DNA of 46,106 nucleotides from Lachnospiraceae bacterium (GTDB lineage: Bacteria > Bacillota > Clostridia > Lachnospirales > Lachnospiraceae), in contig JAFLTG010000010.1 in assembly GCA_022510545.1 (NCBI GenBank), positions 5,040 through 51,145 of the forward strand. The letters run 5' to 3'. The first letter of the stretch is position 1. Each line of letters opens with the position of its first letter. The translations under genes and the position numbers were made by a program. This document shows, piece after piece, positions 1 through 46,106 of this stretch. Below the pieces are notes generated by a model. It was not told where the DNA came from. It ran no database searches and saw only the letters and a list, made by a program, of their open reading frames with translations.

Positions 1-1270
1 CCTCCATCACGTTAAGTCTTACTTTGATATTTTCCTTTACTTCTATATTATCATCAAGATTGTATTTCAGTTCAATCGTATGCCGTCCGGGCCTTAGATC
101 TTCTATATCATTATCTTCCATATATTCAGCCACATCAACACTTGCCTGGATTGAATTAGCATTCAGTTCTTCCAAAACAGCTGCCAGACCTACCAATGTA
201 ATCTGATAAGTATTTTCATCAGCTTCGATTTTTCCCTCAAGGCCTTCAGGCATATTAAGAATCTGTATCCGATTCATATACATAGTAACTATGCGCTCGG
301 AATTCTGTTCAACGGCTATATCCACCTGTATCATTCCCTGAAAATTCTCTTCAGCAAGAATTATTCCATCAGGCAGATAATTTTTTATATCAATAAGTTT
401 TTCTACATTCTCCGTTGCTCCGGTAATATCGAGATCAGTCTCCGGAACATCTATCGAACTTATATTCGATATGCTCTTTGACCTTCCGGCTATCAGAATG
501 TTATTTCTGGTTGCTGTAATCTCACCTGTAGCCTGATATCCCCTTGCGGGAGTTCCTCCTACATTCCAGTTGATCGGAACTGTTTTTGTTTCAAGTATCT
601 CAATAGTCACACGTACTTTACTGATACTTTTGCTAATGCTGTTAGACGAAATAATATTATCATCTTCATCATACAAACGGATTTCCGAGTCCGTTCCTAT
701 ACTATTGGTAAAACCGGAAACATTTACTGTTACAGCCGCACGCTTTACCTTTGAAATAATGGATTCCGGTCCGGATATCTCTATAAGATTCTGATCCAGT
801 GTACTTTCTCCCAGAATGTAACCCTCTCTTACCGTACCGGTTGTATCAGTCCTTATCTGCAGCGTCTTGGATGTCCTGTCTTCAATATTTAATCTTACGC
901 TGTCAATACTTCCCCTGATACTTTCCAGTTTATCGTTATATTTATTGGTTGAAAGATGAATCGGAATCGTGTTTAAGCTGGTCAGCTCATTCATATCAGC
1001 AACAGCCACTACATTACTGTTATTAAAAGATTCAATTATTGAGCGTTTAGCTGATATCGTAACTACACCTATTATATCGCTATCATCCAAGACTTCATAA
1101 ACCTGCCCGCTATTCGTTATAAGGTCTGCATTTTGAATATTGACTTTAACATTTAATTCGGTGTATGTTCTGATGGGATCGTTTATATTAGTAACGACAA
1201 GCCATATGATAGCCGCAAACAGGAAAGAACCAAGTTTCAGTCCCCAATTTTGGGTTAATTTATTCTTCAT
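1..1270 (-). CDS. cdaR: CdaR, YbbR-domain regulator of the diadenylate cyclase (3' end beyond window)
   Basis: Partial gene: the start codon is at 1270 and the frame is open for 423 codons to the left edge. The protein has a short cytoplasmic N-terminus, one membrane anchor at about residues 14-30, and then an extracytoplasmic beta-rich region with repeated YbbR-like modules. The visible length is close to that of a normal CdaR, so little should be missing. In Firmicutes CdaR binds the membrane cyclase CdaA and modulates c-di-AMP synthesis. The start overlaps the end of cdaA by 11 bases, which implies translational coupling. glmM usually follows in this operon and would lie left of the window; that is an expectation, not seen here. 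Confidence 0.9.
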   Translation of the reverse strand, partial: MKNKLTQNWGLKLGSFLFAAIIWLVVTNINDPIRTYTELNVKVNIQNADLITNSGQVYEVLDDSDIIGVVTISAKRSIIESFNNSNVVAVADMNELTSLNTIPIHLSTNKYNDKLESIRGSIDSVRLNIEDRTSKTLQIRTDTTGTVREGYILGESTLDQNLIEISGPESIISKVKRAAVTVNVSGFTNSIGTDSEIRLYDEDDNIISSNSISKSISKVRVTIEILETKTVPINWNVGGTPARGYQATGEITATRNNILIAGRSKSISNISSIDVPETDLDITGATENVEKLIDIKNYLPDGIILAEENFQGMIQVDIAVEQNSERIVTMYMNRIQILNMPEGLEGKIEADENTYQITLVGLAAVLEELNANSIQASVDVAEYMEDNDIEDLRPGRHTIELKYNLDDNIEVKENIKVRLNVME

Positions 1271-2129
1271 TTTTGAACCTGCCTTTCCATAACTTGCGCT
1301 TTTTCTCTTCTGACGGTTTATCCTGAACAATACGCAGGGTCTCACGTAAATGCTCCGCATCAAGTCCTCTTTCGAGTTTACCGCCATAGGCAACACTTAT
1401 TTTACCGGTTTCCTCGGATACAATGACAGTCATGGAATCTGTCACCTCGGAAATACCCACTCCGGCACGGTGCCTTGTTCCCAGTTCCTTGCTGAGTTCC
1501 ATATTATCCGAAAGAGGCAGGTAACAAGTTGCTGCCGTAACACGGTTATCTTTTACTATTACGGCTCCGTCATGAAGCGGTGTGTTATGTTCAAAAATAT
1601 TTATTAGAAGCTGACTGGAAACTATACCGTCCACTTCAATTCCGGTACGCTCATATTCACCAAGCGGCTGTTCATTCTGTATAACAATTAAAGCGCCTGT
1701 TTTTACTTTTCCCATTTCCACAGAAGCTTTTACAATTTCATTTATTGTTCGGTCTGAAAAACGCCCGTTGTCAGGTTTGGAAGAATCAAATGTAAGAATA
1801 GATGAAAAGAAATTTTTCCGCCCAAGCTCCTCTAAAGCCTTCCTGAGTTCCGGCTGCAATATGACCACTATGGCTACCGCCGCTATGCTGAAGAGATTTG
1901 TTACAATCCACAGAATTGTATTCATATTGAATATAACCGCAATCAGTACAAATGCCGCTATAACCAAAACACCTTTTAACAAAGCCCAGGCTCTGGTATT
2001 TTTAATCCATAAAAGGATATAATACAACAAAAAAGCTATGATCAGAATTTCAGCAACATCTGACCAATGGATTGTCGGTATAAAAAGTTTAGATAAGTAG
2101 TTTTCAATTAAGATATTGATTTGATGCAT
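1260..2129 (-). CDS. cdaA: Membrane diadenylate cyclase CdaA (DisA_N/DAC domain)
   Basis: 289 residues. Three hydrophobic segments at about residues 26-42, 49-68 and 72-92 are followed by a DAC domain. The two catalytic motifs are visible: DGA at residues 187-189 and RHR at 219-221, within HDGAVIV and TRHRAGVG. The enzyme condenses two ATP into c-di-AMP, a second messenger that controls potassium, osmotic and cell-wall homeostasis. The length matches the CdaA (YbbP) family. It lies 8 bases after a membrane-protein gene and overlaps cdaR, so the three form one operon. The C-terminal 40 residues are charged and probably cytoplasmic. Confidence 0.95.
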   Translation of the reverse strand: MHQINILIENYLSKLFIPTIHWSDVAEILIIAFLLYYILLWIKNTRAWALLKGVLVIAAFVLIAVIFNMNTILWIVTNLFSIAAVAIVVILQPELRKALEELGRKNFFSSILTFDSSKPDNGRFSDRTINEIVKASVEMGKVKTGALIVIQNEQPLGEYERTGIEVDGIVSSQLLINIFEHNTPLHDGAVIVKDNRVTAATCYLPLSDNMELSKELGTRHRAGVGISEVTDSMTVIVSEETGKISVAYGGKLERGLDAEHLRETLRIVQDKPSEEKKRKLWKGRFKNEE

Positions 2130-2137
2130 AATAACAC

Positions 2138-3085
2138 TTAGCTTTTCCTTATTTTATTCTGCCCGGATATCTGTTTTACCTGTTTTTCCGGTCTGGTAAC
2201 AGTCACCTTGGGCACCGCTTTTACATAATAATAATATTCATCATCTTCAAATTGTACCTTTTCCGCTCTCATATAATCTACATTAAACACAAAAAACTGT
2301 AATATAAGTGTAAGTATAAACGAAATTATCGTTCCCGAAATTACAGTGCCAAGGGCTACATTCGTATCAAACATCAAATCCCCAAGCAATATAACCATAA
2401 TATTTACAATAGCACCTGTTATCATTGCAATTGTCCAAGAATAATCAACACTCAGCCTTCGTATCATATAAACCAGGATAAGAGTAACAGCAAATGCTAC
2501 TATGGTAACAACCATTTCCTTATTCCCCAGAATACCATCTATAAATATCTTGAATTTCGTTACGGTTTCCTCATCTGCCGCACCACTCAGCACTGTTGCA
2601 TTTATGCCAACATAGTGGATTATATAGTAAGATATTACACCGCAAGCAACAGACACAACCGATGACGGGGTCCCGACAAGTCCCATGGAAATAGGAATTA
2701 CATACGGTATCTTCAACAGGAAACAAATCGGAGTCAACACCACTACCACAGTATCCTTAGGTGAAAATCTAAAGTACAGTAAAAACATGAGCAGGAATGC
2801 CCCTCCTACAACAGCTGCACACTCAAGACTAAAAGCATACATATGCAGTATTGTAAAAAGTGCCGAAATTATCACAATAAAATTCATCGGCATAAATGAA
2901 CACATCAAAGCTGCAATTAAGACAACCGGCAGTTTGTCAATCGCGGACATATAACCTAAATTTGCATTAATAAGCAGCAATGAGATAAATGCCAGTGAGA
3001 ATTTCATTAAAGGAGTAATATAAATCTCATATTTACTGTAAAACAGTTTTAAATACTGTTTTGCAACAAGTAAGGTTGTCATCAT
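2138..3085 (-). CDS. Polytopic membrane protein of unknown function upstream of cdaA
   Basis: 315 residues with roughly nine or ten hydrophobic segments covering residues 25-275, and a basic, charged cytoplasmic-looking tail (residues 285-315) rich in Lys and Arg. I do not recognise a named family or catalytic motif. The ATG at 3085 follows an AAAGGA ribosome site. It ends 8 bases before cdaA, so it is probably co-transcribed with the c-di-AMP genes. A transport or cyclase-modulating role is possible from context only. Confidence 0.75.
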   Translation of the reverse strand: MMTTLLVAKQYLKLFYSKYEIYITPLMKFSLAFISLLLINANLGYMSAIDKLPVVLIAALMCSFMPMNFIVIISALFTILHMYAFSLECAAVVGGAFLLMFLLYFRFSPKDTVVVVLTPICFLLKIPYVIPISMGLVGTPSSVVSVACGVISYYIIHYVGINATVLSGAADEETVTKFKIFIDGILGNKEMVVTIVAFAVTLILVYMIRRLSVDYSWTIAMITGAIVNIMVILLGDLMFDTNVALGTVISGTIISFILTLILQFFVFNVDYMRAEKVQFEDDEYYYYVKAVPKVTVTRPEKQVKQISGQNKIRKS

Positions 3086-3150
3086 TCATCCTTTCAAAGT
3101 GTATTTCGTAGGTTTAATTTCTGAAAACAGAAAGTATGTCAATTAACTTT

Positions 3151-3543
3151 CTATAGTTTATCATCGTACATATTGGATAATTTCTTCAGATTCCTGTAAT
3201 ATAATCTCAGACTCTTGCGGGCCTTGCTATATCGGTAAGTATATATGATATAGGACAGTACAGCATAGATTCCTACTATGGTCACGTACCAGATTAAGAC
3301 AGTCTTACAAAAATCCAGTAAATCCATCTTATAAATATCTGTCATGAATGCTTCAAAATCATAAAAAACGAGCATGGCAAAAACCACTACAAATGCAATA
3401 GTTGCACTTATAATGGATTTAAGCACCTGCCATCCTATATAATCACTGCGAAAATAACTTCCAATCGCCACATTTTTTTTACCTTCGCCTGCCTCATAAG
3501 ATGCAAGTTTGGTCATCAAAATCACGCGTTCTTCATTTAGCAT
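3151..3543 (-). CDS. Small two-helix membrane protein, unknown function
   Basis: 130 residues. Two membrane segments are visible at about residues 43-63 and 83-104, with a basic C-terminal tail rich in Lys, Arg and Tyr. The start is supported by an AGGAG site six bases before the ATG at 3543. It sits 65 bases upstream of the membrane-protein gene that precedes cdaA and just downstream of the YvyF-like gene. No motif allows a functional call. Confidence 0.65.
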   Translation of the reverse strand: MLNEERVILMTKLASYEAGEGKKNVAIGSYFRSDYIGWQVLKSIISATIAFVVVFAMLVFYDFEAFMTDIYKMDLLDFCKTVLIWYVTIVGIYAVLSYIIYTYRYSKARKSLRLYYRNLKKLSNMYDDKL

Positions 3544-3563
3544 GAAAATCTCCTAAATTTAAA

Positions 3564-3971
3564 TTAGTTCAAAAAGCGCATCTTTGGATTTTCTTTGGTA
3601 TCCTTCTTTGGTGCCGGTTTCGGCGCTTCCGGTTTCCTAATACTTTCGCTCAATTTATCCGCCATTGAGTTCTTGCACTTGTCGCAAAAACGACCGGAAC
3701 GAATCGCGGCTCCGCAATTCTCACATTCCAAGGTTATTGCTGAGCCTTCTGCAAGCTCCAGACGGTCGTCACGCAGCCATGCATGAATTTGATTCTGGGA
3801 TACATCACAGGCTTCAGCAACCTCCGGAATAGTACAATGAGGATTTTCCCGGATATATGCCTTTACCTCCTGGAACTTCTCTTCCAATGCTTCTCTGCAT
3901 TGCATACATATCGGCGGTCCCTGTACATAGTTAAAAAGCCTTCCACACTTTCTGCAATTACGTGCATTCAT
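3564..3971 (-). CDS. YvyF-like flagellar-operon zinc-ribbon/HTH protein
   Basis: 135 residues from the ATG at 3971, chosen because a GGAGGA site lies 6 bases upstream; a GTG at 3989 is in frame but precedes that site. Visible are an N-terminal CRKCG...CMQC zinc ribbon, a central helix-turn-helix-like stretch (residues about 48-70), a second cysteine set CENCG...CDKC, and a Lys/Pro-rich tail. This order matches the family usually named after B. subtilis YvyF, found near comF in flagellar regions. Its proposed role is regulation linked to motility. It directly follows comF, as in B. subtilis. Confidence 0.75.
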   Translation of the reverse strand: MNARNCRKCGRLFNYVQGPPICMQCREALEEKFQEVKAYIRENPHCTIPEVAEACDVSQNQIHAWLRDDRLELAEGSAITLECENCGAAIRSGRFCDKCKNSMADKLSESIRKPEAPKPAPKKDTKENPKMRFLN

Positions 3972-3985
3972 ATAATTTCCTCCAA

Positions 3986-4714
3986 TCACATTCCATTACC
4001 TATTGAAAGCGCTATAAAATGAACCTGCCCTATACCCACTTTATGCAGTTCCTGCGCCATAGCATCAATAGTGCTTCCAGTCGTATAAATATCATCGACT
4101 ATTATAACTGTATTTAATTTTACATCATTACGGCAGATTTTAAAAGCCTTTTTCAAATTATTTTGTCTTTCTTGTGCAGATAATTCTTTCATAGGCGTCG
4201 TCTTACGGATTCTTTTAATAAGTCCGGTCTCTACCGGTATATCCAGAATCCTGCCAAGCTCAAGTGCAATAAGTTCCGCCTGGTTATATCCACGCACTCT
4301 TTCCTTGGAGGCATGGATGGGGACGGGTATTATGGCATCCGGTTTAAGAGCAAGTATTTTTTTCCCAAGTACGAGCGCAATCCTCTCTCCATAATATGCC
4401 GCATATTCCTGCCTGCCACAATATTTAAACCGATATATTGAATCAGCCACACTTGGATAGGCAAAAAGCGCCATTCCGCTGTCATAGCTGTGTTCCTTGC
4501 AGCTGCAATCGTGACAGAAAACCGCCCGTTTATCCTTTAATTCTTTTCCGCACTTCTGACAAAACGGTGCCTTAATATATTTTATTTTCTTTTTACAATC
4601 CTCACAGATGAGGTTACCGAAAGGCTTGACAGCCTTGTCACAGACAGGACATCTTCTCGGATATACAAGATCCAGAATCATCCCATAGAAAACTCTAAAC
4701 AGACTTTCTTTCAT
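3986..4714 (-). CDS. comF: ComF-family phosphoribosyltransferase-like competence protein
   Basis: 242 residues. An N-terminal zinc-binding region carries CPVCDK, CEDCKKK, CQKCGKE and CHDC pairs. The C-terminal half has the type I phosphoribosyltransferase PRPP loop, VIIVDDIYTTGST, near residue 207. ComFC proteins help take up or process transforming DNA; the catalytic reaction is not firmly established. The ATG overlaps the recD2 stop as ATGA, so the two are translationally coupled. The length is normal for ComFC. Confidence 0.88.
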   Translation of the reverse strand: MKESLFRVFYGMILDLVYPRRCPVCDKAVKPFGNLICEDCKKKIKYIKAPFCQKCGKELKDKRAVFCHDCSCKEHSYDSGMALFAYPSVADSIYRFKYCGRQEYAAYYGERIALVLGKKILALKPDAIIPVPIHASKERVRGYNQAELIALELGRILDIPVETGLIKRIRKTTPMKELSAQERQNNLKKAFKICRNDVKLNTVIIVDDIYTTGSTIDAMAQELHKVGIGQVHFIALSIGNGM

Positions 4715-6957
4715 TCTTTAATTAATTCCTTTATCCGTTCAGTCAGGCCGGTATATCGCCTGTTCTGATAATTATTGTTAATCATTTCACAAAGAGTTGC
4801 GCTGCTCCCAAGAATAGTCACACAGTTTTTGGCTCTTGTAACTCCGGTATAAAGCAGATTTCTGTTAAAAAGCATCCGCGGTCCCGACAGCAGCGGCATA
4901 ATGACCGCAGGATACTCGCTTCCCTGGGATTTATGTATGGTAATCGCATATGCCAGTTCAATTTCATCCAACTGTGCAAACTGATAAGTCACCCTGCGGT
5001 GTTCATCATATTCAACTACCACACTGCGAGTATATTCGTTTATCTCCATAATAATTCCGATATCACCGTTAAAAATACCCAGCCCCTTATCTATCGGAAT
5101 ACCATAGCTGCTTATGACTTCCCATTCCAGCTGATAGTTGTTCTTAATCTGCATTACCTTATCTTTTTCCCGAAACAGGGTATCCCCGTTTATATATTCA
5201 TGCTTACTGTCCGACGGTGGATTTAAATATTTCTGCAAAATAGAATTAAGCGTTTCCACACCCAGTTTACCCTTGCGCATCGGAGTAAGCACCTGAATAT
5301 CATAAGGCTGTGCCCCCACATAAGGCGGCAGCTTATCCAGAATCAACTGAATCATATGCTTATATATGACATTAGTGTCATTTCTTTCCAGGAAGAAAAA
5401 GTCACGGCTCTTATTGTCCAGTACAATCTCTTCTCCGTCTTTTATCCGATGGGCATTTATGACAATATCGCTTTCCTTGGCCTGTCTGAAAATTTTCTCA
5501 AGGCTCACAACCGGAAATCTTTCACTTTCCAACAAATCATGTAAAATCTGTCCTGCACCTACCGATGGCAGCTGATTCACATCACCTACCATTATAAGAC
5601 GGGTTCCCACGGCGACGGCTTTTAATAAAGACTGGAAAAGGAAGATATCCACCATTGACATTTCGTCTATAATAACAACATCCGCTTCCAACGGGTTCTC
5701 TTCGTTCTTTTCAAAACGGGCGGACCTTGCATTTTCCGATACTGCTCCGTTAAGCTCCAGCAGCCTATGTATCGTCCTTGCCTCATAGCCTGTTGTCTCT
5801 GTCATTCTTTTGGCTGCACGTCCCGTCGGGGCTGCCAGAAAAATATCCATCTCCTCCGACAAAAAGTATCGTATTATCATATTTATCGTAGTCGTCTTAC
5901 CTGTACCGGGTCCTCCGGTTAATATCATAATACCATTTTTTACGCTTTCCAGCACTGCCTTTTTTTGGAGATCATCCAATTCTATATCAAGTTCTTTCTC
6001 AATTTTTTCGATTTTTTGTAGAATTTTGGAATCATCAGAATAACGGTATTCATCATTTTTAACCGAAATGTTCAGATCATGCAGCATTCTTGCACAGTTC
6101 AGCTCCGCATAGTAATATGGCATTCCATAGACCTTTTTTTCAGTCTCACCTTCTGCAGGCAGCTTAATTACCACTTTCTTATCCATTGCAAGATTCTGAA
6201 GCTGAGGTTCCATAAGAGAAGGTTCCAGTTCAAGCAGCTCACCTGCTTTTTGTAAAAGAATATTTTCTGGAAGATAACAGTTACCGTCAGTTCCTGCCTG
6301 CATCAGTGTATAAAGCAAACCACTCCTGATACGGTAATCGGAATCTGTATGGATACCTATTCTTGCGGCTATGCCATCCGCAATTTTGAAACCGATGCCG
6401 TCAATATCTTCTGCAAGTTTATAAGGATTCTCCTTCATTACTCCATACAAATTCATGCCATAGGCTTCATAAATACGTATCGCAAGCGTATTGGAAATTC
6501 CATACTTTTGAAGAAAAGACATTGCCTCCCTTGCATCTCTTTTCTCATATACCTGAATCGCAATTTCTTTAGCTTTGCGCTCACTTATTCCTTTGACTTC
6601 CGCAAGGCGTTCCGGTTCCTCCTCAATAATACGAAAAGTGTCGCTGCCAAAGAGTTTGACTATCCTTTTTGCTAGTGCCTCTCCGATTCCCTTAATTGCT
6701 CCGGAACCAAGATAACGCTCTATGCTCACCACATCATCAGGCTCAACTATGCTGTATTCATCTATTTTGAATTGCTCACCATAAACCGGATGTGCAACAT
6801 AGTTTCCGGTTGCTTCTATAGTTTCTCCCTGATCTATGGTTCTGAAATTACCCACACAGGTTATCTCCTCATCTGAAGCAATAAGACTGAGCACCGTATA
6901 TCCATTGTCGCTATTACGATAAACAATATGTTCAACATAGCCTCGAATTTTATCCAT
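4711..6957 (-). CDS. recD2: RecD2-type 5'-3' DNA helicase
   Basis: 748 residues from the ATG at 6957 (MDKIRGYVEHIVY). An in-frame TTG at 6987 is possible but lies inside a hairpin. Seen: an N-terminal OB-like region, helix-hairpin-helix motifs around residues 85-210, Walker A GGPGTGKTT near residue 350, Walker B DEMSMVD near 435, and superfamily 1B motifs up to TGVTRAKN near the C-terminus. RecD2 acts without RecBC in Firmicutes, in repair and replication-fork maintenance. It is coupled to comF. No strong ribosome site is visible before either start. Confidence 0.9.
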   Translation of the reverse strand: MDKIRGYVEHIVYRNSDNGYTVLSLIASDEEITCVGNFRTIDQGETIEATGNYVAHPVYGEQFKIDEYSIVEPDDVVSIERYLGSGAIKGIGEALAKRIVKLFGSDTFRIIEEEPERLAEVKGISERKAKEIAIQVYEKRDAREAMSFLQKYGISNTLAIRIYEAYGMNLYGVMKENPYKLAEDIDGIGFKIADGIAARIGIHTDSDYRIRSGLLYTLMQAGTDGNCYLPENILLQKAGELLELEPSLMEPQLQNLAMDKKVVIKLPAEGETEKKVYGMPYYYAELNCARMLHDLNISVKNDEYRYSDDSKILQKIEKIEKELDIELDDLQKKAVLESVKNGIMILTGGPGTGKTTTINMIIRYFLSEEMDIFLAAPTGRAAKRMTETTGYEARTIHRLLELNGAVSENARSARFEKNEENPLEADVVIIDEMSMVDIFLFQSLLKAVAVGTRLIMVGDVNQLPSVGAGQILHDLLESERFPVVSLEKIFRQAKESDIVINAHRIKDGEEIVLDNKSRDFFFLERNDTNVIYKHMIQLILDKLPPYVGAQPYDIQVLTPMRKGKLGVETLNSILQKYLNPPSDSKHEYINGDTLFREKDKVMQIKNNYQLEWEVISSYGIPIDKGLGIFNGDIGIIMEINEYTRSVVVEYDEHRRVTYQFAQLDEIELAYAITIHKSQGSEYPAVIMPLLSGPRMLFNRNLLYTGVTRAKNCVTILGSSATLCEMINNNYQNRRYTGLTERIKELIKE

Positions 6958-6977
6958 AACAATACCATGCACAAACA

Positions 6978-6997
6978 GGCTGCCCAAATAAGCAGCC
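6978..6997 (-). terminator. Short GC hairpin between flgJ-like gene and recD2
   Basis: A six-pair stem (GGCTGC/GCAGCC) with an 8-base loop lies 50 bases after the flagellar gene. On the minus strand it is followed by TGTTTGTG, a weak T tract, so termination may be partial. Confidence 0.35.
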
Positions 6998-7049
6998 CGT
7001 TAAAATATTTTCATAATTCATATTTATAATCAATATATAAATATAACTG

Positions 7050-7445
7050 TTAATCTGTTACTGATGACCGTTCAATCTGCTCCGGAGTAACAGGATTAAT
7101 ATTCCTCTTCATCTGTTCATACAATATCTGCGCAAGAGAATTAGGTCCTTCAGTATCTGATGTCACCTGTTTGGCAATCTCCTGAATAGCAGTATCTTTA
7201 AAGACATCTACCATATTACTTGCATAGCCTTCTTCGTCATCATCATCCCCAAAGAGCTTGGTCGTCTTCTCCATTCCTTTGAGAACCTGCTCCCACAGAT
7301 ATGCTTCAAACTCTTTACAGACCGCTAATAATTCCTCATCATCTGACTCAGCTGCCTGATTTATTCTATTTTTCAGTTCTTCGGTAGTATCTTTATTGGA
7401 TTCCACCATATAATCCGTCAAACCGGAAAGTCCTGTAATATCCAT
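7050..7445 (-). CDS. flgJ: FlgJ-like rod-binding protein (N-terminal domain only)
   Basis: 131 residues. The core around residues 38-105 carries the rod-binding signature, with CKEFEAYLWEQVLKGME, a run of acidic residues, then the conserved helix ending FKDTAIQEIAKQ. Gram-negative FlgJ adds a C-terminal muramidase domain, which is absent here as is usual in Clostridia. The protein is predicted to cap or chaperone the flagellar rod during assembly. An AAAGG site precedes the ATG at 7445. It is the last gene of the mbl-flgF-flgG-flgJ cluster. Confidence 0.85.
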   Translation of the reverse strand: MDITGLSGLTDYMVESNKDTTEELKNRINQAAESDDEELLAVCKEFEAYLWEQVLKGMEKTTKLFGDDDDEEGYASNMVDVFKDTAIQEIAKQVTSDTEGPNSLAQILYEQMKRNINPVTPEQIERSSVTD

Positions 7446-7482
7446 ACCATTATCCTTTCTCTAAAAACGCAAGTTCGTCTTA

Positions 7483-8301
7483 TTAACGTTTCAGATTGTT
7501 TGCCGTATCCATCATTGAATCGGATGTTGTGATTGCCTTAGAATTCATCTCATAAGCACGCTGTGCCACAATCAGATTTACCATTTCATCCGCAACCGAA
7601 ACATTGGAGCCTTCCAGATATCCCTGAATAACTTTACTTCTCTGAACGTTAGGATTAGTCGCTTCATTGAGCGCTGCACCGCTGGCATCTGAGGCCGCAA
7701 AAAGTGTATCACCTACTCTGACGAGACCGCCGGGATTATTAAACTGATACAGACCGATTGTAATTCCGATAGGCTGAGGATTATTCAACTCGTCCGGATA
7801 ACACACCTCCCCATCCTGTGAAATCGAAAGTCTATTTGCAATATATGAACGATCTACGGCTATAGGCCTGCCTGTCTCGGTAAGAACCGGAAGACCATCA
7901 TGATTGGTCAGAGTCATTCCACCGTTTGCACCGATTGCCCATGTGAAATCGCCGTTTCTGGTATAATATGTATTTCCATCATTTCCTCTTACTGCAAAGA
8001 AACCGTCTCCGGAAATTGCGAATGACGTATCAATTTCCGATGCCAACAGACTTCCCTGAGTAAAAATACTGTTGATTGAAGATGTACGTACACCAAGTCC
8101 AACCTGAGAGGTGGTAGGTTTGGGATCTCCGTTAGCAGTAGTTGTTTTTGTCTGCAGAGTTTGATAAAGCAAAGATTTAAACTGAGCATTCTGTGCCTTA
8201 TATCCCACTGAATTGACATTTGCCAGATTATTTGCAATCGTATCTACATTTGTCTGCTGAGCATTCATACCTGTTGCCGCAGACCATAAACTTCTAACCA
8301 T
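7483..8301 (-). CDS. flgG: Flagellar basal-body distal rod protein FlgG-like
   Basis: 272 residues. The N-terminal rod motif is clear (TNVDTIANNLANVNSVGYKA), as are the GDGFFAV turn near residue 100 and the C-terminal VADEMVNLIVAQRAYE coiled-coil signature. These are the Flg_bb_rod and Flg_bbr_C domains of rod/hook proteins, here of FlgG length. The protein is exported by the flagellar type III apparatus and builds the rod. GGAGG lies before the ATG at 8301. It corresponds in position to B. subtilis flhP, the second of a tandem rod-gene pair after mbl. Confidence 0.92.
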   Translation of the reverse strand: MVRSLWSAATGMNAQQTNVDTIANNLANVNSVGYKAQNAQFKSLLYQTLQTKTTTANGDPKPTTSQVGLGVRTSSINSIFTQGSLLASEIDTSFAISGDGFFAVRGNDGNTYYTRNGDFTWAIGANGGMTLTNHDGLPVLTETGRPIAVDRSYIANRLSISQDGEVCYPDELNNPQPIGITIGLYQFNNPGGLVRVGDTLFAASDASGAALNEATNPNVQRSKVIQGYLEGSNVSVADEMVNLIVAQRAYEMNSKAITTSDSMMDTANNLKR

Positions 8302-8340
8302 TTCTTATTCCTCCTGTTTTTATAACTTGCTTTTTTCTCA

Positions 8341-8396
8341 ACCTGCGAGTTTGAGTGTAAACTCAAACTTGCGGGTGAAAAATTTATTTTTCACCC
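8341..8396 (-). repeat. Two adjacent hairpins in the flgF-flgG gap
   Basis: Two inverted repeats fill the intergenic gap. One (8341-8376) has arms of about 16 bases and a 4-base loop. The other (8373-8396) is GGGTGAAAAAT paired with ATTTTTCACCC and overlaps the flgF stop codon. They share about four bases, so the two stems compete. No T tract follows on the minus strand, which makes RNA processing or translational control more likely than termination. Confidence 0.6.
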
Positions 8397-9178
8397 TAGA
8401 CTCTACCAGTCTGGTTTACTGCGTCTTCCAATGTAGAGTCATATGTAGTGATAACTTTCTGATTAGCTTCATACTGTCTCTGTATTGTAATCATATTGAC
8501 CATCTCGGTCACTACGGATATATTTGACATTTCCAGATATCCTGAATAGACACCTACATCACCGGAAACATTATATGTCCGTGCACCCTCTATCGGTTGG
8601 AAATAATTTTCGCCGTAACGCTCCAGATAATCATAATTCTCAAAATCGGTTATGCCGATTGTATCAACATATACACCACCCTGATAAATATCACCGGAAC
8701 GCTCTATGGTCACTTCCTGGTTAGGGTCGAGACGAATCTGCCTGCCTCTGTCATTCAGCACATAATCCCCCTCCTGTGTTACAAGATACCCTTGCCTGGT
8801 CATTGTAAAATTACCGTCTCTTGTATATTTAGTCGACGTTTCACCGGCTTTATTGGTAAAGGATATTGTGAAAAATCCTCTTTCGCCCAACGCCAAATCA
8901 AGTGTATGTCCGGTCTCCTTAAAAGGACCTCCCGAATAATCCACATAATTCTCACCGGTCTTTACACCAAGACTGATTCCTCCCAATCTCTTAGGAAGAT
9001 GTCCTGCTTCTGAAGTATCCTTTATCTTATATGCAAGGACCCTGTCAAAAGACTGGCTCGTTGCGCCTTCCTTCTTAAATCCGTTGGTAGTTGCATTCGC
9101 CAGATTATTGGTCATAGTGTCCATTCTGTGCTGTTCATTGATCATGCCTGTATAGGCAGTGTATAAACCCTTAAGCAT
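8396..9178 (-). CDS. flgF: Flagellar basal-body rod protein FlgF/FlhO-like
   Basis: 260 residues. It starts with the rod-protein helix MLKGLYTAYTGM and DTMTNNLANATTNGFKKEG, has a LGERGFFTI turn near residue 100, and ends with VTEMVNMITIQRQYEANQK. These are the N- and C-terminal Flg_bb_rod and Flg_bbr_C domains. Sequence and position, first of the pair and directly after mbl, match B. subtilis flhO, so it is a proximal rod component. It starts 30 bases after mbl with a GGAGA site and is part of that operon. Confidence 0.88.
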   Translation of the reverse strand: MLKGLYTAYTGMINEQHRMDTMTNNLANATTNGFKKEGATSQSFDRVLAYKIKDTSEAGHLPKRLGGISLGVKTGENYVDYSGGPFKETGHTLDLALGERGFFTISFTNKAGETSTKYTRDGNFTMTRQGYLVTQEGDYVLNDRGRQIRLDPNQEVTIERSGDIYQGGVYVDTIGITDFENYDYLERYGENYFQPIEGARTYNVSGDVGVYSGYLEMSNISVVTEMVNMITIQRQYEANQKVITTYDSTLEDAVNQTGRV

Positions 9179-9207
9179 TTTGTCTTTATCTCTCCTTAAT
9201 GTTAATA

Positions 9208-10200
9208 TTATTCTTCGCGATATCCTGCAAGGAACTCAACATATTTACCGGTTCCTATTGCGACTGCGGTCATAGGATCCTCCGCTGTCATTGTGTTGAT
9301 TCCGGTCTTGGCTGCAATCAAATCTTCCAGACCGCGCAACAAGCTTCCGCCTCCTGTCAAAACAATACCTCTGTCTGCAATATCCGCTGCAAGTTCCGGA
9401 GGTGTTTTCTCCAATACACTGTGGATCGTCTCAACAATCTGTACGGTTGTCTCATGCAAAGCTTCTTCGGTCTCTTCCGATGATACTTTTACGGTTCTCG
9501 GAAGACCTGTAACAAGGTTACGGCCTCTGACATCCATATAATCCACTTCCGGTCTCTTAAATGCAGAACCAATTCTTATTTTTAAGTCCTCTGCCGTTCT
9601 TTCACCTATAAGCAGATTATGTTTCTTACGCATATAACGCACAATCGCTTCATCAAAATCATCGCCTGCTATCTTGATTGAAGCACTGACAACAGTACCT
9701 CCCAATGAGATAACTGCAATATCGGAAGTACCGCCTCCGATATCAACTATCATATTTCCACATGGTTTGGAAATATCGATTCCTGCACCAATCGCAGCCG
9801 CAATCGGTTCTTCTATAATAGATACTTCTCTGGCTCCCGCCTGATAAGTAGCATCCTCAACAGCCTTCTTCTCGACTTCGGTAACACCACTTGGTACGCA
9901 CACTGCAATACGTGGTTTTCTGAAAGATTTCTTTCCAAGCGCTTTCTGAATGAAATACTTCATCATCTTCTCAGTGACCTGATAGTCGGAAATAACTCCC
10001 TGACGCAGCGGTCTTACCGCTACTATATTGCCCGGTGTTCTACCAAGCATCAATCTTGCATCTTCACCAATAGCTTTAATTTTATTTGTATCTCTGTCAA
10101 AAGCTACGACAGAGGGTTCTTTCAATACGACGCCTTTGCCTCTGATATAAACCAAAATACTGGCTGTCCCCAAATCAATCCCGATATCCGTATACTGCAT
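9208..10200 (-). CDS. mbl: MreB/Mbl-type bacterial actin
   Basis: 330 residues. The actin-fold signatures are present: phosphate-1 IGIDLGTAS near residue 7, GNMIVDIGGGTSDIAV (phosphate 2) near 150, EEPIAAAIGAG connecting region, and GIVLTGGGSLLRGLE (adenosine motif) near 285. MreB-type filaments position the elongasome for lateral wall synthesis. The placement before flgF/flgG matches mbl of B. subtilis rather than the mreBCD locus, so I prefer Mbl. GAAAGGGG precedes the ATG at 10200. The length is normal. Confidence 0.92.
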   Translation of the reverse strand: MQYTDIGIDLGTASILVYIRGKGVVLKEPSVVAFDRDTNKIKAIGEDARLMLGRTPGNIVAVRPLRQGVISDYQVTEKMMKYFIQKALGKKSFRKPRIAVCVPSGVTEVEKKAVEDATYQAGAREVSIIEEPIAAAIGAGIDISKPCGNMIVDIGGGTSDIAVISLGGTVVSASIKIAGDDFDEAIVRYMRKKHNLLIGERTAEDLKIRIGSAFKRPEVDYMDVRGRNLVTGLPRTVKVSSEETEEALHETTVQIVETIHSVLEKTPPELAADIADRGIVLTGGGSLLRGLEDLIAAKTGINTMTAEDPMTAVAIGTGKYVEFLAGYREE

Positions 10201-10228
10201 TTTAGTGATCCCCTTTCTCCCGGTATCT

Positions 10229-10256
10229 ATATTAAATAATTTCCAATTGACATCAA
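10229..10256 (-). promoter_or_regulatory. Possible sigma-A promoter of mbl-flg cluster
   Basis: Minus strand: TTGATG (10251-10256), 16 bases, TAATAT (10229-10234), about 30 bases upstream of the mbl start. The match is moderate and unverified. The 245-base gap between mbl and uvrA otherwise holds only the uvrA terminator. Confidence 0.35.
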
Positions 10257-10361
10257 ACTAAACACTTAAACATAGTAATTGTATAAAAATGCAAAGTTCG
10301 CTGCATACATTATAACCTAAAGAAAGAGAATTTCAAATAGATTTAATAAATTTTTTATAAA

Positions 10362-10400
10362 AAGGTACAAAAACCAGAACGGTTCCGTCCGTTCTGGTTT
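10362..10400 (-). terminator. Rho-independent terminator after uvrA
   Basis: Stem AAACCAGAACGG paired with CCGTTCTGGTTT around a 6-base loop. On the minus strand it runs into TTTTTGTACCTTTTT. It lies 45 bases after the uvrA stop. Confidence 0.9.
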
Positions 10401-10445
10401 CGGCTTCCATGCCTATTATGATTATCGGCACAAGTTTTACATTTC

Positions 10446-13295
10446 TTAACCCCTTTCCAGCATCTTTTTCACATAAATGCCGGTATAGGAATCAGGGTTC
10501 TGCGCCACCTGCTCCGGTGTTCCCTCTGCAATAACGGTTCCGCCGCCGTCACCACCCTCAGGACCTAAGTCTATAATATAATCCGCCGTTTTGATTACAT
10601 CCAGATTGTGTTCAATCACCACAACCGTATTCCCTCCGTCAGCCAACTTGTGCAGGATATTGACAAGCTTATGAACATCAGCAAAATGCAAGCCGGTAGT
10701 CGGCTCGTCCAGAATATAGATAGTTTTACCGGTACTGTGCCTGCTAAGTTCGGTTGCAAGCTTAATGCGTTGCGCCTCACCACCTGAGAGTGTAGTAGAT
10801 GGCTGCCCCAGCTTCACATAAGAAAGTCCTACATCATACAAGGTTTCAATCTTTCTGCGGATAGACGGAACATTCTCAAAAAATGTCACTGCATCCTCTA
10901 CCGTCATATCAAGTACATCGTATATATTTTTACCCTTGTACTTAACTTCCAATGTTTCCCTGTTGTATCGCTTACCGCCGCACACTTCGCAGGGTACATA
11001 TACATCCGGCAGGAAATGCATCTCTATTTTAATTATACCATCACCACTGCAGGCTTCACACCTTCCGCCTTTTACATTGAAGCTGAATCTGCCTTTGTTA
11101 TAACCTCGCGCCTTAGCATCCACGGTAGCCGCGAACAAATCCCTTATCTGGTCGAAAACTCCCGTGTAAGTAGCGGGATTAGAGCGCGGAGTTCTCCCTA
11201 TAGGCGACTGGTCAATATCGATAACTTTATCAAGTTGTTCAATTCCAAGAATATTCTGATGTTTTCCGGGTATTGTTCTTGCTCTGTTTAAATCCCTTGC
11301 CAATCTCTTGTACAGTATTTCGTTAATCAGCGAACTTTTCCCCGATCCGGAAACGCCTGTGACACAGGTGAACACACCTAAAGGAATTTTAACATTAACT
11401 TTCTTCAGATTATTTTCTTCCGCCCCCTTAACAGTCAGGTAACCATTCGGTTTTCTTCTTTTATCCGGCACCGGAATCTGCAGCTTACCGCTTAAGTACT
11501 GACCGGTTATGGACTCTTTTACCTTCATGATTTCCTCTGCCGTTCCCTCGGCAACTACCTCTCCGCCATGAGAACCGGCTCCCGGCCCAATATCCACGAT
11601 ATGGTCTGCCGCAAACATGGTATCCTCGTCATGCTCTACTACAACCAACGTGTTCCCCATGTCCTTAAGATTCTTAAGCGCGGATATCAGCTTATTGTTA
11701 TCCCTCTGATGCAGACCTATGCTGGGTTCATCCAGAATATAGCAGACTCCCACCAGACCCGATCCGATCTGCGTAGCAAGACGTATTCGTTGTGCCTCTC
11801 CGCCCGATAAGGATGCCGTTGCCCTTGAAAGTGCAAGATAGTCCAATCCCACTTCAATCAGAAAGCCTACCCTTGCTCTTATTTCCTTCAAAATCTGTTT
11901 GCCTATCAGCTCCTGCTGTTTAGTCAGGTTCATATTTCCTATAAACTCATGCAGCACCTTAATAGACATAGACGTTACTTCGTAAATATTTTTATCGCAT
12001 ACCGTCACCGCCAAAGACTCTTTCTTAAGGCGCATTCCTTTACACTCTCTGCAAGGAGTGATACGCATATAGGTTTCATATTCTGCCTTAGAACTTTCAG
12101 ACCCTTCCCTGTATCTTCTTTCTATATTACTAATCAGACCTTCAAAAGCAACAGGATATACACCTTCTCCACGCTGACCTTTATAATATACCTTAACCTC
12201 TCTGCCGTTTGTACCATGAATAAGCATATCCTGTACGTTTTCAGGCAGCTCTTCAAACGGTGTGTCCAGAGTAAAGCCATACTCCCTGGCAAGCGCCTGT
12301 AAAACCGCATTAGTAAAACTTCCATCTTTTCCGCTGGACTGCCATCCCAAAACAACAATAGCACCATCGGCTATACTCACGCTCTTATCAGGAATCATCA
12401 AATCCTCATCAAATTCCATCTTATATCCCAGACCAAAACATTCCGGGCAGGCGCCAAACGGATTGTTAAACGAAAAGCTTCTAGGCTCTATCTCCCCGAT
12501 ACTGATGCCGCAATCCGGACAGGAAAAGTTTTCACTGAAAGTAAGCGGTTCACCATCTATTACATCCAGTATCATCGTCCCGTCGGCAAGTTTCAGAACA
12601 TTTTCTATCGAATCGGTCAAACGTCTTTCTATATCCGGTTTTACGACAAGTCTGTCTACAACAATTTCTATATCATGCTTTATATTTTTCTCTAATTTAA
12701 TTTCTTCCGCCAATTCATAAAGATTACCATCGACACGAATCCTGACATAGCCGCTCTTCTTGGCCCTGTCAAATACCTTGGCATGCTCGCCCTTACGTCC
12801 TCTGACTACCGGTGCAAGCAGCTGAATCTTCGTTCCCTCCGGCATCGCAAGAATCTGGTCTACCATCTGGTCCACAGTCTGTCTCTTAATTTCCTTACCA
12901 CATTCAGGACAGTGGGGCACTCCGATTCTGGCATAAAGCAGACGGAAGTAATCATAGATTTCAGTAACAGTTCCTACGGTAGAGCGCGGGTTACGGTTCG
13001 TGGATTTCTGGTCAATGGAAATCGCGGGAGAAAGTCCCTCAATCTTTTCTACATTGGGTTTCTCCATCTGTCCCAGGAACTGTCTCGCATAAGATGAGAG
13101 CGATTCCATGTATCTTCTCTGACCCTCCGCATAAATCGTATCAAACGCAAGCGAGGATTTTCCGGAACCGGAAAGACCTGTCAAAACTACAAATTCATTT
13201 CTTGGTATATCTACATTAAGATTTTTAAGATTATGTTCATTAGCGCCTCTGATCTTGATATATTCTCTGGGGCGCATCTTTACCTGTTCTGTCAT
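10446..13295 (-). CDS. uvrA: Excinuclease ABC subunit A
   Basis: 949 residues, full length. It has two ABC ATPase halves: Walker [10 protein letters not shown] near residue 40 and GVSGSGKSS near 650, and the signature LSGGEAQRI in both halves. Zinc-binding Cys pairs are visible around residues 260-290 (CPDC...CPEC) and 745-775 (CEAC...CEVC). UvrA dimers scan DNA for bulky lesions and load UvrB. It lies 39 bases after uvrB, so both are probably transcribed from the LexA-type promoter at 15390-15440. GGAGG lies before the ATG at 13295. Confidence 0.97.
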
Positions 13296-13334
13296 CTTAT
13301 GTTAAGCCTCCAATCTTTCTCAGTCAGCATAATA

Positions 13335-15317
<1,983 letters not shown>

Positions 15318-15389
15318 AAGTTCAAAATCACCTCCGAAGTCAGAACTAAATGGATGTAATGATATTTAAACATCTTTAAAGCAATATTG

Positions 15390-15418
15390 ATTATAGCATA
15401 CTGGTTGAAGTTTGTACA
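15390..15418 (-). promoter_or_regulatory. Extended -10 promoter of uvrBA
   Basis: Minus strand: TGTACA (15413-15418), 17-base spacer ending in TGC, then a perfect TATAAT (15390-15395). This gives an extended -10 element about 73 bases upstream of the uvrB ATG. A 7-base inverted repeat CATACTG...CAGTATG (15397-15423) overlaps the spacer and -35. Confidence 0.7.
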
Positions 15419-15426
15419 GTATGAAT

Positions 15427-15440
15427 AGAACATTTGTTCT
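15427..15440 (-). promoter_or_regulatory. LexA/DinR operator (Cheo-type SOS box) of uvrBA
   Basis: AGAACATTTGTTCT is a perfect GAAC-N4-GTTC palindrome, the Gram-positive LexA consensus core, nine bases upstream of the -35 hexamer. It implies SOS control of uvrBA. The lexA gene is not in the window. Confidence 0.8.
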
Positions 15441-15470
15441 ATTTGATTGTTACTTATTCATCTAACATTT

Positions 15471-15507
15471 AAGAGGAATAACCTGCAAACTGCAGGATAC
15501 TCCTCTT
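15471..15507 (-). terminator. Strong two-part hairpin downstream of the accessory operon
   Basis: The outer stem is AAGAGGA/TCCTCTT and the inner stem CCTGCA/TGCAGG, around a small loop with a symmetric internal bulge. It lies between the accessory operon and the uvrB promoter. The T tract on the minus strand is poor (CTCTTAAATG), so termination efficiency is uncertain. Confidence 0.55.
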
Positions 15508-15562
15508 TGTACTAAGTCCTATTTCATTGTAATATCAAAACTTTTGCCATTCTCACTACTGA

Positions 15563-15643
15563 CTATTCCTTGCACATTACTACTAATATTTGAAAACTTT
15601 CTGTCACGATTATTTCTATATTAGACCCATGAAAAAGTTTAAC
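15563..15643 (-). pseudogene. Relic of a DUF3990 gene: only the N-terminal codons remain
   Basis: Directly after, and overlapping, the DUF3791 stop, one frame reads VKLFHGSNIEI. This matches the opening of DUF3990 proteins (typically MKLYHGSNIEI-like). The homology then stops and the frame ends at a TAG after 26 codons, with no start codon at the expected place (GTT instead of ATG). DUF3990 genes are normally about 150 codons and pair with DUF3791. Another frame downstream stays open to a TAG at 15519-15521, reading QGIVSSENGKSFDITMK near its end; that part is unrelated. I infer a deletion that left the partner orphaned. Confidence 0.55.
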
Positions 15644-15863
15644 AAACAGTACCTCCGTTTTTTCTACATACCGCAGTCAGGTCATCCAATACATCATCAA
15701 ATGAAAGCGTATGCTCCACATCATAAAACTCTTTTAAGAATTCAATCCCCTTATTGCGGCTTAAATAAATATATGCATCTCTCACATGCATCTCATACCG
15801 ACTTGCAAATTCACTGATACAGATGACAATGTAATCTAATATATTCACATCTTCTTTTCCCAT
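15639..15863 (-). CDS. DUF3791-family small protein (orphan partner)
   Basis: 74 residues from the ATG at 15863, chosen because GAGGT lies seven bases upstream; an in-frame GTG nine bases earlier overlaps that site. The central stretch RDAYIYLSRNKGIEFLKEFY and the following acidic DVEHTLSFDDVLDDL are characteristic of DUF3791. Such genes usually precede DUF3990 genes, and DUF3990 has been linked to ADP-ribosyltransferase-like folds (from memory, not checked). Here the DUF3990 partner is reduced to a relic. It is the last gene of the accessory operon, 27 bases after the glycine-rich gene. Confidence 0.75.
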   Translation of the reverse strand: MGKEDVNILDYIVICISEFASRYEMHVRDAYIYLSRNKGIEFLKEFYDVEHTLSFDDVLDDLTAVCRKNGGTVC

Positions 15864-15890
15864 GCTATACACCTCTTCATATTTCCTTTC

Positions 15891-16877
15891 TCACTCTATC
15901 ATTTTCGACAATAATTCACTCGAATCATTAGTTAATTCTCCCGATTCAGAAAGAATAGTTGTGTCCAATACTGATTTGATAGATGCAACGGTTGAAACCA
16001 AAGCTGCAATAGACTTCTTACTCTCCATACAATACTGCGAGTAATCTGTCCCTTCCGCTAAGATAATACGCTTCATTTCTTCATTAAGCGGATATAAATA
16101 TGCATCTAATTTAGCCAGCAGAGAATAGAACATATAACTTCTACGCCTAATTGCAATACACTGTTCTGAAGCAGTCTGAAGTTCTTCGCAGATTTCATTT
16201 GCTTTTGCTTCATTTGCATATGCATCCTGAAGAGACTTTCCAGCTTTTGCACTTGTAATAATTCCCATAACAAGAAGCGCTGGCCCTGCTACAAGTCCAC
16301 CAAGAACGGCTGTACCTCCAGCCATACCCAAGCCTCCGGCCGCCAACGAACCACCTCCAAAAAATGCCAATGTAGCATTTGATGCAGCAGCTCCACTTAA
16401 GGAAGCAATTGCTGTGCCCGTAGATGCTGTTGCAAAAGTTGTTGCTGCACTATAAGCTCCAAATGCTGCGAGGGCCCCACCTGCAGCTCCTGTTATTCCG
16501 CCTTGTACTAATGAAAAAGAAAACTTGGTCATCTCTGCAAGCTCATCAAATTCCTTCTTATCAAGATTAAGCCTCTTCAATTCCATAATTCCCTCTGACT
16601 CAGCAAAATCTACATTCTTAATCTTCTGGAAGTTTGTTATAAATTCGTTTATTCCGTTATTAAGAACAAACACTTTTTCTTCTCCAAGGTGTTGTAAAGA
16701 ATCTCCACATTGCTTTCTAAGATAATCCAAACGATTCGCTGCATTCTCTATTCTTTGATTTGCATCATCATTTATATTCTTTGCATGTGATTGATTCACA
16801 CCTGCTTTAACAGTTGCTCCTACACCAGTAGCTCCGGTAACTGCAGCTATTCCTATAAATACCAATGGTAAAGGCAT
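15891..16877 (-). CDS. Glycine-rich membrane protein, unknown function
   Basis: 328 residues. An N-terminal hydrophobic glycine-rich segment (residues 2-27) is followed by a helical charged region (30-120), then a long Gly/Ala-rich hydrophobic stretch at about 120-215 with several GxxxG-like spacings (glycine-zipper style), then a helical C-terminus. Such stretches are typical of membrane-inserting or oligomerising proteins. I do not recognise a named family. GGAGG lies before the ATG at 16877. It follows the TerB-like gene by 62 bases in the same operon, so the two may act together at the membrane. Confidence 0.7.
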   Translation of the reverse strand: MPLPLVFIGIAAVTGATGVGATVKAGVNQSHAKNINDDANQRIENAANRLDYLRKQCGDSLQHLGEEKVFVLNNGINEFITNFQKIKNVDFAESEGIMELKRLNLDKKEFDELAEMTKFSFSLVQGGITGAAGGALAAFGAYSAATTFATASTGTAIASLSGAAASNATLAFFGGGSLAAGGLGMAGGTAVLGGLVAGPALLVMGIITSAKAGKSLQDAYANEAKANEICEELQTASEQCIAIRRRSYMFYSLLAKLDAYLYPLNEEMKRIILAEGTDYSQYCMESKKSIAALVSTVASIKSVLDTTILSESGELTNDSSELLSKMIE

Positions 16878-16939
16878 ATCTCGTACCTCCTAATTCGTTC
16901 AAATAAGTAATACAACCATTCCATATGCAACTGCATCCT

Positions 16940-17698
16940 TCATTTGGAAAAAAGTTTTCTAGCTCCTTCTTTAATTCCGGCAGCTCCAGTCATTGCTTTT
17001 GCTCCCAGTTCTTTTGCCACCGGAGCCATAGATTCTCCGACCTTTTTACTTCTAGCTATCACAGAATCTCCAATTTTTTTACCCGTAGCCAGAACAACAT
17101 TTTCTTTCTTCTCTTCCTCTCCAGTAACATCAATTATCATATCATCAGCAATAAGATATTTTGCTGCTTCAACTATTGTTTGATGTCTTTTTTCAACCTC
17201 ATCAATCAGATGCCTTACTTCTGCATATGGTCTTGTCGAATTCTCAAGAATTTCCTTTTCCTCCTGTATAGAATGCGCAACACTTATAAGCTGCTTCATC
17301 TCTGCCAGTACACTCTTATCAATTTGAAGAATTCTAGCCACATGATTTATCAATCTGTTTTCATTCTCAGAATAATCAGAGTCACTATGCGCTAAAGTAA
17401 GCATATTCCAAACAAGTAGTCTGGGTACGACTCCCTCCTCAATCACTTTAACCACTTCATTTAGGGCCTGATCAATTCCTTCCTGAATTAAATCGTATCT
17501 TTCATCATCTACATCAATAGAATTAATCACATTTTCACATTCGGCTATAATCGTTTTCTCTGCTTCCGAAAAGGCTTCTCCTAGTAATTCGATTCCTATT
17601 TCTCGGAAACGTTCTTGCTCAAATGTTGTAACCCCATCTACTGACATTAAATAGTAAAAGGCTTTTAGTGCACCTTCTTTTGCAATCACTTTGATCAT
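16940..17698 (-). CDS. TerB-like domain protein
   Basis: 252 residues. Residues about 1-150 look like a TerB/DjlA-N helical bundle: YLMSVDGVTTFEQERFREIG at the first metal-type loop, and LAHSDSDYSENENRLINHVA at the second, with acidic residues in both. A charged linker follows, then a C-terminal tail of Lys/Gly/Ala helices (GKKIGDSVIARSKKVG onward) that may bind membrane. TerB domains occur in tellurite-resistance and phage-defence islands and bind divalent metals or other proteins. The exact job here is unknown. It starts with GGAGGGG and lies 12 bases after the 541-residue gene. Confidence 0.7.
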   Translation of the reverse strand: MIKVIAKEGALKAFYYLMSVDGVTTFEQERFREIGIELLGEAFSEAEKTIIAECENVINSIDVDDERYDLIQEGIDQALNEVVKVIEEGVVPRLLVWNMLTLAHSDSDYSENENRLINHVARILQIDKSVLAEMKQLISVAHSIQEEKEILENSTRPYAEVRHLIDEVEKRHQTIVEAAKYLIADDMIIDVTGEEEKKENVVLATGKKIGDSVIARSKKVGESMAPVAKELGAKAMTGAAGIKEGARKLFSK

Positions 17699-17710
17699 AG
17701 TCAGCCCCTC

Positions 17711-19336
17711 CTAAAATTCCAGTGTATCTTCCGTCATCATAAGCTCATCAAATTCTTCCATAGAGCCAAACATGCTTTTACCGGACAATTCTGTTTGAAT
17801 CATATTATTTCCTAGAATAAATGCGTCTATATCATTTTCAGTTACGGCCTGGTCCATTGTGCTAAAAGCTTGTGTAAATACGGACATCTTATCAAAGAGA
17901 TAGTTAGTGACCATATCCTCCATCGCTTTGCGATTTTCTCGGATAACCTCTATCCTTGCAGCACATTCCTGCTCAATTCGAACTCTCTCTTCTGTTGCCA
18001 TTTTCAAATCCTTAAGCGCCTTATTAATCTCATCGTAAACGCCAATTGTTGCAGCAATAAATCCGATTGGTGTACCTATCTTTGCCACAGAAATTGCAGT
18101 CTCAACTCCATATTTACCAACATCCCAATCAGCCTGTCCATTTGGCAGTTTTTCAATAATGGATTTCTTTTGCTCCTCTGCTGCCGCAAGGAATCCTGTC
18201 TGCATTTTCTGTATCGCCAACATAAATTCAGAATTAGATGCCAATGCGAAACTCCCAAGCCCCCAATAATTAATACTCTGCATAAAATCCAAAGCAAACC
18301 CGCTCGGATTATTCTTATTCTTCAGGGCAGCCCCAATTCCTGCAACAGCCAAATCAATCGAAGTAAATGTGGACGTAGCAATCATTCTCATATGCCTAAT
18401 TGCTTCATTCTTCCATGGGAGACATTTTGAAATATCAATATGTTGCAAATCATCCAAAGAATTAATTTCACCTTCTTCAATTTGCATCATAAATCTTCTT
18501 ACGGAATAGAAAGAAGCAACTATAAGCTCATTTAATACAACCGGTATGTATAGTTTATTTTTGATTGATTCATTCACAATTCCCAACTCTGTTCTTAAAT
18601 CAAATCTAAGTTCTTGATGAAGTATTAGCTTGCCACTTTCATCATGTTTACCAAGCAAAGTGCCATTAAACATCTTTGAGCAAATTACTGAAAACTGATA
18701 ATTTGACTCTTTATTTGAAGATGTTTTAGGATCCGTTTTTCCTGCAATATTTCGAATGCCCGGAATAGAAGAAATCTCCTTTAAGAATGACATTAACGGC
18801 CCCGGCAATCCAGTTCCTTCCCTTCCCATTCTCCTAGTTCCACTTGATCCTGCAATATCACTGATCATATGGAATAGCCATGTAACAGTGCCTAAATAAA
18901 CAGAATCTATAAAGCTTTTCGGCTGCCAACCCGGCAAATCATAAGAAACAAACTCACCATTTGTTTTTGTTCCATATCCCTTTCCAGTGAATTGCATCAA
19001 TAAAGAAAACATCAGACCAATCGGCGTGGGATGATGAGAGAAATCTCTCAAATGATGCTGGGATCCGCTTCCGAATTCTTTTGTAAGCAAATCGCCATCC
19101 ATAGGAAAATCATCTTCAAGCTTCTTGATGACGCCTGCAATATCATTTCCTTTATATCCTTTGGACTTAGCAACTTTCATAACAAAATTATCAATCTTAT
19201 CACTGCCCCACTCATGTGCATCAGCGAGTGATATATCGCCAACCCACAAAACATCCATGGCTGCCGTAAGCGCTCCACTTGAAATAGAAAGAGCGACGTC
19301 ATATTTATCTATTTTTTGATTAATATTTTTATCCAT
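17711..19336 (-). CDS. Conserved-looking His-motif protein, unknown function
   Basis: 541 residues from the ATG at 19336, preceded by GAGGTG; a GTG nine bases earlier overlaps that site. Residues about 90-120 read HHLRDFSHHPTPIGLMFSLL, followed by WLFHMISDIAGSSG near 155 and GREGTGLPGPL near 172. The paired His and Asp residues in partly hydrophobic segments suggest a metal-binding, membrane-associated enzyme, but no family is recognised. Further hydrophobic segments lie near residues 315-360 and 415-435, and a charged coiled-coil-like stretch near 440-485. It is the fourth gene of the accessory operon. Confidence 0.65.
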   Translation of the reverse strand: MDKNINQKIDKYDVALSISSGALTAAMDVLWVGDISLADAHEWGSDKIDNFVMKVAKSKGYKGNDIAGVIKKLEDDFPMDGDLLTKEFGSGSQHHLRDFSHHPTPIGLMFSLLMQFTGKGYGTKTNGEFVSYDLPGWQPKSFIDSVYLGTVTWLFHMISDIAGSSGTRRMGREGTGLPGPLMSFLKEISSIPGIRNIAGKTDPKTSSNKESNYQFSVICSKMFNGTLLGKHDESGKLILHQELRFDLRTELGIVNESIKNKLYIPVVLNELIVASFYSVRRFMMQIEEGEINSLDDLQHIDISKCLPWKNEAIRHMRMIATSTFTSIDLAVAGIGAALKNKNNPSGFALDFMQSINYWGLGSFALASNSEFMLAIQKMQTGFLAAAEEQKKSIIEKLPNGQADWDVGKYGVETAISVAKIGTPIGFIAATIGVYDEINKALKDLKMATEERVRIEQECAARIEVIRENRKAMEDMVTNYLFDKMSVFTQAFSTMDQAVTENDIDAFILGNNMIQTELSGKSMFGSMEEFDELMMTEDTLEF

Positions 19337-19360
19337 GTATCGCACCTCGCCATCATATCT

Positions 19361-19801
19361 CTACTTGAATTTGTATCGCAAATTTTCCTCTACTAATCCT
19401 ACAAGAGAATGTCTCATACCTTTTGATATTTTATCAAAGTTATCTCCAAAGGCTTGTTTCCAGGTTTCAGTCTCTCCAGTTCTAATGCGAATTAAATCCG
19501 GTTCTTTTTTTGCATAATGCGAATAAACTTCAACCGCATATTCCTCTTCGATAAAAACATCTATCTCCGCAAGAATCGCATCCAATTCATTACTCACTTC
19601 AATAATAGCTGTTCTTTTTTTGCATTGATTACAATTCTCAAATCTATCTACCAATTTCTTTACCGTCTCACTATTATAATAACTACATTCTTCGCACTTT
19701 GCTTTTTCAACATGTGCCTCATATTTCTTATTTATCTTTTTTCTGACATCATATAATTTTGCAAGTTTTTTACTGCATTTTTTTAATGACATACTGACCA
19801 T
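19361..19801 (-). CDS. Small Cys-pair protein, candidate immunity or adaptor protein
   Basis: 146 residues. The N-terminus is very basic (MVSMSLKKCSKKLAKLY). Two cysteine pairs, CEEC near residue 36 and CNQC near 57, could bind zinc between two helices. The C-terminal half is acidic and ends in a basic tail. AGGAGG sits five bases before the ATG at 19801. It starts nine bases after the toxin-like lipoprotein gene, the usual position and size for an immunity gene, but no known immunity family is recognised. Confidence 0.6.
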   Translation of the reverse strand: MVSMSLKKCSKKLAKLYDVRKKINKKYEAHVEKAKCEECSYYNSETVKKLVDRFENCNQCKKRTAIIEVSNELDAILAEIDVFIEEEYAVEVYSHYAKKEPDLIRIRTGETETWKQAFGDNFDKISKGMRHSLVGLVEENLRYKFK

Positions 19802-19810
19802 ATCAACCTC

Positions 19811-22087
19811 CTACGAACCAACTTCTGCAGCAACAGATGATGCAGCTGTAATAAAACGATCAAAAAACTTGATACCCATATTCTCTTTCATAAATTTAGC
19901 TAATGCATAACCACCCATGTGAGCAATTCCACCTAAAGCCTTATCATGAACCTTTCTTGCAACAAGCGTAATTGTTTGGAGATCGAGATTTTCATGTAAT
20001 ACAAAATCACTTTTCTGAATAATATCTACCAATGCTGTTGATTCAATATCTTCTAACTCTTTTCCCGTATTTTGAATTGCCTTTGCTATTGATTCAGGAA
20101 CCAACGATGAATCGTCTATCCATGATTGTTTTAACAACTTAGCTGCCTCTTCAAAATTAATATCTCTATCACCTAATAACCCCTTTGGAAGAGTAACTGT
20201 TTGATATTTTGAAGAATCAAATAATACACCAACTGCGCCGTTTTTCTTAATAATTTGAATAATTTCTCCATCTAAACTGAAATGTGCAATAACATCCCCA
20301 TCGCTTGCCCCTTCAAACAACTCACGCAATGTCTGCTTCGTTATCACATTTTCATCAACATCCAGAATGTCTGCCTTCTTTAATGCATTAAAGGCTTTAT
20401 CGACTAATTCTTCAGATCCTTCTTCTAAAAGCTTATTCATCTGATTTTGGCCTATTTTTCTCGCAATATATTCACTGTGGAACACTGAATCATCTGCCCT
20501 TTTCTTTAATCCATTAAGAGCATTTGCTGCACTGGCAGACATTTTACTCACTTTAGCACAAAGCTTTGGTGCAACTTTCTCTGCCGTCTTCTTTAATGTC
20601 GGAGCAATCTTTGAAGCTAATTTCTCGCAAGTAACTCCCACACCCTTAAATGCAGCACTTAAACCAGCTCCAAGTACAAATCCCCATCCAAAAGATTTTG
20701 CAACATCTGCCGCATCGCCTCCGTCAACCCAAGCAATCAATGCCCTTTCAGATGCACCCAGCACGCCATCTATCACCGAATCAATCAAGAAATACTGCGC
20801 AAATTTCTGTCCATACTGAGCATATACATAAGGCCCTAGATAACCACTAACTGCTCCAGTTGAAGCAGATAAAACTACCTTTGTCCAATTAATTGAATCA
20901 AGACTATTACTTTCCAGAACAACCTGCATAAATATTTCGATTGCAGTTCCTGACATAGCACCTGCAGCAACTGACAAAGGTGGACATTCTACAAGCACAG
21001 AAGCGCTTACCACACCTACAATAGTGACAACCACGCATACGCTTCCTACAATCCACTTGCAAAGTGATGTAGCTTCATTTCCCGTTTCAAGCGTAAAGAC
21101 CATCATTCTATCATTAGTAATCCTATAACATTCCATAGGATCCAGCTTTGAAGTGATTTCAACCAAGTAATCAACATCATATCCAAGGAAGGTTTCCTCT
21201 TGTATAGATAAGAAATATGATTCCACTGCCTCTTGTGCATAATAAGCACATGTTTCAATATCTATCGTAGCAAAATTGAAATCTTGTTCTTCCAGAATTC
21301 TGTTTATTTCCGCTTGAAGCTCGTCGTAGTCAATTTCGGTAGAAAGCGATGCTCCTGCTATACCAGTATAATTTCCTTGATCTAAATCATATAAATATCT
21401 CTGGTCATCATACGAATATAATGAACCTATTTCTTCATCAACAGATTCCTTATCGTATATTGCTTCCTTATAGAAAAGAGAGCCTTTTTCATCTACTCCA
21501 TACTTCACATATTTGCCATAAACGACACAATGATCTATAAACGAATCACTTCGATAGGCAAGTACAAATGATGCTATCTCATCCTGATACTCAATATTGT
21601 ATATCTCAAGCCCTGCATCAAATTCACTATCCTGAATCTCTGTTTCACCAATATACGGAATAAATCCAGCAAAAAAGCATCCTTGTGCCTCATCTTCATT
21701 TGCATAGCATTCCGAATAATCTGAATATGCGATACCAGACACTTCCGTACCATCTGAAAGCCTTATATAACCTGGAAACACATCGTAAAAATACCCAATC
21801 TGATTTGCTACCAAACCATAAACAAAGGTTTCCATATCTCCAAGATAATCTTCCCAATTATCAGATAATAAAATTGATGACGCATCTTCCAAAATATCAT
21901 CTGTACTAGCCACTGTGTCAGTATGTTGAAGAATCGATTCTACAGTCTCTTCTACAATAGCATTTGTACCTATTTCAATATTATTTTTTGACGGAATCTC
22001 TTGTTTTCCACAGCCGGATAACAAAGATGCAACCATGCATACAGAAAGTAAAATTGAAACAAATCTATTCATTATGCTCTTCTTCAT
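19811..22087 (-). CDS. Lipoprotein with polymorphic-toxin-like C-terminal HNH-type domain
   Basis: 758 residues. A lipoprotein signal peptide ends in LLSGCGK with the lipidated Cys at residue 26. An acidic extracellular-type domain covers about 30-340. A hydrophobic region rich in Gly/Ala (about 345-480) resembles pre-toxin modules. The C-terminus carries LLGDRDINFEEAAKLL, then LHEN (H698), LVARKVHD (H714) and HMGG (H723). This order (GDR...NF...A, H, LV...H, HxGG) resembles WHH/LHH-type HNH nuclease toxins, though the first His cluster is LHEN rather than HHH. Its ATG lies inside the end of the surface-protein gene, so both are coupled. Confidence 0.65.
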   Translation of the reverse strand: MKKSIMNRFVSILLSVCMVASLLSGCGKQEIPSKNNIEIGTNAIVEETVESILQHTDTVASTDDILEDASSILLSDNWEDYLGDMETFVYGLVANQIGYFYDVFPGYIRLSDGTEVSGIAYSDYSECYANEDEAQGCFFAGFIPYIGETEIQDSEFDAGLEIYNIEYQDEIASFVLAYRSDSFIDHCVVYGKYVKYGVDEKGSLFYKEAIYDKESVDEEIGSLYSYDDQRYLYDLDQGNYTGIAGASLSTEIDYDELQAEINRILEEQDFNFATIDIETCAYYAQEAVESYFLSIQEETFLGYDVDYLVEITSKLDPMECYRITNDRMMVFTLETGNEATSLCKWIVGSVCVVVTIVGVVSASVLVECPPLSVAAGAMSGTAIEIFMQVVLESNSLDSINWTKVVLSASTGAVSGYLGPYVYAQYGQKFAQYFLIDSVIDGVLGASERALIAWVDGGDAADVAKSFGWGFVLGAGLSAAFKGVGVTCEKLASKIAPTLKKTAEKVAPKLCAKVSKMSASAANALNGLKKRADDSVFHSEYIARKIGQNQMNKLLEEGSEELVDKAFNALKKADILDVDENVITKQTLRELFEGASDGDVIAHFSLDGEIIQIIKKNGAVGVLFDSSKYQTVTLPKGLLGDRDINFEEAAKLLKQSWIDDSSLVPESIAKAIQNTGKELEDIESTALVDIIQKSDFVLHENLDLQTITLVARKVHDKALGGIAHMGGYALAKFMKENMGIKFFDRFITAASSVAAEVGS

Positions 22088-25000
22088 CTCTGTCCTCCTC
22101 AGAATTATTGTTTAAAACTTCCTTATCTATATTTAACTTTTTCTTAACAAAGCAAAATACTCCTCCTGCTGTTAAGGCTAAAACAATCAATACAAATATA
22201 ATAATTTCTCCTGATTTTTTATTATGTACTGATGTTTCATCATTTTCTGCAGCATGTTCACTTTTATCTCGATATAAAGCCACCAAAACAATATCTTGGT
22301 CTTCAGTTATTATTATCTTGTCTTTATATATCTCTTCTCCCTTTACCCATCCTACAAAAGCAGTATCATCACGATCGTCAAGCTTTGGAAGTTCATACTC
22401 AGCACCATAACTTATTTCCATCTCGGACACTTCTGTTCCATCATCATTTAGCAATGTCAATTTATATTGGTTAGCTCTCCACACAGGACTTAGAACTACA
22501 GACCCTCTAAAATCTATTTTTTCAATAACATTCTCATATAAATTTCCTTGATAATCTTCATAACCAATAAGTGTATATCCATCTTTTTCGATAACAGGCA
22601 ATTCAGTCTTATTGTCCTCATATGAAGCAATAATTGTATCCAAATTCTCTGTTCCTTCACCACTAAATGAAATAGTTGCATAATCTGACTCATCAACATT
22701 TATCTTAACTGAATACTTGTTTCCGATTCTGTTCACAACTGTAATGGTATATTCACCTTCGTCTGCCCAAACGGCTTTATCAAGCTGATCTTCTGCATAT
22801 GCATATAAACCAGCCGGACCTTCTACAATAACAACATCATATGGATCCAATTCATCCTTAATATCTTCCAGTGAGAATAAATCCACCGTCTTAATATCAT
22901 CATTGCTATCTTGTGTATAAGTTACAGTCTCCCTATTTCCTTTTGAATAGTATGAAATTATAAGCTTTGCTGTAATATCATCATCTGCGTAGAAAACTGC
23001 GTCATATGAAGCACTGTCGCCATATACAGTTGATTCTGTTATTGTGATTTTTCCAGTAGGACATCCCTGGGAAGCTAATTGCAAACTTACACCTTTGTTA
23101 TACTGGATTGAATATTCCTTACCATCGCAGTCCGTGATAATAACAGAATCGGAATCGCATCCATATTTATCCCTAACGAACTTAAAATCAGATGTACCGG
23201 AAATAGGTTTCTTAGTATTACTATCTGTCAAATACGAATATGGTAATGCATTTATGATAGGTAGTGCTTCTATAGACGTTAATGCATTCTCCTGTTCATC
23301 GTCAGCATATATAGTAACACTTCTTTCAAGCTCAAGTTTTCGCAGATTACTATATTTCGAAATTGTTGCTTCATTCAGAGTTAAATATGTATATTCATCG
23401 GAAAGATCAAAATAGAGCTCTTGAACAGCCTGTTCTGCAAAATAGTTTTCTGCATCTGTCAAATCCCAGGTTGAATCATATTTTTCTTTTCTTGTTACTA
23501 AAAAGGAACCTGTATATCTATAAGTACCATCAGCCTGTATTTCCACCATTCCCTTTTCATAATTATAGGCAGCCTGAACAGCGGCTTTTCTTGTTGCATA
23601 GGCTTTTGTAATATTTCCTTTTGCTGCACTTGGATAAGTCAACCCATAATATATAGGATATGCTCCAGAGATATTCTCCTTATTAGCATTAATTAAGTTC
23701 TGTTTATTTATCACTGGTCCAGGAGCATTTCCTTTTTCGATAATTCTAAACCTAAATGTAATGACACGATTATCTCCAGATATAACATCATTATCATATG
23801 TGGGATTATTACAGAATACAGCAACATATTCTCCCGGATCATTAATTGCAGCCACCTTAGAATTGCGTGTTGCGGAAATATCTATTTTTTCACCATTTGT
23901 CACATTTTGAATATATCCATATATTGGTAGATAATTTACATCTACAGCTGCAATATTATAATTAGTTAACCCGCCTTCAAAAACCGGATAGTCTCCCCCT
24001 GAATAAATTCTTTTACCTTGAATAAATCCATCACCAAAATAGTATTTAAGTGCGTCTCTTGAAGACATACGATCAACATATAGGGTTACATTTTTTGTTA
24101 CCCCCACTGCACTCTTCAACTCAATCTCATATTTCCCTGTCTCAGTGAATTTATGATCACTAGGAACACCTACACTTACCCCATCCTTTTTTACAGTATA
24201 TGTAACTGTAGGATTCAATGAATTATCAATAGCAAATCCAGACACAGTAACTGAACCAGAAGTCAGAGTCTGAGATTTTTTATACATCTCTGTAAGAATC
24301 TCATCGTCTTCTCCGCATATTTCTTCCTTTTCTTCCGTTATAGATAAATTCGGGAAAGTAACTGCATCTAACTCATTACTGCATAAATAGAATTTATATT
24401 CCTCAACGCATCTTTTGGGGGTTTTACCATTAACTTCTTTTGTTTTGTATGCATATAAAATCCTAATATACATTCCGGAAAGAACATCATTTCCATCTGG
24501 AGAATAAATATATATATCCCCCAGTCCAGCATAGTTATTAGTAAAGTCTGTTGTATATAAACCTTTTGAATATTTCCCAGAATCAATATTTTCCCATGTT
24601 TTTCCATCCTTAGATGTCTGAATAACAAGAGTACCTGAGTCAATCGGTCCAGTTTGTGCACCCTCTATTAATTGCTTTTCCTTTTTCCCGTATGTATCTT
24701 CCTCTACCTGCCATCCATTATCAGCATATGTATCACTATCCTTCACCCTGATGTAGAATGCAACTGAGTCTCCTGTAATTCCATATGCAGTAAATCCATT
24801 TTTTGTAGACTTATAAATATTATTCCCCGCTTTTTGTCCAATTATTAGTGTTGATATATTAGGCACAGTCGTATCAACATTACTTGTTGAATAATCCTGT
24901 GAATCTTTTCCTGAATACATTGTTGGAGATAATTCAGAAGTAGCCAGTCCGTTACTAATAGTGACTACAGTTTCAAACGAAGTACCGACAGGAGATTTTG

Positions 25001-25871
25001 AAGTGATTGTATAAACACCCGGAGTTGTATATGAGGTCAAACTATTTACAGTGCTTGAAACCAAAACATTATCTCTCTTAACAGTAATACCAACATTGGC
25101 TCCTACCTTATCAATAACAAAACCATCTGCTACACTATCATTATTGGATAGTTCACGACTTCTGTCTGACATATCATATATTTTGATTGGGTCAGCATCA
25201 TAACAAACAAAAAATTTGTACTCCTCTACACATCGCTTAACCTCATTGTCATCTTTTTTGCCAATCCATGTTTTCTTGTCTCCTGTCTTTCTTTTCATAC
25301 TATACGCGACGTATACTCTAAAATATGTACCATTCAAAATATCTTCCTGCGTAATAGTATATAGAGAATCGCTTCCTGACTTATTCTTCGCAAAAAAATC
25401 ATATTTAGGATCAACTGCATTTACCCAATTCACAGCATCCAAAGATTTCTGAATTAGTACCACACCTTTTGCAATTTTCTTAGATAAAGATATATCTCCG
25501 ATAGTCTTTTCGTCAGCATTATAAATATTCCAATCTTCCTTAACAGATGTTTGAAATCCACCATTGTATGTGTAACCAATTGAAACATCTCCATTACACG
25601 TGTAGGCTTTAACGCTATTCATATCAGAAGTTATATTTGCATTACCATTCAAATAAAGAGAGCCTAAACCCGCTTTACCATATGCAAATTTCGTTACAGA
25701 ATCTTTTGAATTATTGCTAAATGAGTCCGACTTCTCATAATAACCCACTGCATTTACAATAGTCATCCCTGCAGCTAATGCGGATTTTCCACAAATAATA
25801 AAAGCTCCTAACAGTGCGCAAATCATAACGATTTTTATTCTATTTAACCCTTGTTGTGTATTATTATTCAT
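22065..25871 (-). CDS. Large membrane-anchored surface protein with internal duplication
   Basis: 1268 residues. A signal peptide ends near SALAA (residue 34). Two related modules follow, each ending in KRCVEEYKFF/YxC (near residues 214 and 498) and each preceded by an NGTYFRVYVAYS- or SGMYIRILYAYK-like strand. Residues about 1080-1210 look like InlB/Listeria-Bacteroides B repeats (GYTLIGYEDYQGN, DTAFVGWVKGEEIYKDK). A single membrane helix near residues 1220-1243 is followed by a charged cytoplasmic tail; there is no LPXTG. GAGGG lies before the ATG at 25871. It is the first gene of the accessory operon and overlaps the lipoprotein gene by 23 bases. Confidence 0.75.
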   Translation of the reverse strand: MNNNTQQGLNRIKIVMICALLGAFIICGKSALAAGMTIVNAVGYYEKSDSFSNNSKDSVTKFAYGKAGLGSLYLNGNANITSDMNSVKAYTCNGDVSIGYTYNGGFQTSVKEDWNIYNADEKTIGDISLSKKIAKGVVLIQKSLDAVNWVNAVDPKYDFFAKNKSGSDSLYTITQEDILNGTYFRVYVAYSMKRKTGDKKTWIGKKDDNEVKRCVEEYKFFVCYDADPIKIYDMSDRSRELSNNDSVADGFVIDKVGANVGITVKRDNVLVSSTVNSLTSYTTPGVYTITSKSPVGTSFETVVTISNGLATSELSPTMYSGKDSQDYSTSNVDTTVPNISTLIIGQKAGNNIYKSTKNGFTAYGITGDSVAFYIRVKDSDTYADNGWQVEEDTYGKKEKQLIEGAQTGPIDSGTLVIQTSKDGKTWENIDSGKYSKGLYTTDFTNNYAGLGDIYIYSPDGNDVLSGMYIRILYAYKTKEVNGKTPKRCVEEYKFYLCSNELDAVTFPNLSITEEKEEICGEDDEILTEMYKKSQTLTSGSVTVSGFAIDNSLNPTVTYTVKKDGVSVGVPSDHKFTETGKYEIELKSAVGVTKNVTLYVDRMSSRDALKYYFGDGFIQGKRIYSGGDYPVFEGGLTNYNIAAVDVNYLPIYGYIQNVTNGEKIDISATRNSKVAAINDPGEYVAVFCNNPTYDNDVISGDNRVITFRFRIIEKGNAPGPVINKQNLINANKENISGAYPIYYGLTYPSAAKGNITKAYATRKAAVQAAYNYEKGMVEIQADGTYRYTGSFLVTRKEKYDSTWDLTDAENYFAEQAVQELYFDLSDEYTYLTLNEATISKYSNLRKLELERSVTIYADDEQENALTSIEALPIINALPYSYLTDSNTKKPISGTSDFKFVRDKYGCDSDSVIITDCDGKEYSIQYNKGVSLQLASQGCPTGKITITESTVYGDSASYDAVFYADDDITAKLIISYYSKGNRETVTYTQDSNDDIKTVDLFSLEDIKDELDPYDVVIVEGPAGLYAYAEDQLDKAVWADEGEYTITVVNRIGNKYSVKINVDESDYATISFSGEGTENLDTIIASYEDNKTELPVIEKDGYTLIGYEDYQGNLYENVIEKIDFRGSVVLSPVWRANQYKLTLLNDDGTEVSEMEISYGAEYELPKLDDRDDTAFVGWVKGEEIYKDKIIITEDQDIVLVALYRDKSEHAAENDETSVHNKKSGEIIIFVLIVLALTAGGVFCFVKKKLNIDKEVLNNNSEEDRDEEEHNE

Positions 25872-26193
25872 ACGTATCCCTCACAAAATTTGTGTTTGTC
25901 TATCATAATCTATTATAATAATTAGTAGTACAATAAACGTCACTCCACGACTATAATCGTATCCTTGCTTCTTACTTCAATCTTCAATAAATCATCCAAT
26001 AAATCAATCTACAAATCGTTAATCCAACCAAAATCATCAGTCGAATCCTAAGATAAATGTCTTATTTGTTGTATTCATATATATTACCATAACAATCTTT
26101 AGTAAGAAAGACGGAATGTCTCATTATACAATTAATTTTATTAAAACATTTTCCGGCGAACCATTCTACAAAATACTTTCTCCAATCCTTATT
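25872..26193. other. Intergenic region upstream of the accessory operon
   Basis: 322 bases without a gene. On the minus strand a TATAAT (25914-25919) lies about 43 bases before the operon start, but no good -35 is seen at the right distance. A 13-base palindrome CACAAAATTTGTG (25882-25894) lies just upstream of the ribosome site. A direct repeat CAATAAATCA occurs twice at 25985-26006. No terminator for the small membrane-protein gene is convincing. Confidence 0.4.
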
Positions 26194-26409
26194 TTACGTC
26201 AGCAACTCCCACGCAAGATTAAAGCAGCCTTTTCCTATCGGTATCAACAATATTGTGATGCAAAATGTAATACCCAAAAACGCCATGAGAATTGCAAATG
26301 GCAGCTTTATGAACAACCAAAACAATATCGAAAACATTGCACCGGTAACTTTGAAGCAAAGCCAAAATATAATCGTTAATATTCCTAAGCAAATAATAAT
26401 TCCCAGCAT
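26194..26409 (-). CDS. Small hydrophobic membrane protein
   Basis: 71 residues, nearly all hydrophobic, with two or three membrane segments and few charges (Lys20, Lys35, Lys60). AAGGAGGGAAATT directly precedes the ATG at 26409, which makes it more than a chance open frame. The opposite strand is also open over much of this stretch but lacks a ribosome site. No family recognised. Confidence 0.55.
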   Translation of the reverse strand: MLGIIICLGILTIIFWLCFKVTGAMFSILFWLFIKLPFAILMAFLGITFCITILLIPIGKGCFNLAWELLT

Positions 26410-26445
26410 AATTTCCCTCCTTACAAAAACAAGCCTGATTATTCA

Positions 26446-27102
26446 TTATCCAAACACAATACTCAACGCAGGACACATATCTCCAAGTGTCAGCATTTCT
26501 GATTCCACTTTTTCTCCTCGGAGCTTACGATAGTATTCGTTTAAAACCAGGTCCGGTTCTTTTTCCATTTTGATAAATAACATTGCAGTGTTTTTTGCAT
26601 CAACTAATCCATCATGAAATTTTTCATCAAACATAATGTCTGTTGCAATTAATGCTTCTGATAATTTATATGTTTTCCTTCTATTCACCTTTTTTGAAAA
26701 AGTCTTTTGACAGTCCTGCCAAGTCTCAAGAAGTATATTAAGTCTGGGAATATCGATATGCTTAGCTTCTATTTCATGACAAATTTGCATTTTATCGCTA
26801 TCACTCCACGAAACACAAACCGCATTTTCCGGAACCCAATCTACAAATTTCTCTAGGGCCTCCTTCATTTTAGATGCGTCTTTAATATCAAAAGATGAAA
26901 TCCCCGTCAAATTCCTTATAAACGCATCAATCTCACCATACTCCGGATGCACATATGTATTAAACTCATCGATAATTTCTAAATTCTCATCAACCAATAC
27001 AGCGCCTATCTGAATGGTCTCAGCTGACCAATGATATATTTGATCCCTAATTGGTTTTGGTACTATACACATTTCAAGATCAACTATTACATATTTACTC
27101 AT
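26446..27102 (-). CDS. DnaQ-like DEDDh 3'-5' exonuclease
   Basis: 218 residues from the ATG at 27102, with AGGAGG nine bases upstream. An earlier in-frame start at 27168 would add 22 residues without a ribosome site. The exonuclease motifs are visible: DLE near residue 8 (Exo I), SWSDSDKM near 99 (Exo II), and HDGLVDAKNTA near 162 (Exo III with His and Asp). A lone DEDDh domain of this size is usually a proofreading- or RNase T/oligoribonuclease-like nuclease; the substrate is unknown. The small gene just upstream is probably co-transcribed. Confidence 0.8.
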   Translation of the reverse strand: MSKYVIVDLEMCIVPKPIRDQIYHWSAETIQIGAVLVDENLEIIDEFNTYVHPEYGEIDAFIRNLTGISSFDIKDASKMKEALEKFVDWVPENAVCVSWSDSDKMQICHEIEAKHIDIPRLNILLETWQDCQKTFSKKVNRRKTYKLSEALIATDIMFDEKFHDGLVDAKNTAMLFIKMEKEPDLVLNEYYRKLRGEKVESEMLTLGDMCPALSIVFG

Positions 27103-27164
27103 ATTGTATGTCCTCCTCGGTTTATTGCATGTTATATTCCCATTTTGTAAGCTGGGTATTTCGC

Positions 27165-27329
27165 TCAATAATTTGATTTCTCATTAACTCTTTTATTGCC
27201 CAAATATTCATCAATTGGATACCCATGAAATGTTGATTTGTTTTCTAATCCCAGTCTTTTACATAATTCTTCCTTGCTTTCCATTTGATCAATAAGCTGG
27301 CACATTCTTAATCTTTCCTGAACACTCAT
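27165..27329 (-). CDS. Small helical protein upstream of the exonuclease gene
   Basis: 54 residues from the ATG at 27329, chosen for the GGAGG site seven bases upstream (an in-frame start at 27395 lacks one). The sequence starts MSVQERLRMCQLIDQMESKE, a charged amphipathic helix, and includes STFHGYPIDEY. The stop is 62 bases before the exonuclease start, so the two look like one operon. No function can be assigned. Confidence 0.5.
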   Translation of the reverse strand: MSVQERLRMCQLIDQMESKEELCKRLGLENKSTFHGYPIDEYLGNKRVNEKSNY

Positions 27330-27367
27330 ACTGCCACCTCCAACCATTTGCTTTTTGTGTGTATGAC

Positions 27368-27382
27368 TCAAGTATATCTTGA
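27368..27382 (-). promoter_or_regulatory. Inverted repeat over a possible -10 of the exonuclease operon
   Basis: TCAAG-TATAT-CTTGA overlaps a minus-strand TATACT (27371-27376), about 40 bases upstream of the small gene. A divergent HTH regulator starts at 27521, which makes this a candidate operator. The -35 is poor. Confidence 0.3.
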
Positions 27383-27458
27383 AACTATCCTTCAAAAAAC
27401 ATTCATAGATGCGACATAGATACCCCTATTTCGCCTTTTTTGTCACAATAGAATTTAC

Positions 27459-27487
27459 TTTATTTATCTATGGCTTGCCTGTATAAT
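27459..27487 (+). promoter_or_regulatory. Promoter of the HTH regulator gene
   Basis: TTTATT (27459-27464), 17-base spacer, perfect TATAAT (27482-27487), 34 bases before the regulator ATG. It is divergent from the exonuclease operon. Confidence 0.55.
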
Positions 27488-27520
27488 AGATAATAGCAAA
27501 ATGCTGATAAGGAGAATTTT

Positions 27521-28030
27521 ATGGGACGAAAATCTACAAAAGAAAACAAGAATATTTATCAGATTAGTCGAGAAAATGCAAATCTTACAAGAGAAGCCGC
27601 TGCCGAGCAGCTTGAATTTATATCTTCAGATAGAATTGAGAAAATTGAAAATGAAAAGTCATACCCTCATCCGGAGGAAATCATAGCAATGGCAGACTGC
27701 TATAAAAATCCTTCTTTATGCAATTACTATTGCTCACACGAATGCTCCATTGGAAGAGAATATGTTCCGGAGGTTGCTGCAAAAGATCTTTCTATGGTTA
27801 CACTTGAAATGCTTTCAACATTAAATACACTTTCTAAAGAAAAAGATTTAATGATTGATATTGCTGCCGATGGAGAAGTTACAGAGGATGAAATGTCAGA
27901 CTTTTTAAGAATAAGGAATAGCCTTGAAGATATGTCATTAGCCATTGAATCTTTGAAATTATGGTTTGAAAATGCTATTGTATCTGGAAGAATAGATAAA
28001 AGTCTCTTAAATAAACTTACAAAAAAATAG
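27521..28030 (+). CDS. XRE-family helix-turn-helix transcriptional regulator
   Basis: 169 residues. Residues about 10-62 form a Cro/CI-type HTH (ISRENANLTREAAAEQLEFI, then RIEKIENEKSYPHPEEII). A small Cys cluster CNYYCSHEC follows near residue 67, and the rest is helical (MLSTLNTLSKEKDL, NSLEDMSLAIESLKLWFENA), probably for dimerisation. GGAG lies before the ATG at 27521. It is one of only two plus-strand genes in the window, divergent from the exonuclease operon, and may control it or the accessory block. Confidence 0.8.
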   Translation: MGRKSTKENKNIYQISRENANLTREAAAEQLEFISSDRIEKIENEKSYPHPEEIIAMADCYKNPSLCNYYCSHECSIGREYVPEVAAKDLSMVTLEMLSTLNTLSKEKDLMIDIAADGEVTEDEMSDFLRIRNSLEDMSLAIESLKLWFENAIVSGRIDKSLLNKLTKK

Positions 28031-28075
28031 ACTGCAAAATCCGTTGTTTTTTGATTTGCCACCGCATAATAGATT

Positions 28076-28450
28076 TTATTCAAACTCCCACAGAGATGTG
28101 ACAATTTCATCCACAGGATAATGGCGATTATTGCCGGTAACTAACTTTGACTTGGTGCACTTCGCTGCATCATAGAATATCCTATCTTTTTCATCCGGCA
28201 TAGGAATTTGGGATTTTGTCACTTCAATCCAAATAGCGTTATCCCGAAACCAATCCAGTATATATGATATCACTTCTTCATCAAAGCCAAATCGTTCACG
28301 GTGCAGTACATCTTCGTATTCCTTAAAAATTTCCTTATTGATAATCACCTCATGTTTATTGTCCAGCACATCAGATAAAAACCTGAAAGCCGTTCCATCA
28401 GGAGATAGCAATGCAGAAACTAAAATATTTGTATCTATTACTAATCTCAT
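28076..28450 (-). CDS. PIN-domain toxin of a type II toxin-antitoxin module
   Basis: 124 residues. It begins MRLVIDTNILVSALL, the PIN motif I with catalytic Asp6. An acidic EYEDVL follows near residue 44, and DEKDRIFYDAA near 86-96 supplies the remaining acidic residues. The C-terminus has LVTGNNRHYP. This fits the 'putative toxin component, PIN family' group, which cuts RNA. It overlaps the upstream small gene by four bases (ATGA type), the normal antitoxin-toxin arrangement. Confidence 0.85.
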   Translation of the reverse strand: MRLVIDTNILVSALLSPDGTAFRFLSDVLDNKHEVIINKEIFKEYEDVLHRERFGFDEEVISYILDWFRDNAIWIEVTKSQIPMPDEKDRIFYDAAKCTKSKLVTGNNRHYPVDEIVTSLWEFE

Positions 28451-28650
28451 TGCACTTTACCTTTTCTGTATGCTTGAATCTCTTCATCAATTTCTTCCAT
28501 AGATAAAGGATTCATTTGTACATACTTATCCCTTGCGGCCTTTAGGATGCCCGATGGTTTTTCCGCCAATCGATTGATCAGCATAACTACCATATCGTAA
28601 TCCTCTTGTGACAATGTTTCCAGTTTTGCTGTCACTTCTGCTATCCCCAT
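28447..28650 (-). CDS. Antitoxin partner of the PIN toxin
   Basis: 67 residues, acidic helical protein (ETLSQEDYDMVVMLINRLAE) with a charged C-terminus. AAAGGAGG lies seven bases before the ATG at 28650. It overlaps the PIN toxin start by four bases. The length and position fit an antitoxin; the DNA-binding fold is not obvious. Confidence 0.75.
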   Translation of the reverse strand: MGIAEVTAKLETLSQEDYDMVVMLINRLAEKPSGILKAARDKYVQMNPLSMEEIDEEIQAYRKGKVQ

Positions 28651-28851
28651 AGCAAAACCTCCTTTTTATTACATCTCTAAATAATCTGATACTCCATTAC
28701 GATATCTTTTACATCTTCAAGCTAAGCTATATTCTTCACCAATTCAAACTACCTATTTTATTATATCAAAAAGCAGATGATCTACGCCACCATTTTTTCA
28801 CAGATTCATTCCGACTAACACTACATTATATTTACTACCGTCTTTCGACGA

Positions 28852-28901
28852 ATCAAGGTTTCTATGGCTTGTGGTTGATCACAGGTGGGTTTATAATCAT
28901 T
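28852..28901 (-). pseudogene. Decayed copy of the uvrB 5' coding end
   Basis: These 50 bases align without gaps to 15250-15299 inside uvrB, with 40 identities by eye. Read on the minus strand they give [16 protein letters not shown], against [16 protein letters not shown] in UvrB. The similarity ends abruptly on both sides, so start codon, ribosome site and the LexA box are absent. It marks either an insertion or rearrangement boundary: the real uvrB start is 13.6 kb away, beyond the accessory block. Confidence 0.85.
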
Positions 28902-28921
28902 CTAATAAAATTATAATGCAG

Positions 28922-29320
28922 TCATACCCAATCCTCCAGTTCCAAACCATCTACTCTGGCAAACTCTTTCGTATTATTGGTAACTAACGTCAGATTCATA
29001 GATTTCGCATGGGCAGCTATCAATGCATCCAACGGACCAATGGGTGTTCCCTTTTTCTGCAAATCTGCCTTGATCAGCCCATAAACCTGAGCTGCCGAAT
29101 CATCAAACGGTACAATCTGAATTTCAGACAAAAAAACCATAAGAGCAATTCTGTTCTTTTCTTTCGCTTGACTATTTTCAACTCCATGAGCTAATTCCGC
29201 ATAAGTAATTGCAGAAATACAAATATCATCCGGATCATGTTCCATAAATTTTTGAATCACATTCTCCGGCTGGTGCTTTATAATATAGATGCAGATATTC
29301 GTATCAAACATATATTTCAT
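28922..29320 (-). CDS. vapC: VapC-type PIN-domain ribonuclease toxin
   Basis: 132 residues. MKYMFDTNICIYIIK holds the first catalytic Asp (residue 6). SAITYAELAHGVENS supplies the conserved Glu near residue 42, and GPLDALIAAHAKSMNLTLVTNNTKEF the C-terminal Asp residues near 99 and the TNN motif. This is the classical VapC arrangement; such toxins cleave tRNA or rRNA. It overlaps vapB by four bases. Confidence 0.92.
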   Translation of the reverse strand: MKYMFDTNICIYIIKHQPENVIQKFMEHDPDDICISAITYAELAHGVENSQAKEKNRIALMVFLSEIQIVPFDDSAAQVYGLIKADLQKKGTPIGPLDALIAAHAKSMNLTLVTNNTKEFARVDGLELEDWV

Positions 29321-29547
29321 AGGCTGTCTCTCTCCTGCTCCGGCTGATCTTCACGACCACCTGACATAAAATCAGCAGAAAACATATTGAGTCCGCTTAA
29401 AAATCCATTCCATTTGGAAGACTTTGGTATGAGCATTACAATTTCACCTATTTTATTGACAAATACTTCATCATCTGAAAAGCGGCATTCCTTTGGAAGT
29501 CTTACTGCCTGACTTCTTCCATTTTCAAATACCTTTGCTGTTGTCAT
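29317..29547 (-). CDS. vapB: VapB-type AbrB/MazE-fold antitoxin
   Basis: 76 residues. The N-terminus KVFENGRSQAVRLPKECRF is a textbook AbrB-like swapped-hairpin DNA-binding fold; the C-terminal tail (EDQPEQERDSL) would wrap the toxin. GGAGG precedes the ATG at 29547. Together with its operator at 29597-29616 it should autoregulate. Confidence 0.92.
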   Translation of the reverse strand: MTTAKVFENGRSQAVRLPKECRFSDDEVFVNKIGEIVMLIPKSSKWNGFLSGLNMFSADFMSGGREDQPEQERDSL

Positions 29548-29595
29548 AATTATCTACCTCCGTTTTCAAGAAAATATACCATTATTCTTATATAT

Positions 29596-29625
29596 AGTAT
29601 ATATCGCGATATATACCAGCGTCAA
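29596..29625 (-). promoter_or_regulatory. vapBC promoter with palindromic operator in the spacer
   Basis: Minus strand TTGACG (29620-29625), 18-base spacer, TATACT (29596-29601). A perfect 20-base palindrome, GTATATATCGCGATATATAC (29597-29616), covers the -10 and most of the spacer, a likely VapBC binding site for autorepression. Confidence 0.75.
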
Positions 29626-29691
29626 TATAGTATGCTCCAATAATAATTTATTTATTCTTACAATGTCCATAAAGCAAAAGATATTACGAGT

Positions 29692-29717
29692 AAAAAACGC
29701 AGACCATACAGCCTGCG
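29692..29717 (-). terminator. Rho-independent terminator of the ftsEX-M23-S41 operon
   Basis: Minus strand CGCAG stem, 10-base loop, CTGCG, followed by TTTTTT. It lies 24 bases after the S41 protease stop. Confidence 0.8.
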
Positions 29718-29740
29718 CTTCGTTTCTTTTTATCATATTA

Positions 29741-31072
29741 TTATTGACCCATCATTTTAGCAACTTCCTCTTTTGCCCGCTCCAATTGGTTGTCAACACC
29801 ATCGTCATAATATGCATCCGCATCAAACACACATTCAATATCCGGATCAATTCCAATACTGTGTATGTTGTTACCCTTCGGTGTATAGTAAGCACTGACC
29901 GTAAGCTTCAATGCAGTGCCATCGGTAAGCGGCAGTATTCTCTGCACGATACCTTTACCGAATGTAGTCGTTCCTATCAGTGTCCCTTTTCCATAATCTT
30001 TAATTGCACCGGCAAGTATCTCTGAGGCACTGGCTGAATTACCGTTCACCAAAACGACTAACGGTATCTGCAATTCATTATCACCGTCACAACTGTATTC
30101 CGTTCGTTTTCCGGAACGATCCTCCGTATATACTATAAGTCCCTCCGGAAGAATCTGCCTGGCAATATCCACTACTACAGACAGGCTTCCACCCGGATTG
30201 CTGCGCAGATCCAGAATCAGGCCCTTGGCATCCTGACCTTTTATTACAGCCATAGCTTCGGCAAACTGGTCATAAGTCACTTCATCAAACTCGGTTATCT
30301 GTAAATAAGCGATCCCGTTATCCAGCATCTCATAATCAACCGTCGGAGATTCTATCTGCCTTCTTACAACATCTACTTCAAGATAGTCTTCCTTACCTTC
30401 TCTGTAAATTGTAAGATGTACCGTTGTACCCTCTTCACCTTTGATTAGGGAAACAATTTCAGATAATTCCAAACCCTGTACAGGCTCTCCATCTACAAGA
30501 TAAATTATATCATTCTCTCTTAATCCGGCTTCCTGCGCAGGTGTATTGTTAATGACTCCGCTTATCTTGCCGCAGCCGGTCCGTCCATCCAGACTTATAT
30601 AAGCTCCGATACCATAATATATGCCTTCCGTATCACGCATCATTTCTTCCCATTCTTCTTCCGTATAATACACGGAATACGGATCTCCCAAAGATGCTAC
30701 CATTCCGGAATACATTCCTTCTATCATAGCATCGGCACTGATATCGTCCTCCCTATAGTAATATTGGTTAATAACTTTTTCTATTGATTCAAGCTTGGTA
30801 ATTGAATCATCATTTACTACACTCTGTGCTGATACTTTTTCCGAACTTGTTTCTCTGGCTTTTCCTCCCCGGATAATATCGGCAGTCTTAATGCCTACAA
30901 AAATAGCGCTGGCTATAAGCGAACTGATTATTATTCCGGTAAGCAGACCAACAAGAAACATCCCCTTTGTTTGATTCTGCTCCTGTTTTGACCCATTAGG
31001 ATTCAAATTATTTTCGGCTCCCTGATTTATTACATTATTACTATTACTATATCCATAATTATCCAAAATCAT
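29741..31072 (-). CDS. ctpA: S41-family C-terminal processing protease (CtpA-like)
   Basis: 443 residues. A 37-residue Asn-rich cytoplasmic N-terminus precedes one membrane anchor (about 38-62). A PDZ domain lies at about 145-235 and the S41 core follows. The catalytic Ser348 lies in GNSASASEI and Lys373 in TTFGKGIVQ. SNPGGSL (about 291) is the usual substrate loop. Such proteases trim cell-envelope proteins, in some species wall hydrolases. It is downstream of an M23 hydrolase and ftsEX, a plausible substrate and complex. GGAG lies before the ATG at 31072. Confidence 0.93.
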   Translation of the reverse strand: MILDNYGYSNSNNVINQGAENNLNPNGSKQEQNQTKGMFLVGLLTGIIISSLIASAIFVGIKTADIIRGGKARETSSEKVSAQSVVNDDSITKLESIEKVINQYYYREDDISADAMIEGMYSGMVASLGDPYSVYYTEEEWEEMMRDTEGIYYGIGAYISLDGRTGCGKISGVINNTPAQEAGLRENDIIYLVDGEPVQGLELSEIVSLIKGEEGTTVHLTIYREGKEDYLEVDVVRRQIESPTVDYEMLDNGIAYLQITEFDEVTYDQFAEAMAVIKGQDAKGLILDLRSNPGGSLSVVVDIARQILPEGLIVYTEDRSGKRTEYSCDGDNELQIPLVVLVNGNSASASEILAGAIKDYGKGTLIGTTTFGKGIVQRILPLTDGTALKLTVSAYYTPKGNNIHSIGIDPDIECVFDADAYYDDGVDNQLERAKEEVAKMMGQ

Positions 31073-31094
31073 TCATCTCCATCTGATATATGTT

Positions 31095-32303
31095 TCAACC
31101 TAAATAATTCCATGGACTCACATAGTTACCTTTTAGACGCACACCAAAATGCAGGTGATTACCGGTTGAACGCCCTGTACTGCCTACCGCGGCAATTGAC
31201 TGACCCTTAGTAACAGTCTGACCTTTGGATACGTACAAAGCCGAAGCATGCATGTATATTGTATACAACCCATCACCATGGTCTATCATAATATAGTTTC
31301 CCATTGATGAGCTGTAATCCGCTGCCACAACATCCCCATCATAGGCAGCAAGAATCATTGAGCCATAGGGCGCTGCCATATCCAGTCCATTATGGAACTG
31401 CTCTACTTCAAGAATAGGGTGCATACGATATCCATACTCATCTGATATTCTTGTATAAGAGGGACAGGGCCATTTAAACATTCCGCCATCATAAGTTCTG
31501 GCTGTAACATTTTCAGCTGCAAGTCTTGCCTTTTCTTCCGCAACCGCTTTCTCCAAAGCTGCTATCTCCGCATTCTGCTGAGCAATCATATCTTCATATT
31601 CTTTAATTGCTGCTTCCTTAGTGGAAATATCATTTGAGAGTGAAACAAGTTGTGATTCTTTTTCATTAATCAAAGTATTAATATTACTTTCTTCCTGCCT
31701 TACCGCAACTCTTGCCTCTTCAAGAACTTCCTTCTGCGCCTCCAGTTCTTCTTTACAAAGAGCAATCAACTCAGCGGTCCTCACATATTCATCTAGCTGA
31801 TTTCTGTCATAGGAAGATATTGCTTCGATATAATCAGCCTTATTCATCATATCCGAAAAACTTTTCGAGGAAAAAAGCAATTCAAGATAAAACATATCAC
31901 CCTCTTCATACATAAACTTGATACGTTTCTTCATTGCTTCATACTGATTTTCCTGTGTTAATATGGCATCATTCAATTCCTCGGTGGTTATTTCAATTTC
32001 AAGTGCTTTTTTATCGATAAGTTCGTTATACTCACTAACTCTTTCCTGAATATTATAAAGCTCGGTATCCAACCTTGTCACATATACGGCAAGGTCATTT
32101 TTAGACTGTTCCAGCTGCTTTTTAATTTTTTCCACATCACTTAAGCCGGACTTTAGCTTTGCAACCTCTTTCTTTGCTTCCGCAATTTCCGCCTCTTTTT
32201 CACGAATGCTGTCGCTGGTATCCGCGGCTACGGTATTAGAGGGAAAAAACAACGCAATACCGACACATATTAATATACATAATATTTTTTTCAAATATTT
32301 CAT
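31095..32303 (-). CDS. EnvC-like M23 peptidase with N-terminal coiled coil
   Basis: 402 residues. A signal peptide (residues 1-27) is followed by two long coiled-coil blocks (about 35-110 and 160-265), and a C-terminal LytM/M23 domain at about 275-400. Zinc-ligand motifs are present: HNGLD (about 310) and HLHFG near residue 388, with the HxH pair. All predicted metal ligands are there, so it may be an active endopeptidase rather than a degenerate activator. Position after ftsEX matches EnvC/PcsB-type proteins that FtsEX controls at the septum. Confidence 0.9.
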   Translation of the reverse strand: MKYLKKILCILICVGIALFFPSNTVAADTSDSIREKEAEIAEAKKEVAKLKSGLSDVEKIKKQLEQSKNDLAVYVTRLDTELYNIQERVSEYNELIDKKALEIEITTEELNDAILTQENQYEAMKKRIKFMYEEGDMFYLELLFSSKSFSDMMNKADYIEAISSYDRNQLDEYVRTAELIALCKEELEAQKEVLEEARVAVRQEESNINTLINEKESQLVSLSNDISTKEAAIKEYEDMIAQQNAEIAALEKAVAEEKARLAAENVTARTYDGGMFKWPCPSYTRISDEYGYRMHPILEVEQFHNGLDMAAPYGSMILAAYDGDVVAADYSSSMGNYIMIDHGDGLYTIYMHASALYVSKGQTVTKGQSIAAVGSTGRSTGNHLHFGVRLKGNYVSPWNYLG

Positions 32304-32324
32304 TCAGGTCCGCCGCCTTTCACC

Positions 32325-33221
32325 CTATACCCTGAGGTGCTTTCTTACGGTTACAATACTTCCTAAAAATCCTATTCCTACGCCAATTCCCAGCGAAACC
32401 GGTAAAAGAACATTAAAAATCTCCTGTACGGTCAGAAAACTCAAGAGTCTTGTAAGAACAGCAAATCTCTCTAATATATATTCCATTACAACATTATACA
32501 AAACATAAATAAGTCCAAGCGGAATAGCTGCACCAATAAGACCTATCAGCATACCTTCAATTACAAATGGAGATCTGACGAAAAAATCCGTTGCGCCTAT
32601 ATACTTCATAATGTTGATTTCTTCTTTTCTGACAGATATTCCGATTGTGACAGTATTACTTATAAGGAAAATCGAAACCGCCAGCAATATAATAATAATT
32701 CCAACAGAAACATAGGCTATAAGAGCATTTACTCCGGTAAGCGTGGTCGCCGTTATCTCGGAACGATTTACCTTCCTGACCCCGGATATTGATTCCAGAT
32801 AAGTTACCAGTGCCGACTGCATTGAAACATCACTTAAATAAATCTCATAGTGTTCAGAGCCTTCAAGCGGATTTTCCGTAAATCCATCGGCATACTCTCG
32901 CAGATAATCCGTCTTAAAGCTTTCCCAGGCCTCATCGGCTGTTACAAAATGTATGCTTGCCACCTCAGTTCGCTTGGATATCATCCTGCCGATTTCTTCT
33001 ATCCGGCTGTCTTCCAACTCTTCATCAAAAAAAACAGAAACGCCTATGTTCTGCTCAGCATTTTTTACAACACTCTGGAAATTGGTTATAATAGCATAAA
33101 AAAGTCCAAACAGAAACAGGCAAGAACTTATAGTTGCAATCGAGGCAAGGGTAAACAATTTATTTCTGAAAATATTACGGAAGCCCTGACGGATGGTATA
33201 GAATAATGTATTAATCCTCAT
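32325..33221 (-). CDS. ftsX: FtsX cell-division ABC permease
   Basis: 298 residues. A membrane segment at about 20-45 is followed by an extracytoplasmic loop (about 45-160), then three further membrane segments at about 170-193, 218-243 and 270-293. This is the FtsX topology. The loop normally contacts a wall hydrolase, here probably the M23 protein encoded next. The start overlaps ftsE by 11 bases. Confidence 0.93.
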
Positions 33222-33951
33222 CTATATATCCTCCTTTTTCCTCATCGCTCACTATAACACCCTTTTTCAGTGTAACAACTCTTTTCTGCATAGAATTCAC
33301 AACTTCTCTATTATGTGTAACTACCAAGACGGTTGTCCCATTCTCATTAATCTGCTCAAGCAGCTTCATAATTTCCCATGAATTCTTGGGGTCAAGATTA
33401 CCTGTAGGCTCATCCGCAAGAAGAATAGCTGGTTTATTAACCAATGCCCTTGCCAGCGCCACTCTCTGCTGTTCACCTCCGGAAAGCTGCTTCGGTTTGG
33501 CCTTGTATTTTCCGGCAAGCCCTACCGTTGCAAGTATACTCGGAACATTTTTTCTGATCTCTTTATTAGATTTCTGTATGATTCTCTGCGCAAAGGCTAC
33601 ATTCTCATATACATTCCTATCCTTCAGCAAACGGAAATCCTGAAACACAATGCCGATATTGCGTCTGAACTTGGGAATCTTGCGATGCCTTATCCTTGTC
33701 AGGTCATATCCCATAACTCGAATCTCACCGCTTGTTATTGTAAGCTCACGAAGCAGAAGTTTAATAAGTGTTGATTTGCCAGATCCGCTGTCACCTACTA
33801 TAAAAACAAACTCTCCTTTATTTATATGAAGGTCTATGTCCTTCAATGCCGGTGCACCTGTTGAATATGCTTTACTGACATTGTTTAAGGAAATAATTTC
33901 ATTACTGTCTGTTGCGGTTTTTTTGCTTTTTTTATTTACAGACATATCCAT
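33211..33951 (-). CDS. ftsE: FtsE cell-division ABC ATPase
   Basis: 246 residues from the ATG at 33951. The only good ribosome site (AAAGGAG) is 13 bases upstream, so the start is not certain. Walker [10 protein letters not shown] is near residue 48, the signature [15 protein letters not shown] near 150, Walker [12 protein letters not shown] near 170, and a switch His in VTHN near 200. FtsE drives FtsX to activate septal wall hydrolases. An AT-rich inverted repeat (AATAAGAAT...ATTCTTATT, 33980-34010) lies upstream. Confidence 0.93.
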
Positions 33952-34032
33952 TTTATAAACCAGACTCCTTTCACGATACAATAAGAATAGTCTTCTTATG
34001 CATTCTTATTATTTCTAATCCCGATAATATTC

Positions 34033-35121
34033 TTAATATTCAAAGTTCTCCATATATTTCATATATTTAACTACCATAAGCGCAATTTTAAACGTAATTG
34101 CGTCTTCAAATATGCGCAGGTCCAATCCCGTACTTTTTTCAAGTTTATCCAGACGATATACCAGTGTATTTCTATGTATAAAAAGTTGTCTGGAAGTCTC
34201 GGATACATTCAGGCTGTTTTCAAAAAATTTATTAATGGTGGTTAAAGTCTCTTCATCAAACTCGTCCGGATTTTTCCCGTCAAAAATTTCTTTTATAAAC
34301 ATTTTGCAAAGTGGAATAGGCAGCTGATAAATCAATCTGCCGATACCTAATTCACTATACGCAACCACATTTCTTTCTGCAAAAAATATCTTACCTACAT
34401 CTAATGCCATCTTGGCTTCTTTGTATGAACGGCTCACTTCTTTAATCTCACTTACAATAGTACCGTAAGCAATCCTTACATTTTTCATATGTTCTTTTTC
34501 CAAATAGGCGGTCATTCCCATGGCAGCCTTCTCAATTTCCCTGTTTCCATCACCGTCCGATAGATTTTTCACAATAATTACATTATTTTCGTCCACCGCC
34601 GTAACAAAATCACGACTGTTACTGCCGAAATAAGAGCGCATAAGTTCCAGCACATTACTGTCCTTGGTATTCTCGGTTTCTACTATCATGGCAACACGCT
34701 TATCGTCAGTCTGTATATGAAGTTTCTTGGCACGGCTGTATATATCTACCAACAGCAGATTGTCCAACAGAAGATTTTTAATAAAATTATCCTTGTCAAA
34801 TCTCTCTTTATATGCAACCAGCAGATTCTGAATCTGGAAAACAGACATCTTCCCGATCATGTAGATGTCCTCTCCGATACCTTGTGCTATTAATATATAT
34901 TCCAGCTGCTGTTCATCAAAAATTTTAAAATACTGGTACCCCTGTATTTCCTGTGCATCAGCCGGAGATTTCGCGAATTCAGCTGCCGGTTTCTCACATT
35001 TCTCCATTTCGTCCGAGGTCATTGCTACCGGCTTACCATCAATATCCATTACGCAAAGTTCCACGCGGGTAATTGATTTTAACCCCTCAATAGTATTCTG
35101 TAAAATCTGATTTGAAATCAT
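34033..35121 (-). CDS. PucR/CdaR-type transcriptional regulator
   Basis: 362 residues from the ATG at 35121, preceded by AAGGTGGGG; an in-frame start at 35199 has none. The N-terminus resembles a sugar-diacid-recognition (CdaR) domain, with a central GGDEF-like alpha/beta domain. The C-terminus (about 305-355) is a PucR-type HTH: NVSETSRQLFIHRNTLVYRLDKLE. Such regulators respond to small metabolites. The name is unrelated to the c-di-AMP CdaR at the left edge. It stands alone before ftsE. Confidence 0.85.
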   Translation of the reverse strand: MISNQILQNTIEGLKSITRVELCVMDIDGKPVAMTSDEMEKCEKPAAEFAKSPADAQEIQGYQYFKIFDEQQLEYILIAQGIGEDIYMIGKMSVFQIQNLLVAYKERFDKDNFIKNLLLDNLLLVDIYSRAKKLHIQTDDKRVAMIVETENTKDSNVLELMRSYFGSNSRDFVTAVDENNVIIVKNLSDGDGNREIEKAAMGMTAYLEKEHMKNVRIAYGTIVSEIKEVSRSYKEAKMALDVGKIFFAERNVVAYSELGIGRLIYQLPIPLCKMFIKEIFDGKNPDEFDEETLTTINKFFENSLNVSETSRQLFIHRNTLVYRLDKLEKSTGLDLRIFEDAITFKIALMVVKYMKYMENFEY

Positions 35122-35363
35122 CGCTAACCCCACCTTTATAAAGTCGTTAATACAAAAGTTATAACTATAGATATGTGTATAGTTATATATTTTGTACAAG
35201 ATTGCTAATAACTTATTTCTGCAAAATGTAACATCCGCTTTCTATTTTAATATATTTTAACAAAAAAATCTACCTCAAATCACACTTTTTTTGTATATAT
35301 TTTAATTACTTTGTCAATTTTTGGTATAAAATGTGTTGGACAAACTATACAAAAGTAAATATA

Positions 35364-35394
35364 AGAGATGCTGCCAGACATTGACCGCATCTCT
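35364..35394 (-). terminator. Hairpin after the WecG/TagA-like gene
   Basis: AGAGATGC paired with GCATCTCT around a 15-base loop, overlapping the stop codon of the gene. The minus-strand T tract is modest (TATATTTACTTTT); on the plus strand ATTTTTT follows, so it could act in both directions. The remaining 240 bases up to the regulator gene hold a weak TTGACA-type site at 35312-35317 but no gene. Confidence 0.6.
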
Positions 35395-36058
35395 ATTTTT
35401 TATACTTATTAACTTTTCTGCTAAATATTACATTTAAAATACGTCTGCCCATTTTTTCCATAGGCATTTCTTTCTTTTGTATACAGTTAAAGTCTTCAGG
35501 CATGCCAATCCAGAGTCCGGCATTCATATACTGCCTGCTCTGCATAAGCCATCTCTGCTGCATTGAAAAGGGCATCCTTACCATTATGACTGATGGCGCT
35601 ATCATATTTATTTCATTGATCAGATCCTCTTTACTGTCTTCCGTATCCTGAATGGCCATAGTTCCAACTACCGTAATTCCATTTTGCATCCGGATAAGCT
35701 CTTCTTTCAGATTCTGCGCCTGCTCTTCCGTGTCGGAAAGCACAAGAATAGACTTATGGGTTCTTGCCATCCGACGAAGAAAACTTTTCAGAAATTCTTT
35801 TTCCTCCACCTCATTAGCTCTGCCTCTGGCAGTGATTTCCGCAACTTTAAGTATCTGGGTATCTCCCCATAATGTTGCATCCGCAGCTTCAATCCATGCT
35901 TTTTCTTCCTCATTTTCAGCTGCCTCTAAAAGCACTGATGTGGTCAGATACAATATTATATTAACTGCTCTTTGTTTCAGAAAACGATCTGCCAATATGA
36001 GGGATTCCCTTGCATACCGGTCCTGCAGTTTCATTCCTAATAATTTAATCTTTTTCAT
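35393..36058 (-). CDS. Degenerate WecG/TagA/CpsF-like protein
   Basis: 221 residues from the ATG at 36058 (AAGGAAAG site). The fold order recalls WecG/TagA glycosyltransferases: ILYLTTSVLLEAAENEEEKA, an acidic WGD, ILVLSDTEEQAQNLKEEL and SVIMVRMPFSMQQRWLM near residue 170. However, the usual TxN start, the catalytic DG and the GxPKQE signature are replaced (WGD, RMPFSMQQR), and the C-terminal LEW..R segment is changed. It is probably non-catalytic or altered in specificity. No sugar-transfer partner gene is adjacent. Confidence 0.6.
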   Translation of the reverse strand: MKKIKLLGMKLQDRYARESLILADRFLKQRAVNIILYLTTSVLLEAAENEEEKAWIEAADATLWGDTQILKVAEITARGRANEVEEKEFLKSFLRRMARTHKSILVLSDTEEQAQNLKEELIRMQNGITVVGTMAIQDTEDSKEDLINEINMIAPSVIMVRMPFSMQQRWLMQSRQYMNAGLWIGMPEDFNCIQKKEMPMEKMGRRILNVIFSRKVNKYKK

Positions 36059-36147
36059 ATTTCTTTCCTTGTAAGTTAACAACTTATATGTTATTATATA
36101 TACATAATAATAGATTTGTAAATATGATTGAAAGGATGGTGTTGAAT

Positions 36148-36339
36148 ATGGATCTTGCAAGATTATCTTTATCTATGTCATCGATTCCTACTAATTCAGC
36201 TTTGGGCGTAGCGATGCTTAGCAAGTCATTGGACGCCGTTTCATCAACAGGAGGCCAGATTGTTGAAATGATAGACGCTGCAGCAATGGAACGCTCTGTC
36301 AATCCTGCAGTTGGCTCCAACTTCGATATGTATGTTTAA
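36148..36339 (+). CDS. YjfB-like small putative motility protein
   Basis: 63 residues from the ATG at 36148, with AAAGGATGG upstream. The sequence MDLARLSLSMSSIPTNSALG and the following LSKSLDAVSSTGGQIVEMID are typical of the YjfB family. It is small, soluble and helical; members are called putative motility proteins, with no proven mechanism. It is on the plus strand between two minus-strand genes and is followed by a terminator, so it is a one-gene unit. Confidence 0.85.
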   Translation: MDLARLSLSMSSIPTNSALGVAMLSKSLDAVSSTGGQIVEMIDAAAMERSVNPAVGSNFDMYV

Positions 36340-36365
36340 TCATACAAGTTAAATTTATTATTCAA

Positions 36366-36400
36366 AACGTCATCGGCTATACCGATGGCGTTTTATTTTA
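36366..36400 (+). terminator. Rho-independent terminator of the YjfB-like gene
   Basis: AACG-T-CATCGG, 5-base loop, CCGATG-G-CGTT followed by TTATTTTA. The same stem with TTTTG on the minus strand may also end the CPBP protease transcript. Confidence 0.75.
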
Positions 36401-36418
36401 CTATATTATAATACCACA

Positions 36419-37369
36419 TTATGCAAGCATTTCCAAAACCAAATTCAGACTCATATAGGCAAGGCACAACACTATTGCAATAATAAGAGGAATACTTACC
36501 AGATGTGCGCCTCTGCTTTTGCGCCAAAACCATATGTTCCTAAGCATATTTTCTCTGCGCTCGTTCTTGGCAATCCATACCAATACACATACTGCCAGTG
36601 AAGTTGCTATCACAGCTATTATAAGATATGGTCCTATGACAGAAATAAGAGTTTCATTGGAAAGTGTATAGTCCGCGCTGCTATTATAAGTATCAGGCCT
36701 CAGATGATTCATAATATACATAAGGCATACCTCTTGCGAATTAAAAAACATATGTGCAATCGCAGAGGACCAGAGACTTCCGGTTGCCTCCACCAGCAAC
36801 GCAAACATTATTCCAATCGCAATGGCATACGCCGCCTGATTGAAATTCAAATGCATTAGACCAAATAATAAAGCAGACCAGAATATGGACCAAAGTACCG
36901 GTCCGGAATTTTTGTAACCTTTGTATATCACACCGCGAAAAACAAATTCCTCGCAGAAGGGGCCGAATATACCTATCATAAACAACATAACCGGAAACGG
37001 CATATTAAGCACATCTTCGCTTATGGCAGTCACAGCATTATCCACAAAAAGCATGGAAATGGCATTGAGCACGGTTGTCATTGGCATTATCAGTATAGTA
37101 AAAAGTATTATCATAAAAAATGTGGATATCTTAATCTTGTGAAAACCAAGCATTTCATTTAAGCCTTGAGCTCCTCGTCCGTGTAAGGATGCAAGTACAA
37201 ATATCATCGCCGGCAAAAACAGTATCATTTCACTGAGAATCAGGTTTTCTACTATGCTCAGCGAGAACCTCACCTTGAAAACCAGATTCAAAACAAGGAT
37301 AGCCCCTACAATAAAAAATTCAAAAAGTATTATACTTAAAAAAAGCCAATTAACTTTTTTACTATTCAT
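36419..37369 (-). CDS. CPBP-family (CAAX-like) intramembrane metalloprotease
   Basis: 316 residues with about eight membrane segments. The glutamate motif CEEFVFRG lies near residue 138, the LMHLNFN histidine motif near 171, and HMFFN near 206. These are the CPBP (Rce1-like) catalytic motifs. In bacteria such proteins act in bacteriocin maturation, self-immunity or membrane-protein cleavage; the substrate here is unknown. An AAAGGAAA site lies before the ATG at 37369, 21 bases after cvfB. Confidence 0.87.
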   Translation of the reverse strand: MNSKKVNWLFLSIILFEFFIVGAILVLNLVFKVRFSLSIVENLILSEMILFLPAMIFVLASLHGRGAQGLNEMLGFHKIKISTFFMIILFTILIMPMTTVLNAISMLFVDNAVTAISEDVLNMPFPVMLFMIGIFGPFCEEFVFRGVIYKGYKNSGPVLWSIFWSALLFGLMHLNFNQAAYAIAIGIMFALLVEATGSLWSSAIAHMFFNSQEVCLMYIMNHLRPDTYNSSADYTLSNETLISVIGPYLIIAVIATSLAVCVLVWIAKNERRENMLRNIWFWRKSRGAHLVSIPLIIAIVLCLAYMSLNLVLEMLA

Positions 37370-37390
37370 CTATGATGTATTTCCTTTCTT

Positions 37391-38224
37391 CTATATTCTT
37401 CGAATGGATTTTTCCCCGATAGATATCTTCTTCTCTTTTAAAAGATGCCCGACAGCTCTTTTAAATTCATTCTTACTCATCTGAGTCTCTCGCTTTATTG
37501 TCTCCGGTGATGCCTTGTCGGAAAACGGAAGCACACCATCGTAACTGTCTATTATCTGCAATATTTTTTCCGCATCCTGACCTATCTGCAAATAAGCTTT
37601 TTCCCTTATGCTTAAGCTCAGTTTTCCATCTTCCTTTACCTCTGTGACCCTGGCCGTAACAGTATCTCCTGTACGAATATTTCCATACAGTTCGTTCTTG
37701 GGAATAAGAGCGGAATAAATATCATCCACCGCCACAAAGGCTCCAAAATTATCACTTATTTCATATACGACACCCGTTACCCTGTCATCCTTATTATAGT
37801 CGGAATCCTGTCGTAAATACGGATATATTTTCATAGTGGCACAAAGCCTGTTGCTCTTATCAATATAGAGTGCTGCCAGACATTCTTCGCCCTCTCTGAG
37901 TTTCTTAGTCTGCTCTCTGAAAGGCAGTAAAAGATCTTTCTCAAGCCCCCAGTCCAAAAATGCGCCGATTTTGCCGGTCTGTGCAACTGTCAGTCTTGCC
38001 ACCTCACCGAGGGTAAGTTTAGGCATATTGGTAGTCGCAATAAGACGGTCCTTGGAATCGCGGTAAATAAATACTTCTATTTCATCATTAAGCTCTGCTC
38101 CTTTGGGCACCTGTTTAATAGGTAAAAGGACCTTATCTGACGGAGAATCTTCATCTGCCAGATATACGCCGAAATCTACTTTTTTAACCATTTTTAAAGT
38201 TTGTATTTTGCCTAATTCTATCAT
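37391..38224 (-). CDS. cvfB: CvfB-like S1-domain RNA-binding protein
   Basis: 277 residues. Several S1-type beta barrels are visible: residues 1-60, 65-130 (KIGAFLDWGLEKDLLLPF), 145-215 (DNFGAFVAVDDIYSALIP), then a C-terminal winged helix (SKNEFKRAVGHLLKEKKI). This architecture is that of CvfB, a conserved virulence/RNA-binding factor of Firmicutes. AGGAG precedes the ATG at 38224. It probably forms a unit with the CPBP protease gene. Confidence 0.88.
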   Translation of the reverse strand: MIELGKIQTLKMVKKVDFGVYLADEDSPSDKVLLPIKQVPKGAELNDEIEVFIYRDSKDRLIATTNMPKLTLGEVARLTVAQTGKIGAFLDWGLEKDLLLPFREQTKKLREGEECLAALYIDKSNRLCATMKIYPYLRQDSDYNKDDRVTGVVYEISDNFGAFVAVDDIYSALIPKNELYGNIRTGDTVTARVTEVKEDGKLSLSIREKAYLQIGQDAEKILQIIDSYDGVLPFSDKASPETIKRETQMSKNEFKRAVGHLLKEKKISIGEKSIRRI

Positions 38225-38282
38225 TATTGCTCCTATAGTGTATATTATATCGGTTTGCGGTTTTTGTGACTGACAAGTAAGT

Positions 38283-38999
38283 TTATGACACAGATGTCAG
38301 TTCTATTATGCTGTATGGATCGCCATTCTCTCCATTTAATGATACAGTATAAATAGTTCCATCCTCATTGGCGGACACCACCGGAAAAATCTTATCATTT
38401 AATACAGCCGGCTTTTTATACTCTGCTCTAAGTTGGCGGATATGAAAGTTGTCCGGAACATATTCCATTGCCATTCTTACATACTGGCCATTGTTGACAT
38501 GCCCGTTTGTATCCAAGTGATGCGCTTTGACCTCGATTAAGTCCTGTGATTTACCACATGAGGGCACTACAATCTTCCTAGGTGCATAATCCATCTCCAG
38601 TTTTTCAGACAAAGCATATCCCTCTACCATTTCCACAGGCGGTTTTGCCGGTGCCATCTTACTCAAATCCATCAGGCTCCAGACTGAATTGGCATAAGCC
38701 AGCCTCTCCCCTGCTTCCGTGTCCATCCAGAAATTCCTGTATCCGATAAATCCTTTAAACTCATAAGGCGCGGTGCCTATCACCACATTCTCACATAGGT
38801 GCGGATATCTCTCTACTACAATCTGCCATGAAGACAATACCCAGGCTATATTTTTTTCTGCTAAATAATCGACACCCAGCCCAAGTTCTTCCGAATGAAA
38901 GATGGAGCTGTCCTGAAAATAATCCAGTAACGATTCCAGTGTAAGATTTCCATCTTTGTCAATTTCACTATAACGTATCCTGCTTTGAAAAGTGTACAT
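38283..38999 (-). CDS. Acyl-ACP thioesterase
   Basis: 238 residues with two hotdog halves. The N-terminal half starts RIRYSEIDKDGNLTLESLLD and the C-terminal half carries DTNGHVNNGQYVRM near residue 178, the conserved Asn/His active-site element of FatA/FatB-type thioesterases. The enzyme releases free fatty acids from acyl carrier protein. The start lies 21 bases after the terminator at 39023-39059, so its expression could depend on read-through of the leader described there. Confidence 0.9.
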   Translation of the reverse strand: MYTFQSRIRYSEIDKDGNLTLESLLDYFQDSSIFHSEELGLGVDYLAEKNIAWVLSSWQIVVERYPHLCENVVIGTAPYEFKGFIGYRNFWMDTEAGERLAYANSVWSLMDLSKMAPAKPPVEMVEGYALSEKLEMDYAPRKIVVPSCGKSQDLIEVKAHHLDTNGHVNNGQYVRMAMEYVPDNFHIRQLRAEYKKPAVLNDKIFPVVSANEDGTIYTVSLNGENGDPYSIIELTSVS

Positions 39000-39019
39000 C
39001 TTATTGCCTTTCTTCTATT

Positions 39020-39116
39020 TCCTAAAACAAAAACCCCAGCGAATTACTTCACCGAGGTTATATAGCTGAGTTCCTGATATTCGCAATTCGTGATTGACCT
39101 ATTAATTGACCTATAA
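39020..39116 (-). ncRNA. Short promoter-to-terminator transcript: dead tRNA or leader/small RNA
   Basis: A near-perfect promoter (39123-39150) would start RNA near 39116, and a terminator (39023-39059) ends it about 95 bases later, without a reading frame. The 3' part (39048-39070) matches the tRNA-Gln 3' end plus terminator start (46039-46059) in about 20 of 23 columns. A direct repeat ATTGACCTAT (39093-39102 and 39105-39114) lies near the predicted start. It may be a decayed tRNA gene, an attenuating leader of the thioesterase gene, or a free small RNA. Confidence 0.45.
39023..39059 (-). terminator. Rho-independent terminator before the thioesterase gene
   Basis: On the minus strand AACCTCGGTG pairs with CGCTGGGGTT, using G-U pairs that exist only in this orientation, followed by TTTTTGTTTT. 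Confidence 0.85.
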
Positions 39117-39122
39117 TTTTTA

Positions 39123-39150
39123 ATTATAGCCAATTGTCGTATTATGTCAA
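39123..39150 (-). promoter_or_regulatory. Near-consensus sigma-A promoter
   Basis: TTGACA (39145-39150), 16-base spacer, TATAAT (39123-39128). Both hexamers are perfect, as is common for stable RNA genes. It does not lead into a protein gene before the terminator. Confidence 0.85.
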
Positions 39151-39176
39151 CCCACAACCTGCGAAAGTCTCAATCT

Positions 39177-39260
39177 TTATGCTTGTAAATATTTTGCTGC
39201 TTCTTCTGTAGAAAGACCATACGACTCTATAATTACTGTATCTATTTTCTCAGGACGCAT
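39177..39260 (-). CDS. Possible 27-residue peptide or gene remnant after the helicase gene
   Basis: Reads MRPEKIDTVIIESYGLSTEE and then AAKYLQA before a TAA. The ATG lies inside the helicase gene end (19-base overlap), with no clear ribosome site. The composition looks like real protein (Glu/Ala/Leu helix), so it could be a short coupled peptide or the tail of a lost gene. Confidence 0.25.
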   Translation of the reverse strand: MRPEKIDTVIIESYGLSTEEAAKYLQA

Positions 39261-42200
39261 CCTTTTATATTTCTGCTATACGGCGACAAATCAAAAAACA
39301 GCTCCTCCATCTGCTCTTTCGTAAGCACTTCCTGCTGCAGTATTGATATCATCTCCTCCTGACGTGGGTGTCCTAATGTTAATCTATACAATGCCAGCAC
39401 ATTGATCAGTCTGTCATACTTAGCCATATCCTGACTAAATGGATACATTGGGACAATTCTTTCTATTTGATACTTATAAGGATAATCATCCGGCAAACAC
39501 CAATATGGAATCATCTCAGATGAATTCTGCCCATACTTTAATCTGGTCTGTTCAAACTTATTTGTCCAGTCACATCCCTCTTCATTGGCTGCTACATTTT
39601 GTCTGATTGCATGACACATGTAACGATTTATCCTTCCTTCGCGCTGCTCTAAATCTATGGGATTATTAGGCAGGTTCCAGTGTACGACTTTACGACTATA
39701 TAGGTGAAAATCCAGGCCTTCCTGTCCTACAGATGTTGTCGCAAGCACAAAAGGTCTAAATGGAGAATTAAATGCATTCCTTACATTATTCACACGCTGA
39801 ATAGATTTGTCACTAGTCTTTGCATCAAAATATCCTGCTGCAAAATGTACTCTTAACTTTGGTTCGGGGCTTGATGGATCTTTTAACCAGACTTTATAAT
39901 ATTCCTGCGAAACATATGGCAGATTTGTTGTTTTCAGGAAAGAATTTTCAACTGCCTCTACAAACTCCTCTGCCCCAACTCCTAAAGCATACTTATATTC
40001 ATCAAGCATGGACTGAAAATTTCCATCTACGCAATAATGGAATACCTGCTTATAGTGATCATAGCGACGGTCACCACTTAACCTCTTTGTCCCTTTAAAT
40101 ACAGCATCCATAATACTTCTTGCTTCAGGACGGTTGAACATACTCACAAAGCTTTTATCGCAACATTCTCTTGCAGTCTCCATCCTATCCGTAACAGATT
40201 CTATTTCAGACAATGCCCTAAACAGACAAACCGCAGGTGAACCAATTGCAATATTAACCAGCGTATCTATATCGGCACCGGATGGTAATTGTTTGGGAAT
40301 AATCTCATCGTTAGTTTCAAGGATTTGATCATCCATATATTTTAAAAATTCCAATAGTTGTTTTGCGCCAAGATGAGCTTGTGGAACCGGCAATTTTTTT
40401 GAAAGTGCGCTGATTTCTTTTACTATTTCCTTTTTTATTTCCTTCTTTATTGTAGCCAGATTAAAACCATAATATTTTTTATAGTCGTATTTGCCAGCAA
40501 GCCATACCGATGGATACGCAACCAATTCTCTTTGCTCTTTAATTAAGAATCTTGTTTTTCCGCTTTTCTTTTTCTTGGGATTTTCTCCATCATCCAAGTC
40601 ATCTTCGTCTGGAACCGCATAATAAGACTTCTGCTCTGCACTCTTATTACCTCTTCTCTGATTTACAAGACGCTCTGCCTCATATGATGTAAGTGTTGCT
40701 ATGACCCTAGGTACCATTTCCCACGATGAAAATACTAAAGTCTTTGAATATCCTTCGCATTGTTCGAAAATGCACCGGGGACCAACTGTATAATATTTGT
40801 TCGCAGGCGGAATCCAAAGTAATAATTCAGGAGAAGCTTTTTTGTTATCTCTATTCCCAAATACTTCATCAAACAAAGTGTTCAATCTTGCATTTGTATC
40901 CGGCAATGGCTGATATCCATTTATTAAGGATCTTTTCAAAAAAGCCGTTGATATTCGCTTAATATACTTTGCCCTCTCTTCAGGAGTGATCGAATATTTA
41001 TTCCCCTTTAAGAAGTCATCAATTTTGTTCTTTACTTTATAGTTCATAAACGACATCAAAAATGGAGCAGACTTAACATATTCAATAGGAAAGCTGCCAA
41101 TCCCCATATCCTGCATTAAGTTCTGTAATTCAATATATGAGTTTACATTTGCAGGACTCAGCTTTCGCAATGGCATAGGACAAGCCTTAACTGTATTAAT
41201 AATTCCCGAATCTCTTCTTTCAGTGCGGCACATATGATTATAGAGTTCCTGTTCTGCTTCTTTCTTTGAAGTAATTAATACACTCAAATCATTTCCCCGA
41301 ATTTCTGAAAGATGCGCTGAATATGATTCCCATACCGTATGAAATCTCTGGTTTTCCTCTTCGCCGTTAATAAGGAAATCCATTACTCTCATAAATCCTT
41401 TTAAATGTGTTTCTTCCCCTTCTGTCAGTTCAGTTAATGTCGAATAAGGTTTGTATGGAGTGGCTGACAATAAAAGCACGCAGCTATTCGTATTATCATG
41501 TAAAAACTTCCTGGATAACATAGCCTCATCACTATGGTCATTATCATCAATTTCAATCAAATCCTTAAATCTTTGAAATTCATCCATGATAACCAGATCA
41601 GGCTCCAACATTCCCAAACTTATTTCAGCAAGACAATACCTTATTATATTAATTAAACCTTTTTGATCTTCCCATGAAATAATCTTATCCAGTCTTGCAT
41701 CATCGCCAACGTCATCCCTCTGCTTTCTAATTTTTCTACAAGCTGATTTAATTTTTGCAATCAGTTCAGGTTTGAAATTTTGCTCAAGCAGGTCTTTCAT
41801 ATTCTTGAGATATTTTTTCTTATGCTCTAATTGATTAATCCGCCTGCTCTGACATTCTATGTAATCTTCCCAAGATGTTTCTTTAGAAATAAAATAAGTA
41901 CGCATAAGCAAAGACAATTCAGCTGAGTAAGTATTGCAAATATGACTCTCAACCATCAATAGATATGCAAGTGCTCTCTCCGGTGCAGTACCTGCTCCAC
42001 TTCTTATCTGAAATGAGGTTGCCGGTGTCATCGGAATTAATTTAACGTTACCATTCTTTTTGGATTCCGCAAGCATCAAATGCTGCATAGATAGACGTCC
42101 TTCAGAAATACTAACTCTATTCTCCTTGGCAATTCCCAGCTTGCTGCAGTTCTGATCCGCGATTCCTGCATTTGAGCATATATAAACTACAACATAATCG

Positions 42201-42367
42201 GGATCATTTTCCTCTTTACGCCATTTCCCTGTTTTTTCTACTACAGTCTTAGCAACAATCGTTTTCCCCAATCCAACTTCATCCGCAAGAAGTACCCTAT
42301 TATGACCGGCCATGAAAAGATCAACGATTCTATTGGCTGTTGCTTCCTGAAAATCTTTTGCTATCAT
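39242..42367 (-). CDS. Snf2/Rad54-type helicase of a defence operon
   Basis: 1041 residues. Motifs: Walker A ADEVGLGKT (residues 28-36), DEFQ box (262-265), SATPYKP (301-307), and C-terminal VGQEGLDFH and QREGRINRY near residues 915-935 (motifs V and VI). A long helical insertion (about 130-240) and a Lys-rich linker (near 595) lie between. The layout is of a superfamily 2 DNA translocase. The ATG overlaps the PLD gene stop by four bases. With the PLD and DUF6361 genes it suggests nucleic-acid-targeting immunity; see findings. Confidence 0.85.
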   Translation of the reverse strand: MIAKDFQEATANRIVDLFMAGHNRVLLADEVGLGKTIVAKTVVEKTGKWRKEENDPDYVVVYICSNAGIADQNCSKLGIAKENRVSISEGRLSMQHLMLAESKKNGNVKLIPMTPATSFQIRSGAGTAPERALAYLLMVESHICNTYSAELSLLMRTYFISKETSWEDYIECQSRRINQLEHKKKYLKNMKDLLEQNFKPELIAKIKSACRKIRKQRDDVGDDARLDKIISWEDQKGLINIIRYCLAEISLGMLEPDLVIMDEFQRFKDLIEIDDNDHSDEAMLSRKFLHDNTNSCVLLLSATPYKPYSTLTELTEGEETHLKGFMRVMDFLINGEEENQRFHTVWESYSAHLSEIRGNDLSVLITSKKEAEQELYNHMCRTERRDSGIINTVKACPMPLRKLSPANVNSYIELQNLMQDMGIGSFPIEYVKSAPFLMSFMNYKVKNKIDDFLKGNKYSITPEERAKYIKRISTAFLKRSLINGYQPLPDTNARLNTLFDEVFGNRDNKKASPELLLWIPPANKYYTVGPRCIFEQCEGYSKTLVFSSWEMVPRVIATLTSYEAERLVNQRRGNKSAEQKSYYAVPDEDDLDDGENPKKKKSGKTRFLIKEQRELVAYPSVWLAGKYDYKKYYGFNLATIKKEIKKEIVKEISALSKKLPVPQAHLGAKQLLEFLKYMDDQILETNDEIIPKQLPSGADIDTLVNIAIGSPAVCLFRALSEIESVTDRMETARECCDKSFVSMFNRPEARSIMDAVFKGTKRLSGDRRYDHYKQVFHYCVDGNFQSMLDEYKYALGVGAEEFVEAVENSFLKTTNLPYVSQEYYKVWLKDPSSPEPKLRVHFAAGYFDAKTSDKSIQRVNNVRNAFNSPFRPFVLATTSVGQEGLDFHLYSRKVVHWNLPNNPIDLEQREGRINRYMCHAIRQNVAANEEGCDWTNKFEQTRLKYGQNSSEMIPYWCLPDDYPYKYQIERIVPMYPFSQDMAKYDRLINVLALYRLTLGHPRQEEMISILQQEVLTKEQMEELFFDLSPYSRNIKGCVLRK

Positions 42368-44187
42368 TTGCGACCTTTTTCCTTTCTCCCTACTGCTTTC
42401 ATAAATAACTCCAGTAACTGCCTAAATTCCTCTCCGATTTTGTCATCATCAATTTTTCTGACCACCTCATACATAGAATCAAAACACTCCGGATAGTCTG
42501 CTGCCGCCCTTAACATTCGCTCATAAATATCCGGTTCTACAGTGAATCCATAACCTTTTTTCGCATCACCAGCCTCTGAGCCTTGTAGAATTAAATCTTC
42601 AAAACTAATACTATCATAAAAGTCTTCATCCAATAAATACCTCATGTAAGCCATAAACATTGGCCGATTACTAATAATCTCATTAAAGATAGCATCTTCT
42701 CTTTCCTGTTCCGGCATACCTGTAACTTCAAGTCTAATCAAGCATTCATATCCATCCTTTGCCAATATGAACATATTGCTTAAACAATTTATGGAAACGC
42801 TCCTAAATTCCACTTCCCTGCGCAAAGGCTGTATGTCCGTCTTTATAAAAAACGGTCTTATTGTCACATTCTCAAAATCTCTTTCTGAACATACCTTGAT
42901 TATAAACTTATCATTATCAGGAATTATTTCTGCAGATTGGACGCTATACACTTCTTCCCTAAAGTCTGCTGCTTTTTCCTCCTCCTTATCATTTGTCTCA
43001 TTAAATTCTCTCAATCGAATAAATGGACTTTCTTTTTCTGGAATAAAATCATCCTTCACAAGCGAATAGCTAGTATAATATCTTTTATAAGTAAGTTCCA
43101 ATAAGAATTCTACATTGTGGTTAAATGCATTATACGAAGCATTCAAAGAACCAAGGTATAACTTGTGAGGCTCATTAGCCTTTTCTATATAATAAACCTT
43201 TGCATGCACATCCCGGTCTGCGAAACCATACGTATCATTATCTCCCAACCCATCATTAGAACTAAATACCGGATCAACCACCCATATTCCGTCCTCAGGA
43301 TTCCTATTAAATGCATCATAGATTTTCTTTGTCACAGAAGTTTCCCTTGTTATCAGGCAACGACTTTTGGGTCCTGCGTTATCACTTTCATTAAAGTCAT
43401 CAAGCAAATCAGCAATAACATTCTCAGAAAGAAATGGCGATACTATAAACAAAGACTGACAATTACGAAACAGTTCTCTCGCACTTTTCTTATGCTCTCT
43501 CACAGTAACTTTCTTTATACCATTTTCTGATTTACCGTAAATGCCAAATGGATGGAATGTATAATCCTCAAAGCAATCTAATAATTCAAATCTATCTACT
43601 TTTTTTACATTAGATACCAGCTGATCAAAATGATTCTCCTTTCTGTCAAACTGTGCTACAAATTGAAGCATATCTGCAATCGGTTGATTCTTTGGATTTA
43701 TTCTAGTCCCGACAAATCCAGTCATTTCTACTGCCATATCCATACTTTGATCAAAGGTAAGATTTCGGCTCAAAGCAACAACCTTAATCATAACTCTTCC
43801 ATCATTTATATTGTGATATTGAAGCACCCAAAGCTTCGGATGAAAATTGTATATATGTTTTGGCATTCGGACTTCATGAATACTATCTTCCAAAAGCGCA
43901 AATAACCTGCTTTCTGTCTTTGGAACTTTGATACATCCAGCATTGCAAAAAATAGATAGTTTCTTTCCGGTTCTTCGAATTGCTTCTAAAACATATAACG
44001 GATTGTTTCTCTGCCCTGAAGTCATTTCTCCACGCATCCCAAGGCACAGCGGAATTCCCATCAATGCCTCCATATCCAGCGAATAAGTCATTCCTACCGC
44101 CTGATCCAATTCATAGTCTACGTCCACAGCTAAAAGTTCTCCATAATCCACTCTGTTATTATTTTGATCAAATCTATACCTTGCCAT
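42364..44187 (-). CDS. Phospholipase D-fold nuclease-like protein of the defence operon
   Basis: 607 residues. There are two HxK half-sites: FHPKLWVLQY (H116, K118) with LSRNLTFDQSMDMAVE downstream, and VHAKVYYIEK (H328, K330) with GSLNASYNAFNHNVEF. Each lacks the usual Asp of a full HKD but has the Asn/Glu partner residues seen in PLD-type nucleases. The C-terminal 200 residues are acidic and unassigned. The start overlaps the DUF6361 gene by 14 bases. PLD nucleases pair with helicases in several anti-phage systems. Confidence 0.85.
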   Translation of the reverse strand: MARYRFDQNNNRVDYGELLAVDVDYELDQAVGMTYSLDMEALMGIPLCLGMRGEMTSGQRNNPLYVLEAIRRTGKKLSIFCNAGCIKVPKTESRLFALLEDSIHEVRMPKHIYNFHPKLWVLQYHNINDGRVMIKVVALSRNLTFDQSMDMAVEMTGFVGTRINPKNQPIADMLQFVAQFDRKENHFDQLVSNVKKVDRFELLDCFEDYTFHPFGIYGKSENGIKKVTVREHKKSARELFRNCQSLFIVSPFLSENVIADLLDDFNESDNAGPKSRCLITRETSVTKKIYDAFNRNPEDGIWVVDPVFSSNDGLGDNDTYGFADRDVHAKVYYIEKANEPHKLYLGSLNASYNAFNHNVEFLLELTYKRYYTSYSLVKDDFIPEKESPFIRLREFNETNDKEEEKAADFREEVYSVQSAEIIPDNDKFIIKVCSERDFENVTIRPFFIKTDIQPLRREVEFRSVSINCLSNMFILAKDGYECLIRLEVTGMPEQEREDAIFNEIISNRPMFMAYMRYLLDEDFYDSISFEDLILQGSEAGDAKKGYGFTVEPDIYERMLRAAADYPECFDSMYEVVRKIDDDKIGEEFRQLLELFMKAVGRKEKGRK

Positions 44188-45406
44188 CGTCTCTCACCAA
44201 TCCTTTCAAGATATCAGAGATGATAGCCTGCGCTGTGTCATGTCTGTAATTCATAGGAGATGATTGTATCTCCTGGAATGGAAAATCCTTGCCAATTTTG
44301 GATTTTTCTTTCTTACAAAACCATTCCCTATCCATAACAATCTTCTTTTCCTCGTCAGAGCATTTATCTGATGAGTTTGCCCTTGCTGCATTTTCAAATT
44401 TAGTTAAAAATTCTTGTAATTTTGACTTATATTCATCATGATTACATACAAGTTCTAATATCTCATCTTTGTGTGGAATTCCCACATTATTTTTCTTCCA
44501 TGTTTTATAGCGCTCCTCTAATTTCTGCTTGTTATCCTCTGTTGCATTTTTCCCTCCATTTTCAAAAAATATAAGATTGTATACAATGTATGCACCATAT
44601 ATAAAGTTTGCAAATTCAATTGCGAGTCTCAAATTATATTTTAAAGTCTCCGGCATATCGTTTTGTAATTCAATTTCATCTAAGCTCTTATCTTCATAAG
44701 ATGTTTTTGTCTTAAGGCAGTACTCCATCAATGTATTTTTCATTGCTGGTACATGCAAAAACTGATCACGTAAGTACATTGCTTCATCTTTTGTCAAATG
44801 CAGCGTAGGATTTTCTATGTAATCATCTATGTTCTGATGACAAGGCGCAGAAAATAATGCAATTCCACCTAATCCTGCATCGTCTGCATCTCCTCCGTCA
44901 TCCTCTGATTCATACTTAATAGTAATATTCTGATTTTTCTTGTTATAATTTCCCACTGCCATGCAGGCATCATCAAATGACATAGACGGATTGCATAATA
45001 TTTCTGTAGTTCTTAATGCATTCCAATAGATTCTTGTCGGCTTCATCTTTACCGCCCGATCAGATCTTCCGCCAATAATACCTGCTGCCTTTGTTCCAGT
45101 TTCTTCATCAATTACTTTACGTAGTGCTCTTGCTATTCTATCTTGATCAGAATTAATCAGATTTCTAACTTCTGAGCCTGTAGTCAGTCCACTCTTCATT
45201 GCTTTTTTAAACAATTCCGGAATTAAAATGTAATACTTTGCACGAGTATGTAAGACAGACGTTCCCGGATACAAAAGATCTGAGATACTGTCTCTTACAA
45301 TCCCAACTCCTAATTCATCAAGGGAAGTTGACTCCCCTAATAATTTAAGCAACTCTTTAATTGTTTCTCTCTCTTGTCTAGAATAATCCACCCAGCCAAG
45401 CTGCAT
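44174..45406 (-). CDS. DUF6361-family protein of the defence operon
   Basis: 410 residues. The N-terminus WVDYSRQERETIKELLKLLG, then LGVGIVRDSISDLLYPGTSV and HTRAKYYILIPELF, match what I know of DUF6361. A low-complexity acidic Asp/Gly stretch lies near residues 165-180. No enzymatic motif is seen, so it may be a structural or sensing subunit. AAAGGTGG precedes the ATG at 45406. It is the first gene of the operon and lies between tRNA-Gln and the two effector-like genes. Confidence 0.8.
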   Translation of the reverse strand: MQLGWVDYSRQERETIKELLKLLGESTSLDELGVGIVRDSISDLLYPGTSVLHTRAKYYILIPELFKKAMKSGLTTGSEVRNLINSDQDRIARALRKVIDEETGTKAAGIIGGRSDRAVKMKPTRIYWNALRTTEILCNPSMSFDDACMAVGNYNKKNQNITIKYESEDDGGDADDAGLGGIALFSAPCHQNIDDYIENPTLHLTKDEAMYLRDQFLHVPAMKNTLMEYCLKTKTSYEDKSLDEIELQNDMPETLKYNLRLAIEFANFIYGAYIVYNLIFFENGGKNATEDNKQKLEERYKTWKKNNVGIPHKDEILELVCNHDEYKSKLQEFLTKFENAARANSSDKCSDEEKKIVMDREWFCKKEKSKIGKDFPFQEIQSSPMNYRHDTAQAIISDILKGLVRDDGKV

Positions 45407-45437
45407 CTTTATTCCACCTTTACTTTGATTCTGTATC

Positions 45438-45457
45438 CAATACTCGCTGTAGTATTG
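45438..45457. repeat. Inverted repeat upstream of the DUF6361 gene
   Basis: CAATACT-CGCTGT-AGTATTG: two perfect 7-base arms with a 6-base spacer, about 30 bases before the start codon. A candidate operator or leader hairpin. Confidence 0.5.
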
Positions 45458-45508
45458 TGTTTATTTCTTTTTAAATTGAATTAAAACAGATCAGCCACTT
45501 TCAAAACA

Positions 45509-45545
45509 AGCCTACAAATCTGCATATATACTAGATTTGCAGGCT
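45509..45545 (-). repeat. Long hairpin upstream of the defence operon
   Basis: AGCCTACAAATCT pairs with AGATTTGCAGGCT (12 of 13 Watson-Crick, the odd pair becomes G-U on the minus strand) around 11 bases. On the minus strand TGTTTTG follows, so it might be a terminator of transcription from the tRNA side. Confidence 0.5.
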
Positions 45546-46016
45546 ATGTGTTTACTACTCAAACTCATTCATAAAATTCTTGTTTGTTTATCTGATTATA
45601 CCACATCCATACTTCATACACCAATAAATTCTATGAGGTATGATTACCACCATATACTCTATACATTCTATTACACAAACCCTATCACTACATATTGCTT
45701 CTGTCCTTTCAATTGTTCTAGTTTCATACAACTAATTCCACTTCTTGCAAAATGCTTTCATACTGGCTAGACGTTCCCGAACGGCCTCTCTTCCTTCCGA
45801 TTCTATATTCTAACACGTCTTTCAACATAAAAAAGAGAAGTAACACGCATATAATACGAAATACTTTTCTTTTGTAAATTTTTGTAAAAATTTACATCTA
45901 AACAAATATTTATCCACATCCAGGGTATTTTTAAATCGATCTATGAATTGATCTATCCATTAAAAAAGTGACACAAATTCCCTGAAATCCGTACAAACAC
46001 TGCATTTTCATAGCAA

Positions 46017-46049
46017 CAAAAAACCCGGTGAAACCATTTTCACCGGGTT
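46017..46049 (-). terminator. Rho-independent terminator of tRNA-Gln
   Basis: AACCCGGTGAAA pairs with TTTCACCGGGTT around a 4-base loop, followed on the minus strand by TTTTTTG. It begins five bases after the tRNA 3' end. Confidence 0.92.
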
Positions 46050-46054
46050 AATAG

Positions 46055-46106
46055 CTGGGCTACAAGGATTCGAACCTTGAAATGACGGAGTCAGAGTCCG
46101 TTGCCT
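46055..46106 (-). tRNA. tRNA-Gln(CTG), 3' part; 5' end beyond window
   Basis: Minus strand from the right edge: end of the D arm, anticodon stem ACGGA/TCCGT with loop CTCTGAC (anticodon CTG, reading CAG), T arm CAAGG-TTCGAAT-CCTTG, acceptor strand TAGCCCA, discriminator G. No CCA is encoded. Its 3' end faces the defence operon, the usual orientation for a tRNA used as an integration site. Confidence 0.92.

Follow-up and report, generated by a model that had tools for sequence, protein, structure and literature searches.

Three neighbouring genes, encoding an effector, a TerB-domain protein and a glycine-rich membrane protein, form a three-gene unit whose order is kept in many bacteria. We identified this trio (genes 1–3) in a 46,106-nucleotide stretch of Lachnospiraceae DNA, hereafter the window. 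The trio is conserved, its first gene is modular, its presence within the genus is patchy, and it is separable from the toxin-type cassette beside it. We infer that it is an intracellular, membrane-anchored anti-phage or anti-mobile-DNA immune module with exchangeable effectors, a reading to which we give a probability of roughly one half.

The trio is part of a run of seven minus-strand open reading frames spanning positions 15639–25871 of the window. All seven are co-directional, and the distances between them, from the gene for the surface protein SURF to that for the DUF3791 protein, are −23, 9, 15, 12, 62 and 18 bases. This arrangement confirms an earlier note, made from the sequence alone, which had described seven co-directional genes that are closely spaced or overlapping; the left end given there (15563) lies 76 bases past the final stop codon (15639). 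The note had also counted at least three components with membrane-type stretches, in agreement with the hydrophobic stretches that hydropathy places in three of the seven proteins. Scanning the operon yielded 35 promoter-like sites (46.8 expected) and 5 terminator-like sites (4.7 expected), numbers that carry no information on internal promoters or terminators.

We surveyed the loci of the best 80 of 168 gene-3 relatives, many of which end at contig edges. They are mostly from Bacillota, with 6 Bifidobacterium and 2 spirochaete records by title. Within these best 80 of 168, a TerB gene is present at 75 loci and the effector (gene-1) family at 74, and the median distances inside the trio are 11 and 12 bases; the next commonest neighbour family, which reads as a helix-turn-helix regulator, reaches 11 of the 80. 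The earlier note had proposed checking whether these three genes (TerB-like, glycine-rich and His-motif) remain linked across varied loci, and the survey shows that they do. Across the 49 HH-type loci, distances measured for one trio protein track those measured for the others (r 0.72, 0.73 and 0.82), a result matched in 0 of 999 permutations and one to which common species history could contribute.

The operon was said to interrupt an otherwise housekeeping gene order, and the genus bears this out. Among 50 same-genus genomes searched, both uvrB and ctpA were found in 47 and lie on one contig in 31, with order and strand kept in 31 of 31. The gap between them ranges from 205 bases to 37.7 kb across those 31 genomes, and we read 10 of the 12 stretches fetched. 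One genome (G060) was rejected as an empty-site reference: uvrA-uvrB is kept there, but the upstream genes differ, and the survey of the genus took its place. The closest relative of the window genome carries a trio that is 87% identical and appears to lie at the same site, with other genes replacing SURF and LIPO and with DUF3791 missing.

Next to the trio lies a probable surface toxin cassette, which begins with SURF, a gene outside the trio. SURF (22065–25871, minus strand; 1268 amino acids) has a signal region, a duplicated ectodomain, a List_Bact repeat and a C-terminal membrane stretch. Its duplication, already proposed in the earlier note, was recovered by BLASTP of residues 40–240 against 340–510 (E 3e-14), and is unlisted in a whole-protein self-BLASTP at E 1e-3. 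For SURF residues 46–223, hhalign gave an alignment to the SURF-family proteins found in LHH-toxin cassettes (probability 98.4%, E 4.2e-15), and a Pfam Flg_new match (1.5e-5) falls below the cut-off.

The next gene, LIPO (19811–22087, minus strand; 758 amino acids), encodes a protein with an internal hydrophobic stretch, and had been described as a toxin-like lipoprotein. A signal and lipobox read from its sequence uphold the lipoprotein part; for toxin character its own sequence speaks weakly, with Pfam matches at chance level (CdiA_C_tRNase 0.14 and, near the C-terminus, WHH 0.18 and Colicin-DNase 0.24), and we regard it as the putative cassette toxin from its position. LIPO was rejected as a homolog of LHH lipoproteins, as the signal and lipobox alone align with the LIPO profile. 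CYS (19361–19801, minus strand; 146 amino acids) has the paired cysteines previously ascribed to it and no significant match in domain and defence-model searches. Judged by position alone, it holds the immunity-gene slot of the cassette; its counterparts at two other loci (L080, L067) are SUKH proteins. SURF, LIPO and CYS resemble a type of toxin-immunity cassette that is distinct from the trio. The DUF3791 protein (15639–15872, minus strand; 77 amino acids) was correctly named, matching Pfam DUF3791 at 2e-22, and also matches PADLOC PDC-M13A at 4.5e-31. It is missing after the trio in L092 and was rejected as a trio member on its presence at 0 of 80 loci (best 80 of 168); it is probably an unrelated passenger.

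These observations bear on the proposal that all seven genes encode one trans-envelope device, in which surface, lipoprotein and intracellular parts work jointly. The genes are co-directional and closely spaced, and SURF-LIPO-type genes do lie near HH or M09A relatives elsewhere (L119, L121, L162, L080, L067). However, the SURF and LIPO families each occur at 3 of the best 80 of 168 trio loci; relatives of the window SURF itself occur at 1 of these, and of the window LIPO, CYS and DUF3791 at 0, with many of the loci reaching contig ends. In addition, the cassette type stands without the trio in four other genomes (L234, L235, L236, L238), and the closest relative has other genes in its place. 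An L238 open reading frame matches the TERB profile at 2.8e-5, but reads as a helix-turn-helix protein and was counted as spurious. The seven genes are real, yet they are not one device; we consider a single seven-gene device highly improbable.

Gene 1 (17711–19336, minus strand) encodes 541 amino acids from the ATG at 19336, or 544 from a possible GTG at 19345. It matches PADLOC BnzB at 3.6e-29 and carries HHLRDFSHHP, the His motif pointed out in the earlier note. Of 66 HH-profile matches, we aligned 60 (alignment A2; L151, L065, L066, L091, L073 and L074 were omitted). BnzB matches 59 of the 60, 12 of which (L058–L064, L068–L072) were themselves found with that model. His and Asp residues are conserved across the alignment, and the AlphaFold2 model of gene 1 has a mean pLDDT of 86.3. 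The HH domain is an orphan, in that no Pfam family matches more than 7 of the 60 members even at E 0.1, and is probably a metal-dependent hydrolase. HxxxD motifs had suggested a zinc phospholipase or an S1-P1-type enzyme, but this was a guess that we set aside: no clear structural match to a PDB chain emerged, and D98 is less than 80% conserved.

We also considered whether this BNZB protein is the rear half of a gene split by a TAG stop. In the genome search BnzB positions 8–352 aligned across the TAG, and some homologs have longer N-termini. Against a split gene, L060 and the close relative L092 start near the same place, a purine-rich stretch lies in front of the ATG at 19336, homology to L092 begins at 19326, and extending gene 1 past the TAG gains just ~10 bits (101.4 to 111.1). 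We rejected this possibility.

Gene 1 is modular. Among 81 loci, 49 have an HH-type and 25 a non-HH-type gene 1, and the remaining 7 comprise four without a TERB call, two at an edge and one antisense. The C-terminal ~110 amino acids are common to these types: when the final 110 residues of the HH type served as a profile, 25 of 28 gene-1 proteins of non-HH type were detected, each at E 4.7e-26 or better. Of its three misses (L087, L144 and L167), the last two look like wrongly picked upstream open reading frames. Preceding this one common domain is an HH domain, an M48 peptidase plus HH (L068; M48 match 1.2e-12) or a nuclease-like domain. A further locus from the same region as L068 (L151) was dropped from the module analyses and from the 49-locus correlation. 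All 18 full-length non-HH sequences agree at E81, D105, D116, Q133 and K135, which we read as a PD-(D/E)xK-like pattern. Exchange is seen inside the genus as well: the window genome and G253 have the HH type, and G274, G288, G266 and G289 the nuclease-like type.

Exchangeable toxin-like domains, and the toxin-type cassettes near some loci, would also suit an interbacterial weapon, with gene 1 as the toxin and the other two trio proteins as its carrier or immunity partners. Glycine-rich hydrophobic proteins can form pores. We nevertheless consider a weapon quite unlikely, because gene 1 has no signal peptide or secretion motif visible in its sequence, and the commonest small gene family, the putative regulator mentioned above, reaches no more than 11 of the best 80 of 168 loci. 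The variable part of gene 1 is moreover N-terminal, the reverse of usual polymorphic toxins, which vary at the opposite end.

Gene 2 (16940–17698, minus strand) encodes TERB, a 252-amino-acid protein with a hydrophilic C-terminal tail. The TerB-like character claimed for it holds at the family level: 43 of 50 scanned members give a TerB match with an E-value of 0.01 or lower, the strongest being 1.8e-9, and the window protein itself (1.2e-4) is just under the Pfam cut-off. Alignment A4 comprises 50 of the 77 listed TERB proteins. Candidate solved relatives of TERB were discarded, the top profile matches being apolipoproteins (9.5e-4, to the helical tail) and TerB structures reaching just 0.072. 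Gene 3 (15891–16877, minus strand; 328 amino acids) matches PADLOC PDC-M09A at 1.3e-35 and has two hydrophobic stretches and a Gly/Ala-rich middle (47.9% Gly+Ala in residues 120–215); its predicted structure model is poor.

TerB proteins are familiar from operons for tellurite and stress responses, and M48 peptidases take part in envelope quality control. These roles would fit a Ter-like envelope or metal stress-response module whose effectors are quality-control proteases and hydrolases and not defence enzymes, as would the fact that gene 3 was unseen on phages or plasmids in searches against both. We consider this explanation unlikely, given the patchy presence of the trio inside one genus, where any match occurs in 13 of 50 genomes and a full-length match of at least 59% identity in 6 of 50 (window genome counted). 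The inclusion of nuclease-like domains among the exchanged effectors and the PADLOC-listed relatives of the trio also weigh against it.

Matches of trio proteins to the BnzB, PDC-M09A and, in L104, PDC-M09B models provide one link to defence, and genomic neighbours provide another. In L062 a type IV restriction enzyme (5.2e-202) directly follows a BNZB-M09A pair, and WYL-type regulators, by our own reading, occur in 5 trio loci among the best 80 of 168. For a comparison we took 100 of 378 flank proteins and 100 of 135 control proteins in random order; the flank sample matched 135 PADLOC models and the control sample 17, with 5 of 20 control stretches nonexistent.

In the mechanism that we propose, the glycine-rich protein would sit in the cytoplasmic membrane via its hydrophobic stretches, and the TerB protein would link it to the effector, whose constant C-terminal domain would serve for docking. 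An event provoked by a phage at the membrane would then switch on the variable N-terminal enzyme, which here would be the HH domain, with its probable metal-dependent chemistry, and in other genomes the M48 peptidase plus HH or the nuclease-like domain. The enzyme would cut incoming DNA or damage the cell, blocking phage multiplication.

More tentatively, the trio may exemplify an undescribed general platform of mostly gut-dwelling bacteria, with a membrane TerB/glycine-rich core into which unrelated enzymes plug via the constant docking domain, and of which BnzB, PDC-M09 and PDC-M40 would be branches. Because unrelated enzymes would use one docking domain, the weapon could be swapped while the sensor stays. 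If this is true, separately listed defence families would join into one modular system, and the widespread, unexplained TerB domain would become a link between membrane protein and effector. An orphan HH enzyme domain would also be supplied, its target open to testing, and new effectors could be detected as whatever precedes the common C-terminal domain.

The earlier view that no described system has this gene set holds for the full set as far as we searched, but parts of it correspond to PADLOC BnzB, PDC-M09A and PDC-M13A. The SURF-LHH lipoprotein-SUKH cassettes (L067, L080, L119, L162, L234–L236, L238) have the same order of SURF, LIPO and small protein as the window, whose SURF is homologous over its N-terminal part, whereas its LIPO and 146-amino-acid protein lack detectable homology to the LHH lipoproteins and SUKH proteins. 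Shango consists of TerB, an ATPase and a helicase, with TerB within a phage-defence operon (PMC10250203). The trio shares TerB with it by the family-level match, but has no matched ATPase or helicase, and none is found among the seven proteins.

The trio could also be a divergent member of Bunzi proper, in which the TerB and glycine-rich proteins either take the place of BnzA or are the pieces of a split BnzA. Its HH effector is homologous to BnzB, a hydrophobic glycine-rich partner occurs in both (by our reading of the L067 BnzA), and one review table assigns TerB to Bunzi (PMC10952713). We think this unlikely, as BnzA has no match in the window genome (87% complete) at E 0.001 or among the seven window proteins at E 1, and by coordinate comparison BnzA and BnzB adjoin in 3 of 20 BnzB-positive family genomes (G153, G077, G116). 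The trio also differs in its separate TerB and PDC-M09A partners, and in an effector C-terminal domain that is common to non-HH effectors, which pair with the same partners.

Loci of PDC-M40 type (L083, L085) resemble the trio in having an effector (PDC-M40B), a small gene and then an M09A-like protein. They differ in that the small gene, in L085 of a CxxCxxCC family (7.7e-6), replaces TerB, and in an effector of another family, HNH-like by our own reading. PDC-M09, for which we found no paper naming this candidate in the literature searched, differs from the trio in lacking the TerB gene in between, and gene 1 of the window resembles BnzB, not M09B, with no match to PDC-M09B among window proteins at E 1. 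The likeness to PDC-M09 lies in gene 3, which matches PDC-M09A, and in the non-HH gene 1 of L104, which matches PDC-M09B at 7.6e-10.

Seven ORFs lie on the minus strand of the window between positions 25871 and 15639, with gaps, 5′ to 3′, of −23, 9, 15, 12, 62, and 18 bases, and the seven-gene arrangement described in the earlier note is real. They encode a surface protein (SURF, 22065–25871), a lipoprotein (LIPO, 19811–22087), a 146-amino-acid Cys-pair protein (CYS, 19361–19801), a His-motif protein (17711–19336), a TerB-like protein (TERB, 16940–17698), a glycine-rich membrane protein (15891–16877), and a DUF3791 protein (15639–15872). Among the seven proteins, Pfam gave a clear match to DUF3791, matches slightly below cut-offs to TerB and to a List_Bact repeat, and no significant match for the remaining four. 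PADLOC assigned the His-motif protein to BnzB, the glycine-rich protein to PDC-M09A, and the DUF3791 protein to PDC-M13A, where PDC denotes ‘phage defence candidate’ (PMC11514479).

A profile of the glycine-rich protein, built on five relatives and searched against a database of one genome per species, returned 168 confirmed relatives, of which we analyzed the best 80. BLAST clustering of these 80 loci placed a TerB family in 75 and the family of gene 1 (the His-motif gene in the window) in 74, so that the three genes do stay together; the next commonest neighbor family was present in 11. By profiles, TERB directly precedes the glycine-rich gene (gene 3) in 76 of the 80 loci, at a distance that never exceeds 120 bases (median 12). 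In 73 loci TERB is itself preceded by an ORF of at least 170 amino acids on the same strand, and in 71 of these the separation is no more than 180 bases (median 11). Distance matrices of the three proteins across 49 loci with a His-motif (HH-type) gene 1 correlated at r 0.72 to 0.82, values reached by 0 of 999 permutations, though shared species history can contribute. Members of the SURF family and of the LIPO family were found in three loci each (L119, L121, and L162, themselves contributors to those profiles). Among the 80 loci, the window’s own SURF has a relative in one; its LIPO, CYS, and DUF3791 proteins have none, many loci being cut by contig ends. A three-gene modular system within the seven genes is well supported as an evolutionary unit.

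The closest relative’s locus (L092, apparently contig C68 of genome G253) separates the trio from its neighbors. There the trio is 87% identical over window positions 19326–15881 and the exonuclease/ctpA side is 83–85% identical to positions 26006–28031. Between flank and trio, genes of 543, 115, 447, and 414 amino acids (L092 1699–6292) stand in place of SURF-LIPO-CYS, and no reading frame for DUF3791 is present after the trio – indicating that trio and cassette are inherited separately. Given this replacement and the rarity of the SURF and LIPO families in trio loci, the single seven-gene trans-envelope device proposed earlier is unsupported. The final 53 bases at the contig’s other end match the stretch before uvrB (window 15393–15444, 83%); uvrB of G253 is on another contig. 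The secreted 543-amino-acid protein resembles nuclease-like effectors by eye and was unlisted at E 1 by a profile of those effectors.

The uvrB–ctpA interval (window 15317–29741) is a variable locus within the genus. Both genes were found in 47 same-genus genomes, on one contig in 31; order and strand were kept in all 31, with gaps from 205 bases to 37.7 kb. Ten other fillings were read and contained no trio member. The ctpA, ftsX, ftsE, and M23-type genes were assigned by reading translations, as were two PIN-domain (VapC-like) ORFs at window 28076–28650 and 28922–29547, each with a small upstream partner and toxin-antitoxin-like.

We read SURF-LIPO-CYS as a divergent, putative toxin-immunity cassette. 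In loci L067 and L080, a SURF homologue precedes a lipoprotein whose terminal part is an LHH nuclease (Pfam E 3.6e-19 and 1e-16, respectively), with a SUKH protein coming next (E 2.2e-12 and 4.7e-9); L119 and L162 carry similar cassettes by reading, and L121 one with a different C-terminal end. The window SURF has the N-terminal ectodomain common to the cassette family (hhalign probability 98.4%). The window LIPO shares only the signal with the LIPO profile, and its nuclease matches are at chance level (Pfam). That profile matched 50 of 250 family genomes at E 0.001, mostly in the signal region only, and seven over its full length (E <1e-100). Two of the seven (G153 and G081, the profile’s own members) adjoin relatives of genes 1 or 3, four (G010, G100, G249, and G224) have no trio relative in the 15–19 kb retrieved for each, apart from a TERB match in L238 (2.8e-5) that was judged spurious, and G169 sits at the end of its contig.

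The first gene of the trio is modular. Across 81 loci (the best 80 plus the window), the gene before TerB carries the BnzB-like domain, here termed HH, in 49 and is non-HH in 25; the other seven comprise four without a TERB call, two at contig edges, and one antisense. A profile built from the C-terminal 110 residues of HH-type proteins matched 25 of 28 non-HH proteins (worst E 4.7e-26) and, across all ORFs at E 0.001, only four others, which look like gene-1 pieces or gene 1 lacking a TerB call. Residues E81, D105, D116, and Q133-x-K135 (L104 numbering) are invariant in 18 full-length non-HH proteins, which we read as putative PD-(D/E)xK-like nucleases. Of the non-HH proteins, that of L104 matches PDC-M09B (7.6e-10); those of L100, L117, L146, L102, and L145 had no PADLOC match at E 0.1. 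Both forms occur within the genus: the window genome and G253 have the HH form, and G274, G288, G266, and G289 have the nuclease-like one, three of these four apparently also being represented by L123, L148, and L165.

HH-type proteins fall into two main size classes, 505–575 (21 listed) and 760–820 amino acids (23 listed). An M48 peptidase domain (1.2e-12) is present in L068, the sole long form scanned; the trio at that locus is followed by a DNA/RNA non-specific endonuclease whose start resembles a signal (13394–14839, 4.6e-15). In a 60-protein alignment, D28, E74, D82, H94, H95, H101, H156, S159, and D160 are 88–97% conserved, a His/Asp set that suggests metal binding. At E 0.1, no Pfam family matched more than 7 of the 60. 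The HH protein model is helical and confident (mean pLDDT 86.3, pTM 0.67), with no solved-structure match found; that of the glycine-rich protein is poor in the middle.

Other arrangements were also observed. At L087 (2630–7769), TERB and gene 3 come after a 1124-amino-acid protein that by reading combines a protein kinase with an NTPase-like part and lacks the C-terminal domain shared by gene-1 proteins. Single 800-amino-acid proteins at L069 (7231–9630) and L072 (6238–8664) match the window effector and, weakly, the glycine-rich protein, resembling a fusion of the effector with the membrane part. In sister operons (L083, L084, L085, L058, and L059), a small gene, of CxxCxxCC type in L085, replaces TerB between the effector and an M09A-like gene.

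Several lines of evidence point to a putative defence role: BnzB homology, PDC-M09A and PDC-M09B matches, exchangeable enzyme domains, patchy presence, and defence-type neighbors. BnzB homology extends to 59 of the 60 aligned HH proteins, 12 of the 60 having been recruited via the BnzB model. Among 50 same-genus genomes, 13 had any match and six, the window’s own included, a full-length match at ≥59% identity. At L062, a pair of BnzB-like and M09A genes is followed by a type IV restriction enzyme, and five loci by reading contain regulators of the WYL type, a domain linked to defence regulation (PMC4012209). PADLOC models matched numbered 135 for 100 flank proteins vs 17 for 100 controls (models, not proteins); the commonest family took 3 of 100 flank proteins, and mad3 took 5 of 100 controls. 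A putative immune module is the best, though unproven, reading of the trio.

In the literature collection searched, we found no paper on PDC-M09, PDC-M40, or BnzB-like or TerB-containing defence. The portions of sources consulted on TerB with membranes, glycine zippers, the Ter stress response, and Dionysus hold no description of the trio’s gene set. A review lists TerB among components of Bunzi and Shango (PMC10952713), and anti-phage activity has been demonstrated for Shango (PMC10250203). The window genome (178 contigs, 87% complete) encodes a second BnzB-like protein (L076 7672–8994, contig C135; 440 amino acids, 7.2e-21), flanked by 318- and 694-amino-acid genes; neither a TERB nor an M09A relative was labelled next to it. 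Bunzi is listed as comprising BnzA and BnzB (PMC11206119). Among the 250 family genomes, 20 were BnzB-positive and 23 BnzA-positive, and by coordinates the two were together in three (G153, G077, and G116). The trio thus has a BnzB-type enzyme in common with Bunzi but not that enzyme’s partner, BnzA.
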